DNA of 43,088 bases. It comes from a virus. The stretch covers positions 1 through 43,088 of IMG/VR virus record IMGVR_UViG_3300007076_000003; one strand, given 5' to 3'. Below are positions 1 to 43,088 of this stretch, piece by piece (position 1 is the first letter of the stretch; every line of letters starts with the position of its first letter). The position numbers were made by a program, and so were the translations under genes. The notes beneath the pieces were generated by a model that was given only the letters and a program-made list of their open reading frames with translations, ran no database searches and was not told the origin of the DNA.

Positions 1-40
1 GGAGGCCGGTCTTCCAGTCTCCGTTCACCTTGTCCTTCGC
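1..40. repeat. Terminal direct overlap of a circular contig (left copy)
   Basis: The first 40 bases are identical to the last 40 (43049-43088). The minus-strand SSB reading frame runs unbroken from the end of the window into its start, so this is one locus sequenced twice at the cut of a circular assembly, giving a unit of 43,048 bp. A k-mer-sized overlap is typical of assembler circularisation. The true phage ends (T7-like phages have direct terminal repeats) would be hidden by this. Confidence 0.95.
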
Positions 41-139
41 GTACTTGCCGCGGTCGGTCTGGTTGAGGTACGGGAACACCGCGGTTCCCGGTGGCGTCAT
101 CAGGATGATCGCCTTCGGTTTCTTCGTCTTCGTGGTCAT
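1..139 (-). CDS. Single-stranded DNA-binding protein (T7 gp2.5-like), 5' part; continues at 43048
   Basis: This is the amino-terminal part of the SSB gene, whose remainder is at 42489-43048. The ATG at 139-137 is preceded by an AGGAGGG ribosome-binding site about 12 nt upstream. The protein opens MTTKTKKPKAIILMTPPGTA and runs in frame across the contig cut into NGDWKTGLRLPLADPEVKTF. Joined length is 232 residues, the length of T7 gp2.5. The phrase PPGTAVFPYLNQ followed by a Gly/Lys/Leu-rich strand is typical of phage SSBs of the gp2.5/DUF2815 type. A sigma70-like promoter lies just upstream at 173-201, and RNA polymerase is the preceding gene, as in T7. Confidence 0.85.
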   Translation of the reverse strand, partial: MTTKTKKPKAIILMTPPGTAVFPYLNQTDRGKYAKDKVNGDWKTGL

Positions 140-172
140 GTCGTTGGTGTCCCTCCTGGACTAGGTTGATGA

Positions 173-201
173 AGTATACGCGCGGAAGTTCACGAGAGCA
201 A
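173..201 (-). promoter_or_regulatory. Host sigma70-type promoter for SSB
   Basis: On the minus strand there is TTGCTC (201-196), a 17-bp spacer and TATACT (178-173), close to the sigma70 consensus. It overlaps the stop codon of the RNA polymerase gene and leaves an untranslated leader of roughly 25-30 nt carrying the AGGAGGG site of the SSB gene. The AAGTATACG block on the plus strand also occurs at two other predicted promoters (6347 and 37261). Confidence 0.65.
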
Positions 202-2685
202 GTGCTGGCTCCGAAGAACTTCGCGAGGATCGAAGTCCCCGCGCTCCGGTGCGGGCGGAAGCTCGGCCTTGTCGCCGAGGTCGCGCTGGAGCTCGGCCCG
301 CAGCTGCCCGAGGAGGTCCGCTTGGAAGACCTCCGCGCACACCCCGCGGACCGCCTGGATCACCTTCGGGGTGTCGGCCGCCAGCGCCATGTACGAGTCG
401 TGGACCGTCCCGATCGACCGGACCCCGCGCTCGCGGAGGCGGCACACGGACCGGGCCATGATCGCGGAGTCGATCGAGTGCACGAAGTTGGGCGGGAACC
501 CGTTCGACTGCCGGCCGCCCGAGAGCTCCGGCCTGTCCTCGCGGTACCGCACGAACCGGATCACGTCCCCGACGGCCGTGCGGATCCGCTTCGACTTGTA
601 CCGGCGGTAGTCCTGGATCACGGGCCACCCGCTCGGGGAGGTCCAGCGGATCGGCAGGTCGTGCTCGGTCATCGTTCGGGCGCACTCGACGAGCCAGTCC
701 ATCGTCGCCGTCGACGCCCCGATGCGCCCCTCCATCGCCGCGATCAGGTGACGGGCCAGGAACGTCGAGGCGCGGAAGGCGCCCCCTTCGAGCTCCGGGA
801 ACGGGGTGTGGCCCTGGGCGATGCGGATCTCCTCGTAGACGTCCCGGACGTAGTTCACGATCGAGTGCAGCTTCACCCCGTACGGCTTCGTCATGATCGG
901 CCGCTTCGTGAGCTCGCGCGGCACCCGGCCGCCCAGGAACTCCAGCCAGAGGGCGGCGTTCGGGTCCGGATCGGCGACGAGCCGGCGGGTGACGTCGTCG
1001 GCCACGATCTGGTAGAGGTCGACCGGGGCGTCGGAGGGGGCCACGTTCGTCGCGGCCGCGAGCTCGCGGTCGAGGGTGAGCAGGGAGTACAGCTGGAGCC
1101 CGCTGGACGTGTGGTCGACCGTGATCGGCAGGTGGGACGCGTGGTGCCCGGGGCGCGCGGCGTGCGCGGCGTAGTCGAGGGCGAAGGCGAGCGCCTGCCA
1201 CGGGTCGTCCTGCGCGGCCCACTCGCGGCGCCCGCGCGGGTCGGCCCCGATCGCGACCCAGAGCGGGGCGAGCCGGTTCCGCGCGCCCTCCACGCGACTC
1301 CGGACGCTGCCCTTACCCATCCCGTACAGGCTGGCCCCGCGGGACAGGTAGGCGTCCTGGGCCTCGCGGTCGGCGACTGGTTGGCCCTCCTGGAACTCCA
1401 GGAGCGCGCGCGCCAGGTCGTCCCCCTGCGGCTGGAGGAAGAGCGGCTGCGGGTAGAGCCGGCCGCGGAAGTCGGCCTGGAGGGGGAAGTAGAGCGCCGG
1501 CGCGTCGAGGTACTCCCCGGCGACCCAGAGGGTGCGCGCGCGCAGGAGCGCCCGGCCGCGGTTCTCGCGGTCCTGGCGGAAGAAGTCCGAGCGGACCCGG
1601 ATGGCCCGGTCGCGCTCCAGTCGCTGCTCGGCGGTCCAGCCGTCGATCTGGTCCTTGCGGGGCTGCGCGGGCGGGAGGTCGGCGGGGAGGACGTCCGTGA
1701 CGGGCCGGAACCCGACGACGTCGAGGCCGGCGTCCGCGGCCCACCGGGCGACCTCCAGGACCGGGCGATTCACCCGCCACCCGCTGCGCTGGAGGGCGTT
1801 CGCGGCCCCGAGGTGGAGCTCCGCGCTCGCCGCGTCCACGGCGTCGAGGGATGCCCGGTCCCGGGTCTTCACGAGCGGCCGCTCCCGCAGCCGGGTCACG
1901 CGGTAGCCCCCGCCCCACGCCCCCTTCCAGTCGGCCGGGGCGGTGCGGGTCGGGAGCCAGATGGGGCGGGCGAGGGAGTCGCCCTTCGCCGCGCGCTCCA
2001 GCCACTCGACGGCCTTCGCCGTCGGGGTGACGAGCCGGCGCTGGCGGCCGTTCGCGTCCGAGAGGTTCGTGATCTCGACGAAGCCGGTGTGCATCCGGAT
2101 GAGCTCCAGGAGGACGACGCCGACTCGGAACCGCTCGGAGATCGGCCAGCCGGACCAGGACCCCCCGAGGTTCGTGAGGGCCGACTCGACCATCTTCCGG
2201 CGCACGCCGCGGGTGCGCGTCCGCTGGACTCGGCGGGACAGGTCCCGCCACAGGGAGCCCTTGTTCTTGGTCTTCACGGCGACCATCATGGCCTCGTCCT
2301 CCAGCGCGGTCCCGATGCGGTGCGCGATCGTCTGGATCCCCGTGCGGCCCGTGAGGTAGTCGAGGCAGGTGCGGAAGGCGATGGCGGAGATCACGCCGGG
2401 CTTGAGCGTCGCGAGCAAGACGGACGCGGTCGCGTGTGCGGGGCCGGGGCGCGCGGAGGCCTGCTTGATCCACTTCTTGACCTCCGGTTCGAGGGCCCGC
2501 GTGGCCTCGGAGAGCAGGCGCCGGCCCCCGGGGCCGTCCGGGCGGTAGCCGTACTTCGCGGCCCGCTCGTCCCGCTCGCGGTTGCGGGACTCGGTGGACC
2601 CGACGATCAGGTCCTCGACCCGCTGGTCCGAGAGGGCGACGTCGACGCCCGTGGGCGCCGGTCTTGAACGTTCATCGCGTCGCAT
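190..2685 (-). CDS. T7-like single-subunit DNA-directed RNA polymerase
   Basis: This is the phage RNA polymerase, 831 residues (T7 gp1 is 883), which would transcribe the middle and late genes. Motif A is DHTSSGLQ with catalytic Asp about 524. Motif B is TKRPIMTKPYG with Lys about 594 and Tyr about 602, the same Lys-to-Tyr spacing of 8 as T7 K631/Y639. Motif C is VHDSY with catalytic Asp about 763. FPPNFVHSIDSA just before motif C matches the T7 APNFVHSQDGS stretch. The carboxyl end (DPREVLRSQHLLS) aligns with the T7 terminus. The chosen ATG (2685) overlaps the end of the upstream HNH gene by 14 nt. A longer in-frame extension exists but would run deep into that gene. The enzyme looks complete and active. 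Confidence 0.95.
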   Translation of the reverse strand: MRRDERSRPAPTGVDVALSDQRVEDLIVGSTESRNRERDERAAKYGYRPDGPGGRRLLSEATRALEPEVKKWIKQASARPGPAHATASVLLATLKPGVISAIAFRTCLDYLTGRTGIQTIAHRIGTALEDEAMMVAVKTKNKGSLWRDLSRRVQRTRTRGVRRKMVESALTNLGGSWSGWPISERFRVGVVLLELIRMHTGFVEITNLSDANGRQRRLVTPTAKAVEWLERAAKGDSLARPIWLPTRTAPADWKGAWGGGYRVTRLRERPLVKTRDRASLDAVDAASAELHLGAANALQRSGWRVNRPVLEVARWAADAGLDVVGFRPVTDVLPADLPPAQPRKDQIDGWTAEQRLERDRAIRVRSDFFRQDRENRGRALLRARTLWVAGEYLDAPALYFPLQADFRGRLYPQPLFLQPQGDDLARALLEFQEGQPVADREAQDAYLSRGASLYGMGKGSVRSRVEGARNRLAPLWVAIGADPRGRREWAAQDDPWQALAFALDYAAHAARPGHHASHLPITVDHTSSGLQLYSLLTLDRELAAATNVAPSDAPVDLYQIVADDVTRRLVADPDPNAALWLEFLGGRVPRELTKRPIMTKPYGVKLHSIVNYVRDVYEEIRIAQGHTPFPELEGGAFRASTFLARHLIAAMEGRIGASTATMDWLVECARTMTEHDLPIRWTSPSGWPVIQDYRRYKSKRIRTAVGDVIRFVRYREDRPELSGGRQSNGFPPNFVHSIDSAIMARSVCRLRERGVRSIGTVHDSYMALAADTPKVIQAVRGVCAEVFQADLLGQLRAELQRDLGDKAELPPAPERGDFDPREVLRSQHLLS

Positions 2686-2983
2686 AGGCCTCGGCCTTTC
2701 TGAGCCAACGTTCAGGGTGGTCGATCGTTCCCTCCAGGCGCACGTTGCAGGGAGAGCAGAGCATCCCGCGAGCGGCTCCAGTGCGGTGATCGTGATCGAC
2801 AATCAGGCGGCGCAACCGTCCACAGATGTCGCACAATCCGCCTTGCTGCGCTACAAGGGCGACCTCCGCTTGTTGTTGATCGAGTCCGTAGCGGCGCATG
2901 AGCTTGCGCCGCGCCTCCGTGAATCGTCCGCGATTCGTCTGGCGGTATCGCCGACGGGCGAGCCGCCGCGATTGGGCGGTCAC
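2672..2983 (-). CDS. Endonuclease VII-like HNH nuclease (copy 1)
   Basis: This is a 103-residue protein of the recombination endonuclease VII family (HNH/beta-beta-alpha-metal nucleases such as T4 gp49). It shows CDIC, then VDHDHRTG, RGMLCSPCN and a short helix, so the zinc-binding cysteines (CxxC...CxxC) and the DHDH metal/catalytic motif are all present. The GTG start overlaps the previous stop (GTGA), and the gene runs 14 nt into the RNA polymerase gene. It is one of four such genes in the window. It could be a Holliday-junction nuclease, a free-standing homing endonuclease or a host-DNA nuclease; the sequence does not decide. Confidence 0.85.
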   Translation of the reverse strand: MTAQSRRLARRRYRQTNRGRFTEARRKLMRRYGLDQQQAEVALVAQQGGLCDICGRLRRLIVDHDHRTGAARGMLCSPCNVRLEGTIDHPERWLRKAEAYATR

Positions 2984-3285
2984 GAGTCGTCGTCCTCGTC
3001 TTCGGCGCCCGGCGGCGGCCCGTCCTCGACGGTCGCGCCCTTCGGGGTCCACCCCTCCCGGGCGATCTTGTCGACGAGCCCGTCGACCGCGTGGTGCAGG
3101 TTCCGACGGAGGCGGGCGATCTCGGCGTCGAACCCGCCGCCCGTCCACGACAGGCCGTCGGTCGCGTACTCCAGGACCCCGTCCTTGACGCCCCGGTAGA
3201 CGACGATCCGGACGGCCATCGGCGGGGCGCTGCGGTCCTCCTGACCGTCGTACCCGGCGATGGGGTAGGTGGTGTCGCGGGTCAT
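2980..3285 (-). CDS. Unknown protein, acidic C-terminus
   Basis: I do not recognise this protein of 101 residues. It has a predicted beta/alpha core (VRIVVYRGVKDGVLEYATDG) and a helix (EIARLRRNLHHAVDGLVDKI), and ends in a strongly acidic tail (GAEDEDDDS). Start and stop overlap the neighbours by 4 nt (ATGA and GTGA), which supports its being translated in the early operon ahead of RNA polymerase. Acidic small early proteins are often host-takeover inhibitors or DNA mimics, but nothing specific is seen here. Confidence 0.7.
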   Translation of the reverse strand: MTRDTTYPIAGYDGQEDRSAPPMAVRIVVYRGVKDGVLEYATDGLSWTGGGFDAEIARLRRNLHHAVDGLVDKIAREGWTPKGATVEDGPPPGAEDEDDDS

Positions 3286-3845
3286 CCCGAGAGTCCCCCG
3301 AACAGGCGCTTCGCGGCGGCCATGAGGCGCTTCCCGGCGACGATCGGGACGGCCGCGGCCGTCGCGGCGAGGCGGGCGACCTTCCCGAGCGGGGAGGCCT
3401 GGAACGTCTGGGCGGACGCGAGGGCCCGGCGGCGCTTCTCGGCCTCGGCGTAGATCCAGAGGCGCGACAGGAGCGGGGTCATCCGGCGCTCGGACCGGCT
3501 GACGTGCCCGGTCTGGTAGTCACGAACCTCGTGCTTGGGGCCGCCCTTCGAGCGGAGCGCGCGCCGCTCCCGGCGGTTCAGGCCGAGGAGGATCAGGCGG
3601 GCGGTCTCGGAGGAGGTCCGGCCGGAGAGGAAGTGCGCGTCCCCCGGGCCGACGATGATCGGCTGCCAGGGGGTCGCGGCGCGGCGCTGGGCCTTCGTGA
3701 TCGGCACCTCGCCTGGGGCCTCGGTCGGGTGGCCGATCAGGGCGCGTCGGGCGTCGAACATCGCGGCGCGGCGGCGCTTGCGGGGCAGCTTGAGCCACGC
3801 GATCGTGGTCGGGTCCCCTCCCGCCGGCATGTTGAAGTGGGCCAT
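3282..3845 (-). CDS. Unknown basic protein
   Basis: An unrecognised protein of 187 residues, rich in Arg/Lys throughout (for example KLPRKRRRAAM and LGLNRRERRALRSKGG). Its carboxyl end contains an amphipathic or weakly hydrophobic Ala-rich stretch (VARLAATAAAVPIVAGKRLMA). The ATG shares one base with the stop of the upstream DUF4406-like gene (TGATG), and its stop overlaps the next start. Basic charge suggests nucleic acid or membrane-surface binding; this is inference only. Confidence 0.7.
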   Translation of the reverse strand: MAHFNMPAGGDPTTIAWLKLPRKRRRAAMFDARRALIGHPTEAPGEVPITKAQRRAATPWQPIIVGPGDAHFLSGRTSSETARLILLGLNRRERRALRSKGGPKHEVRDYQTGHVSRSERRMTPLLSRLWIYAEAEKRRRALASAQTFQASPLGKVARLAATAAAVPIVAGKRLMAAAKRLFGGLSG

Positions 3846-4294
3846 CAGGTGGTCCTCGTGTGACGGTACTCGCGGATGGAGTCGACGCCGACCTGCCCGC
3901 GGTCCGGGATCAGGTACCGCCCGCCGACGAGCTCCCACCGGGGGATCCCGCGGAGGATCGCCATGTCGCGCTCCATGTTCGCCCCGCTCGACTTCCGCCA
4001 GCCGGGGAGCAGGACGACCGCGTCGCACTCGGCGAGCTCGCGGAGGTCCCGCTGGAGCATCTGGTTCACGGTCTCCGTCGGGAGCGCGTAGGTCCCGTCG
4101 TACCCGAACTGGTGCCGGTCGATGTCGGCCGGGTTCACGGGGTCGACGCCCAGGGTCCGCTTGAGCAGGCGCGCGGCCGCGTCGAACGCTGGGAAGTTGT
4201 GCGCCGGGTAGCCGCGCATCGGGCCGGCGACGTAGACCCGGCGGCCGCCCATGAGCATCCGGGGGCGGCGCACTTCGTCGCGGGAGGAGATCAC
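3845..4294 (-). CDS. DUF4406-like protein (nucleoside deoxyribosyltransferase fold)
   Basis: 149 residues with a GTG start in a GTGA overlap. The first strand VYVAGPMRGYPAHNFPAFDAA and the later DAVVLLPGWRKSSGANMERDMA match DUF4406, a phage family related to nucleoside 2-deoxyribosyltransferases. The GPMRG loop and the GWxxSxGAxxE stretch correspond to the nucleotide-binding loop and catalytic-Glu region of that fold. The role may be nucleotide or base metabolism or modification; the substrate is unknown. An internal ATG at residue 13 (MLMGGRR) is an alternative start that keeps the whole domain. Confidence 0.75.
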   Translation of the reverse strand: MISSRDEVRRPRMLMGGRRVYVAGPMRGYPAHNFPAFDAAARLLKRTLGVDPVNPADIDRHQFGYDGTYALPTETVNQMLQRDLRELAECDAVVLLPGWRKSSGANMERDMAILRGIPRWELVGGRYLIPDRGQVGVDSIREYRHTRTT

Positions 4295-4512
4295 GCGAGC
4301 TCCTTCGGGAGGGCGGGTGGCGTCGCGTCGTCGACGACCTGGATGGCCGCCGCGCGCACGCGCCGGGCGAGGATCGCCTCGGCCCGGTCGACGAGGCCCA
4401 TCGCGTCGGCGCGCAGACCTTCGGCGACCCTGCGGTCACGGCGCGAGCGGACGAAGGCCAGGACGTTGAGCACGAGGGCGATCAGGTTGACGAGGATGGT
4501 GAGCGTGTTCAT
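4291..4512 (-). CDS. Small membrane protein with basic/helical tail
   Basis: 73 residues. Residues about 3-21 (TLTILVNLIALVLNVLAFV) form one hydrophobic membrane segment, followed by RSRRDRR (positive inside) and a long helix (EGLRADAMGLVDRAEAILARR). The ATG overlaps the stop of the preceding 24-residue membrane peptide (ATGA). The two are probably translated together. Holin-like or superinfection-exclusion roles are possible, but no family is recognised. Confidence 0.65.
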   Translation of the reverse strand: MNTLTILVNLIALVLNVLAFVRSRRDRRVAEGLRADAMGLVDRAEAILARRVRAAAIQVVDDATPPALPKELA

Positions 4513-4583
4513 CGGAAGTACCTCTCCAGGAAGACGAGGGCGGCGAGCGCCCCCGCGGTGACGATCGAGACGGCGAGGGCCAT
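4509..4583 (-). CDS. 24-residue membrane peptide
   Basis: A tiny frame encoding MALAVSIVTAGALAALVFLE plus RYFR, a single transmembrane helix with a basic end. Its ATG shares one base with the upstream stop (TGATG) and its stop overlaps the downstream ATG (ATGA), so translational coupling supports it despite its size. It may act with the following 73-residue membrane protein. Confidence 0.5.
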   Translation of the reverse strand: MALAVSIVTAGALAALVFLERYFR

Positions 4584-4882
4584 CAGGCCTTGCGGACGGT
4601 CGAGACGACGCGCTCCACGGTGGCGTAGAAGTCCTTCGTGATGATGAGCTCGTGCTCGACGCCGGCGCCGTCCTCCAGGTAGCCCACCCGGAAGCGGCCG
4701 ACAGTCGCGGAGCCGATCAGGCACTCGCGGTCGGCGACCTTCTTGATCGCCTCGCCCGGCGTGCGGGCCATGACGAACAGGGTCGGCGTGCCGGCCTTCT
4801 GCTCGTAGTCGGAGCTCTCGCACGAGTACTGGACGCGGGTGACGGTGAACGGACGGCGGGCGTTGCGGCTGAACTTGGTCAT
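4583..4882 (-). CDS. Unknown protein
   Basis: 99 residues, not recognised. It looks like a mixed alpha/beta domain with strands around FTVTRVQYSC, TLFVMARTPGEAI and FRVGYLEDGAG. A good ribosome-binding site (GAGGGACACTCCT) precedes the ATG. It is the first gene after the RNA ligase and is separated from it by 48 nt holding a possible -10 element. Confidence 0.65.
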   Translation of the reverse strand: MTKFSRNARRPFTVTRVQYSCESSDYEQKAGTPTLFVMARTPGEAIKKVADRECLIGSATVGRFRVGYLEDGAGVEHELIITKDFYATVERVVSTVRKA

Positions 4883-4924
4883 AGGAGTGTCCCTCGGTTG
4901 GTGGTGTGGTTCGGGCAGAGCCGA

Positions 4925-4948
4925 ATTGTACTACGCGAACAGGTCGGC
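4925..4948 (-). promoter_or_regulatory. Possible weak sigma70-type promoter
   Basis: A TACAAT -10 element lies at 4930-4925 on the minus strand, just after the RNA ligase stop codon, with only a poor -35 (TTCGCC, 18-bp spacer). It would give a short leader for the 99-residue gene starting at 4882. Weak evidence. Confidence 0.3.
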
Positions 4949-5893
4949 GGCGAACTTCTTCGTGAGTCCGACGACGTGGGACCGGAGGAGCTTGAAGTCG
5001 ACCTTCGGGTCCCGGTGTTCCTTGAGGGCGTCCCAGAGCTCCTCGGTGACGAGGTCGTGGTAGACGGTCGTCAGGAGGCGGGGGATGATCTTCGCCCGGT
5101 GGTTGGCCTCGACGTGCTCCCGCCAGTCGCCCGGGACGGTGTCCAGCCGGAGCTCGGCGGCGATCGACAGGGCGATCTTGGCCCGGGTCTTGTCGACGAG
5201 CGCGGGCGTGCATCGGGCCGTCGCGATAGCGACCTCGACCTGGAACTCGCCCTGCTTCTCGGTGGTCCCGAACGCGAGGGCGTTCTGCTCCTTGAACTCG
5301 TTCCGGACGATCTTCGCCCACGGCTGCTTCCCGTAGGCGTTCGCCCAGTCGTAGTTCTTCGCGACGATCCCCTCCCCGACGCCGCATCCGTCCCGGATGA
5401 GGAACGTGTTGTTCAGCTGGGCCTGCGCGGACAGCTGGTCCGCGGAGGGGTTCTCGATCACGCAGAGGGGCTGGACGAAGTCGAGGCCCGCGTGGATCAG
5501 GGCGGGGACGTAGTGGTCGTAGGGCATGAAGCGGCCCGCGGACGGCACGAAGACGTCGAAGACCCAGAAGCGGCGCCAGGCCTCCTCGCGGTACGTCTTC
5601 AACGTGTGCGGGACGAGCCACTCGCCGTAGAGGACCGCGCCGGCGGGGAGCTCCGACAGGGCCAGGGCGAACGACGTCACCCGCTCGCTCATGGCGCGCG
5701 CGAAGCCGGCGTTGTCGTCCTCGGGCGTGATGGCCCGGTTGCGGGACCCGAAGCGGAGCTCGCCGTCCTCCATCCAGACGGACGCGTTGGTCCCGTCGAG
5801 CTTGGGGAAGACGTGCACGCGGCCCACGAGGAGCCCCTGGACGTCGTCGTGGTTGACGCGTTCGACGTGGTCGTAGCGGCGGAAGAGGGTCAT
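4931..5893 (-). CDS. RNA ligase, T4 Rnl2-like
   Basis: 320 residues (T4 Rnl2 has 334). This is an ATP-dependent nucleotidyltransferase that seals nicks in RNA. Motif I is KLDGTNA with the AMP-accepting Lys31; motif Ia is GSRNR (49-53); motif III is YGEW (89-92); motif IIIa is FWVFDVF (109-115); motif IV is GEGIVAK (173-179); motif V is AKIVRNEF (193-200). All six are intact. The remaining 120 residues form a helical carboxyl domain as in Rnl2. It begins only 22 nt after the 3' end of a tRNA-Tyr gene and sits on the same predicted transcript. This suggests repair of cleaved tRNA as its job, by analogy with T4 RNA repair. No polynucleotide kinase/phosphatase partner was seen. Confidence 0.9.
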   Translation of the reverse strand: MTLFRRYDHVERVNHDDVQGLLVGRVHVFPKLDGTNASVWMEDGELRFGSRNRAITPEDDNAGFARAMSERVTSFALALSELPAGAVLYGEWLVPHTLKTYREEAWRRFWVFDVFVPSAGRFMPYDHYVPALIHAGLDFVQPLCVIENPSADQLSAQAQLNNTFLIRDGCGVGEGIVAKNYDWANAYGKQPWAKIVRNEFKEQNALAFGTTEKQGEFQVEVAIATARCTPALVDKTRAKIALSIAAELRLDTVPGDWREHVEANHRAKIIPRLLTTVYHDLVTEELWDALKEHRDPKVDFKLLRSHVVGLTKKFAADLFA

Positions 5894-5915
5894 CGTCGTG
5901 GTCTCCGTGGTGTGG

Positions 5916-6003
5916 TGGTGGGCGGGGTACGAGTCGAACGTACGTGCTGCTGACGCAGTTCCGGGTTACAGCCGGATGCCTTCGGCCTCTCAGCCACCCG
6001 CCC
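5916..6003 (-). tRNA. tRNA-Tyr (GUA anticodon), CCA encoded
   Basis: On the minus strand a complete class II tRNA folds. The acceptor stem is GGGCGGG/CCCGCCC (7 of 7 pairs) and the D arm is a 3-bp GCT/GGC stem. The anticodon stem is TCCGG/CCGGA with loop CTGTAAC, anticodon GUA at 5969-5967. The long variable arm is CTGC/GCAG with a 4-nt loop. The T stem is GTACG/CGTAC with loop TTCGACT, the discriminator is A, and CCA is encoded. Long-variable-arm tRNAs reading Tyr codons are normal in bacteria. It begins 6 nt after the stop of the lipoprotein gene and ends 22 nt before the RNA ligase ATG. Confidence 0.92.
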
Positions 6004-6009
6004 GTGTAC

Positions 6010-6201
6010 TCAGTCCCGATCGCAGGGGCACGGGTTCTTCGGGCCGTACCCGACCCGCGGGTCCCCGTGCTCCTGGGTGGGCGTGACGCAGCCGTCGTCG
6101 CCCCCGTGGCCGCGGTGTCCCCGGCGACAGCCGGGCATCGCGAGGATCAGGACGAGGAGGGCGAGGGCCAGGACGGCGGGGAAGGTGCTGCGGTCGATCA
6201 T
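6010..6201 (-). CDS. Small lipoprotein-like membrane protein
   Basis: 63 residues. A signal segment (FPAVLALALLVLILAMPGC) ends in a lipobox-like MPGC with Cys25, followed by a short mature part rich in Gly, His, Cys and Pro. The ATG has GGAG at a 6-nt spacing. An in-frame upstream ATG (starting MRDLEPLRG) would place a soluble stretch before the signal and is less likely. It is the first gene after the strong promoter at 6347-6375 and precedes the tRNA. Superinfection exclusion or a spanin-like role is conceivable; no family is recognised. Confidence 0.6.
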   Translation of the reverse strand: MIDRSTFPAVLALALLVLILAMPGCRRGHRGHGGDDGCVTPTQEHGDPRVGYGPKNPCPCDRD

Positions 6202-6230
6202 GGTGGTCTCCGGTTGGTTGTTCGAGTGCC

Positions 6231-6250
6231 CCGAGGGAGACGGCCCTCGG
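6231..6250 (-). other. Hairpin in the leader of the lipoprotein/tRNA/ligase transcript
   Basis: CCGAGGG (6231-6237) and CCCTCGG (6244-6250) form a perfect 7-bp stem with a 6-nt loop inside the roughly 140-nt untranslated leader downstream of the 6347-6375 promoter. It may be a processing or regulatory element. No T-tract follows. Confidence 0.35.
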
Positions 6251-6346
6251 AGCGGTTCCAGGTCACGCATCGGGCTCGGCGTTCTTGCGCTGGCCGGCCG
6301 GTCCGTCGGGATCACGGCGCAATACAGATCCCCCTGTTGGAGGTGA

Positions 6347-6375
6347 AGTATACGGCGATCGGCCGGCGGGGTCAA
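6347..6375 (-). promoter_or_regulatory. Strong host sigma70-type promoter for the lipoprotein/tRNA/RNA ligase operon
   Basis: Minus strand: TTGACC (6375-6370), a 17-bp spacer and TATACT (6352-6347), the closest match to sigma70 consensus in the window. The -35 overlaps the integrase stop codon (TGA at 6374-6372). Start of transcription is expected near 6340, reading the lipoprotein, tRNA-Tyr and RNA ligase. Confidence 0.7.
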
Positions 6376-7226
6376 GCGGATTTCCCGGAGACCTGCCGGA
6401 CCCAGCGGGCCGCGTCCTCGTCGGAGACGTGCGAGTACCGCATGGTCGTCCGCACGGTCCGGTGGCCCAGGAGGCGGGCGACGACGGAGAGCGGGACGCC
6501 GGCGACGACGAGCCGGGTGGCGTAGGTGTGCCGGAGGGAGTGCGGGACGAGCTCCCGGTCCCCGGCGAGGCCCAGGGTCGCCTTCGCGGCCCGGAAGGCG
6601 TGGTCGAAGGCGGAGTGGGAGATTCGCGTGAACGGACCAGGGCCGTACCACGACCGGTTCGGCGACGGCACGAAGGCCCGCACACCGGGGACGACGCGCG
6701 CGTCCCCGTTCTTGGAGTCGCGGACCAGGACGCGCTTGGACAGGTCCTGAAAGTCCTGCTCGACGTCCTCCCAGCGGAGCGCGAGCGCCTCCCCGACCCG
6801 GAGTCCGCTCGCGAGCAGGAAGGCCGCGAGGGACCGGTAGGGCTCCGCGAGCGCCGCGAGGAGCCGGGGTTCCTCTTCGGGGGAGAGGACCCGCCGGCGG
6901 CCCTTGGGCTCGCGCTGGTAGAGGCCCTCGGGGGGCGCCACTTCGAGGAGCCCGAGACGGTGGGCCCGGCGCCAGACGGACATGATCGCGGAGAGGGTCC
7001 GGTTCTGGCTGGCGGTCGACTTGCCGTCCCGCTCCATCGCGACGAGGTGGTTCGCGACCCGGGCGGTCGTGAAGGCCTCCGCGGCGGGGAAGTCCGGGCG
7101 GCTCGACGACGCGGACCGGAGGAACCACTCGACCCGCCCGCGCGAGCGGCGGCCATGGAGGGTCGTGTTCCAGGAGGCCGGCGGGGCGACTTGGAGGACG
7201 TCGGCGATGGTGTAGGTGGCCTTCAC
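6372..7226 (-). CDS. Tyrosine recombinase (phage integrase)
   Basis: 284 residues from a GTG start that overlaps the upstream stop (GTGA). The core-binding domain covers about residues 1-105 and the catalytic domain about 115-284. All active-site residues are visible: Arg143 (SGLRVGEAL), Lys172 (SKNGD), His229 and Arg232 (PHSLRHTYAT), His255 (LLGHRTVRTTM) and nucleophile Tyr264 (MRYSHV). It would integrate the phage genome at an attB site or resolve multimers. Integrases are uncommon in T7-like phages but known in some marine ones. No repressor or excisionase is clearly identifiable nearby. The tRNA gene 370 nt downstream may be linked to the attachment site. Confidence 0.92.
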   Translation of the reverse strand: MKATYTIADVLQVAPPASWNTTLHGRRSRGRVEWFLRSASSSRPDFPAAEAFTTARVANHLVAMERDGKSTASQNRTLSAIMSVWRRAHRLGLLEVAPPEGLYQREPKGRRRVLSPEEEPRLLAALAEPYRSLAAFLLASGLRVGEALALRWEDVEQDFQDLSKRVLVRDSKNGDARVVPGVRAFVPSPNRSWYGPGPFTRISHSAFDHAFRAAKATLGLAGDRELVPHSLRHTYATRLVVAGVPLSVVARLLGHRTVRTTMRYSHVSDEDAARWVRQVSGKSA

Positions 7227-7429
7227 GCGCCCGTCCTCGCCCGGATCTCCTTGCACTTCGGGCAGACGTCCCGGTAGGGCGTCCCCGCCATGTCGAGGCC
7301 CATCATGCGGGCCCCGCAGAGGGCGATCTTCCCTGGTCGGACGTCGCCCCGGATGAGGTGCGTGAGGGGCGGCCAGGAGTCCAGCGTCTCGGGCTTGGTC
7401 GTCGGTTCGGCCTGCTCTTCGGTCTTCAT
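7223..7429 (-). CDS. Small zinc-ribbon-like protein
   Basis: 68 residues. A disordered, charged N-terminus is followed by THLIRG, LCGARMMG and VCPKCKEI; the His, the lone Cys and the CxxC pair could bind zinc. The pattern H...LCG...CPxC resembles short proteins common in actinophages; this is my recollection of the pattern, not a search result. Its ATG lies only 8 nt from a TACACT -10 element, so its mRNA would be leaderless or nearly so. It is the first gene of the early block and overlaps the integrase start, so a regulatory role in lysogeny or early expression is possible. Confidence 0.65.
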   Translation of the reverse strand: MKTEEQAEPTTKPETLDSWPPLTHLIRGDVRPGKIALCGARMMGLDMAGTPYRDVCPKCKEIRARTGA

Positions 7430-7437
7430 GGTCAGAG

Positions 7438-7465
7438 AGTGTACCGTCGAATCCCAGGGAGTCAA
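7438..7465 (-). promoter_or_regulatory. Sigma70-type promoter giving a leaderless transcript (early block)
   Basis: Minus strand: TTGACT (7465-7460), 16-bp spacer, TACACT (7443-7438). The start codon is 8 nt beyond the -10, so transcription should begin at or within a few bases of the ATG of the zinc-ribbon gene, with no room for a Shine-Dalgarno site. Confidence 0.6.
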
Positions 7466-7590
7466 GTGGAACTTCTGTTGTAGTCCTAGGCCCCTCCGAA
7501 GGAGACCTCTAGACTCTCTACTCGTTCTTCTCCTGACCTGAATCACCATTGGGGGACCCTCAGTAGTATAGACCCCCCTCTGTAGAACCG

Positions 7591-7616
7591 GGGTTCTAGG
7601 ATGGCACAGTTCCTGC
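7591..7616 (-). promoter_or_regulatory. Phage RNA polymerase promoter candidate, copy 1 (before early block)
   Basis: Minus-strand GCAGGAACTGTG followed by CCATCCTAGAACCC. It matches copies at 15763-15788 and 36586-36611 at nearly every position over 26 bp, including invariant GTGCCATCCTAGAACCC. It lies about 160 nt upstream of the early block in the divergent intergenic region. No coding frame explains the shared sequence. Confidence 0.6.
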
Positions 7617-7785
7617 ATGACCTGATCGACGTCATCGACAGCCGCAACTCCTTGAAGAACAAGGACTTGCGACTCCCGATAGACCTGAGCAGGAGACGGA
7701 GGGGAAGGCCCACGCCCACCTAAGATGTTGTCGATGAAGGACTTACGACGATGAACGGAGGAGGCCGACCAGAAGCGGATTCGAG

Positions 7786-7814
7786 TGGACGTCGACCTCG
7801 GGAGAGGGTAGACT
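7786..7814 (+). promoter_or_regulatory. Sigma70-type promoter giving a leaderless transcript (plus-strand pair)
   Basis: TGGACG (7786-7791), 17-bp spacer, TAGACT (7809-7814). The ATG of the UDG-like gene is 8 nt downstream, the same distance as in the divergent minus-strand promoter, and both start codons share the context GACCATGAAG. No Shine-Dalgarno site fits between. Confidence 0.5.
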
Positions 7815-7822
7815 CCAGGACC

Positions 7823-8284
7823 ATGAAGATCGTGCTCATCGGAGAGGCCCCCGTCCAGGGAGCGAGGCGACCCGAGGAGTGGCTGCACCCGCGGTTCTGC
7901 TCGTCGGGACGTCGACTCCTGCTCTACTCGGGCTGGACCCTGGAGGAGCTCGAAGCGAACGTCGAGAGGCGGAACCTGTACCCCCACCCAGTCAAGGCGC
8001 GGGAGTGGCGGGCCGATCGGGCGCGCGCCTTCGCGGAGATCGAGGCCCGGTCGATCCACCCCGACGCCCCCGTGGTCCTGCTGGGCCAGAGGGTGTCCGA
8101 GGCGTTCGGGTTCCCGGGGTGCGACGTGCTGGAGTGGTCCCTGCCGGTCCACGGGACGTTGCAGGGCCGGAACGTCGCGGTCGTCCCGCACCCCAGCGGG
8201 CTCAACCGGTGGTGGAACGACCTCGGGAACCAGGTGGGCGCCCGCCGGTTCCTGCGGGAGCTCATGGACGGCAGGAGGCCGTAG
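7823..8284 (+). CDS. Uracil-DNA glycosylase-superfamily protein
   Basis: 153 residues. The N-terminal strand plus loop VLIGEAP (4-10) corresponds to the UDG water-activating loop (GEAPG-like), and VVPHPSGLN (120-128) corresponds to the leucine-loop motif HPSPLN. This is the architecture of small UDG-superfamily enzymes, though the first motif lacks the usual Asp/Asn and the middle is short. It may remove uracil or modified bases, or be a binding-only relative. The ATG at 7823 is preferred over the in-frame one at 7751, which lies upstream of the promoter. It is one of only two plus-strand genes, and its stop abuts the next GTG. Confidence 0.65.
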   Translation: MKIVLIGEAPVQGARRPEEWLHPRFCSSGRRLLLYSGWTLEELEANVERRNLYPHPVKAREWRADRARAFAEIEARSIHPDAPVVLLGQRVSEAFGFPGCDVLEWSLPVHGTLQGRNVAVVPHPSGLNRWWNDLGNQVGARRFLRELMDGRRP

Positions 8285-9301
8285 GTGGCCCGGCAGATCC
8301 CCTGGTCCATCACGGACGACCGGGGCCGCTGCGTCGACCTCGGGACCGTCCCGGCCGAGTCGGACCAGGACGCCCTCCGCGCGGTCCTCGCGCGCCCCAG
8401 GAAGGACCTCCGGGCCCAGGGGTGGTACCGGGTCAAGGCGGGCGGCGCGGTCGCGAGCGCGGCGGGGGACGAGTTCACGACCGTCGGCACCTCCGCGGGG
8501 ATGCCGACGGACGCCGCGGGGGAGGCCGCCCTCGCCCAGGCCCAGAGGACCCGCGCGGAGGCCGAGAAGGGGCTCCGGGACCTCCTCGCGGACAAGGCGC
8601 GGGCCCGGAAGGCCGAGCGCGAGCTCGACGAGGCCGGCAAGGTCGCCCCGGCGCCGTCGACGGACGGCCGATTCAAGGTCTGGCCGGTGAAGTCCGCGAA
8701 GAGTGACGCCGACCGCCTCGCGGAGGCCATCGGCAAGATCGGGGCGATCCCGCCCGGGGGCATCGACTGGTCCGAGCTCGACCGCAGGATCTACGGGCAC
8801 GCCGGGCTCCCCTGCGCGGGCTGCGGGAAGCCGGCGACCGGGCCCTACGGGGGCGGGCAGGTCATGGGCGAGCCCGTGTGCCACGACTGCGCCCGGGAGA
8901 TCGAGCCGGTCGCACGCGGGCTCGGGTCGAACCCCCAGGCGAACGCCCGGCTCCGGGACATCATGCGCCGGCGCCACGAGGCGGGGATGCGCGGCCGCGG
9001 GACGGCCGGAGACATCGCCCGGGAGGAGGCCGGCGTTCCCGCGCCCCGGCGGTCGAGCGGCGGGTGCGTGCTCGCGGTCGACACCGTGCGAATCCGCTCC
9101 ACCCCGTCCCCGATGATGCCGATGGACGTCCTGGAGGCCTCGGGGAACTGCGCGAACTGCGGGCGGGCGGCGCGGTCCAACGTCGCCTCGAACCCCTTCG
9201 ACCGGGATCCCCAGGGGGCGGCCGACCACGCCCGCCGGACGGTCGTCGACGAGCTCCGGCGGTTCCTCGCCGGGTCGCCCTGCCGGGCGCTCGCCCCCTG
9301 A
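8285..9301 (+). CDS. Unknown protein with zinc ribbons
   Basis: 338 residues starting at a GTG directly after the UDG-like stop (TAGGTG). Residues about 1-60 form a small alpha/beta domain (PWSITDDRGRCVDLG, WYRVKAGG). Then come a coiled-coil-like stretch rich in Ala/Glu/Arg (about 79-125), a four-Cys zinc ribbon (LPCAGCGKPATG and VCHDCAREI), and a second CxxC (NCANCGRAAR) near the carboxyl end. The zinc ribbons and basic helices suggest nucleic-acid binding. I do not recognise the family. Confidence 0.65.
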   Translation: MARQIPWSITDDRGRCVDLGTVPAESDQDALRAVLARPRKDLRAQGWYRVKAGGAVASAAGDEFTTVGTSAGMPTDAAGEAALAQAQRTRAEAEKGLRDLLADKARARKAERELDEAGKVAPAPSTDGRFKVWPVKSAKSDADRLAEAIGKIGAIPPGGIDWSELDRRIYGHAGLPCAGCGKPATGPYGGGQVMGEPVCHDCAREIEPVARGLGSNPQANARLRDIMRRRHEAGMRGRGTAGDIAREEAGVPAPRRSSGGCVLAVDTVRIRSTPSPMMPMDVLEASGNCANCGRAARSNVASNPFDRDPQGAADHARRTVVDELRRFLAGSPCRALAP

Positions 9302-9305
9302 CGCG

Positions 9306-9327
9306 CAGGAGGCTCCTCCGCCTCCTG
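9306..9327 (+). terminator. Hairpin after the plus-strand gene pair
   Basis: CAGGAGG (9306-9312) and CCTCCTG (9321-9327) form a 7-bp stem with an 8-nt loop, starting 5 nt past the stop codon. No T-tract is present, as for most hairpins in this G+C-rich genome. Confidence 0.45.
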
Positions 9328-9428
9328 TAGGGGGCCTAGGATCGACGCGGACCGGAAACGTGCCTTCCGCGTCAGGCTCGCCCTCGCGCGTGCGTCCGCG
9401 GTCCCGGATGAACGTCCTGAAATGAGAG

Positions 9429-9460
9429 GGGCCCGACCCCCCTTCCGAGGAGCCGGGCCC
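9429..9460 (-). terminator. Hairpin after the DUF932 gene
   Basis: GGGCCCG (9429-9435) and CGGGCCC (9454-9460) pair across an 18-nt loop, 21 nt beyond the DUF932 stop on the minus strand, followed by CTCTCATTT. It faces the plus-strand hairpin at 9306, as expected between convergent units. Confidence 0.45.
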
Positions 9461-9480
9461 GCGAGGACGGCCGGGGAACC

Positions 9481-10512
9481 CTAGCCGGCCGCCTGCGTCG
9501 CGAGCTCGAAGACCTCCTCCTTGAAGCCGGCGGAGGTCCCGAGCAGGTTCGAGTAGACCCGGGCGTCACGGCTGTCGCCCTTCACCCGGCGGGCGTGGTC
9601 GGACCACTCCGTCACGGCGTTGAAGGCGTGCCAGACGGTCCCGGTCTGGTAGGTCCGGGCGCTGTCCAGGTTCGCGAGCCACGAGCCAATCGTCTCCTGC
9701 GCGCGCTCGTGGGCCGCCCGGTCGGTCGCGGTGGTCGGGGTGCCGCGGAGGGCCCCGAACGCCCGCTCGTAGACCTTGAGGAAGAAGATCCGGCGGTCCT
9801 CCTCCGTCATCGGGGTGGACGCGAGACGCTGGACGGTCGTCCGGCGCTCGCCGGCCGCCTTGTCCAGGACGTTCATCGCCGCGACCGCCTCCGCGACGCG
9901 GTCCCGGGCGTTCAGGGTGTGCCGGATCCGGACGCCCGCGGTCGCCATCGCGAGGGTGTTCGCGCAGACCACGCGGACCTCGGTCGGCAGGATGATGAGG
10001 GAGCCCGTCCCGTCGTGGCTGTTCGAGAAGAGCAGGAAGTTCCGGACGAGGTCCGACCCGCCCGCGCCGTCCGCGAGGTACTCGCCCCGCGGGACGAGGG
10101 CGAAGACGTTCCGACCGCCGCGGAGGCTTCCGGCCGTCTCGGCCAGCTGGGTAGCCTTGGCGCGGGAGAGGCCCTCGACGAGGTCCGCGAGCTCGTCATT
10201 CTGGAAGACCTCGTACCCCTTGCCGACGACCTCGAAGACGTCCGCCGTGTCCGACCGGACGAGGGCGACCTTGTCGGGCGATCGGTAGAGGTCCGCGGAG
10301 GCGGGCCCGTCGAGGTCGACGGGGTTGGATCCGGACGGGATGACGGCCGCGCGGTCGATGTAGATCGGCGACCGCTCGACGCGCCATCCGAGGCCCGCGA
10401 GACGGAAGGCCTCGCGGACGGTCGGGGCTTGCGGGAGGACCTGCCCGAGCCCGTGCCACGCGCCGGTGCGCGCGAGAACGAGGCCGTCGGTCGAAGTGAT
10501 TTCGTGCGACAT
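9481..10512 (-). CDS. DUF932 (phage/plasmid-like protein, TIGR03299 type)
   Basis: 343 residues, the normal length of the family. The N-terminal ARTGAWHGLGQVLPQAPTV and the GWRVERSPIY strand are hallmarks of DUF932, as are KVALVRSDTADVFEVVGKGYEVFQN and RVVCANTLAMA in the middle. Function is unknown; these genes are common on phages and plasmids and often sit near recombination genes. AAGGA precedes the ATG. The gene is the last of the minus-strand right-end block, separated from its upstream neighbour by 125 nt with two palindromes. Confidence 0.85.
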   Translation of the reverse strand: MSHEITSTDGLVLARTGAWHGLGQVLPQAPTVREAFRLAGLGWRVERSPIYIDRAAVIPSGSNPVDLDGPASADLYRSPDKVALVRSDTADVFEVVGKGYEVFQNDELADLVEGLSRAKATQLAETAGSLRGGRNVFALVPRGEYLADGAGGSDLVRNFLLFSNSHDGTGSLIILPTEVRVVCANTLAMATAGVRIRHTLNARDRVAEAVAAMNVLDKAAGERRTTVQRLASTPMTEEDRRIFFLKVYERAFGALRGTPTTATDRAAHERAQETIGSWLANLDSARTYQTGTVWHAFNAVTEWSDHARRVKGDSRDARVYSNLLGTSAGFKEEVFELATQAAG

Positions 10513-10574
10513 GATGGGTTCCTTCGGTAGAGGTCTGCGGAGGAGGGAGAATTTCCCTCGTCCGGAGAACCCTA

Positions 10575-10594
10575 CCCCGGCGGAGGCTCCGGGG
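10575..10594 (-). terminator. Short GC hairpin between DUF932 and the upstream unit
   Basis: CCCCGG (10575-10580) and CCGGGG (10589-10594) form a 6-bp stem with an 8-nt loop, 44 nt beyond the stop of the 223-residue gene. A second palindrome, ATAGAG-GCT-CTCTAT, lies at about 10599-10613 and could be an operator for DUF932. Confidence 0.35.
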
Positions 10595-10637
10595 CCAATA
10601 GAGGCTCTCTATCGTCGGGTCGTGCGGTCGTAAGTTC

Positions 10638-11309
10638 TTATTCCGTGCGCCCTTCCGGCGGTCCGTACTCGCCCCCGAAACCGACGCGGGCGACCCAGAC
10701 GAGGGCTTGGAGGCCTGCCGGGTCGACCCCGACGCGGGATGCCGCGAGCGTGTAGGCGTCCTGGACGGCCCGCAGGACGGCCCGCGGGACCCCGATGATG
10801 CCGTCATCCCCGAGGGCGATCCGGGCCGCGTGCCGGTCGACGACCACGGCGGAGACGTCGCCCGCGAGGGCCCGGGCGAACGCGGAGACCTTGGGCCCCG
10901 TCACGGCGGAGACCCCGAGACGCTCGCGGATGATGCGGGCCGCCTTGGACCGCTGGGCCCCGTACGTAGCGAACGGCGGGCAGGGGTCCCCGTCGAGGGC
11001 CGCGAGGATGAACGCGGGCAGGTCCGCTACCAGGAGGTGCCACGAGGTTGCGGGCGACAGGGTCGCGGCGGCCGCGATGACGGTCTCCGGGGTGAGGTCG
11101 TCGGACCGGAGACCCCGAGCGTCCCGTACTTCCCACGCGAGCACCTCTAGGCGCCCGCGCTCGACCCGGTACCACGCGAGGGCGACCGCGCGGCCCTCCG
11201 CCGTGAGCATGCGCCGGGAGGCCCGCTCCGCCCCGAGGATGCGGCCCGCGTACTCCGCGACGCATTCTAGGTGGGCGCGGTCGCGCTTGGGGAGGGATAG
11301 GCTACCCAC
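10638..11309 (-). CDS. Unknown protein resembling HhH-GPD DNA glycosylases
   Basis: 223 residues from a GTG that overlaps the previous stop (GTGGGTAG). Residues 133-166 read VSAVTGPKVSAF followed by VVVDRHAARIA. This fits the helix-hairpin-helix and catalytic strand of endonuclease III (GVGRKTAN then AVDTHIFRV). Lys140 and Asp158 are 18 residues apart, the exact spacing of E. coli EndoIII Lys120 and Asp138. No Fe-S cysteine cluster is present. Several actinophages carry short proteins of this look. It could be a DNA glycosylase/lyase or a non-catalytic relative. The match is by motif only. Confidence 0.6.
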   Translation of the reverse strand: MGSLSLPKRDRAHLECVAEYAGRILGAERASRRMLTAEGRAVALAWYRVERGRLEVLAWEVRDARGLRSDDLTPETVIAAAATLSPATSWHLLVADLPAFILAALDGDPCPPFATYGAQRSKAARIIRERLGVSAVTGPKVSAFARALAGDVSAVVVDRHAARIALGDDGIIGVPRAVLRAVQDAYTLAASRVGVDPAGLQALVWVARVGFGGEYGPPEGRTE

Positions 11310-11703
11310 GGCCGGCCGCCTCCTCCGCGTCGAGCTCGCGAGCGTACCGGCCGCCCGCGACCCTCGGGGCGTGCTCCGCGGTCGCGAGGTCGAAGGCGAC
11401 CGGGGCGACCTCCACCCCGATAGCGTCCTGCCGATGGAGGCGGGCGAGGTACCCCGCGACCTCGACGGCCGCCGCGCGCTCGACGTCGAGGCCCGCGGAG
11501 GGCCGCACGGTCGTGAACGTGCACGAGGGTTCCGCGGTCCCGAGCCAGTACCCATCCGCCCGCGTGAACGTGCCGGATGCGTACTGACGGCCGAAGAAGC
11601 GCGCGACCGCGCCCGCGCGAGCGTCGACCGTGTCCCGGTCGAGGAGGGAGGGATCACCCTTGCGGGCGAGCCCGATGTAGAACGTAATCCGAACGTGTTT
11701 CAT
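11302..11703 (-). CDS. Unknown protein
   Basis: 133 residues, unrecognised. It opens with a beta strand (MKHVRITFYIGLARKG), contains a central FFGRQYASGTFTRADGYWLG segment that looks like a compact alpha/beta fold, and ends in a charged helix (RYARELDAEEAAGRG). It overlaps the following gene by 8 nt and is probably co-translated with it. Confidence 0.65.
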   Translation of the reverse strand: MKHVRITFYIGLARKGDPSLLDRDTVDARAGAVARFFGRQYASGTFTRADGYWLGTAEPSCTFTTVRPSAGLDVERAAAVEVAGYLARLHRQDAIGVEVAPVAFDLATAEHAPRVAGGRYARELDAEEAAGRG

Positions 11704-11730
11704 GGTAGGTTCCAGAGTCGAAGGGTGAGA

Positions 11731-12213
11731 CTAGAATCCGCCGCGCTCGACCGCCGCGCGGAGACCGTATCGGAACGCGTGAAGGGTGAAGGCCGATTGA
11801 TCGACCGGGAAGGCGCCGTGGCGGGCCCGGTAGGAGACCTGCCCTCGGACCTCGACGTCCGCGAGCGTGCACGCGTCCGGCGACGCCCCGAGGGCCCGGA
11901 GGCGGGCGACCGCGCGAGCGGAGGCGACGACCTCGCCCGCGAGCGTGAAGGGTAGGCGGCCCTCGACGTGCTCGACGTCGTGCCAAGCGCGGACGCGAGC
12001 GTTCCCGTTCGGGCCGAATAGGGCGCCCTCGACGTGCTCGCCCGACACCGGGACCACGGGCCCGACCGCGTCGACCTCGACGGCCGCGAGGAGGGCCGCG
12101 AGCGTGCTCGGGGCGTTCGGGACCACGCGGGCCCGGATACCCCGGAGGGCGCAATCGGCCGTGACGGCCGCGAGCATGGACCGGGCCGCCGCATGGACGC
12201 GAGCGCAGATCAT
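11731..12213 (-). CDS. Unknown protein with conserved-looking HD/FP-DQ pattern
   Basis: 160 residues; its ATG overlaps the upstream stop (ATGA). After an Ala-rich helical start, residues about 75-145 show AWHDVEHVEGRLPF, LAGEVVASA, VRGQVSYRARHG and FPVDQSAF. This HD...GE...GQ...FPxDQ order recalls unnamed proteins in actinophage and plasmid modules, often near DUF932. No function is known to me. The longer in-frame upstream start lies inside the neighbouring gene and is rejected. Confidence 0.65.
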   Translation of the reverse strand: MICARVHAAARSMLAAVTADCALRGIRARVVPNAPSTLAALLAAVEVDAVGPVVPVSGEHVEGALFGPNGNARVRAWHDVEHVEGRLPFTLAGEVVASARAVARLRALGASPDACTLADVEVRGQVSYRARHGAFPVDQSAFTLHAFRYGLRAAVERGGF

Positions 12214-12398
12214 GACGTCACCCGCGACGCGTCGATCCATCGGGCCGTCCCGCCGTCCTGCGAGACGAGGATCCGCGCGACCCCATAGGCTTGCTTGACG
12301 TCGTGGACGTCGACCACGGCGGCCCATCCGTCGGCCGTGATCCGGACCTTGGTCCCGATGAGTTTCGCGAGGTACCCGATTCCCGATTGTGCGTTCAT
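12210..12398 (-). CDS. Small unknown protein
   Basis: 62 residues, predicted mostly beta (TKVRITADGWAAVVDVHDVK and ARILVSQDGGTARWI), like a small barrel domain. Start and stop both overlap neighbours by 4 nt. An alternative ATG three codons upstream (MGLM) exists. Confidence 0.6.
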   Translation of the reverse strand: MNAQSGIGYLAKLIGTKVRITADGWAAVVDVHDVKQAYGVARILVSQDGGTARWIDASRVTS

Positions 12399-12505
12399 GA
12401 GCCCCATCCGTGAGCGTGAAGGATCGCCGAGACGTGCGCGAGCAGGAGGGCCGCGACGGTCGCGACCGTGAGTCCTGCCCCTATCCATGCGATTGTCCGT
12501 CCCAT
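12395..12505 (-). CDS. Single-pass membrane peptide
   Basis: 36 residues: a basic start (MGRT), one hydrophobic helix (IAWIGAGLTVATVAALLLAHV) and a short His-containing tail. GCGGGG lies just upstream of the ATG, and the stop overlaps the next gene (ATGA). Likely the first gene of the 12505-to-10638 unit. Confidence 0.55.
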   Translation of the reverse strand: MGRTIAWIGAGLTVATVAALLLAHVSAILHAHGWGS

Positions 12506-12850
12506 TGTACCCCGCAATGCCGGATCCATCGGCGAACCGAACGCGAGAACATGAGGGAATCCGGGACCTCGCGGAAAACGGCACCCCGGCCCACTGTCGG
12601 CCGCTCTCCCCGCACCCCGATGGAGCCCGATGCGACCCTCCGGCACCCTCGGGCCGTGCCGTGAGGGATGGACTATCCCTCGCGGAGCCCGTTCCCCGGG
12701 CCGCCAAGGGGTCCGAGGAGGGCCGCAGGGCCCAGGAGGCCCAGAAGGAGACGCGTTCCATCCATCGCGCGCTCCATCTTGCGCACGCGCGCGCGTTCTC
12801 TGGGTTCGATGGCCCCAGGGGGGGACCACCATGCGGCCCGCACCACGTAA
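12506..12850. other. About 345 bp without a convincing gene
   Basis: This is the upstream region of the minus-strand unit starting at 12505. Possible frames lack ribosome-binding sites and have poor composition. It contains GAGGGAT-ggact-ATCCCTC (12663-12681), a 7-bp stem or operator-like palindrome, and runs of G/C. I see no clear -10/-35 pair and no copy of the phage promoter motif, so the promoter of the unit is not located. Confidence 0.5.
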
Positions 12851-12885
12851 CCCGCTCGCATTTTCTACACTGAAATGCGAGCGGG
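12851..12885 (-). terminator. Strong hairpin terminator
   Basis: A perfect 13-bp inverted repeat (CCCGCTCGCATTT at 12851-12863 and its complement at 12873-12885) with a 9-nt loop, 10 nt after the stop of the 113-residue gene on the minus strand. The stem carries A/T pairs at the loop side and ends in GC pairs. Confidence 0.7.
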
Positions 12886-12895
12886 TCGCGCGTGG

Positions 12896-13237
12896 CTAGC
12901 CGTCGAGCTCCTCGAAGGGGATGCTGTTGTCCGGGAGGACGTCGCCCTGCACTTCGAGAGCCGCTTCCGCCTCCTTCATCGCCGCGCGGATGGCCTTCGC
13001 CTTCGCGACGAGGTCCAGCTGCTTCGGCTTCCGGATGGCGATCGTGTGCGTTCGCCCCAGCGTCGGGACCTGCGGGATGTTCGCGGGCACCCCTCGTTCC
13101 CTCTGGGACTCCAGGAGCTTGCGGTTATAGTTGTGCGGCTCGTACACCTGGCACGTCGACTCCAGCGGCGTGCCCCGGCGGGCCGGGTCGGTGAACGGGC
13201 GGAACGGGATCGGGGTCTTCTTGGCCTTCTCGGTCAT
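12896..13237 (-). CDS. Unknown protein
   Basis: 113 residues, unrecognised. A proline/basic N-terminus (KKTPIPFRPFTDPARRG) is followed by a helical C-terminal half (QLDLVAKAKAIRAAMKEAEA). Its ATG overlaps the upstream stop (ATGA) and it is directly followed by the strong hairpin at 12851-12885, so it closes this transcription unit. Confidence 0.65.
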   Translation of the reverse strand: MTEKAKKTPIPFRPFTDPARRGTPLESTCQVYEPHNYNRKLLESQRERGVPANIPQVPTLGRTHTIAIRKPKQLDLVAKAKAIRAAMKEAEAALEVQGDVLPDNSIPFEELDG

Positions 13238-13395
13238 GGTCGTCGGTGCTCCTTGTACTTCGGTTTCGTTCGTCCGTGGGCGGGTCGCCGGTTGGCGTTC
13301 TCCCCGCGGTTTGCTCGACAGAAGGCGCAGCGCCAGAGGAGTCGACGTCGTGCCCGGTCCTCCCGGGACGTTATCTCGACTTCCGGCGTCCGCAC
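13234..13395 (-). CDS. Small basic protein with one CxxC
   Basis: 53 residues from a GTG that shares a base with the upstream stop (TAGTG); its own stop overlaps the next ATG. The sequence is highly basic with WRCAFCRANRG in the middle and a KPKYKEHRRP end. A single CxxC is not enough for a zinc site alone, so it might dimerise. Coupled start and stop overlaps support the call. Confidence 0.5.
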   Translation of the reverse strand: MRTPEVEITSREDRARRRLLWRCAFCRANRGENANRRPAHGRTKPKYKEHRRP

Positions 13396-13568
13396 TACTT
13401 CCCCTTGTGCCCCTTCATCGCCTCCCCGTGGGCCTTGGAGTGGCCGCCCTTCTCGCGGTACCCGTGGGCGTGCGCGGCGGCTGCTTGTCGGACGGCGCCG
13501 GCGCGCGTCGGGTAGACGTGACCGTGCTTGCCCCACTTGTAGCCGCCCTTGACGTGGTTGATCGGCAT
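13395..13568 (-). CDS. Small basic His/Gly/Ala-rich protein
   Basis: 57 residues beginning MPINHVKGGYKWGKHGHVYP and ending in Lys/His/Gly. The pattern of a short beta start and a Lys/Arg-Ala helix resembles small hypothetical proteins frequent in phage genomes; no function is known. It lies 3 nt after the acidic 38-residue gene. Confidence 0.6.
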   Translation of the reverse strand: MPINHVKGGYKWGKHGHVYPTRAGAVRQAAAAHAHGYREKGGHSKAHGEAMKGHKGK

Positions 13569-13571
13569 GTC

Positions 13572-13688
13572 CTACTCCTGATCGGTCTCGACGGTCTCGA
13601 AGAGGCTCGACTCCTCGTCGTCCTCGTCCTCCTCCTCATCACACGGGTCATCGTCGGCGCACCAGTACCCGCGGTACACACCGGGCAT
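13572..13688 (-). CDS. Small very acidic protein
   Basis: 38 residues: MPGVYRGYWCADDDPCDEEE, then more Asp/Glu and SLFETVETDQE. The start has GAAGGGA about 8 nt upstream. Its ATG and first codons lie in one arm of the strong inverted repeat 13682-13726, so translation may depend on the hairpin being open. The size makes the call tentative, but the following gene begins 3 nt later. Confidence 0.5.
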   Translation of the reverse strand: MPGVYRGYWCADDDPCDEEEDEDDEESSLFETVETDQE

Positions 13689-13726
13689 CGGAGGTTCCCT
13701 TCAACAGGGGGATCCTCCGATGCCCG
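13682..13726 (-). terminator. Strong hairpin (terminator or start-site switch)
   Basis: A perfect 13-bp inverted repeat: CGGGCATCGGAGG (13682-13694) and its complement (13714-13726), with a 19-nt loop that itself contains CCCT/AGGG. On the minus strand it begins 17 nt after the stop of the 215-residue gene. Its distal arm holds the start codon of the acidic 38-residue gene, so it may both end the upstream transcript and control the next start. Confidence 0.6.
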
Positions 13727-13743
13727 TGACGTGCGCGCGGAAC

Positions 13744-14391
13744 CTAGCTCTGGCGAACGGTCTGGATGCCCCAGCCGGTCGTGTCGCTCGCGGAGACGGC
13801 CGTGACCGCCCCGACCGCGACGGTGCCCGTCACGCCGAAGGTCGGCGCGGCACCCGGGACGTCGCTGGACGACTTGAGGTGGATGTCCGCCCCCGAGTTG
13901 TCCGAGGACGCGAGGTCCGGGAAGAGGGCCGCCTCGGTGCACAGGCCGTCGGCGACGAGGGTCGCCGTGTCCATCGACACGACCGTGTACTTGATCCCCG
14001 CGACGTTCGTCGCGGTGCCGGCGCCCGAGTTGGACACCGACGGGACCTGGTCCGAGCGGTCGAGGACGACGAGCCGGAGCGTGGCGCTGGAGCGGGCCGC
14101 CTTGAGCTCACCCGGCCAGCGGTTGTTGATGAGGGCCAGGAGGGCTGTCGCGACGACCGCGGCTGTGTCGCCGTTGATGACGGTGTACTTGACGGAGCGG
14201 CCCTTGTGGGTGAACGTCCAGACGGTGTCCGCGGCGCCCGCGGCGGTGATGACGATCTTGCGCGCGCCCTGGTACGTCGCGGTCACGACGTCGTCGGCGG
14301 CGCCTGCGTTGGTCACGGTGGCCTTGTACTCGGGGTGGACGACGGACTCCGAAGCGACGGAGGGGTAGCGGCGGGACGAAGAAGAGCTCAT
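13744..14391 (-). CDS. Repeat-domain beta-rich protein (probable virion surface protein)
   Basis: 215 residues; no defined enzyme motif. Residues about 46-128 and 132-188 carry two diverged copies of a module with the signature WTF...G...KYTVxxGDTAxxVA, then NSGAGTATNVA, IKYTVVSMDTATLVADGL and D..S..... The same module occurs twice in the 15063-15722 protein and about twice in tail tube B. A decoration or receptor-facing role is inferred. The ATG at 14391 is chosen; an in-frame ATG at 14526 would overlap the metallopeptidase gene and adds only a Pro/Asp-rich extension. Confidence 0.65.
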   Translation of the reverse strand: MSSSSSRRYPSVASESVVHPEYKATVTNAGAADDVVTATYQGARKIVITAAGAADTVWTFTHKGRSVKYTVINGDTAAVVATALLALINNRWPGELKAARSSATLRLVVLDRSDQVPSVSNSGAGTATNVAGIKYTVVSMDTATLVADGLCTEAALFPDLASSDNSGADIHLKSSSDVPGAAPTFGVTGTVAVGAVTAVSASDTTGWGIQTVRQS

Positions 14392-14435
14392 GGTGGTCTC
14401 GGTTTCGGGTGGGGTTGGGTGGACAGTCCCGCCGT

Positions 14436-15062
14436 CTAGGGGCGGCGGGGCAGGCTGAGTGGACCCGTCGTCGACGGGCCCTCCGACGGGGACGGTTCCA
14501 TCGTCGGGGTCTTGGGGTTCGGGCACGGATCACTCCCTTCCGGGGGGGCGAGGGGGAGCGCGAGCTCGTCGGGGGTGTCGACGTTCATCCACACGGCCCG
14601 GTAGGCCCTGGAGAACTCGATGCCCCACTGGGCCCCGTGGCCCCCGCAGTTCGCGACGTACTGCTCGTGGTCCGCGGACGGCGCGAGGGCGTGCGCCCAC
14701 TCGTGGACGAGGGTGTCCGCCAGGACGAAGCCGGTCAGGCTGCGGTCCAGCTGGATCAGGAAGCCCGGGCCCATGTGCCGGGTCACGGCGAGGGCGTGCT
14801 CGGACTCGATCAGGCCGTCGACCCACTGGACGCCGACGGGCCCGTCGGGCTGGACGTGCTCGTGGAGCCGGGCGAGCTCCAGGTTCAGGATCTCCTCCGG
14901 CGTCATCGTGAGCGGGCTCTGCCCGCCCTTGAAGAACCGCAGGTCCTGCCGGGCCGCGTCGGGCCGCGCGCACCCGACGGCGATCGTGAGGACGAGGAGG
15001 GCCCGCGGGGCCCAGCGGGCCCAGGCGAGCGTGAGGCGGTCGAGGGTGCTCTGGGTGTTCAT
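14436..15062 (-). CDS. SprT-like zinc metallopeptidase, predicted lipoprotein
   Basis: 208 residues. A basic N-terminus and hydrophobic segment (ALLVLTIAVGC) end at a lipobox-like AVGC with Cys31, implying export and lipid anchoring. The catalytic motif LVHEWAHAL (118-126) gives HExxH with His120, Glu121 and His124; the third zinc ligand is probably His142 in GGHGAQWGIEF, as in SprT-like proteins. A Pro/Ser-rich tail follows. The ATG directly follows the upstream stop. It may cut a host envelope or phage protein, or serve lysis or exclusion; the genome has no recognisable endolysin, so this is a candidate lysis-related enzyme, though its fold is proteolytic. Confidence 0.75.
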   Translation of the reverse strand: MNTQSTLDRLTLAWARWAPRALLVLTIAVGCARPDAARQDLRFFKGGQSPLTMTPEEILNLELARLHEHVQPDGPVGVQWVDGLIESEHALAVTRHMGPGFLIQLDRSLTGFVLADTLVHEWAHALAPSADHEQYVANCGGHGAQWGIEFSRAYRAVWMNVDTPDELALPLAPPEGSDPCPNPKTPTMEPSPSEGPSTTGPLSLPRRP

Positions 15063-15722
15063 CTAGACGCTCCTGTAGACCTGCTGCAACCCCGGAGTCC
15101 CCGAGGCCGGCGTGGCCGTGCGCGTGACCGCCGGGTCGGCCACGGCGACGTTCGTCGAGGTGCCCGCGCCGTCGTTCGTGACCTCCAGTCGTTGGGCCAG
15201 GTCTACCGGGGTGGCGTAGGTCACGGTGCAGACGGCGCCCGAGCGCGTCGAGGTGACGCCCGCGAGGGCGTCGATGGCCGCGTTCAGGCCCGTGGCGACC
15301 AGGGTGGCCGTGTCGCCCCCCTGGACGGTGTACGTCGCGGTGAGCCCCAGGACGTGCGCGGTCCAGACGACCCCGGTGGCGCCCGGGGCGGTGATCGTGA
15401 GGGTCCTGCCCTCGGTCGCGACCCACGAGGCGGCCCCGAAGTCCGAGTCGAACCCGCAGGTGGCGTCCGCGTCCGTGGTGATCGAGACGGTCGAGCTCGA
15501 CCGCGAGGCCGAGACGCCGTCCAGGGCGTCGATCGCGAGCTTGAGCCCCTCGGCGACCAGGGCGGTCGTGTCCCCGAAGACCGTCGTGTAGGACGCGACC
15601 CGGCCCCCCAGCCGGACGGTCCAGGCGGTCCCCACGGGGCCCGGCGAGGTGACGAGCAGGGCGACGGTCCAGGTGGTGTTCCCGGCGACGTAGTCGCGGG
15701 TGCGGTCGAGGGAGCGGGTCAT
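15063..15722 (-). CDS. Two-copy repeat-domain beta-rich protein (probable virion surface protein)
   Basis: 219 residues with a GGAG ribosome-binding site 5 nt before the ATG. Two copies of one module lie at about residues 30-82 and 108-170. Each has a strand AWTVRLGG or VWTAHVLG, then YTxxxGDTxxLVAxGL, AIDALxGV and SxSR...VxxT. The second copy is very close, even in nucleotides (15298-15335), to the module in tail tube B (28171-28209), suggesting recent duplication. First gene behind the phage-type promoter at 15763-15788, hence likely late and structural. Confidence 0.7.
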   Translation of the reverse strand: MTRSLDRTRDYVAGNTTWTVALLVTSPGPVGTAWTVRLGGRVASYTTVFGDTTALVAEGLKLAIDALDGVSASRSSSTVSITTDADATCGFDSDFGAASWVATEGRTLTITAPGATGVVWTAHVLGLTATYTVQGGDTATLVATGLNAAIDALAGVTSTRSGAVCTVTYATPVDLAQRLEVTNDGAGTSTNVAVADPAVTRTATPASGTPGLQQVYRSV

Positions 15723-15762
15723 GGGGACTCCAGGGGGTCAGGGGGCCCCATAGGGGTCCGGG

Positions 15763-15788
15763 GGGTTCTAGGATGGCACGGTTCTTGC
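15763..15788 (-). promoter_or_regulatory. Phage RNA polymerase promoter candidate, copy 2 (after terminase)
   Basis: Minus-strand GCAAGAACCGTG followed by CCATCCTAGAACCC, identical to the copy at 36586-36611 over the 26-bp core. It lies between the terminase hairpin and the 219-residue gene, giving a leader of about 40 nt. Confidence 0.7.
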
Positions 15789-15796
15789 GTGCCTCT

Positions 15797-15817
15797 GCTG
15801 ATCCTCGTGGGATCAGC
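15797..15817 (-). terminator. Hairpin at the large terminase stop
   Basis: GCTGATCC (15797-15804) and GGATCAGC (15810-15817), an 8-bp stem with a 5-nt loop. The terminase TGA lies within the upstream arm. The phage-type promoter follows within 10 nt, so this separates two transcription units. Confidence 0.55.
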
Positions 15818-17555
15818 TGGGACGGGGGGTGCCGCGGGGCGTCACGAACGTCTTCGGGCGGCGCTGGTTCCGGGTCGCGCGCTCCAGGAAGCCCTCGATC
15901 GCCTCGTCGAAGTGGCGGTCGCGGGTCGCCTTCGAGGCCCTGTCGACGTCCTTCGCCATCGAGTCGGTCCAGAGGCCCACGGCGCCGGCGAGGGCGTCCA
16001 CGCGGTCGTCGTGCTGGAGGCACCCGCGCTCGCGGGTGAGCCGGGTGATCTGGTGCGCGAGCAGGTAGTGGTGCGCGGTCTCCGTCGAGCGACCCGGGGA
16101 GAGGTAGTCGTCCCGCAGGAACACGTCCGGGGCGACCACGATTCGCCTCTGGGCCATCGCCGGTTCGAGCACGTCGAGGATCCGGAGCTCCTTCTGCTTC
16201 GTGACCTTCACCGACTCGATCGCGACGGGGTAGCCGAGCTTCTGGACGTGCGGGAGGAGGAGCTTCTCGAACATCCCGTCGCCGAAGTTGGCCTCGACGA
16301 CGATGCGGTTCACCTTGTTCCGGAGGGCGGCGCCGGCGATCACGGACATGACCGCGTCCGAGTAGCCCCCTTCGAGGCCGACGCACTCGGGGATGTAGAC
16401 CTGCCCGTTCAGCTGCTTCGAGACGCAGTACGCCGTCTCGTCCTTGCCGGTGCCGGACGGGTCGACGTACATGGCCGAGCCCTGCCACGGGACCCACAGG
16501 CACTTGTCGGGCAGGACGCCCCCGAAGAAGCGGTCCCCGTTCAGGCCGTAGCACGGGACGTCCCGGCGCTCGCTACCCGGCGCGTTCGAGTAGATGATGC
16601 GCTCGGGCCCGACCTCGTCGGGGAAGTCGAGCAGGATCAGGCTGGACAGGCGGAGAGGGTAGCGCCCGACGTCCGCGAGGGACGTGTCGAGCATGTACTG
16701 GAGCGCGAAGCCCGTCGGGCCGTAGAGGGCCCGCTTCTCCTCGATGACGAGGGGGCCGAACCGGGTCGGGTCGGTCGGCTCACCGGGGAGCGCGCGCCCC
16801 TCGTCGAGGGCCTTCGCGAGCGAGGGCGCGAGCCGGCCGCCGAGGGCCGCCCGCTGCTTCGGGGTCGGGTACATGACCGGCCACACGACGACCTCGTAGT
16901 GCCGCTTGTCGACCAGGGTGTTGTAGAGGGACTGCTCGGTCTGCGGGGTCCCGAGGTAGACCGTGCGGCCGCCGGGCTTGAGGATGGCGCCGAACTCGCG
17001 TGACTGGAGCTCGACGAGCTCGCGCCCGCCGGGGGTGAGCGAGTTGTTCGAGGTCTCGACGTCGTCAGGGATGATGAGGTCCGCGCGGTACCCGTTCAGC
17101 TGGGAGGTGATCCCGACGCTCGACACGGACGCGTCCTTGCTCGCGGGCGCCAGGCGCACGTCGAAGAGGGACTTGCCGTGGCGGGACCGGCCGTTGCTCG
17201 TGAGCTCCTTGAGCCCCGGCACGGCCTCCTCAATCTGGCCGGTGATGAAGGTCGAGACGTTGTCCGCGAACCCCTTGGACGCGGAGACGATCAGGATGTT
17301 CTTGGTCTGGTCCCACCCCAGAGTCCAGGTGACGTACGTCGCCGTGATCCACGTCTTCGCGACCCCGCGGAACCCCTCGATGACGAGGTGCGTCGGGCCG
17401 TGCTGGAGGAACCAGGCCATCTCGTTCTGGACCGGCGTCGGCGCGGGGTGCTTGAGCGCCTTCCACACGTAGGCCAGGTAGTTCCGGAAGTCCTTGAAGC
17501 CCGGGTTGTCCTTGAAGAGGGAGATCGTCGTCTCGGTCTCGACGGGCCAGCGCAC
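15813..17555 (-). CDS. Terminase large subunit (T7 gp19-like)
   Basis: 580 residues (T7 gp19 is 586) from a GTG sharing a base with the small-terminase stop (TAGTG). This is the ATP-driven packaging motor and nuclease. The Walker A-like GFRGVAKT is at 61-68, the Walker B-like region is LIIPDDVE, and the nuclease domain is marked by MYVDPSGTGKDE, IVVEANFGDG and HDDRVDALAGAV with metal-binding Asp residues. The longer in-frame extension upstream lies in the small terminase gene and is rejected. Confidence 0.93.
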   Translation of the reverse strand: MRWPVETETTISLFKDNPGFKDFRNYLAYVWKALKHPAPTPVQNEMAWFLQHGPTHLVIEGFRGVAKTWITATYVTWTLGWDQTKNILIVSASKGFADNVSTFITGQIEEAVPGLKELTSNGRSRHGKSLFDVRLAPASKDASVSSVGITSQLNGYRADLIIPDDVETSNNSLTPGGRELVELQSREFGAILKPGGRTVYLGTPQTEQSLYNTLVDKRHYEVVVWPVMYPTPKQRAALGGRLAPSLAKALDEGRALPGEPTDPTRFGPLVIEEKRALYGPTGFALQYMLDTSLADVGRYPLRLSSLILLDFPDEVGPERIIYSNAPGSERRDVPCYGLNGDRFFGGVLPDKCLWVPWQGSAMYVDPSGTGKDETAYCVSKQLNGQVYIPECVGLEGGYSDAVMSVIAGAALRNKVNRIVVEANFGDGMFEKLLLPHVQKLGYPVAIESVKVTKQKELRILDVLEPAMAQRRIVVAPDVFLRDDYLSPGRSTETAHHYLLAHQITRLTRERGCLQHDDRVDALAGAVGLWTDSMAKDVDRASKATRDRHFDEAIEGFLERATRNQRRPKTFVTPRGTPRPS

Positions 17556-17833
17556 TACGACACCTGCTTCGCGGGACGGTCGATGTTCGCCTCGGGGTCG
17601 CCGGCGCCGAAGGGCATGTCGTCGACGAGCGACCGCAGGGGGGTCTTCGGTCGAACGCCGTCCGTGATCCCGTTGTCCACGAGGAACTTCCGGATCGCTT
17701 CGAGCTCCTGGACGGTCGCGGGCACGCGCCCACAGTGGGCGCACGCGCCCTTCGTCAGGCGGGCGTGGAACTCCGCGGCGAGCCGCTCGTGCAGGTCCGC
17801 GAAGACGTCGAGGTCGTCGGGCTTCTGGGTCAT
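17555..17833 (-). CDS. Terminase small subunit (T7 gp18-like)
   Basis: 92 residues (T7 gp18 is 89), directly before the large subunit and directly after the last internal virion protein. It has a helix (FADLHERLAAEFHARL), a CAHCG pair and ELEAIRKFLVDNGIT, which is typical of podophage small terminases. It recognises phage DNA for packaging. Assigned from position, size and the last motif. Confidence 0.75.
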   Translation of the reverse strand: MTQKPDDLDVFADLHERLAAEFHARLTKGACAHCGRVPATVQELEAIRKFLVDNGITDGVRPKTPLRSLVDDMPFGAGDPEANIDRPAKQVS

Positions 17834-17834
17834 G

Positions 17835-20800
17835 TTACTGCTCCGCGATGACCGGGAGGATGCTCGGTTCGAGCCCGTACCGGAGACGCTGTCGGTTGTT
17901 CACGAAGGTCTGGTTGTACTGCCGCAGCTTCGGGTTCTCCTTCTGGAGTTGCTCGAACGCGGCGGCGCGGTAGTCGTGGAGGACGGCGTTGATCCGGTCC
18001 GCGCGCGGGGACAGTTTCTTGTCCACGATGTCCGGCTCCAGCGCCTGGTACTGCCGGGACCCGATGAGGCGGCGGAGCTTCTCGCGGAGCGTGTCCCCGC
18101 CGAGGCGCACCGTGCCCGTGAGCTCGCCCCAGCGGTCGTAGGCGTTCGTCGAGCCGGCCGGGACCTGCGTCAGGTCTTGCCCGTTGACGGTCTTCGAGAG
18201 CGGGGAGAAGGGGTACGCGAGTCGGCCGAGCTCGCTCGTGACGACGTCGTCCGAGGTCTGCTTGAAGGCGACCGGGAGCAGGAAGTCCGCCCACCGGTTC
18301 ACGTTCGAGCCGACGGCGGTCGTGCGCTGGATCGGTTCCCCGATGAGGTTGCGCTGCGGCGGGAGGGCCGTCGACAGGCCGGGGATGCGCGCGCGCACGG
18401 CGTCGACCATGCCGCCGATCTCCCGGGTGTAGTCGTCGCCCGCGGGTCCGACGGCGGCGTTCAGGGTGTTCGGGACGAAGGAGCCGGCGAAGGACTGGAG
18501 GTAGTTCCCCATGTTCTTGTCCGGGTCGGTCAGGACCTCCGTGATCTTCTGGATCCCGGTGAGGTACGACTTCTGCGTGATGTTGTTCGCGAACGCGATC
18601 CCGAGGCCGTGCATCAGACTCTTCGCGAACGGCTGGTCCTCCTCGTGCATGTGCCGGATCGTGTCCATGACGTCGGCGGCGGCGCCGAACATCGTGGCGA
18701 CCGGGTCGAGGCGGGAGAACTGGACGTGCCCGGCGCTCGTCTTCACGGCGTAGGGGAGGTTACCGGCGGCGAGCCACGCCTTGCGCTCGTTCGGGTCCTC
18801 GGGCCCGCGGCCGGTGATGAGGCCGTTGTACGCCGCGGTGGCCGCGAGCGTCGCGAGGCCCGCGCCCGTCGCCAGGCGCCCGACGGCGTTCGCCTTCTGC
18901 TCGGGGTCGCCGGAGAGCATTTCACGGAGGAAGCGGTTCTTCGTGACGGCGATCGTGCCGTCGCGGTTCACGGCGCCCGTCTCGAAGATCCCGTGGTCCT
19001 TGCCGACCATGTAGCTCGCGAGCCCGTAGGCGTCGAGGCGCTGGCCGGTCCACTTGAGCAGGTTGATCGGCGTGTTGATGAAGGGCATGATCGCCGTCAT
19101 CATCGGGTGCTGGGCCGACATGCGCTGGAGGAACCAGGAGATCGAGTTGGGCTCGGCGGGCGTCGTGAAGTTCCGGTCGCGCGCGTAGGAGATCGCCCGC
19201 TCGACGAGGCCCTGGTCGTTCACCGGGAAGAGCGTGTTGATCCGTCGCCCGGCGTAGTCGGCGATCTGCTTCGGGTCGGTGAGCCCGTGCGCGGCCGCCT
19301 CTTCGTAGGCCTGCTGCGTCACGGCCTCGACGGTCTTGAACTGGTGCCCGGTCGTGATCTGGTCCATCCGGCCGGCGATGTAGGCGTCGTGCTCGGCGAT
19401 CGGGATGCCCTTCGACAGGGCCTCCTCGCGGAGCCAGGACTTCGCGTAGGTCCGGGCGTTGATCTGCGTGATGACCTGGTCCGACCGGCCGAGGATCTTC
19501 GTCGGCAGGCGGAGGGCGTTCGCGAGGAAGTCGACGACCTTCCCGCCGACGCTGTTCGGGTCCATGCCGAGGTTCTGGGCGGTGATCGCGGCCTGGCGCT
19601 GCGCCGGGTCAAGCAGGGCGTTGCCCGTTCCGCGGATCGCCATGTCCTGCTCGGTCGCGAGCTTCCCGAGCTTGAGGAGGTCCGGGATCGAGTGCGCGTT
19701 CTCGGTGGCCTGGGCCATCGCGGCGCGCATGACCGGCTCCTGGGCCGCGGCCTCGATCGCGTTCCCGCGGAGGCCGTTGTACCCCTTCACCAGCTGCGAG
19801 CCCATCATCTTCTCGTAGGGCCCGTAGATGCTGTTGCCCGTCTGGGACAGGATGTTCGTGAGGATCGTCTTCGGGGAGCCGAGGAGCGCGGAGATCCAGA
19901 ACTCCTTCGTCATCGCGGCGACCTTCGCGGCCGCCGTCATCCGGGCGAGCTTCGACAGCGCGGCCGTGTTCCCGTCGGCGTAGGCGAGCTTCATCTTCGC
20001 CATCTGGCCCATGAGGAAGTCCCGCCCGCCGAGGGCGTTGACCTGGGCCGCGAGGGCCTTCGGGTTCGAGGCGAGCGCCGCGTCGAACTCAGGGAGCCGG
20101 TTCGCCATCCCGCCGGCCTCGGAGGCCTTCGCGAGGAAGTCCCCCATCGACAGACCGGTGGTGATGTCCTGGGCGCCACGGAGCGCGCGGCCGAGCTCGG
20201 AGTACATGCCCTGCACGCCGAGTTGGAGGGCCGCGTGGTACCGGAGGTTGTAGTCCGCGCGCACGAGCTCCAGGTCGAGGTTGCCGGTCACGCCCGGCGC
20301 CTTGTCGAACAGCTGCTGGACGTACCCGAGGTGGTCGACGTTCTTCCGCGCGACGATGTCGAGCAGGGTCTTGCTGGCCCGGGCGGTCGCGCCGAGCTCG
20401 GCGATCTGGTCGACGCCGGCGTGCACGCGGCGGAGCATCGCCTCCTGGACGCGCTCGGGCGTCTGCCCGACGATCTCACCGACCTGCTGGAAGGCCTCCT
20501 GGTTCATCTTCGCGATCGTGTGCGGATCGAGGGCGGAGAAGTCCTTCCGGATCGCCGGGAGGATCGCCTCGCTCATGGCCGACAGGAGGACCGGCACGCC
20601 GTCCTTGTTCTTGAACGCCGTGAGGTTGATGTCCCGCTCGCTGATGCCCGCGAGGAGCTTGTCGGTCTCCGGGGTCGTGCGGACGTTCGGGCCGAACTCG
20701 GCGCCCTCGGGGGTGAAGAGGTGGGGCGCGGCGGCCTCCTTCTCACCCATGCGGGCGACCAGGCCCTTCACGGCGTCCTCGTCGAACCCGAGGGTCCGGA

Positions 20801-21770
20801 GGCCCCAGTTCTGGCGCTCGGCCGGGCTCGCGTCGATCGGCGGGGCGCCCAGGGGCTTCTGCTCGACCGGCGGGCCCTCCTCGACCTTCGGGGCGCCCTC
20901 GGGGACCTTCGGGGCCCGCTGGACCGGCACGGCCGGGTCGGCGCCCGGGAGGTCGGCGGTGGCCTCGCCGGCGGTGGCGGCCGGGGATCCCGTGGTGGAC
21001 GGGGGCCCGAGGGTGTCCGGGGGGGTGGCGGGCGTGCCCTCATCGAGGCCCTTGAGGCCGCGCTGGATCCCGTCGTTGTGCTCGGCGCCCGCCTTCGCGA
21101 CGTCCTCGGCGACGGCCCCGTCGGCCTTCGCGGCGGCTTGCTTGGCCTTGTAGGCCTTGAGGCCGTAGAAGAGGGGCTCGATCGCGGCCGCGAGACCCGC
21201 CTGCTCCAGGCCGTTCTTGAGGCGGCCCCAGAGCTCCGAGTCCGACTCGTCCGACTTGAGGAAGGCGGTGATCGGGTTCTGGAGGGCGGGCACGGACTGG
21301 ATCAGGTCCGAGAGGCGCTTGTCGTGCCCCTCGAACGCGGTGAACGCCGTGATGCCCGCGCCGGCCGCGGCACGCCCGACGTTCGCCAGGAGGCCCGCGC
21401 CCTCGCCGAGCTCGGGAAGTAGGCCGGCGAAGCTGCCGACCCCGCCGAGCGGGAGGAAGCCGACGGAGAACTGGGCGATGCCTTCGAGGGCCGACCCGAG
21501 GAACGTGTGCGAGTGGCCGAGCGGGCTCTCCCAGTCGGGGAGCGCGTCGCCCGTCAGAGTGTCCGCGAGTCCGTAGACCCCGTGCACGGCGTCGACCGCC
21601 CCGCGGAACGGCGCGGCCGCGATGTCGCCCAGGTCGAACCAGGACCCGTCGTTCGCCGCCTTCGCGGCGGAGTCGATGGGCCCGCGGTACTGCTGGTTCC
21701 GCTGGAGTCCGCCCTCGATCGAGAAGTCGAGCGGGGTCGGCGTCGGTTCGGGGAGGAGGCTATCGGGCAA
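17835..21770 (-). CDS. Internal virion protein D-like (T7 gp16 position), large ejection protein
   Basis: 1311 residues (T7 gp16 is 1318). The start is a TTG at 21770 with GGAG 8 nt upstream, overlapping the previous stop by 11 nt; no nearby ATG fits. It is expected to be ejected with the DNA and help build the channel across the host envelope. No lytic transglycosylase domain is visible at the N-terminus, unlike T7 gp16. Instead there are Gly/Ala/Leu-rich hydrophobic stretches (about 85-140 and in the carboxyl half), a Pro-rich linker (about 250-330), and long helices. Assigned by size and order. Confidence 0.8.
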   Translation of the reverse strand: MPDSLLPEPTPTPLDFSIEGGLQRNQQYRGPIDSAAKAANDGSWFDLGDIAAAPFRGAVDAVHGVYGLADTLTGDALPDWESPLGHSHTFLGSALEGIAQFSVGFLPLGGVGSFAGLLPELGEGAGLLANVGRAAAGAGITAFTAFEGHDKRLSDLIQSVPALQNPITAFLKSDESDSELWGRLKNGLEQAGLAAAIEPLFYGLKAYKAKQAAAKADGAVAEDVAKAGAEHNDGIQRGLKGLDEGTPATPPDTLGPPSTTGSPAATAGEATADLPGADPAVPVQRAPKVPEGAPKVEEGPPVEQKPLGAPPIDASPAERQNWGLRTLGFDEDAVKGLVARMGEKEAAAPHLFTPEGAEFGPNVRTTPETDKLLAGISERDINLTAFKNKDGVPVLLSAMSEAILPAIRKDFSALDPHTIAKMNQEAFQQVGEIVGQTPERVQEAMLRRVHAGVDQIAELGATARASKTLLDIVARKNVDHLGYVQQLFDKAPGVTGNLDLELVRADYNLRYHAALQLGVQGMYSELGRALRGAQDITTGLSMGDFLAKASEAGGMANRLPEFDAALASNPKALAAQVNALGGRDFLMGQMAKMKLAYADGNTAALSKLARMTAAAKVAAMTKEFWISALLGSPKTILTNILSQTGNSIYGPYEKMMGSQLVKGYNGLRGNAIEAAAQEPVMRAAMAQATENAHSIPDLLKLGKLATEQDMAIRGTGNALLDPAQRQAAITAQNLGMDPNSVGGKVVDFLANALRLPTKILGRSDQVITQINARTYAKSWLREEALSKGIPIAEHDAYIAGRMDQITTGHQFKTVEAVTQQAYEEAAAHGLTDPKQIADYAGRRINTLFPVNDQGLVERAISYARDRNFTTPAEPNSISWFLQRMSAQHPMMTAIMPFINTPINLLKWTGQRLDAYGLASYMVGKDHGIFETGAVNRDGTIAVTKNRFLREMLSGDPEQKANAVGRLATGAGLATLAATAAYNGLITGRGPEDPNERKAWLAAGNLPYAVKTSAGHVQFSRLDPVATMFGAAADVMDTIRHMHEEDQPFAKSLMHGLGIAFANNITQKSYLTGIQKITEVLTDPDKNMGNYLQSFAGSFVPNTLNAAVGPAGDDYTREIGGMVDAVRARIPGLSTALPPQRNLIGEPIQRTTAVGSNVNRWADFLLPVAFKQTSDDVVTSELGRLAYPFSPLSKTVNGQDLTQVPAGSTNAYDRWGELTGTVRLGGDTLREKLRRLIGSRQYQALEPDIVDKKLSPRADRINAVLHDYRAAAFEQLQKENPKLRQYNQTFVNNRQRLRYGLEPSILPVIAEQ

Positions 21771-24651
21771 GTTGGTCGCTCCGCGTGTTCAGTTCCAGCT
21801 GCGCGTCGAAGAGGCGCTGGAGGGATTGGTCGGTCGTGGGCATCCCGTGCTTCTCCGCGATGGCCCGAAGGTCGTCGCGGCGATTGTCGAACCAGGTCTT
21901 GAGCTCGGCGTTGTCCTTGAACATCTTCGTGGTGTAGAGGTTCACGGTGTTGTCGCGGATGGGCGACTCGGGCGCCGGCGCCTTGAGGTACGTGTCGATG
22001 ATGTCGCGCGCCTGCTTCCGCTGGGCGTAGTACTCCGGGTGCGACTTCTCGAACGCGCGCGTCGTGTCGGGGCTGTAGCCCGTGATCTGGCGGTACTCGA
22101 ACGCGAGCTTCTCCAGGGCCTTGACGTGCGACGGCGGGAGCGCGAGCGTGATCGACCCCTTGAGCAGGGACTCGGCCGGGATCCCGACCGCGGCGTGCAT
22201 GTTCGTGATCGCGTCCTGCCGCTCGGTGTCCTTCAAGTCGGTCCGGCGGAGCACGGCGTTGGAGCCGTCGTAGACCGCGACCCGGGCGTCGTCGACCGTG
22301 TTCGGGGAGAAGAGGCCCCACAGGCCGGTGCCCGCGCCCGTGTGGTAGGACTCGACGACCTTCGCGACGTCCTTGGGAACGTTCGGGTCGGCGGCCATCG
22401 GGGCGACCATTTCCTTCGCGAGGGCCTCGCGGTTCGTCGAGGGCATCGCGCGGATCCGGTCGGCGGCGGCGACGTTGTTGCGGTCCGACGTGACGGCCGT
22501 GATGGCCTCCTCGGCGGTCTTGCCCTTGCCGCCCTCGGCGACCGGGCGGAAGTAGGGGACCCACTCGCTCGCCTTGTTCCCGAGAATCTCCTTCGACCGC
22601 TTGTCCGTGTAGTCGAGGACGCGCTTGTTGAAGTCCTCCTCGATCTTCGAGGGGTCCGTCGCGGCCGCGGTGGCGGCGTCGTAGATGCCGAGCAGGCTGC
22701 GGCGCGTGTCCGTCTCAAGGGCGATGGCGAGGCCGGCCTGGTCGGCGACTTCGAGGTTCTGTCCCTTCGCCGACGACAGCACGGCCGTCTTCAAGAGCTC
22801 GATCGTGCGATTGAACGCGGCATTGTTGCGATCGACCTGGTTCGCGCGGCGGTCCGCGTTCTCCCGGTTCTTCGCCTTCCACTGGCCGATCTGCTCGGGC
22901 GCGAGCCCGTTGTCGAGGGTGAGGAGCTCCTCGGGGATCTGCTGGAGCTTGTTCGAGAAGCCGACGATGGTGTTGACCGTGTCGACGTACTTGTTGCGCA
23001 TCCCGTCCGCGCCCTCGCGCAGCTGCTTGGTGAGCGCGTCGCCGTGCTCCTTGTTCCACGCGTCCATGTGGTCCGAGCGTTCGGCCTCGGGCAGACCGGC
23101 GACCTTGCGAGCCTCCTGGGCCTGGGCGACGTTGAACTCGCTGATCTTGTCGGCGGCCTCGCGCTGCCACGACTCGCCGGCGCCCGTGGGCAGGCCGGGG
23201 GTCGACGCGGCCGACGCGAGCCGGGACGCCGTCGCCTTGGCGGACGGGGAGTCGAGGAGCGGCTCGACGCGGTGGAAGTTGTTGATCTCTGCCTGGACCT
23301 TCAAGCGGTCGCCGGCGCTGATGGTCCCCTGGGCGAGCTCGGCGTCGAGGAGGTCCTGCGCCTTCGCGGCGTCCTTCGAGCGATTCAGGGAGCCGAGGAT
23401 CTCTTCGACCTTGGCGTCGCTGTCGCCGGCGAACACGGACCGCTGGATCTGGCGGAGGTACTGGACGTCGGCGCGGGTGTGCTCGCCGCCCTTCTGCTCG
23501 GCCGCGTACTGGTTGATGTACCGGTCCATTTCGGCGGACTGCGCGACCGGCGGGAACCCGAAGGCGCCCTGCGCGGCCTTCGCCGCCGAGAGGGCCTGAT
23601 CCATGTTCGAGGCGGCCTGACGCGCGTGCAGCTGCTCCTCGGCCTCCATGCCGGCCAGCTTGATCTGCTTCAAGCGGGTGGCCTCGTTGTCGTAGTGCTG
23701 GATGAGGTCCTTGATCTCCGGGCCCGTGCGCGCGTCCTCGCCGATGGTGAGGTTCCCGACCTTCGCGTTCTGGACGAGCCGCAGGAGGGTCGACGCGTGC
23801 GACAGGCCGGAGCCGTCGTCCGCCGCGGCCGCGTTGGCTGCCGCGATCCGGAAGCCGTCCATCGCCGCCTTCGCGACGTCGACGCCCTGGAGCCGGTGCT
23901 CGTTCGCGATCTTCGAGAAGTTCGCGAGGGTCTCCTCGTCCGTCTGGCCCTTCTGGAACTGCGTGGTCGCCCAGCGGCTGAACTCGTTCGCCGTGTTGTC
24001 CTGGTACTCCTTCGCCATGTTCCCGGCGAGCTTGTTCGCCGCATCCTGCCGGTACCGCGAGTCGATCGCGACCTTGAGGCCGTTCGACTCCTTGGCGCCG
24101 TAGTAGTCCTGGAAGAAGGGGTTGTCCTTGTACTTCGCCCACGTCTCCTGGATCACCTGCTCGACGGGCTTCGCGGGGGTCGGGTTGCCGTCCTTGTCGA
24201 CCACGGCCGTCGCCTGCTGCTGGGCGGCGATCAGGTCCGACTCGTACTTCGACATGACGCGCCGCGCGGCGGACTGGGTGAACCCGACCGTGCGCCACTC
24301 GTTCTGGGCGGGCGTGATGTCGCCCTTCTTCTCCGCGTTCAGGAAGGCGGCCTGGTTCAGCTGCTTCTGGTACTCGACCTCCCCCATGTTCTTGTGGGCC
24401 GCGGCCAGCTGGTCGATCAGGTCGTCGCCGGCGTCGTTCCCGAGCTTCCGGCCGATCTCCAGTTCGGCCTCATTCTGGCGCTCCTTCTGCTGGAGGCTGA
24501 TCTTCGCGAGCGTGCCCGACAGGCCGGCCAGCTGCTCGAATGGGAGCGCCGCCGCTCGCGGGAGCATGGGCGCGTACGGAATCGGCAGGACCGACTGGGC
24601 CGGGCGGAGCGACGGCTCGCCGGGGTCGTAGTTGACGGGCACCCTAGGCAT
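21760..24651 (-). CDS. Internal virion protein C-like (T7 gp15 position)
   Basis: 963 residues (T7 gp15 is 747). Pro-rich start (PRVPVNYDPGEPSLRPAQSV), then almost wholly helical with many charged and Gln/Ala segments and TPR-like stretches. It overlaps the previous gene by 8 nt and the next by 11 nt. It is expected in the capsid core and ejected into the periplasm. Assigned by order, size and helical character; the residues themselves show no enzymatic motif. Confidence 0.8.
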   Translation of the reverse strand: MPRVPVNYDPGEPSLRPAQSVLPIPYAPMLPRAAALPFEQLAGLSGTLAKISLQQKERQNEAELEIGRKLGNDAGDDLIDQLAAAHKNMGEVEYQKQLNQAAFLNAEKKGDITPAQNEWRTVGFTQSAARRVMSKYESDLIAAQQQATAVVDKDGNPTPAKPVEQVIQETWAKYKDNPFFQDYYGAKESNGLKVAIDSRYRQDAANKLAGNMAKEYQDNTANEFSRWATTQFQKGQTDEETLANFSKIANEHRLQGVDVAKAAMDGFRIAAANAAAADDGSGLSHASTLLRLVQNAKVGNLTIGEDARTGPEIKDLIQHYDNEATRLKQIKLAGMEAEEQLHARQAASNMDQALSAAKAAQGAFGFPPVAQSAEMDRYINQYAAEQKGGEHTRADVQYLRQIQRSVFAGDSDAKVEEILGSLNRSKDAAKAQDLLDAELAQGTISAGDRLKVQAEINNFHRVEPLLDSPSAKATASRLASAASTPGLPTGAGESWQREAADKISEFNVAQAQEARKVAGLPEAERSDHMDAWNKEHGDALTKQLREGADGMRNKYVDTVNTIVGFSNKLQQIPEELLTLDNGLAPEQIGQWKAKNRENADRRANQVDRNNAAFNRTIELLKTAVLSSAKGQNLEVADQAGLAIALETDTRRSLLGIYDAATAAATDPSKIEEDFNKRVLDYTDKRSKEILGNKASEWVPYFRPVAEGGKGKTAEEAITAVTSDRNNVAAADRIRAMPSTNREALAKEMVAPMAADPNVPKDVAKVVESYHTGAGTGLWGLFSPNTVDDARVAVYDGSNAVLRRTDLKDTERQDAITNMHAAVGIPAESLLKGSITLALPPSHVKALEKLAFEYRQITGYSPDTTRAFEKSHPEYYAQRKQARDIIDTYLKAPAPESPIRDNTVNLYTTKMFKDNAELKTWFDNRRDDLRAIAEKHGMPTTDQSLQRLFDAQLELNTRSDQLAR

Positions 24652-25279
24652 ACTGGTTCTCCGTTCGGCTGGTCGTGAAGTCCCCGATCGGCGCTCCCGG
24701 GTCCGCCCCCGCGACCGGGCTCGACCCCGGGACGTTCGCGTGGATCGGGGAGAGCTCCTTGTTCTGCATCGAGAGGTTCAGGTACGACCCGACCCCTTGC
24801 AAGAGGATGCCGAGGTAGCTCGGCGGCTGGACCTTCGCGTAGGCCTGCGCGGCCTCGGCGCGCGCGCCCTCCTGGATCGCGGTCGCCTGGTCCTTGAAGT
24901 TCGCGTCGAGGAAGGCCTTGTTCCGGATGACGGCGCCCTCGTACTCCGAGGCGCTGCGCTCGAACCCGGCGTGGAGCTCGGCCGCGGTGTTCCCGCCGAT
25001 GCCCGACTCGCCGATCGAGACCCGGAGGGTCCCCTCGGCCATGCGGGCCTTGTTCGCGTTCGTGCGGATGGCCTGGGCCGCCTGGGCCGCCTCCTGCATC
25101 TGCCGGGTCTGGAGTTGCGTGTACTGGATCACGGCGGACCGGTTGGCCTGCGCCGCGGCGTCGGCGGCGACCGCGAGCTCGCGGTCGTACTGCGACTTCG
25201 CGCCGAGGATGGAGAGCCCGGTCTGCGCACCCAGGAGGTACGGCGCAGCGGCTCCGGCGGCGGCGAGGGGGAGGCACAT
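24644..25279 (-). CDS. Internal virion protein B-like (T7 gp14 position)
   Basis: 211 residues (T7 gp14 is 196). The N-terminal hydrophobic stretch (LAAAGAAAPYLLGAQTGLSI) is followed by a long Ala/Gln helix and the SGIGGNTAAELHAGFERSAS segment typical of this family. It forms part of the ejected envelope channel. A 6-nt gap separates it from the gp13-like gene. Confidence 0.82.
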   Translation of the reverse strand: MCLPLAAAGAAAPYLLGAQTGLSILGAKSQYDRELAVAADAAAQANRSAVIQYTQLQTRQMQEAAQAAQAIRTNANKARMAEGTLRVSIGESGIGGNTAAELHAGFERSASEYEGAVIRNKAFLDANFKDQATAIQEGARAEAAQAYAKVQPPSYLGILLQGVGSYLNLSMQNKELSPIHANVPGSSPVAGADPGAPIGDFTTSRTENQYA

Positions 25280-25285
25280 GCGGTT

Positions 25286-25804
25286 CTACTCTCCGTTCGG
25301 GTTGATGTCGCAGGTCGGGACGGCCATTTCGATGAACGGGAGCCCCAGCTTGCCGTAGTGGTTGTGCACGCGGACGACCCGGAAGCCGACCGACTTGAGC
25401 CAGCGCAGGTGAGCGATCTGGCGGGCGTCGACGACGCAGCCGAGCACGTCGAAGTCCTTGCCCATTTCCTGGAGCCAGAGGGCCGTGAAGCGGCAGAAGG
25501 ACTTGCCCCACACGCGGACCCGCTCGGACCCGAGGAACCAGACACGGCCGAGGCGCGCGAAGTCGACGTCCTCGCTCGGCACGACGCCGAACATGGCGGA
25601 GGGCTCACCCTTCCACGTCACGGTCCAGCACGGCTTGCTGGCGAGGAATCCGCGGCCGAGCGCCTCGACGGGCTTTTCACCGGTCGCCGCGACGATCTCC
25701 GCGAGGTCCTCTGCCCGAAGGCGTTCGCCGAGGAACACGGTGTCCTCGCCCTTGCTCTCCCGAACCTCGATGTCGTCGGCCGGGTGGCGAAGGTCTGCGG
25801 TCAT
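25286..25804 (-). CDS. Internal virion protein A-like (T7 gp13 position)
   Basis: 172 residues (T7 gp13 is 138). It has a GNAT-like layout: strand GEPSAMFGVVP, FLGSERVRVWGKSF, then HLRWLKSVGFRVVRVH. This agrees with the acetyltransferase-like fold often annotated for gp13 relatives (DUF2833). It assists internal-core assembly; enzymatic activity is doubtful. Lies between tail tube B and the gp14-like gene, the T7 order. Confidence 0.8.
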   Translation of the reverse strand: MTADLRHPADDIEVRESKGEDTVFLGERLRAEDLAEIVAATGEKPVEALGRGFLASKPCWTVTWKGEPSAMFGVVPSEDVDFARLGRVWFLGSERVRVWGKSFCRFTALWLQEMGKDFDVLGCVVDARQIAHLRWLKSVGFRVVRVHNHYGKLGLPFIEMAVPTCDINPNGE

Positions 25805-25805
25805 C

Positions 25806-28800
25806 CTAGCTCCTGTTGTACGGGGGGAAGGCGACGATGTCGTACTTGACCTCGAAGTCCGCGCTCTCGAACTTGGCCGGGAGCGGGCTGTTGCTCACGA
25901 GGTCGATCTGCGCGTCGCGCGCGTAGACGCCGAACCGGATCTCCTCCGTCATCAGGGGCAGGTTGCCCGCGACGACGTGGCGTCCGTTCGCGCTGGTGTA
26001 CTCGACGGTGAGCATCGACCGGAGGTAGGGCGTGAGCTCGACGGAGAAGTCCGCCGTGTCCTGGACGCGGACGATGCCGTGCTGGATCTGGAGTCGGCCG
26101 TTCGCCTGGACGTGCTGCTTGCCGACGCTCGGGTCGCCCGCGTGGATGTAGACCTTCGAGAACCGGTAGCGGAACTCGAACGTCTGGCCGATCCAGACAT
26201 CGTCGAGGGTGTGGTCGCCGGCCGCGGAGACGAGGGAGCCGCCGTCGAGCGTGAGGTCGATGACGTCGCCGCCGTCGTTCCCGTTCGGGCTCTTCGTGAC
26301 CGCGACGTACGTCTCGTCCGTGTCGGGCTCGTAGTCGAGCGTCCAGGTCGTGCGGTCCGTGTCGGGGTCGTAGGCGCTGTCGGGCGTGTCGACCCGGCGG
26401 TCGAGGTGAGTCAGGTAGAGCGCCCCCGGGTCGGTCCGCCCGGAGACGAGCTCCGAGGATTCGAGGTGCGTGCCGTCCGGCCGGTTCACGACGAGGTAGA
26501 GCGTGTTCCCGATGAAGCCCATGCCGAGCACGCGCGCGTTGTCGCCGAGGACCCAGCGGCCCCACGCGACCTGGTAGCGCGCGCCGCCCGCGATGAACGT
26601 CTTGAGCATGTAGAGCTTCGACTGGTCCCCATCCGCGAGCGTCAGGAGGATCCCTTCGAGCTCGGTCGTGGCGAACTGGATCGCCTTGCCCGACACGTAC
26701 TGCGGGACCGCGATGCTCACGTCGTCGACCTGGAACTGGTTCACGACCTGCGGGTCCGCGATCATCTGCCGGACACCGGTGAAGCTGCCGCGGACCGCGG
26801 GGAAGTAGATCCCCTGCGCGACCGTCACGGGATCGGCATCGCGGTCGGAAATGTACTCCAGGATCGGGGACACCTGGACGGACGCCGGCGTCAGGAGCGG
26901 CTGGCCGTCGAGCACGAAGTTGACGTGGTCCGACAGGAGGACGAGCGTGTGGTTGTAGGCGACCGCGTGGGAGAGGGAGATCGCCGTGTGGTGCGGGACC
27001 TTGATGTCGATGGGGTCGCTGTCGACGACGTCCTGGACGGTCGTCCGCCAGAGGTTGAAGAAGACCCCCACCTCGGACATCACGACCTTCTGGCCGCTGA
27101 TGAAGCCGAGCCGGTTCCGGAAGAAGAACACGTCGGCGATGGGGTCGCCGTCGGCGATACTCGGGTGCGGGGCGCTCGTGATCTCGTCGTCACCGACGGT
27201 CCTGGAGGCCCAGTCGATCGGCGCCCACTGGAAGTACTTCGCGTTCGGCGTGCCCGTGACCGTGCCGGATCCGTCGTCCTGCTGCCGGGTGAGGGCCCAG
27301 GGCATCGTGTCCGCGTCGAGGTCGGTCGCGACGCCGAAGCCGGACGACTCGATCCACCGGCCCTTGCTGAACGCGCCGAGCGCGTCGGCCGCGAACTGGA
27401 CGTAGTAGTCGTCCGTGGTCTGGTTCGTCCCGCCGTCGATCTTGATCTTGAACCCGTCCGTGCAGGTCAGGGGGAGCTTGTCGATCGCGTCGACCGACCG
27501 GAAGAGGGCGATCAGGAACGCGCCGCCCCGGCCGTCGTCCACCTTCACGGAGTCGAAGGACCGGACGCTCGTCCCGCCGATCGCCGTGTGGACCAGCTGG
27601 TACTGGCCGCCCGTCGGGGGCGTGACCGTGAGCGTGTAGGTGGCGGAGGGCGTGCCGTACGTGATCGTGAGCTTCGAGCCCGCGCGCGTGGCCGTGACGC
27701 CCGCGACGCCGGCGGCGATGGCCGCGCGGATCCCCTCGGCGACGTCGGCCGTGTGGTCGCCCGACTGGACCGTGTAGGACGCGGAGTCGGAGATCGGGGC
27801 GCCGAAGTTCAGCGTCCAGGTCTCCCCGACGACGCCGACCTGCTTCACGGAGAACGTATAGACGTCCGTGGTGACGGACGCGTTGACGACGTCGACCTTC
27901 ACGACCGACCCGGACACGGTGGCCGTGTACCGCGAGTCGGCGTCGATCTGGTCGGCGAGGGCCTGCGCGATGGCCGTGGTCTCGACGGAGGACAGCTGGG
28001 TGCTCGGGGCGCCGGCTTGGGTCTCCTCGACGGAGAAGGTCCCGTTCGTGGCCTGGACGACCGCGGGGGTGAAGTGCACCCCCTGGTTGTCGGCGGTGAT
28101 CGTGACGACCGACCCGACCCGCGAGGCCGAGACGTTCGCGAGGGCCGTGATGGCCGTGGTGAGCCCGGCCGCGACGAGTGCGGTCGTGTCGCCCCCCTGG
28201 ACCGTGTAGGACGCCGTGTTCCCGAGGATCGTGACGGTCCAGGTCGAGCCCGTGTTGCCCGTGGCCGCGATCGTCAGGTCCCACTTCTCCTGGAGTCCGG
28301 CGGAGAGCGTGTTCCCGTCCCAGGTCGTGATCGAGAAGTCGACCGCCGCCGAATCCGTGGTGAGTTTGAGGGACGCCTTGTACGTGGTGCTGTACTGGGC
28401 CCCGCGGACGAAGAGGTACGTGGTCGTGTTGCTCGGGTCCGGGTCCGTGACGGCGGACGACATCGCGGCGTCCACGGTCCGGTTCAGGAGGATCGTGTAG
28501 TCGACGAGCGTGAGCGCCTTGAGCTTCTTGTTCGCCTTCTCCGACCCCGTGTCCAGGTAGGAGAAGTCGGGCGTGAAGGGGGCGCCGGCGGACAGCGGGC
28601 CGTAGACGCCCACCTCGGTCCCGTCGGTCTCGAAGACCCGGATGCCGTCCGACTGGAACGCGACGATGTACTGCTCGTCCGTCGAGCGGTTGATCGTGTG
28701 GATCAGGGCGTCGCCGAGGTCGCCGTCGTCGAGCTTCTTGAGGTGGTCGATCGGGTGGCGCTTCGTGAGCCCGTCGGTCGGCGAGACCCACGCGTTGTCC

Positions 28801-28892
28801 ATGAGCTCGCATTGGCCCGGGAGGCGGAGGGAGTCGGCCTGCTGGCTCACCCCCTGGATCAGGGAGGCGACGGGGAGAGTGAAGCGGGGCAC
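25806..28892 (-). CDS. Tail tubular protein B (nozzle, T7 gp12-like), enlarged
   Basis: 1028 residues against 794 in T7. The N-terminus (IQGVSQQADSLRLPGQCELM) is the family signature, and the carboxyl part (VEYTSANGRHVVAGNL, IRFGVYARDAQ) is also typical. The excess is explained by an insertion at about residues 204-430 carrying at least two copies of a beta-rich module (WTVTILG, SYTVQGGDTTALVAAGL, VSASRVGSVVTIT; and WTLNFGAP, SYTVQSGDHTADVAEGI) that recurs in two other proteins of this phage. GTG start, one base after the previous stop. Confidence 0.9.
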   Translation of the reverse strand: MPRFTLPVASLIQGVSQQADSLRLPGQCELMDNAWVSPTDGLTKRHPIDHLKKLDDGDLGDALIHTINRSTDEQYIVAFQSDGIRVFETDGTEVGVYGPLSAGAPFTPDFSYLDTGSEKANKKLKALTLVDYTILLNRTVDAAMSSAVTDPDPSNTTTYLFVRGAQYSTTYKASLKLTTDSAAVDFSITTWDGNTLSAGLQEKWDLTIAATGNTGSTWTVTILGNTASYTVQGGDTTALVAAGLTTAITALANVSASRVGSVVTITADNQGVHFTPAVVQATNGTFSVEETQAGAPSTQLSSVETTAIAQALADQIDADSRYTATVSGSVVKVDVVNASVTTDVYTFSVKQVGVVGETWTLNFGAPISDSASYTVQSGDHTADVAEGIRAAIAAGVAGVTATRAGSKLTITYGTPSATYTLTVTPPTGGQYQLVHTAIGGTSVRSFDSVKVDDGRGGAFLIALFRSVDAIDKLPLTCTDGFKIKIDGGTNQTTDDYYVQFAADALGAFSKGRWIESSGFGVATDLDADTMPWALTRQQDDGSGTVTGTPNAKYFQWAPIDWASRTVGDDEITSAPHPSIADGDPIADVFFFRNRLGFISGQKVVMSEVGVFFNLWRTTVQDVVDSDPIDIKVPHHTAISLSHAVAYNHTLVLLSDHVNFVLDGQPLLTPASVQVSPILEYISDRDADPVTVAQGIYFPAVRGSFTGVRQMIADPQVVNQFQVDDVSIAVPQYVSGKAIQFATTELEGILLTLADGDQSKLYMLKTFIAGGARYQVAWGRWVLGDNARVLGMGFIGNTLYLVVNRPDGTHLESSELVSGRTDPGALYLTHLDRRVDTPDSAYDPDTDRTTWTLDYEPDTDETYVAVTKSPNGNDGGDVIDLTLDGGSLVSAAGDHTLDDVWIGQTFEFRYRFSKVYIHAGDPSVGKQHVQANGRLQIQHGIVRVQDTADFSVELTPYLRSMLTVEYTSANGRHVVAGNLPLMTEEIRFGVYARDAQIDLVSNSPLPAKFESADFEVKYDIVAFPPYNRS

Positions 28893-28893
28893 T

Positions 28894-29523
28894 CTAGACC
28901 CTCTTGATGTTCGGGTATCCGCGGTTCAGGACGCGCGCCGCACCCCAGCTGTCGAAGATAGTGCGCCGCTCGATGTCGCTCTCGGACTCCCGGAGCGTGG
29001 CGAGGGCCTGGTGCTCCTCGCGCGAGACCTCGGCGGCCGCGCTCGGCCCCTGGAGGCGGTCGCGGAACAGGCGGGCCGCGCGGAGTTGGACGTACCGGCG
29101 GAAGGTCTCCGGGGTCTTCTCGAAGTCGACGAGGTAGACGATCGTCGCCTTGAGGCCCGAGGGGAGGACGAAGGTGTGCTGGCCCTTCGCCCGGTTGTAT
29201 AGCGTGAGGGCGTCCGAGTTGCCCGGGTCCGCGCGGAACACGAGGTCCCACAGCGCCGGGTTCGGACGGTCGAGGGTGAGGCGCACGACGTTCGCCGGGA
29301 TCACGTACTTGCTCGATCCGTTGAGGACGAGCTCGATGTCGGACTCCGTGTTGAAGGACCACGCGCGCGACATGACCTCCAGCGAGACTTCGTCGAGGAC
29401 GTCGGCCGCCATCGAGGCGTCGATCGGGAGCGGGGGCGTGAGGGACGACACGGGGGCTTCGTTCACGGTCCGGAGGATCGCGTTGACCGCCGACAGGCGC
29501 GTGGTCGTGGTGGGGGCGCTCAT
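28894..29523 (-). CDS. Tail tubular protein A (T7 gp11-like)
   Basis: 209 residues (T7 gp11 is 196). The N-terminus LSAVNAILRTVNEAPVSSL, then MSRAWSFNTE and YLVDFEKTPETFRRYV, are typical of the gatekeeper family that joins portal/capsid to the nozzle. It sits between capsid and tail tube B as in T7. Confidence 0.9.
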   Translation of the reverse strand: MSAPTTTTRLSAVNAILRTVNEAPVSSLTPPLPIDASMAADVLDEVSLEVMSRAWSFNTESDIELVLNGSSKYVIPANVVRLTLDRPNPALWDLVFRADPGNSDALTLYNRAKGQHTFVLPSGLKATIVYLVDFEKTPETFRRYVQLRAARLFRDRLQGPSAAAEVSREEHQALATLRESESDIERRTIFDSWGAARVLNRGYPNIKRV

Positions 29524-29589
29524 GGGCTGTTCAGGATCCTCGGGTGTTCAGGCGGAACGAACGGGCGCAGAAGTTGAACGGAAGGGGCG

Positions 29590-29619
29590 GGGGCCCCGGC
29601 CGATGCCGGAGCCCCTGCG
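29590..29619 (-). terminator. Hairpin after the capsid gene
   Basis: GGGGC-CCCGGC ... GCCGG-GCCCC around a 4-nt loop, stem of about 10 bp with one mismatch, 6 nt past the capsid stop on the minus strand. It matches the place of T7 T-phi, which follows gene 10. Confidence 0.6.
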
Positions 29620-29624
29620 AAGGA

Positions 29625-30668
29625 CTACGCGATGGCGAGCTCGACGGCGCACTCCGGGCGGAGGATGCCGAGGCCCTGGGCCAGCGCGATCGAGGTCAGC
29701 CAGCCCTTGAGCCGGTGCTCGCGGCTGGACTCGACCTGCGCGTCGCGCAGCATGAGGCGGCCGGCCGCTTCCGACTGGAAGCACACGCCCGCGGTGTTGG
29801 AGAAGTCGCCGTAGTAGACGTTCCCCTGCTCGGACGCGCCACCCGAGCCGGTGCCGAAGTCGGCGTCGCCGGAGGTGATGTTCGTCGAGGGCAGGTGGTT
29901 CGTCGGGACGAGCAGGAAGCCCGCCGCGGTGTAGAGACGCGCCTGGGCGAAGTCGCCGTTGGCCTTGGAGAGGTCCCCGTTCAGGAGCGGGTAGCCGACC
30001 GTGGCCTGCGTGATCGTCGGGCTCGTCGCCGCGATCGACACGCTCGGGTCACGGATCAGGTTGGCGTGCTGGTCCCAGCTGATGACCGCGAAGCGCCCGT
30101 CTTCCGGGACGTCCTTGTGGTCCATGTCGACCTTCGCCGCGAAGAGGGCGTTCATGAGGGCCACGCCGCTCGTCTTCATGGCCGCGTCGACCACGACCGA
30201 TCCGCCGTTGAGGCCGGAGATCGTCGCCGAGGCGCGAGCCGCGAGGATGAGGGTGTGGATCGCGAGGCGGTCGCTCATGACCGCGACGGCGCGACCGAGC
30301 TCGCGGGCGTACGGGCCGCGCACTTCCCACTCGCTCATCGCCTCGTCGAGGTCGTAGATGGTGACGGCGCTCATCAGCATCGAGTCGATGTTGATGACGC
30401 GCTCCGCACCCGCGATCTGCGAGAGGAGGTTGTTCGCCGTGTCGGAGATATCCTTCCCGGCGGAGTGGAAGAAGGCGGTCGCACGACCGAGGACTTGGAA
30501 GCCCGCGGACTTGCCGCTGGCGATGCTGCGCTGGCGCACGAGCGGCGCCACGCGGTTCATCTGGACGAAGGTCGCGAGGACCTCGCCGGAGAACTTCTTG
30601 TAGAAGAGGGCGCGGTCCGAACCACTGAGGTTCGATTGACCCGGACGGGAGAAGTCGGTATCCGACAT
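29625..30668 (-). CDS. Major capsid protein (T7 gp10-like)
   Basis: 347 residues (T7 gp10A is 345). ALFYKKFSGEVLATFVQMN, SGKSAGFQVLGRATAFFHSAG and INIDSMLMSAVTIYDLDEAM are strong family matches. HK97-fold shell protein. There is no sign of a gp10B-type frameshift extension. A diverged phage-type promoter lies just upstream and a hairpin terminator follows, so it can be expressed alone at high level. Confidence 0.95.
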   Translation of the reverse strand: MSDTDFSRPGQSNLSGSDRALFYKKFSGEVLATFVQMNRVAPLVRQRSIASGKSAGFQVLGRATAFFHSAGKDISDTANNLLSQIAGAERVINIDSMLMSAVTIYDLDEAMSEWEVRGPYARELGRAVAVMSDRLAIHTLILAARASATISGLNGGSVVVDAAMKTSGVALMNALFAAKVDMDHKDVPEDGRFAVISWDQHANLIRDPSVSIAATSPTITQATVGYPLLNGDLSKANGDFAQARLYTAAGFLLVPTNHLPSTNITSGDADFGTGSGGASEQGNVYYGDFSNTAGVCFQSEAAGRLMLRDAQVESSREHRLKGWLTSIALAQGLGILRPECAVELAIA

Positions 30669-30696
30669 GGGAGCGTTGCCGTCGTCGGCCCCGTTA

Positions 30697-30727
30697 CAGG
30701 GCTAGACTGGACGGTTCCTTTGTGTGA
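30697..30727 (-). promoter_or_regulatory. Diverged phage RNA polymerase promoter candidate before capsid
   Basis: Minus-strand GGAACCGTCCAGTCTAG matches GAACCGTGCCATCCTAG of the three strong copies with a few changes and one base missing. It lies about 30-60 nt before the capsid ATG, the position of phi10 in T7. Confidence 0.45.
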
Positions 30728-30840
30728 GAGGCAGAGGTGGGGTGCGGCCTCGCTTCCCTACGCATCGGGCTTCATGGCTTCCGAGTGTCCGGCGCACCGG
30801 GTCGGGTGAAGTCGCGAGCTTCGGTCTGCTTCGCTGCTAG

Positions 30841-30867
30841 CCCTGCCCCGCACGTTGCGGAACAGGG
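30841..30867 (-). terminator. Second hairpin before capsid
   Basis: CCCTG...CAGGG enclosing CCGCA-cgt-TGCGG, a two-tier stem directly after the larger hairpin at 30876-30908 on the minus strand. The two probably act together. Confidence 0.45.
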
Positions 30868-30875
30868 TGTAAGGC

Positions 30876-30908
30876 GGGCCGCTCAAGCTCACGGGGAGCG
30901 AGCGGCCC
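30876..30908 (-). terminator. Hairpin after the inserted membrane-protein gene
   Basis: GGGCCGCTC (30876-30884) and GAGCGGCCC (30900-30908), a perfect 9-bp stem; the loop holds a further GCTC/GAGC pair. It starts about 20 nt after the TAA of the 148-residue gene. Confidence 0.6.
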
Positions 30909-30928
30909 TGGGCGTCTCGTCGGAGGGG

Positions 30929-31375
30929 TTACGAGCCGCCGTTCGGGCGGTGGGGACCACCGAGGAGGGCGCGGGCCGTCGGCTTCACGGCGGCCCAGAA
31001 GGCGCGGAGGACGACGGGGGCGTGCCCCCACGCGCGGAGGATCAGGGTGATGGCGGCGACCACGAGGGCCATGCGCCACGAGAAGCCCCACAGACCGCCG
31101 CCGCTGCCGGGGGCGATCGGGCCGCCCTTGTCGTTCACGACGCGGACGGCCGGGGTGGAGAGGAGCCACACGAGACCCCCGGAGAACCCGGCGAGCGCCA
31201 GGGACCCGAGGGCGCCGATGGGGACGAGGAACATGAGGGCGCCGAGGACCGCGCCCGCGAGGAGCCGCTCGACGTTCTGGGCCATCGTCTGGAGGACGGC
31301 GCACGACGTCATGGCGGCGATGAGGACTCCGGACCCCGCCCCGATCAGGACGGCCTTGAGGAGGGCGGAGCGCAC
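30929..31375 (-). CDS. Three-helix membrane protein between scaffold and capsid (holin candidate)
   Basis: 148 residues from a GTG 2 nt after the scaffold stop. Hydrophobic segments lie at about 5-28 (LLKAVLIGAGSGVLIAAMTSC), 38-72 (LLAGAVLGALMFLVPIGALG and LALAGFSGGLVWLL) and 98-115 (MALVVAAITLILRAWG), with a basic tail (RALLGGPHRPNGGS). No family is recognised. T7 has nothing here. Size and topology fit a holin, and late expression fits lysis timing, but exclusion or envelope roles are possible. It ends in TAA, rare in this genome. Confidence 0.7.
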   Translation of the reverse strand: MRSALLKAVLIGAGSGVLIAAMTSCAVLQTMAQNVERLLAGAVLGALMFLVPIGALGSLALAGFSGGLVWLLSTPAVRVVNDKGGPIAPGSGGGLWGFSWRMALVVAAITLILRAWGHAPVVLRAFWAAVKPTARALLGGPHRPNGGS

Positions 31376-31377
31376 GG

Positions 31378-32187
31378 CTAGTACTTCCCCGCCTTGATGC
31401 TGGCGTCGATCATGCGCTCGACGGTCGCGCGGTAGTTCGGGTCGCTCGCGTACCGCGGGTCGCTCTGGGCCTTGACCTGCTCCTGCATCGTCGCGAACAT
31501 CTTCACGCCCACGGCGCCCGAGGGGGCCCCGCCGGACAGGCGGGTCACGGGGGCCCGCTCGGTCGGCGCGGGGGCGCCGGCGCCGGCGAGCTCGTACCGG
31601 GCGCGGAGGCCCTGGACCGCCATCGCGACGATCTCCGGGTTGCCGCTGTTCACGGCCGCGTTGTAGCTGGACTGCTCGGCGGCGGACAGGGACGACCCGG
31701 CCCACTCGCTCATGGCCTTGTACTTCTCGGCCCCGCCGGCGAGGGTCATGAAGCGGTTCATGTGCCCCTCGCGGATCGCCTGGAGCCCGGCGACGTGCTG
31801 GTCGATCAGGCCGTCCGTGAAACCCTTCGCGCGGAGCGCGCGCCGGCTCGTGTCGGACAGGGCGCCGGTGCCGACGACCTCCTGCATGTAGCCCTGGAGG
31901 TCCTGCTCGGACACGAGGGTCTTGTCGCCCTCCTTGCCGGACATCTTCGCCCGCAGGTCGTCGTGGGCCTTGCGGAAGTCCTCCGGAGTCTTGTACTCCG
32001 GCGGGAGCCACGAGGGCCGTTCGGCCGGCTTCGTGAGCTCCAAGGACTTCGGGGCCCCGACGGGCGCCTGGGCTTCCGGGGCCGGCTGGCCCTCGGGGGC
32101 GGGCGCGGCCGGCGGAGTCTCGGCGACCGGGGCGGCCGGGGCCGCGACGGGGGTGATCGGGGAAGAGACGACGATGGACTCGGACAT
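31378..32187 (-). CDS. Scaffolding (capsid assembly) protein (T7 gp9-like)
   Basis: 269 residues (T7 gp9 is 307). Pro/Ala-rich N-terminus, then LPPEYKTPEDFRKAHDDLRAKM, a helical middle, and a basic C-terminus (ERMIDASIKAGKY). Typical composition and place between portal and capsid. It guides shell assembly and then leaves. Confidence 0.88.
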   Translation of the reverse strand: MSESIVVSSPITPVAAPAAPVAETPPAAPAPEGQPAPEAQAPVGAPKSLELTKPAERPSWLPPEYKTPEDFRKAHDDLRAKMSGKEGDKTLVSEQDLQGYMQEVVGTGALSDTSRRALRAKGFTDGLIDQHVAGLQAIREGHMNRFMTLAGGAEKYKAMSEWAGSSLSAAEQSSYNAAVNSGNPEIVAMAVQGLRARYELAGAGAPAPTERAPVTRLSGGAPSGAVGVKMFATMQEQVKAQSDPRYASDPNYRATVERMIDASIKAGKY

Positions 32188-32190
32188 GGG

Positions 32191-33876
32191 TTACTGCCCT
32201 CCTTGGGCGGGTTGCTGCTGCTCGGCCTGGGCGGCGACGCGCTCGCGCAGAGCGGAGCCGATCTGGGTGGCGGCGGGCCCGGCGACGTTCTGCATCATTT
32301 CGCGCTGCTGGGCCGCCTGCTGTTCTTGCTGGAGTTGCTCCTTCGTCTTGACGAGCCCCTCGGTGCGGATGCCGGCCGCGGTGAGGTAGCGGAGCGTGAC
32401 TTCGAGGCCGTCGCAGTAGGACGCGGCCGCGTTCGGAAACACGGTGTTCAGGCCGGCGAACGCCTGGGTCAGGCGGCCGAGGTCGTTCCCGCGTCCGAGG
32501 GCGTCGATGCCCGTCACGATGGACGGCTTGACGATCTCCTCGGGGATCGGGGGCAGGCGCTTCTGGACGCGCATCCGGCGCGTGACGAGGCGGATGAGCG
32601 GAAGCTGGAGCTCCTTCGACGACAGGGTGTAGACCCCGCCGAGGCCCTCTTCGAGCTCCTGGGCCATGAAGCGGATCTCCTCCGCCGTGACGCGCTCGGC
32701 CTGCCGCTGGACGCTCGACGACATCTGGAACGCCTGGGCCAGGCGGGACTCGTAGGTCTTCGCGGACGAGCCGGCGACCTGGAAGTCGCTGAACTTCTGG
32801 ACCTGCGCGAACGTGACGTCCACGGCGCGGCCCGGCATCCACTGGCCGTTCGCGGCGCCGCTGATCTCGTTGATGTTCGTGAGGCCCGCGGGGTCGACGA
32901 GCGGGATGACGCGCGCGCTGGCGGCCGCGCCCTCGACGATCGACTGCGCGAGCCCTTCGAGGGACATGAGGTCCCCGATGTACTCGTGCACGTAGCTGTC
33001 GCTGTAGTCCTGGCCGCTGTTCACGGACACGCGCAGGGCGATGTACTCGAACTCGTCCGGCCGGATTCCCTCCTCGCGGGAGTTGGGGACCTCGCATCCT
33101 TCGAGCTCCTGGTAGGTGCACCAGGTCCCGCCGTCCGGGATCTCCGCGTTCTTGTCGTCGAACTTGGGCGTGTACTCGGAGCAGGTGTAGAGATCGTAGT
33201 ACGGATCGCTGGACCCGGTGGCCTCGGTGCCGTCGCTCGACCCCTTGAGATCGCGGAGCTCCGGCGGGACGTCGCCCTCGCACAGGCGCTCGTGCGTGAT
33301 GATCTCCAGGACGCGGCCGGTCGAGTGCTGCCGGCGGACGACGTACTGGTCGATGTGGAACACGCGCGTCGCGTTGACGCCGTACTGGATCAGGGCGTTC
33401 CCGGCGACGACGAGGTGGCGCATCCCCTCGTAGAGGGACACGCGGAAGCCGGTCGTTTCGAGCTCGGTGAGGATCGCCTCGGACGCCTTCACCAGGTTCT
33501 GCTCGACTTGCTGGCGGGCGTCGTTCTTGTCGCCCGGCATCCGCACGCCGGTCAGCTGTTCGAGCACGTACGGCTCGACCTTGAACTGGAAGAACGGCGC
33601 GTTCGGCGGCATGACCGTCATGGTCAGCTTCGCGGCGAGGCTGTTCACGCCGAAGGCGCCCATCGCCTGGAACGGCGTGGGGAGGTCAGTCGCGAAGTTG
33701 TACCCGGCGTCGACGACGAGGCTCGGGATCGTGAGCTTCGAGCACAGGCGCGCGCGGCGCAGGTACGGTTCCCGGATCTGGGCGAGGCGCTCGTAGCGCG
33801 CGCGCACCGTCTCCGCCGGCGGTTGGCTCTCGGTCGCCTGGACCGGCGGGTTCTCGCTTCCGGGGTTGTCGTACAT
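32191..33876 (-). CDS. Portal (head-tail connector) protein (T7 gp8-like)
   Basis: 561 residues (T7 gp8 is 536). RYERLAQIREPYLRRARLCS, NSLAAKLTMTVMPPNAPFFQ, GNALIQYG and RVTAEEIRFMAQELEEGLGG are family hallmarks. A Gln-rich C-terminus (EQLQQEQQAAQQREMMQ) follows. It forms the dodecameric DNA-entry ring. Confidence 0.95.
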   Translation of the reverse strand: MYDNPGSENPPVQATESQPPAETVRARYERLAQIREPYLRRARLCSKLTIPSLVVDAGYNFATDLPTPFQAMGAFGVNSLAAKLTMTVMPPNAPFFQFKVEPYVLEQLTGVRMPGDKNDARQQVEQNLVKASEAILTELETTGFRVSLYEGMRHLVVAGNALIQYGVNATRVFHIDQYVVRRQHSTGRVLEIITHERLCEGDVPPELRDLKGSSDGTEATGSSDPYYDLYTCSEYTPKFDDKNAEIPDGGTWCTYQELEGCEVPNSREEGIRPDEFEYIALRVSVNSGQDYSDSYVHEYIGDLMSLEGLAQSIVEGAAASARVIPLVDPAGLTNINEISGAANGQWMPGRAVDVTFAQVQKFSDFQVAGSSAKTYESRLAQAFQMSSSVQRQAERVTAEEIRFMAQELEEGLGGVYTLSSKELQLPLIRLVTRRMRVQKRLPPIPEEIVKPSIVTGIDALGRGNDLGRLTQAFAGLNTVFPNAAASYCDGLEVTLRYLTAAGIRTEGLVKTKEQLQQEQQAAQQREMMQNVAGPAATQIGSALRERVAAQAEQQQPAQGGQ

Positions 33877-33879
33877 GGT

Positions 33880-35109
33880 CTAGGAGAGCTCCGTGATCTC
33901 GAAACTGATGTCCCAGTGGATGACGAGCAGGTCGCCGATCGCGCTGGAGGCGGGGAGGGTCGCGGTGATGTGCCAGCCGATCTCACCGGTGAAGGTGAGG
34001 ACCGTCGAAGTGCAGTCGGTGCTGGTCCGCTCGTTCCGCAGCTGCGCGTTCGCGGCCGCCGGGTTGTAGAGCGTCGTCCGACCGCCACCCGCCGACAGGT
34101 TCAGGTACGTCCGCGGGGGGACGACGAACCGGATGAGGGGACTGGTGATCGACCCGGACGCGACGTTCGCGAGGAACGCCTCCTTGCCGCTGTTCCCGGC
34201 GGACTGGGCGGGCGCGACGGCGGTGTCGAACGACTTCTGGTAGTACCGCTGGAGCAGGGGCATTTCGAGGCCCGGCTGCCGCGGGATGTAGACGCGCTCA
34301 TCCTCGCCCTCGTTGAAGAGGCACTCGGAGAGGAAGATGATGTCGTTCGCGGCCGGGCGGTCGTCCGTCCAGATGGCGGGGATGAGGCACTTGAACCCGG
34401 TCGGGACGGTGAACACGCCCGAGAATTGGGTCCACGTCGAGGACAGAGTGCACGTCACGCCGTTGCCGACGATGGCCGTGCCCGTCGCGCTGCACTTGCT
34501 CGGCGCGAGCGCGGTGAGGTTCGTACCCCACGTCGGGTCAGTGGAGGCGGCGCCGAATGACGACGCGATCGTCGAAGGAAGCTGGTCGACCGTGCCGGAC
34601 GTGGTGATGTAGAGGAGGCCCAGGCGGAGCGTGTGCGAGCCGACGCTATTCTTCGCCTTGAAGGAGAACCGCACCTTCCGCCCCGCGAGCGGGAACGTGT
34701 GCGCGATCTCCAGAGGCTGCATCAGGACCATCTTGCCCTGGCTGGTGATCTTCTTCCACTGGAGGTAGAAGCGGGCCGCGAGTCCGGTTTCGGCGGTGCC
34801 GTTCGTGTCGACCTGCGCGTACTGGACGGACGCGTTCTCGTTCACGCCGCCCCAGCGGTCCGCGCCGTAGACGATCGCGGTCGTCGAGGAGCGCGTGGTG
34901 AGCGTGGCGGCGACCTGCCGGCGGAGGTACTGGAACTCCGCGTTCAGGAGCAGGTTGTCCTGCCGGCCGATGTCCGACAGGAGGCCGATCGAACCGTCCG
35001 GCTTCTTGATCTTCAAGAGGCCGTCGGCGGAGTCGACGTAGATGCCGTACGTGCTGGCGGCCGGGGTCGACGGTTCGGCGCCCGTCACGAGTTGGATCTG
35101 TCCGGCCAT
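33880..35109 (-). CDS. Probable tail fibre / receptor-binding protein
   Basis: 409 residues. The N-terminus (TPAASTYGIYVDSADGLLKI, KKPDGSIGLL) is a short beta repeat seen at the start of phage fibres. LLLNAEFQYLRRQ and YGADRWGG then lead a jelly-roll-like carbohydrate-binding domain common in fibres. About 300 beta-rich residues follow with few helices. It lies just before portal, not after gp16 as T7 gene 17 does. Receptor binding is inferred from domain style. Confidence 0.7.
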   Translation of the reverse strand: MAGQIQLVTGAEPSTPAASTYGIYVDSADGLLKIKKPDGSIGLLSDIGRQDNLLLNAEFQYLRRQVAATLTTRSSTTAIVYGADRWGGVNENASVQYAQVDTNGTAETGLAARFYLQWKKITSQGKMVLMQPLEIAHTFPLAGRKVRFSFKAKNSVGSHTLRLGLLYITTSGTVDQLPSTIASSFGAASTDPTWGTNLTALAPSKCSATGTAIVGNGVTCTLSSTWTQFSGVFTVPTGFKCLIPAIWTDDRPAANDIIFLSECLFNEGEDERVYIPRQPGLEMPLLQRYYQKSFDTAVAPAQSAGNSGKEAFLANVASGSITSPLIRFVVPPRTYLNLSAGGGRTTLYNPAAANAQLRNERTSTDCTSTVLTFTGEIGWHITATLPASSAIGDLLVIHWDISFEITELS

Positions 35110-35553
35110 CTAGGTTACCTGGAGGATTCCTTCGTCTTCGACCAAGAGGATCGCGGTGTCTTGCACGAGCATCGGGCCGGCGATCGTGTCGCTGGTCCAC
35201 GCCTTGACGGTGCGGGTCGCGCCCGACAGGACCCGGCGCTCGGACCGCTGGAACCGGTTCTCGACGTCGGCCGTGATGGCCGCGTCGGCCGCGAGGGCCG
35301 CAGCGAGGGCGGCCGCAGCCGCGCCGGCCGCGTCGAAGGACGCCGGGCCGTAGCCCGTGTCCTTGACCTTGAGGCCCGTCGTGCCCTTGAAGGCCACGAA
35401 GTCCCCGTCGGTCACCGGCCGGTCGGCCGCGCCGATCGACACGTTCCCCAGGACGTTCTTCGCGAGGAGCATGTTCGCGACGTAGAGCGCGATCTTCTGC
35501 GCGTCGCTCGCCTTCGACGGGTCTTCCGACTCGTCGAGGGGGCGAAGGGCCAT
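35110..35553 (-). CDS. Probable fibre-associated structural protein
   Basis: 147 residues from an ATG 4 nt after the upstream HNH stop; it ends one base before the fibre gene. A helical N-terminal part (KIALYVANMLLAKNVLGNV) precedes a beta segment (DGDFVAFKGTTGLKVK), an Ala-rich helix (AAGAAAAALAAALAADAAI) and a beta-rich end. It may be a fibre base or head-tail adaptor. Not recognised as a defined family. Confidence 0.6.
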   Translation of the reverse strand: MALRPLDESEDPSKASDAQKIALYVANMLLAKNVLGNVSIGAADRPVTDGDFVAFKGTTGLKVKDTGYGPASFDAAGAAAAALAAALAADAAITADVENRFQRSERRVLSGATRTVKAWTSDTIAGPMLVQDTAILLVEDEGILQVT

Positions 35554-35557
35554 GATT

Positions 35558-35887
35558 CTACCGGCGCCTTTCAAGGTAGTCGGCCGCCGCGCGGAGTCGT
35601 TCAGGGGAATCGGCGAGGGAGCCAATGCCGGCGTTACACCCTCGACACAGGGTTCCACGGACTTCATCGGTTCGATGATCGTGGTCGATGCAGTTCAGTT
35701 CCTTCGTCGAGCCACAGATGGCACAAGGCGCCCGACGCATGGTGAGCATTTCCTCGACGGTGAGGCCGTAGCGCCGCGCGTCGGCGTTCAGATTCGCGCG
35801 ACGCGTGATCTCACGAAGTCGTTCCGGAGACTGCTTCGCGCGCCATCGCTGCTCGGACTGGCGTTGGTCTTCGGCGGTCCACGTCAT
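35558..35887 (-). CDS. Endonuclease VII-like HNH nuclease (copy 2)
   Basis: 109 residues. A basic helical N-terminus is followed by RYGLTVEEMLTM, CAICG, CIDHDHRTD, VRGTLCRGCNAGIG and a helix. All cysteine and DHDH residues of the family are intact. ATGA overlap with the gp6.7-like gene upstream. Its insertion between head-tail accessory genes, with tight overlaps, is like the other three copies. Confidence 0.85.
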   Translation of the reverse strand: MTWTAEDQRQSEQRWRAKQSPERLREITRRANLNADARRYGLTVEEMLTMRRAPCAICGSTKELNCIDHDHRTDEVRGTLCRGCNAGIGSLADSPERLRAAADYLERRR

Positions 35888-36066
35888 CGGGGAACTTGGA
35901 TGGGCGTGTAAGGAATGCTGAGTGAACTGGTCCCGAGCCGGGCCGCGAGGAGCTCCGCCTGCCGGCTGGCGTCCGGCTGCTCCGCCTTCGTCGCGGTGGC
36001 CTCCGGGGGCGGGGGCGGCGGCGGGGGCGGCGGGGGCGCCTTCGGCATGTCGGGGCTCAAGCACAC
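35884..36066 (-). CDS. Small polyproline virion protein, T7 gp6.7-like
   Basis: 60 residues from a GTG. MCLSPDMPKAP resembles the T7 gp6.7 start (MCFSPKIKTPK), followed by a run of eleven prolines, then EATATKAEQPDASRQAELLA and a short C-terminus. gp6.7 is a minor virion protein in T7. The gene lies at the same place, between exonuclease and portal. A shorter start at the internal ATG (MPKAP) is possible. Confidence 0.6.
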   Translation of the reverse strand: MCLSPDMPKAPPPPPPPPPPPEATATKAEQPDASRQAELLAARLGTSSLSIPYTPIQVPR

Positions 36067-36072
36067 GGCGGG

Positions 36073-36342
36073 CTACTCCTTGGCCTGCTTCTTGGAGAGG
36101 CCGATGAGGTGGAGGGCGAGGAGGCGGGTACCCATGTCCATCCACAGGCGCTCGCTGGAGCTCTGCTCGGGGACGTGGGCCTTCTCGGGGAAGTGGTGCT
36201 CCAGGTACTTCACGAGGTCCCGGCGGATCTTGGGGGTCGGCGGGGGCGCCGGCTTCTCTTCGACCTTCCGGTCCTCGGGGTTCTGGAGTGAGCGCGGGAG
36301 CGCGCGGGGCTTCGGGATGCGCGGGTCTTCGGATTCGGACAT
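36073..36342 (-). CDS. Unknown protein of the gp6.5-7.3 region
   Basis: 89 residues; ATG at 36342 has GGAGG 5-9 nt upstream (an ATG four codons earlier is weaker). Charged, Pro-rich N-terminus, then RRDLVKYLEHHFPEKAHVP and LWMDMGTRLLALHLIGLSKK. Similar short proteins occur before portal in T7-like phages of environmental origin; the role is unknown. Confidence 0.6.
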   Translation of the reverse strand: MSESEDPRIPKPRALPRSLQNPEDRKVEEKPAPPPTPKIRRDLVKYLEHHFPEKAHVPEQSSSERLWMDMGTRLLALHLIGLSKKQAKE

Positions 36343-36357
36343 GGGCCCCTCCAAGGG

Positions 36358-36555
36358 CTAGTCGGACGCGGGATGCCGGGTCATGGTCGCCAGGCGGGCC
36401 TCGATCTTCACGAGGCGCTCGTTCATCGTCGCCATCTGCGCGGCGACGTTGTTCTGGTACCCGAACCACCGGTCCGCGGCCGTCCAGATGGCGGCCCCGA
36501 CGAGGACCAGGACCCCGAGGTTCGTGGTCGTGGCGGCGGAGATCGAGGTGCGCAC
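36358..36555 (-). CDS. Small membrane protein with coiled-coil tail
   Basis: 65 residues from a GTG with a strong GGAGG site 4 nt upstream. One membrane helix (LGVLVLVGAAIWTAADRWFG) is followed by a coiled coil (QMATMNERLVKIEARLATM). First gene after the phage-type promoter at 36586-36611. Small one-span proteins of this form include class II holins (T7 gp17.5 is 67 residues) and i-spanins; which applies is unknown. Confidence 0.65.
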   Translation of the reverse strand: MRTSISAATTTNLGVLVLVGAAIWTAADRWFGYQNNVAAQMATMNERLVKIEARLATMTRHPASD

Positions 36556-36585
36556 GGGGCCTCCGGTGGGGCACGAGGGGGGTTC

Positions 36586-36611
36586 GGGTTCTAGGATGGC
36601 ACGGTTCTTGC
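36586..36611 (-). promoter_or_regulatory. Phage RNA polymerase promoter candidate, copy 3 (before virion block)
   Basis: Minus-strand GCAAGAACCGTG followed by CCATCCTAGAACCC, identical over the 26-bp core to the copy at 15763-15788. It follows a hairpin terminator and precedes the first virion-block gene by 31 nt. Confidence 0.7.
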
Positions 36612-36625
36612 AAGCCCCCACCCCT

Positions 36626-36637
36626 GGTATATATACC
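36626..36637. other. A/T palindrome GGTATATATACC
   Basis: A perfect 12-bp palindrome with eight consecutive A/T bases in a G+C-rich genome, 15 bp upstream of the phage-type promoter and between it and a terminator hairpin. It may be an operator, a melting site or part of a replication origin (T7 origins pair a promoter with A/T-rich DNA). Confidence 0.4.
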
Positions 36638-36649
36638 CCCAGAAACGAC

Positions 36650-36676
36650 GGGACCCAGCCACCCCTGGCTGGGCCC
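36650..36676 (-). terminator. Hairpin after the dGTPase-like gene
   Basis: CCCAGCCA (36654-36661) and TGGCTGGG (36666-36673) with a CCCC loop, extended by GGG/CCC outside a one-base bulge. It begins 38 nt after the stop on the minus strand and separates DNA-metabolism genes from the virion block. Confidence 0.65.
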
Positions 36677-36714
36677 ACGCCGGACCGTCGGTCCCGCAGG
36701 ACGGACGGCCGTTC

Positions 36715-37197
36715 CTAGAAGGGGTCCGTGTCGAAGTCGTCCGGCTGGCGGGCGGTCGACTCGGCGGAGGCCTCCTCCTTGAACCGGGAGAGCTCGGAAA
36801 TGATCGGGACCGCCACGAGCCCCAGGAGCTCGCCGGCGACCGTGGTCCCCGCCGCGAGCGACTCGGGCAGGCGACCCTCCAGGATCCGCTGGCGGGTCCA
36901 CTCGTACCCGCTCATGTTCCACCGGACCGCGGCGGCGTGGTCCTCCGACCGGTCCCCGCGGATCAGCTGGGAGAGGTGGCGGGCCGCGGAGTCCTGGAAG
37001 GACTTGAGCGGGATCCCCTTCTGCCAGTTGTTGTCGTCGTACTTGAGGGCGCCGCGCTCAAGTAGCTGCGCGTCGCGCTCGATCATGTCCCAGTTGAGCA
37101 GGTCGAACCTGCCCTTGCCGGCGGCCTGGTCCCGCCGTGCGCCGGTCTCGAACGTCCGCCGCTGTCCGCTGTCCTTGGTCGTGAAGCTCTCGGTCAT
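36715..37197 (-). CDS. dATP/dGTP diphosphohydrolase N-terminal domain protein (DUF5664-like)
   Basis: 160 residues. FETGARRDQAAGKGRFDLLN, ERGALKYDDNNWQKGIPLKS, FQDSAARHLSQLIRGDRSED and HAAAVRWNMS match the dATP/dGTP diphosphohydrolase N-terminal family common in phages. Enzymes of this group cut dATP or dGTP to the monophosphate and pyrophosphate; whether this version is active on either is not known. AGGAG sits 5 nt before the ATG, and the start overlaps the exonuclease stop (ATGA). Confidence 0.8.
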   Translation of the reverse strand: MTESFTTKDSGQRRTFETGARRDQAAGKGRFDLLNWDMIERDAQLLERGALKYDDNNWQKGIPLKSFQDSAARHLSQLIRGDRSEDHAAAVRWNMSGYEWTRQRILEGRLPESLAAGTTVAGELLGLVAVPIISELSRFKEEASAESTARQPDDFDTDPF

Positions 37198-37964
37198 GTC
37201 GTCTCCTGTTGAGGGGTCCAGAGGCAAACGCCGACGCGGCGATTCCACTCTCCGAACCGAAGTATACGCGCGACTCGCGCCTGCGTCAAGGCGTCGATCT
37301 CGGTCAGGCCGTCGCGGCGGTAGGCGTGGCACACGCGCTGCCACGGCGTCATCCCGGCCGGGTGCTGGGCGTCGAGGATCGCCTCCGCCTTCTTCGGGCC
37401 CACGCCGGGGATCCCGGTGTAGCCGTCGACGCGGTCGCCCATGAGGGTCTGGAGCAGGTGGAACCGGTCCGCGCTCGCGAGGTCGATCGCGACGATCCCC
37501 TCGGCCGGACGGTTCGGGTTGTAGAGCCGGCCGGGGACGCCGCGGAGGTCCTTGTCGATCGAGACGATCACGCGCTCGGGCGTGCCGGGCGACGTCACCC
37601 AGATGCCGAGGACGTCGTCCCCTTCGAGGCCCGGGTACCACTTCGTCTGGAACCGCGATTCGAGCTCGGCCCGCATCTGCTTGAAGAGGACGGGCTTGGC
37701 CCGCTTGGTCCGGTCGAACTTGTAGGACGGCAGGACCTGCTTGCGCCAGTTGGCGGAGGAGTCCGGGTCAGAGAGGGCGATGAACACGTCCTCGGCGTCG
37801 AGCGTGCGGCGCATGACCAGGATCTCCCGGTCGACGATCTTGAGGGCCTCGACGAAGTCCGCGGTGATGGCGGCGACTGGGCCGGCGAACTTGAACTCCT
37901 TCTGGACGGCGGCGGTCGCGCGGTGGATGAGGATGTCCCCGTCGAGCATGATGACGTTGCGCAT
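37194..37964 (-). CDS. 5'-3' exonuclease (T7 gp6-like, FEN family)
   Basis: 256 residues (T7 gp6 is 300). MLDGDILIHRA gives the first metal-binding Asp, YPGLEGDDVLGIW and SIDKDLRGVPG the next, and GDRVDGYTGIPGVGPKKAEA the helix-hairpin-helix region of flap/5' nucleases. It degrades DNA 5' ends and removes primers. The ATG shares one base with the polymerase stop (TGATG). Confidence 0.88.
   Translation of the reverse strand: MRNVIMLDGDILIHRATAAVQKEFKFAGPVAAITADFVEALKIVDREILVMRRTLDAEDVFIALSDPDSSANWRKQVLPSYKFDRTKRAKPVLFKQMRAELESRFQTKWYPGLEGDDVLGIWVTSPGTPERVIVSIDKDLRGVPGRLYNPNRPAEGIVAIDLASADRFHLLQTLMGDRVDGYTGIPGVGPKKAEAILDAQHPAGMTPWQRVCHAYRRDGLTEIDALTQARVARILRFGEWNRRVGVCLWTPQQETT
37261..37289 (-). 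promoter_or_regulatory. Host sigma70-type promoter inside the exonuclease gene
   Basis: Minus strand: TTGACG (37289-37284), 17-bp spacer, TATACT (37266-37261). It shares GCGCGTATACTTC with the SSB promoter. It lies in the last 100 nt of the exonuclease gene and would drive the dGTPase-like gene. Confidence 0.6.
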
Positions 37965-39868
37965 CAGTGGGTCTCCGCCCAGTTCCTTCCGGACTTCGCT
38001 TCGCCCTTGAGGGGGCATCGGATCCCGAGCTCGACGCCCGCCTGGGCGATGGCGGCGCAGCCGAGCATCTGGACGGTCGCGGCGTGCTCCGGGAGGCACT
38101 CCCCCTGGATCTCGTCGTGGGCCTGGTGGACCTGCCGGAACGCGATGCCGAGCTCCCGCAGCTGCCGATGGAGGAGCACGACGGCCAGCTTCATGACGAT
38201 CGCACCGCTCGCCTGGAGCAGGGTGTTCAGGGCGGCGTAGTCCGACCGCGTCCACGCGCGCCGGCCGTCCGGCAGGTTGACGGAGTGGACCTTCTCGTGG
38301 AGGGCGGCGCACCGTTCCTTGAGCGCGCGGAGGCCCTTCACGTTCGCGAGCAGGGACTGCTTCGCGCGACGCCCGCGGGCCTTCCACTTGACGGACGTGC
38401 CGAGCGCGGGGTCGAGGGTCTTGCCGAGCTTCTCTTCGCCGGCGCCGTAGAGCTCGGCGTAGATACCGCGCTTCGACGTGTCCCGGGCCTTCTTCTTCTC
38501 GGGCCCGGTCTCCCCCTGCGGGATCTCCAGGGCCACGCGGTTCTTCTCGTGGACGTCGCCGTCCGTGACGATCCGCCCGTACTCCCCGTCGTCGTACTTG
38601 TGGAGGTAGTGCGCGAGCATCCGGAGCTCCAGGCCGGACGCGTCGACGCCGACCAGGACGTTCCCCGGCGAGGGGATGAATAGGGCCCGGCACTCGGCCC
38701 CGTACGGGTTGCCGACCTTGGGGACCTGGGTCATGTTCGGGCGGTTGTGCGTGCACCGGGACGTGACGGCCCCGTTGTGGTCGACGTTCCCGTGGATCCG
38801 TCCGTCCGGCCCGACCATCTTGATCCAGGGCACGGACTTCTTCGTCGCGCCCTCCGCGAGCATTCCGAGGACCTTCGTGACCGTGAGGTACTCGATGAAC
38901 TCCGGGACGTGCTCGATCCCCTTGAGGCCTTCGAGGACCGTCTCGTCGATCTTCACGGCGCCGGTCGGCGTGTACCCCTCGCGCGGGTCGGGCTTCCAGC
39001 CGTGGCGCTCCTCCAGGTACCGAGCGATGTGGTGACGGGACCCGGGGTTGAACGGGACCCGCTTGACCTTCGGGATCTTCTTGACCTCGGTGAGGTAGTG
39101 GTTCTCGAAGGGCTCGATGCCGGCGCCGAGCGCCGTGACGAGTGCGGCCCGCTTGATCTGGAGCTCGGCCGCCAGCTTCTCCGCGGCGGGCACGTCGAAC
39201 GCGAAGCCGTTTGCCATCTGCTTCGCGATCTCCAGCTTGAAGTCCTGTTCGAGCTCCCACGCCCGAACGGTGAAGTGCTTGGCGGCGATCTTCGCGTCGA
39301 GCTTCTGGACCAGGGTGCGGAGCGTCGACACGTCCTGGACGCAGTAGGCCAGCATCGCCGGGTTGAACTTCTCCCACCCGCCGTCGTAGCCGGCCTTCCG
39401 GTTCCCAAGGCGCCGGCCCCACGATTCGAGCGACTGGCGCCCGACGAGCTCGGGCGGGAACGGAGGCAGGCGCGCGAGGCGGGCGCGCGCGATCCGCGCG
39501 GCATCGAGGCGGCGGAGGTGCTCGGTCGGCCAGACGCACGCGGCGCCGACCATCGAGTCGAGGAACTTCGCATCCGACCGGCGGGCGGCCCACTGATCCG
39601 GGAAGAACGTCCGGATCACGCGCTCGTCATAGGTGAGGCCGTTGTGCGCATACCGGACGTCCGCCTGGAGGAGGCGCTGGACCCCCACGAACAGGCGCTC
39701 GTTCCGGAGTCCCACCTCGGGGGCGTCGTGGTACACGGCGACCTCGCCCGTGTCGATGTCGGTCGTGACCAAACAATGGACCTTCGTGATCGCCGAGGCG
39801 TCCTTCGTCCCAGGCCGGAGGTCATCAAGGAAGAGGCCGTTGGTCTCGAAGTCATAAGCCAAGCGCAT
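37964..39868 (-). CDS. DNA polymerase, family A (T7 gp5-like)
   Basis: 634 residues (T7 gp5 is 704). The 3'-5' proofreading domain is intact: AYDFETNG with Asp6 and Glu8, AHNGLTYD, and YCVQDVSTL. Polymerase motif A is VGVDASGLELRML, motif B is DTSKRGIYAELYG and motif C is AHDEIQGE. It is somewhat shorter than T7, so a thioredoxin-binding-type insertion may be reduced. The ATG shares one base with the HNH stop (TGATG). Confidence 0.95.
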   Translation of the reverse strand: MRLAYDFETNGLFLDDLRPGTKDASAITKVHCLVTTDIDTGEVAVYHDAPEVGLRNERLFVGVQRLLQADVRYAHNGLTYDERVIRTFFPDQWAARRSDAKFLDSMVGAACVWPTEHLRRLDAARIARARLARLPPFPPELVGRQSLESWGRRLGNRKAGYDGGWEKFNPAMLAYCVQDVSTLRTLVQKLDAKIAAKHFTVRAWELEQDFKLEIAKQMANGFAFDVPAAEKLAAELQIKRAALVTALGAGIEPFENHYLTEVKKIPKVKRVPFNPGSRHHIARYLEERHGWKPDPREGYTPTGAVKIDETVLEGLKGIEHVPEFIEYLTVTKVLGMLAEGATKKSVPWIKMVGPDGRIHGNVDHNGAVTSRCTHNRPNMTQVPKVGNPYGAECRALFIPSPGNVLVGVDASGLELRMLAHYLHKYDDGEYGRIVTDGDVHEKNRVALEIPQGETGPEKKKARDTSKRGIYAELYGAGEEKLGKTLDPALGTSVKWKARGRRAKQSLLANVKGLRALKERCAALHEKVHSVNLPDGRRAWTRSDYAALNTLLQASGAIVMKLAVVLLHRQLRELGIAFRQVHQAHDEIQGECLPEHAATVQMLGCAAIAQAGVELGIRCPLKGEAKSGRNWAETH

Positions 39869-40152
39869 CAGAGGTACCGTATCGCGCGCCGAAGCGCCGC
39901 CTTTGATTCGAGGAACATCCCGATTCCCGTGTTGCACCGATGGCAAAGAATACCTCGGACACGTCCGGATCGGTGATCGTGATCGAGGTGAGTGGCTCGC
40001 GCTCGTCGACAGATGGCGCACTTCCCCCGTTGCTTTTTCAGCATAGAACGGAGATCCGAGAGCTCCACGCCATAACGGAAGCGGTACCAATACGCCTTCC
40101 ATTTCTCCGGGTTGGCGCGGCGCCAGCGAGCTTTGTATTCGGCGCGATTCAC
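39868..40152 (-). CDS. Endonuclease VII-like HNH nuclease (copy 3)
   Basis: 94 residues from a GTG overlapping the previous stop (GTGA). RYGVELSDLRSMLKKQRGK, CAICRRA, HLDHDHRSG, VRGILCHRCNTGIG and a helix. All metal and zinc residues present. It directly precedes DNA polymerase with a one-base overlap. Confidence 0.85.
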   Translation of the reverse strand: MNRAEYKARWRRANPEKWKAYWYRFRYGVELSDLRSMLKKQRGKCAICRRARATHLDHDHRSGRVRGILCHRCNTGIGMFLESKAALRRAIRYL

Positions 40153-40403
40153 GCCTTCCCTCCGACCTGGACCTTCTGCACGAGCTCGGCAATCCGCCGC
40201 ACCTCTGCCGTGACGATCGCGAGCCGGTCCAGCGTGTGCGCGCAAACCGCGGCGATCTCCTTCCCGGATTTGGTCCCCGTTCGCAGGGCGCGGTTCTTGA
40301 CGCCCAGCAGGAGGCCTTCGATCGTCGTATAGTACCCGACCTCCTTCCCGTTCTCCAGGAGGATCAGTTGGAACTCGTCCCGCTTCATCGTGTAGATTCG
40401 CAT
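40149..40403 (-). CDS. Unknown small protein
   Basis: 84 residues. A beta strand pair (FQLILLENGKEVGYYTTIEG) and two helices (LLLGVKNRALR and a long charged C-terminal helix). Similar small proteins occur between primase and polymerase in many phages; no function is known. Lies 7 nt after the primase-helicase gene. Confidence 0.65.
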   Translation of the reverse strand: MRIYTMKRDEFQLILLENGKEVGYYTTIEGLLLGVKNRALRTGTKSGKEIAAVCAHTLDRLAIVTAEVRRIAELVQKVQVGGKA

Positions 40404-40410
40404 GGTACCC

Positions 40411-42036
40411 CTATCCTACCTCATCCGAGCTCGAATCGTCAAACGGGCTGCCCGTGTCCTTCGTCGCGACCTCGACCTGCCGTCCGGTCTCGGGCATGTA
40501 CCGGACGTAGCCGGAGATCCCGGTCCGCCCGGTCCACCGGCACTTGAGCGAGCGCACGGTCGACGTGTCCCGCTCGGCCTCGGTCGGCGCCTGCTGATCC
40601 CGCTCGATGCTCGCGACGTTGAACGCCAGCTGGGAGATCCCGTGCGACCCGCGGAGGTCGGCGAGCGTGACGGGACGGCCCTCCTCGTGCGGCTTGCCCT
40701 CCCGGCGCGAGAGGTGGCACACGGCGAGGACGTGGACGCCGGTCTGCTGGCCGAAGCTCGCCAGCTGCGTGAGCATCTTGTCGATCGTCCGGCGCTCGTC
40801 GTCCTTGAGGTCCCCGCCGGAGATCACGATCGAGAGGTGGTCGAACACGATGAGCCGGCACTTCTCCGCCTGCGCCATGAACTTCATCTTCGCGAGCAGG
40901 TCCGTGTCGGCCTTGACGCCGTGGTGGTCGTAGTAGACGACGCGCTCCTCCAGGAGGGTCGCCGCTTCGAGAACGTCCGGCTTCGAGAGCTCCTCGCGCG
41001 GGAGGAGGTGGAGCGGGCGGCTCACGCACACGGAGGCGAGCCCCATCGCCGTCATTTCGATCGGCTCCTCCAGACCGATGTACCCGATCTTGTGGCCGGC
41101 CTTCGCGAGCGCGGTCGCCCACTCGCGACAGGTCGTGGACTTCCCGCTGCCGGTGCCGGCGACGAGGACGCTGATCTCGCCCGGCCGGAACCCCATCCAC
41201 TTGTCGTTCAGGCCGGCGTGCGGGATCGGGGCGAAGGCGGCGTTGTCGCGCGCGAGGACCCGCTGCCAGACCGTCGGGCCCGAGACGATCCCGTCGGGCC
41301 TCCAGGGCTTGGCGTCCCAGAAGGCCCGCACGATGTCCTCGGCCCGGCCGGCCATGAGGAGCTCGTTCGCGTCCTTCCCGGGCAGGGTCGCGATCCAGGC
41401 CTTGCCGGGCGTGAGGACGGCGGCGGCGGCTTCGGCCGCGGCGCGGCCCGGCTCGTCCTGGTCGAACATGAGCACGACCTTCTCGAACCGCTCCAGGAAC
41501 TCGACGTTCCGCTGGAAGACCTTGACCGCGGTCGACACCCCGTTCGGGAGCGACACGACGGGCCACTTGTCCTCCCACGCGGCGGAGACCGACAGGGCGT
41601 CGAGCTCGCCCTCGGTGACGGTGATGGACTTGCCGCCGCTCTTGAAGAGGTGCGACCCGTAGAGGCCCATCTTCGAGGCCTCCCCGGTGATCGAGAACTG
41701 CTTGCCGGCGAACCGGAGCTTCTGTGCGACGGGCCGGCCGCGCTCGTCGCAGTACGTCGCGACCTGGCACTTGCGGCCCTTGAACTCCCCGTAGCCGTAG
41801 CCCCACTTCTGGGCCGTCGTCTCCGGGATCGACCGCTTGGGGACGCCCATGACCGTGACGTCGATCAGGCCCCCCTCGGCCTTGAACGGGCTCGCGGTCT
41901 CCGGGGGCGAGCCGTCGCCCTTCGTCCCCTCCTGGCACGAGTAGCAGTACGTCCCGCCATTCGCGAACACGACGGCCGCGTCGGTGGATCCGCAGGCGGG
42001 GCAGGGCTGGTGGGTGAGGACGGGTGCTTCGCTCAT
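40411..42036 (-). CDS. DNA primase-helicase (T7 gp4-like)
   Basis: 541 residues (T7 gp4 is 566). The zinc-binding domain has Cys12, Cys15, Cys31 and Cys34. The TOPRIM primase core has TEGELDA with Glu142/Glu144 and MFDQDEPG with Asp192/Asp194. The helicase carries Walker A GTGSGKST (294-301) and Walker B LIVFDHLS. It is the fused enzyme that primes lagging strands and unwinds the fork. ATGA overlap with the HNH gene upstream. Confidence 0.95.
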   Translation of the reverse strand: MSEAPVLTHQPCPACGSTDAAVVFANGGTYCYSCQEGTKGDGSPPETASPFKAEGGLIDVTVMGVPKRSIPETTAQKWGYGYGEFKGRKCQVATYCDERGRPVAQKLRFAGKQFSITGEASKMGLYGSHLFKSGGKSITVTEGELDALSVSAAWEDKWPVVSLPNGVSTAVKVFQRNVEFLERFEKVVLMFDQDEPGRAAAEAAAAVLTPGKAWIATLPGKDANELLMAGRAEDIVRAFWDAKPWRPDGIVSGPTVWQRVLARDNAAFAPIPHAGLNDKWMGFRPGEISVLVAGTGSGKSTTCREWATALAKAGHKIGYIGLEEPIEMTAMGLASVCVSRPLHLLPREELSKPDVLEAATLLEERVVYYDHHGVKADTDLLAKMKFMAQAEKCRLIVFDHLSIVISGGDLKDDERRTIDKMLTQLASFGQQTGVHVLAVCHLSRREGKPHEEGRPVTLADLRGSHGISQLAFNVASIERDQQAPTEAERDTSTVRSLKCRWTGRTGISGYVRYMPETGRQVEVATKDTGSPFDDSSSDEVG

Positions 42037-42377
42037 TGTGCGCTCCGGAGGTAGTCGATCGCCTTCTGTAGACCCTGAATCGTATCACCGAATTGCCCGA
42101 GTGCGGTGTTGCAGGAGTGGCACAGGAGCCCGCGGACCTTCTCCGTCGCGTGGTCGTGGTCGACGTCGGTCGCGGCGTTGTGGCACAGCGCGCACTTCCC
42201 CTTCTGCTTCTCCCAGAGCTCGGTGAAGTCCTCGGGGGTGATGCCGTACCGCGCCCTCCGGTTCCAGACCTTCCTGCATCGGCGACACTCACCCATCGTC
42301 CGGCCCGCGGCGCGAGCTCGTTCCGTGAGCGGCTTCCGATCGGTGGATCCGCAGGTCCGGCAGGGTTTCGTGTCCAT
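42033..42377 (-). CDS. Endonuclease VII-like HNH nuclease (copy 4), at the T7 gene 3 position
   Basis: 114 residues. An extra N-terminal zinc ribbon (CRTCG and ECRRCRKVW) precedes YGITPEDFTELWEKQKGK, CALCHN, VDHDHATEK, VRGLLCHSCNTALG and a helix. It sits between SSB and primase-helicase, where T7 has gene 3 endonuclease I, so it is the best candidate for the phage's Holliday-junction resolvase. The ATG at 42377 is used; an upstream in-frame ATG lies in the inverted repeat. Confidence 0.85.
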   Translation of the reverse strand: MDTKPCRTCGSTDRKPLTERARAAGRTMGECRRCRKVWNRRARYGITPEDFTELWEKQKGKCALCHNAATDVDHDHATEKVRGLLCHSCNTALGQFGDTIQGLQKAIDYLRSAQ

Positions 42378-42394
42378 GAAATATCTCGTGAGCA

Positions 42395-42490
42395 AGAGAC
42401 GCGACCGCCCCGTTCTCATCCACCTCTTGATGCGCTAGGCGCGGTTGCCGCTGGGCGGCCGGTGGGGAACGGGGCGGTCGACTTGTCTCT
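42395..42490 (-). terminator. Long inverted repeat between SSB and HNH (terminator/attenuator)
   Basis: A perfect 13-bp arm (GACCGCCCCGTTC at 42403-42415, complement at 42467-42479) encloses a 51-nt loop and is extended outside by AGAGAC (42395-42400) pairing with GTCTCT (42485-42490), which touches the SSB stop codon. On the minus strand it follows SSB at once, so it could reduce or pace transcription into the HNH/primase operon, or protect the SSB message. Confidence 0.6.
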
Positions 42491-43088
42491 AGACGTCGTT
42501 GCCGTCGTCTCCGCTGGTGGCGACCGACTCCGCGGTCATCGGGCTGTCGCCGCTGTCGTCGACGAAGCCGTCCTCCTGTTGCTGGAAGCCGTACTGGGCC
42601 GCGTCCTTCGTCGGGGCGTCCGCCCGTTCGAGGACCTGGACCGCGTGCAGCTGGAGGGAGATCCCGGCCCCGATGTCCGTCTGGAACGGGTTCACCTCGT
42701 AGGCCACGATGATGCGCGAGCCGCCGCCGATGCGGGTCTTGCTGCGGTCGATCGGCTTGTTCTTCGAGTCGAACAGGCCGATCACGTTGAGCCACGTCCG
42801 GGTGGGATCCTTCGGATCCTGGCCCCCGCCGCGGCGCTTGAAGCTCACCTGGACGAAGCCCGTCGGGCTGCCGTCGTCGGCGAACTCGTTCTTGTAGGGG
42901 CGCGTCGCGCCGAGGGGCTTGTTCTGCGCCTCGCGCTCCGCCTTCTCCTTCGGCGTCTCCTCGGCCTCGGCGCGCGCGAGGTTCGCGGCGTAGGCGGCTT
43001 CGAGCGAGGCGATGAAGGTCTTGACCTCGGGGTCCGCGAGGGGGAGGCGGAGGCCGGTCTTCCAGTCTCCGTTCACCTTGTCCTTCGC
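42489..43088 (-). CDS. Single-stranded DNA-binding protein (T7 gp2.5-like), 3' part
   Basis: This is the carboxyl part of the 232-residue SSB that starts at 139 on the other side of the contig cut (bases 43049-43088 repeat 1-40). It continues WKTGLRLPLADPEVKTFIAS, then FVQVSFKRRGGGQDP, NVIGLFDSKNKPI, IGGGSRIIVAYEVNPF and GISLQLHAVQVL, the OB-fold strands. The acidic tail (VDDSGDSPMTAESVATSGDD) ends GNDV. An acidic carboxyl end is used by gp2.5 to contact polymerase and helicase, though it lacks the terminal Phe of T7. A false start at 43076 (GTG) should not be used. Confidence 0.88.
   Translation of the reverse strand, partial: AKDKVNGDWKTGLRLPLADPEVKTFIASLEAAYAANLARAEAEETPKEKAEREAQNKPLGATRPYKNEFADDGSPTGFVQVSFKRRGGGQDPKDPTRTWLNVIGLFDSKNKPIDRSKTRIGGGSRIIVAYEVNPFQTDIGAGISLQLHAVQVLERADAPTKDAAQYGFQQQEDGFVDDSGDSPMTAESVATSGDDGNDV
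43049..43088. repeat. Terminal direct overlap of a circular contig (right copy)
   Basis: Identical to bases 1-40; see the left copy. It should be removed when the genome is treated as a circle. Confidence 0.95.

Follow-up and report, generated by a model that had tools for sequence, protein, structure and literature searches.

A tRNA-Tyr gene and an Rnl2-type RNA ligase gene as a candidate counter-defence cassette in the probable early region of an integrase-bearing T7-like phage

The stretch of DNA analyzed here (the window, 43,088 nt as presented) is a complete circular map of a viral genome of 43,048 bp with 69.9% G+C, since the 40 bases at its start and end are identical and the joint of the circle is crossed by an independent virus contig, L002 (IMGVR_UViG_3300050506_000032, 99.98% identical). 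Its gene content includes a single-subunit RNA polymerase (RNAP), DNA polymerase, primase/helicase, a Gp2.5-like SSB, endonuclease VII and terminase, together with a head-tail adaptor, major head protein, tail proteins and internal virion proteins, and the virus is a T7-like (Autographivirales-type) phage that carries an integrase and has no close cultured relative. Its RNAP shares at most about 31% identity with those of cultured phages, the best matches being mostly phages of Alphaproteobacteria, and searches via the integrase, near DNA identity to phages, the tRNA in phages and the relatives of the RNAP did not yield a host. The same virus, ~96–100% identical over the aligned parts, is present in contigs L128, L129, L131, L132, and L002, and its contigs span four IMG/VR datasets (3300050506, 3300050504, 3300006914, and 3300050514).

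The locus of interest extends from the integrase gene to the RNAP gene and comprises the following features, given in the order in which they would be transcribed; L010, L011, and L012 are virus contigs of the closest relatives.

6372–7256, minus strand: tyrosine-recombinase integrase (PF00589, 1.7e-26; PHROG 1, 5.4e-45), directly upstream of the promoter.
6347–6375, minus strand: sigma70-type promoter, TTGACC-17-TATACT, matching the consensus at 10 of 12 positions.
6010–6201, minus strand: putative lipoprotein of 63 aa with the lipobox ...AMPGC; the ORF begins MIDRSTFPAVLALALLVLILAMPGC.
4883–6009, minus strand: tRNA and ligase cassette, a block of ~1.1 kb missing from L011.
5916–6003, minus strand: tRNA-Tyr(GUA), class II, with encoded CCA, A73, and C38 (ARAGORN and RF00005).
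4931–5893, minus strand: Rnl2-type RNA ligase of 320 aa (Pfam RNA_ligase, 5.7e-15; PHROG 548, 1.6e-37).
4583–4882, minus strand: g99, probable early gene next after the ligase, with a 28% identical homologue in L011.
3845–4294, minus strand: nucleoside 2-deoxyribosyltransferase-like probable early gene, conserved in L010, L011, and L012.
190–2802, minus strand: phage single-subunit RNAP (PHROG 414, 6.4e-167), at the downstream end of the probable early region.

A preliminary description of this DNA, made from its letters, had placed a near-consensus sigma70 promoter and a small lipoprotein gene at the head of an operon, and both are present. Promoter-type sites number two in 4 kb, compared with 0.2 in shuffled sequence. 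The −35 box overlaps the stop codon of the integrase gene, as it also does in L011 and L012, where near-identical promoters lie at 1542–1570 (spacer 17) and 406–433 (spacer 16), respectively, and the promoter is supported by being kept in both of these relatives. From the promoter to the ligase, the only terminator-like site found is one at chance level in the leader (6343–6330). The lipoprotein ORF (6201–6010, minus strand) is 70% identical to an L011 ORF (1612–1788) with the same start; its lipobox was read by eye, and the protein has no family match in Pfam and PHROG scans. The extent of the operon, previously given as 5916–6375, needs to be revised, as the ligase gene (5893–4931) falls outside those coordinates; the integrase gene upstream and the RNAP gene downstream were both absent from that description. 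Beyond the ligase, the same strand carries in order g99, the nucleoside 2-deoxyribosyltransferase-like gene and the phage RNAP, the conserved part of which begins at about 2673. Because the operon leads into the phage RNAP gene, the lipoprotein-tRNA-ligase operon most likely belongs to the early genes, those that the host RNA polymerase transcribes. The anti-restriction gene 0.3 of T7 likewise sits upstream of the phage RNAP.

The tRNA gene starts 6 nt after the stop codon of the lipoprotein gene and ends 22 nt before the ATG of the ligase. It is the sole tRNA that ARAGORN finds in the genome, called as tRNA-Tyr(GTA) at 6003–5916 on the minus strand, and it scores 51.4 bits (E 3.7e-10) with RF00005; a whole-window gathering scan with the same model misses it. 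Every pair in the acceptor, anticodon, variable, and T stems is Watson-Crick, the discriminator is A73, and the CCA is encoded, all of which bears out the fully folding tRNA-Tyr(GUA) reported earlier. Judging from these sequence features, it is plausibly a functional tRNA. In the anticodon loop, CUGUAAC, position 38 is a C, whereas A38 prevails among the Alphaproteobacteria sampled. Anticodon-loop changes in phage tRNAs have been proposed as a means of nuclease evasion (PMC10264068). However, one tRNA-Tyr with C38 was encountered, and C38 proved to be the usual form in the alphaproteobacterial order concerned (that of genome G074), where the pattern is matched by 194 of 197 genomes; we therefore do not take C38 as evidence of evasion. 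Codon supplementation was also rejected, since tyrosine use is ordinary (2.4% of codons; 280 TAC and 9 TAT) and the anticodon confers no extra decoding ability.

The neighboring ligase gene is intact, and its distance from the tRNA is exactly as previously stated. The protein comprises a nucleotidyltransferase domain followed by an all-helical C-terminal domain. Motif I, KLDG, occupies residues 31–34, and K31, D33, and G34 are invariant in 40 sequences, as are E174-G175, K179, and K194; the Rnl2 family is characterized by a nucleotidyltransferase domain that bears motif I (KxDG) and the motifs through to V, and by the sealing of 3′-OH/5′-P nicks in duplex RNA. The structure model (mean pLDDT 93.6; helices at 198–319) has full-length T4 Rnl2 as its top hit in the PDB (2hvr, E 5.2e-11, ~356 columns), followed by a trypanosome editing ligase and then a Naegleria ligase, and a sequence-profile search agrees with the Rnl2-type assignment. 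The C-terminal domain is thus predicted to be all-helical as in full-length T4 Rnl2. The comparison with Rnl2 gives a TM score of 0.48 at an rmsd of 16 Å, and therefore the relative placement of the domains differs; with a TM score this low and an identity of 15%, "Rnl2-type" refers to domain architecture rather than to close kinship. As had been noted before, we detected no kinase/phosphatase partner: neither AAA_33 nor RlaP gave a match in the window, and PHROG and Pfam scans of the main ORFs brought up no such partner. AAA_33 scored above the cut-off in just three of the 44 other ligase-family records searched, suggesting that this ligase family is usually without a detectable kinase partner.

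Comparison with the relatives that are nearest in integrase and RNAP (RNAP identities of 75% for L010, 88% for L011, and 79% for L012, or 75–90% when L121 is taken together with L011) indicates how the two genes are arranged as a unit. The order in L011 is integrase, promoter, lipoprotein (70% identical), g99 homologue, deoxyribosyltransferase, and RNAP, and the stop codon of its lipoprotein gene touches the start of the g99 homologue, exactly where the window has the tRNA and the ligase. Since the L011 lipoprotein gene abuts the g99 homologue and both parts are missing together, the tRNA and the ligase appear to constitute a single block of ~1.1 kb, either gained in the window phage or lost in L011, with L011 as the one syntenic relative on which this block-wise presence and absence is based. 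L012 is without the lipoprotein gene as well, L010 carries other genes, and this slot is filled by differing genes in the early regions of the relatives.

This variability is also what would be expected if the tRNA and the ligase were independent accessory genes that chance had made neighbors at a variable early site, with the ligase working on nicks in other RNA or in DNA and the tRNA doing no more than boost translation. Further insertions nearby, such as an ORF resembling endonuclease VII that separates g101 from the RNAP, are consistent with such a view, and so is the gene neighborhood of the ligase elsewhere. Among 80 ligase-family loci kept from virus contigs, 79 are not from the window virus, and none of these 79 has a tRNA-Tyr near the ligase in the fetched flanks of up to 5 kb. 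The flanks hold 12 tRNAs of other kinds in 688 kb (0.0174/kb, ARAGORN), which is no enrichment over the background in the complete ligase-bearing records, 49 tRNAs in 2.33 Mb (0.0210/kb, RF00005). The conserved tRNA-Tyr/ligase linkage that the preliminary description proposed to look for in related phages was thus not found, and a general pairing of the two genes was rejected on both counts. At the level of whole records, a ligase and a tRNA are found together in 26 of 50 searched, and a tRNA-Tyr occurs in one ligase-bearing record, L097, inside a five-tRNA array; ligase and tRNA therefore co-occur in many phages of this family, with a neighborhood that is not conserved. Relatives do carry the ligase without the tRNA, which the preliminary description would have counted against itself if the tRNA were only an integration relic; that second part does not follow from the relatives' lack of the tRNA.

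However, chance neighborhood would not readily account for the lack of both parts together in L011, nor for a locus in an unrelated phage (L047, positions 5001–5980, record G024) in which a tRNA-Asn lies 11 nt behind a ligase of the same type, where a rough estimate from the densities gives about 0.1 case expected within 25 nt. We regard the two genes as somewhat unlikely to be unrelated cargo, although this explanation is, beside tRNA-dependent lysogeny, one of the two main rivals of the reading that follows. The record of L047 also has an ORF with a kinase domain ~5 kb beyond the tRNA-Asn, and it is possible that its ligase, tRNA-Asn, and kinase-domain ORF make up a T4-like repair set.

The reading that we prefer, tentatively and with a probability of roughly 0.4, is that of an early counter-defence cassette, which supplies tRNA-Tyr and reseals RNA that has been cut with 5′-phosphate and 3′-hydroxyl ends. 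On this view, the tRNA-Tyr and the ligase make up an accessory unit among the early genes that the host polymerase transcribes in this T7-like phage with an integrase, and their expression would be early, both ahead of the phage RNAP and alongside it. Host processing enzymes would cut the tRNA out of the lipoprotein-tRNA-ligase transcript, and the released tRNA, once charged, would top up the tRNA-Tyr pool, while the ligase would rejoin RNA breaks, most probably those made in tRNA by a defence nuclease of the host. The breaks would need to carry a 5′-phosphate and a 3′-hydroxyl, as left by metal-dependent nucleases, because no kinase/phosphatase was found. The intact tRNA and ligase, the promoter kept in two relatives, and the position upstream of the RNAP argue for this reading; the lack of a conserved tRNA-Tyr/ligase linkage (0/79) argues against it, as does the integrase, which lies 370 bp away and offers another use for the tRNA. 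A PADLOC scan of ten proteins returned no match.

The preliminary description had modeled the locus on T4, in which the kinase/phosphatase PseT and Rnl1, along with Rnl2, repair host-cut tRNA. The likeness lies in a phage ATP-dependent ligase proposed to reseal such tRNA, and the Rnl2-type assignment stands, with the limited closeness described above. Unlike T4, the window phage is T7-like with an integrase, has a ligase of the Rnl2 type rather than Rnl1 and a tRNA-Tyr adjoining it, and shows in the window no kinase/phosphatase of the kind that heals 2′,3′-cyclic phosphate and 5′-OH ends. Cuts made by PrrC require a kinase/phosphatase before they can be joined. We infer that a ligase without a healing partner fits nucleases leaving 5′-phosphate and 3′-hydroxyl ends better than it fits PrrC. 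Such nucleases exist: AriB of PARIS leaves tRNA ends with 3′-OH and 5′-P (PMC12409363), ends of a kind that needs no kinase for joining by an ATP-dependent ligase. Phage ATP-dependent ligases of the Rnl1 and Rnl2 types need precisely these ends and have been read as tRNA-repair enzymes (PMC7824862). In jumbo phages they are usually accompanied by kinases, and compared with those repair sets (Rnl1, Rnl2, or RtcB with tRNAs, PNK, and RlaP; PMC7824862), which likewise bring together a Rnl2-family ligase and tRNA in one phage, the window would represent a pared-down form with two parts, lacking PNK and RlaP, in a phage of 43 kb.

A tRNA-Tyr as the target of defence has a precedent in retron-Eco7, whose PtuAB depletes tRNA-Tyr, and T5-type phages restore it via their own tRNA-Tyr behind a strong promoter (PMC11555353). 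PtuB is an HNH endonuclease, and direct cutting of tRNA by PtuAB was left open by the authors (PMC11555353). As in T5 and SP15, the window phage has a complete tRNA-Tyr, predicted to be expressible, behind a strong promoter; in those phages, the tRNA-Tyr lies in a tRNA-rich region and a ligase is not mentioned (PMC11555353), whereas here a lone tRNA is paired with a ligase. The Tyr-directed counter-defence proposed in the preliminary description therefore retains the gene order, the early position, the block and the existence of a Tyr-directed defence on its side, and loses any general tRNA-Tyr/ligase pairing. A narrower proposal, namely a minimal single-isotype module of replacement tRNA-Tyr and nick-sealing Rnl2-type ligase, block-swapped into the early slot of T7-like phages, without end-healing and directed against a host nuclease that cuts tRNA-Tyr to leave 5′-phosphate and 3′-hydroxyl ends, strikes us as unlikely.

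The proximity of the integrase raises the possibility that the tRNA serves integration rather than defence. In phages with tRNA-dependent lysogeny, about 10 bp are common to the phage and attB, and the cognate phage tRNA is needed (PMC10865867). By analogy, integration might disrupt the host tRNA-Tyr gene and the phage tRNA-Tyr might then sustain the lysogen, the ligase being separate cargo. As in the mycobacteriophages concerned, the window has a tyrosine integrase and a complete phage tRNA, here of a normally essential isotype and 370 bp from the integrase gene, although the worked example there is of isotype Lys and lacks the extra ligase. A core of only ~10 bp would also fit a tRNA 3′ end that is absent from 84,980 genomes, and integrase-bearing T7-like phages are able to integrate (PMC8776855). 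However, the integrases of L010, L011, and L012 are 60–72% identical to that of the window and have no tRNA or tRNA fragment near them, including by cmscan; no repressor was recognized in the window phage; integrating T7-like cyanophages formed no stable lysogens (PMC8776855); and the joint arrival of tRNA and ligase would be left unexplained. We therefore consider tRNA-dependent lysogeny improbable here.

Alternatively, the tRNA-like sequence might be a classic attP, identical to part of the host tRNA-Tyr gene. Its position downstream of the integrase resembles that in the T7-like, integrase-bearing cyanophages P-SSP7 and S-TIP37, whose tRNA-derived attachment sites are tRNA-Leu fragments identical to the host gene (PMC8776855), and the near-identical contig L002/L118 ends inside the 3′ half of the tRNA, at window position 5936. 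In contrast to those fragments of 39–53 bp, the window has a whole tRNA-Tyr gene with perfect stems and CCA, no known host match, and a lipoprotein gene between it and the integrase. The 20-mer TTCGACTCGTACCCCGCCCA of the tRNA 3′ end occurs in 0 of 84,980 species genomes, a set that may not include the host, and neither this search nor the one with the integrase turned up an integrated copy. A search of 289 Alphaproteobacteria gave nothing similar, and a 24-mer is absent from viral contigs. Within the scope of these searches, and with no tRNA fragment near the integrases of L010–L012 by cmscan, we set aside an attP relic and disfavor a classic attP as very unlikely. The L002/L118 contig starts 21 nt from the tRNA 3′ end, within the T loop, which may reflect chance or may be what is left of a tRNA end that is shared or integrated; we did not use it as a sign of integration, because the breaks in this virus's other contigs are scattered over many unrelated positions.

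To return to counter-defence, each element of the proposed cassette is already known, from the tRNA-Tyr of T5 against retron-Eco7 and from T4 repair, and it is the combination and the setting that are new. A joint function of a replacement tRNA and a kinase-free ligase in an early slot is plausible but unproven. If it were true, the phage would both replace and repair one particular tRNA by means of a small early cassette, kinase-free repair would suffice where the host nuclease leaves ligatable ends, and undiscovered tRNA-Tyr-cutting defences would be expected in the host. If instead the lysogeny reading were true, tRNA-dependent lysogeny would extend from mycobacteriophages to T7-like phages.

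Several further elements recur within the genome. Four endonuclease VII-like ORFs (2672–3148, 35558–36922, 39868–40245, and 42033–42419) are present, two of which adjoin the genes for RNA polymerase and DNA polymerase; the ORF at 2672–3148 lies in the gap between g101 and the RNAP, which is only ~15 nt in L011. An element of ~26–31 bp, GTTCTAGGATGGCACGGTTCTTGC, is found at 7591–7621, 15763–15793, and 36586–36616, and also in L011, L133, and L134. Read in the plus sense it resembles a sigma54 −24/−12 site, and in the minus sense, in which most genes are oriented, it may act as the promoter for the phage RNAP. Finally, repeats of 77–105 nt (15213–15601 and 27711–28219) are common to an ORF near 15063–15722 and the tail protein at 25806–28892, which suggests that these segments are a repeat module shared by the two.
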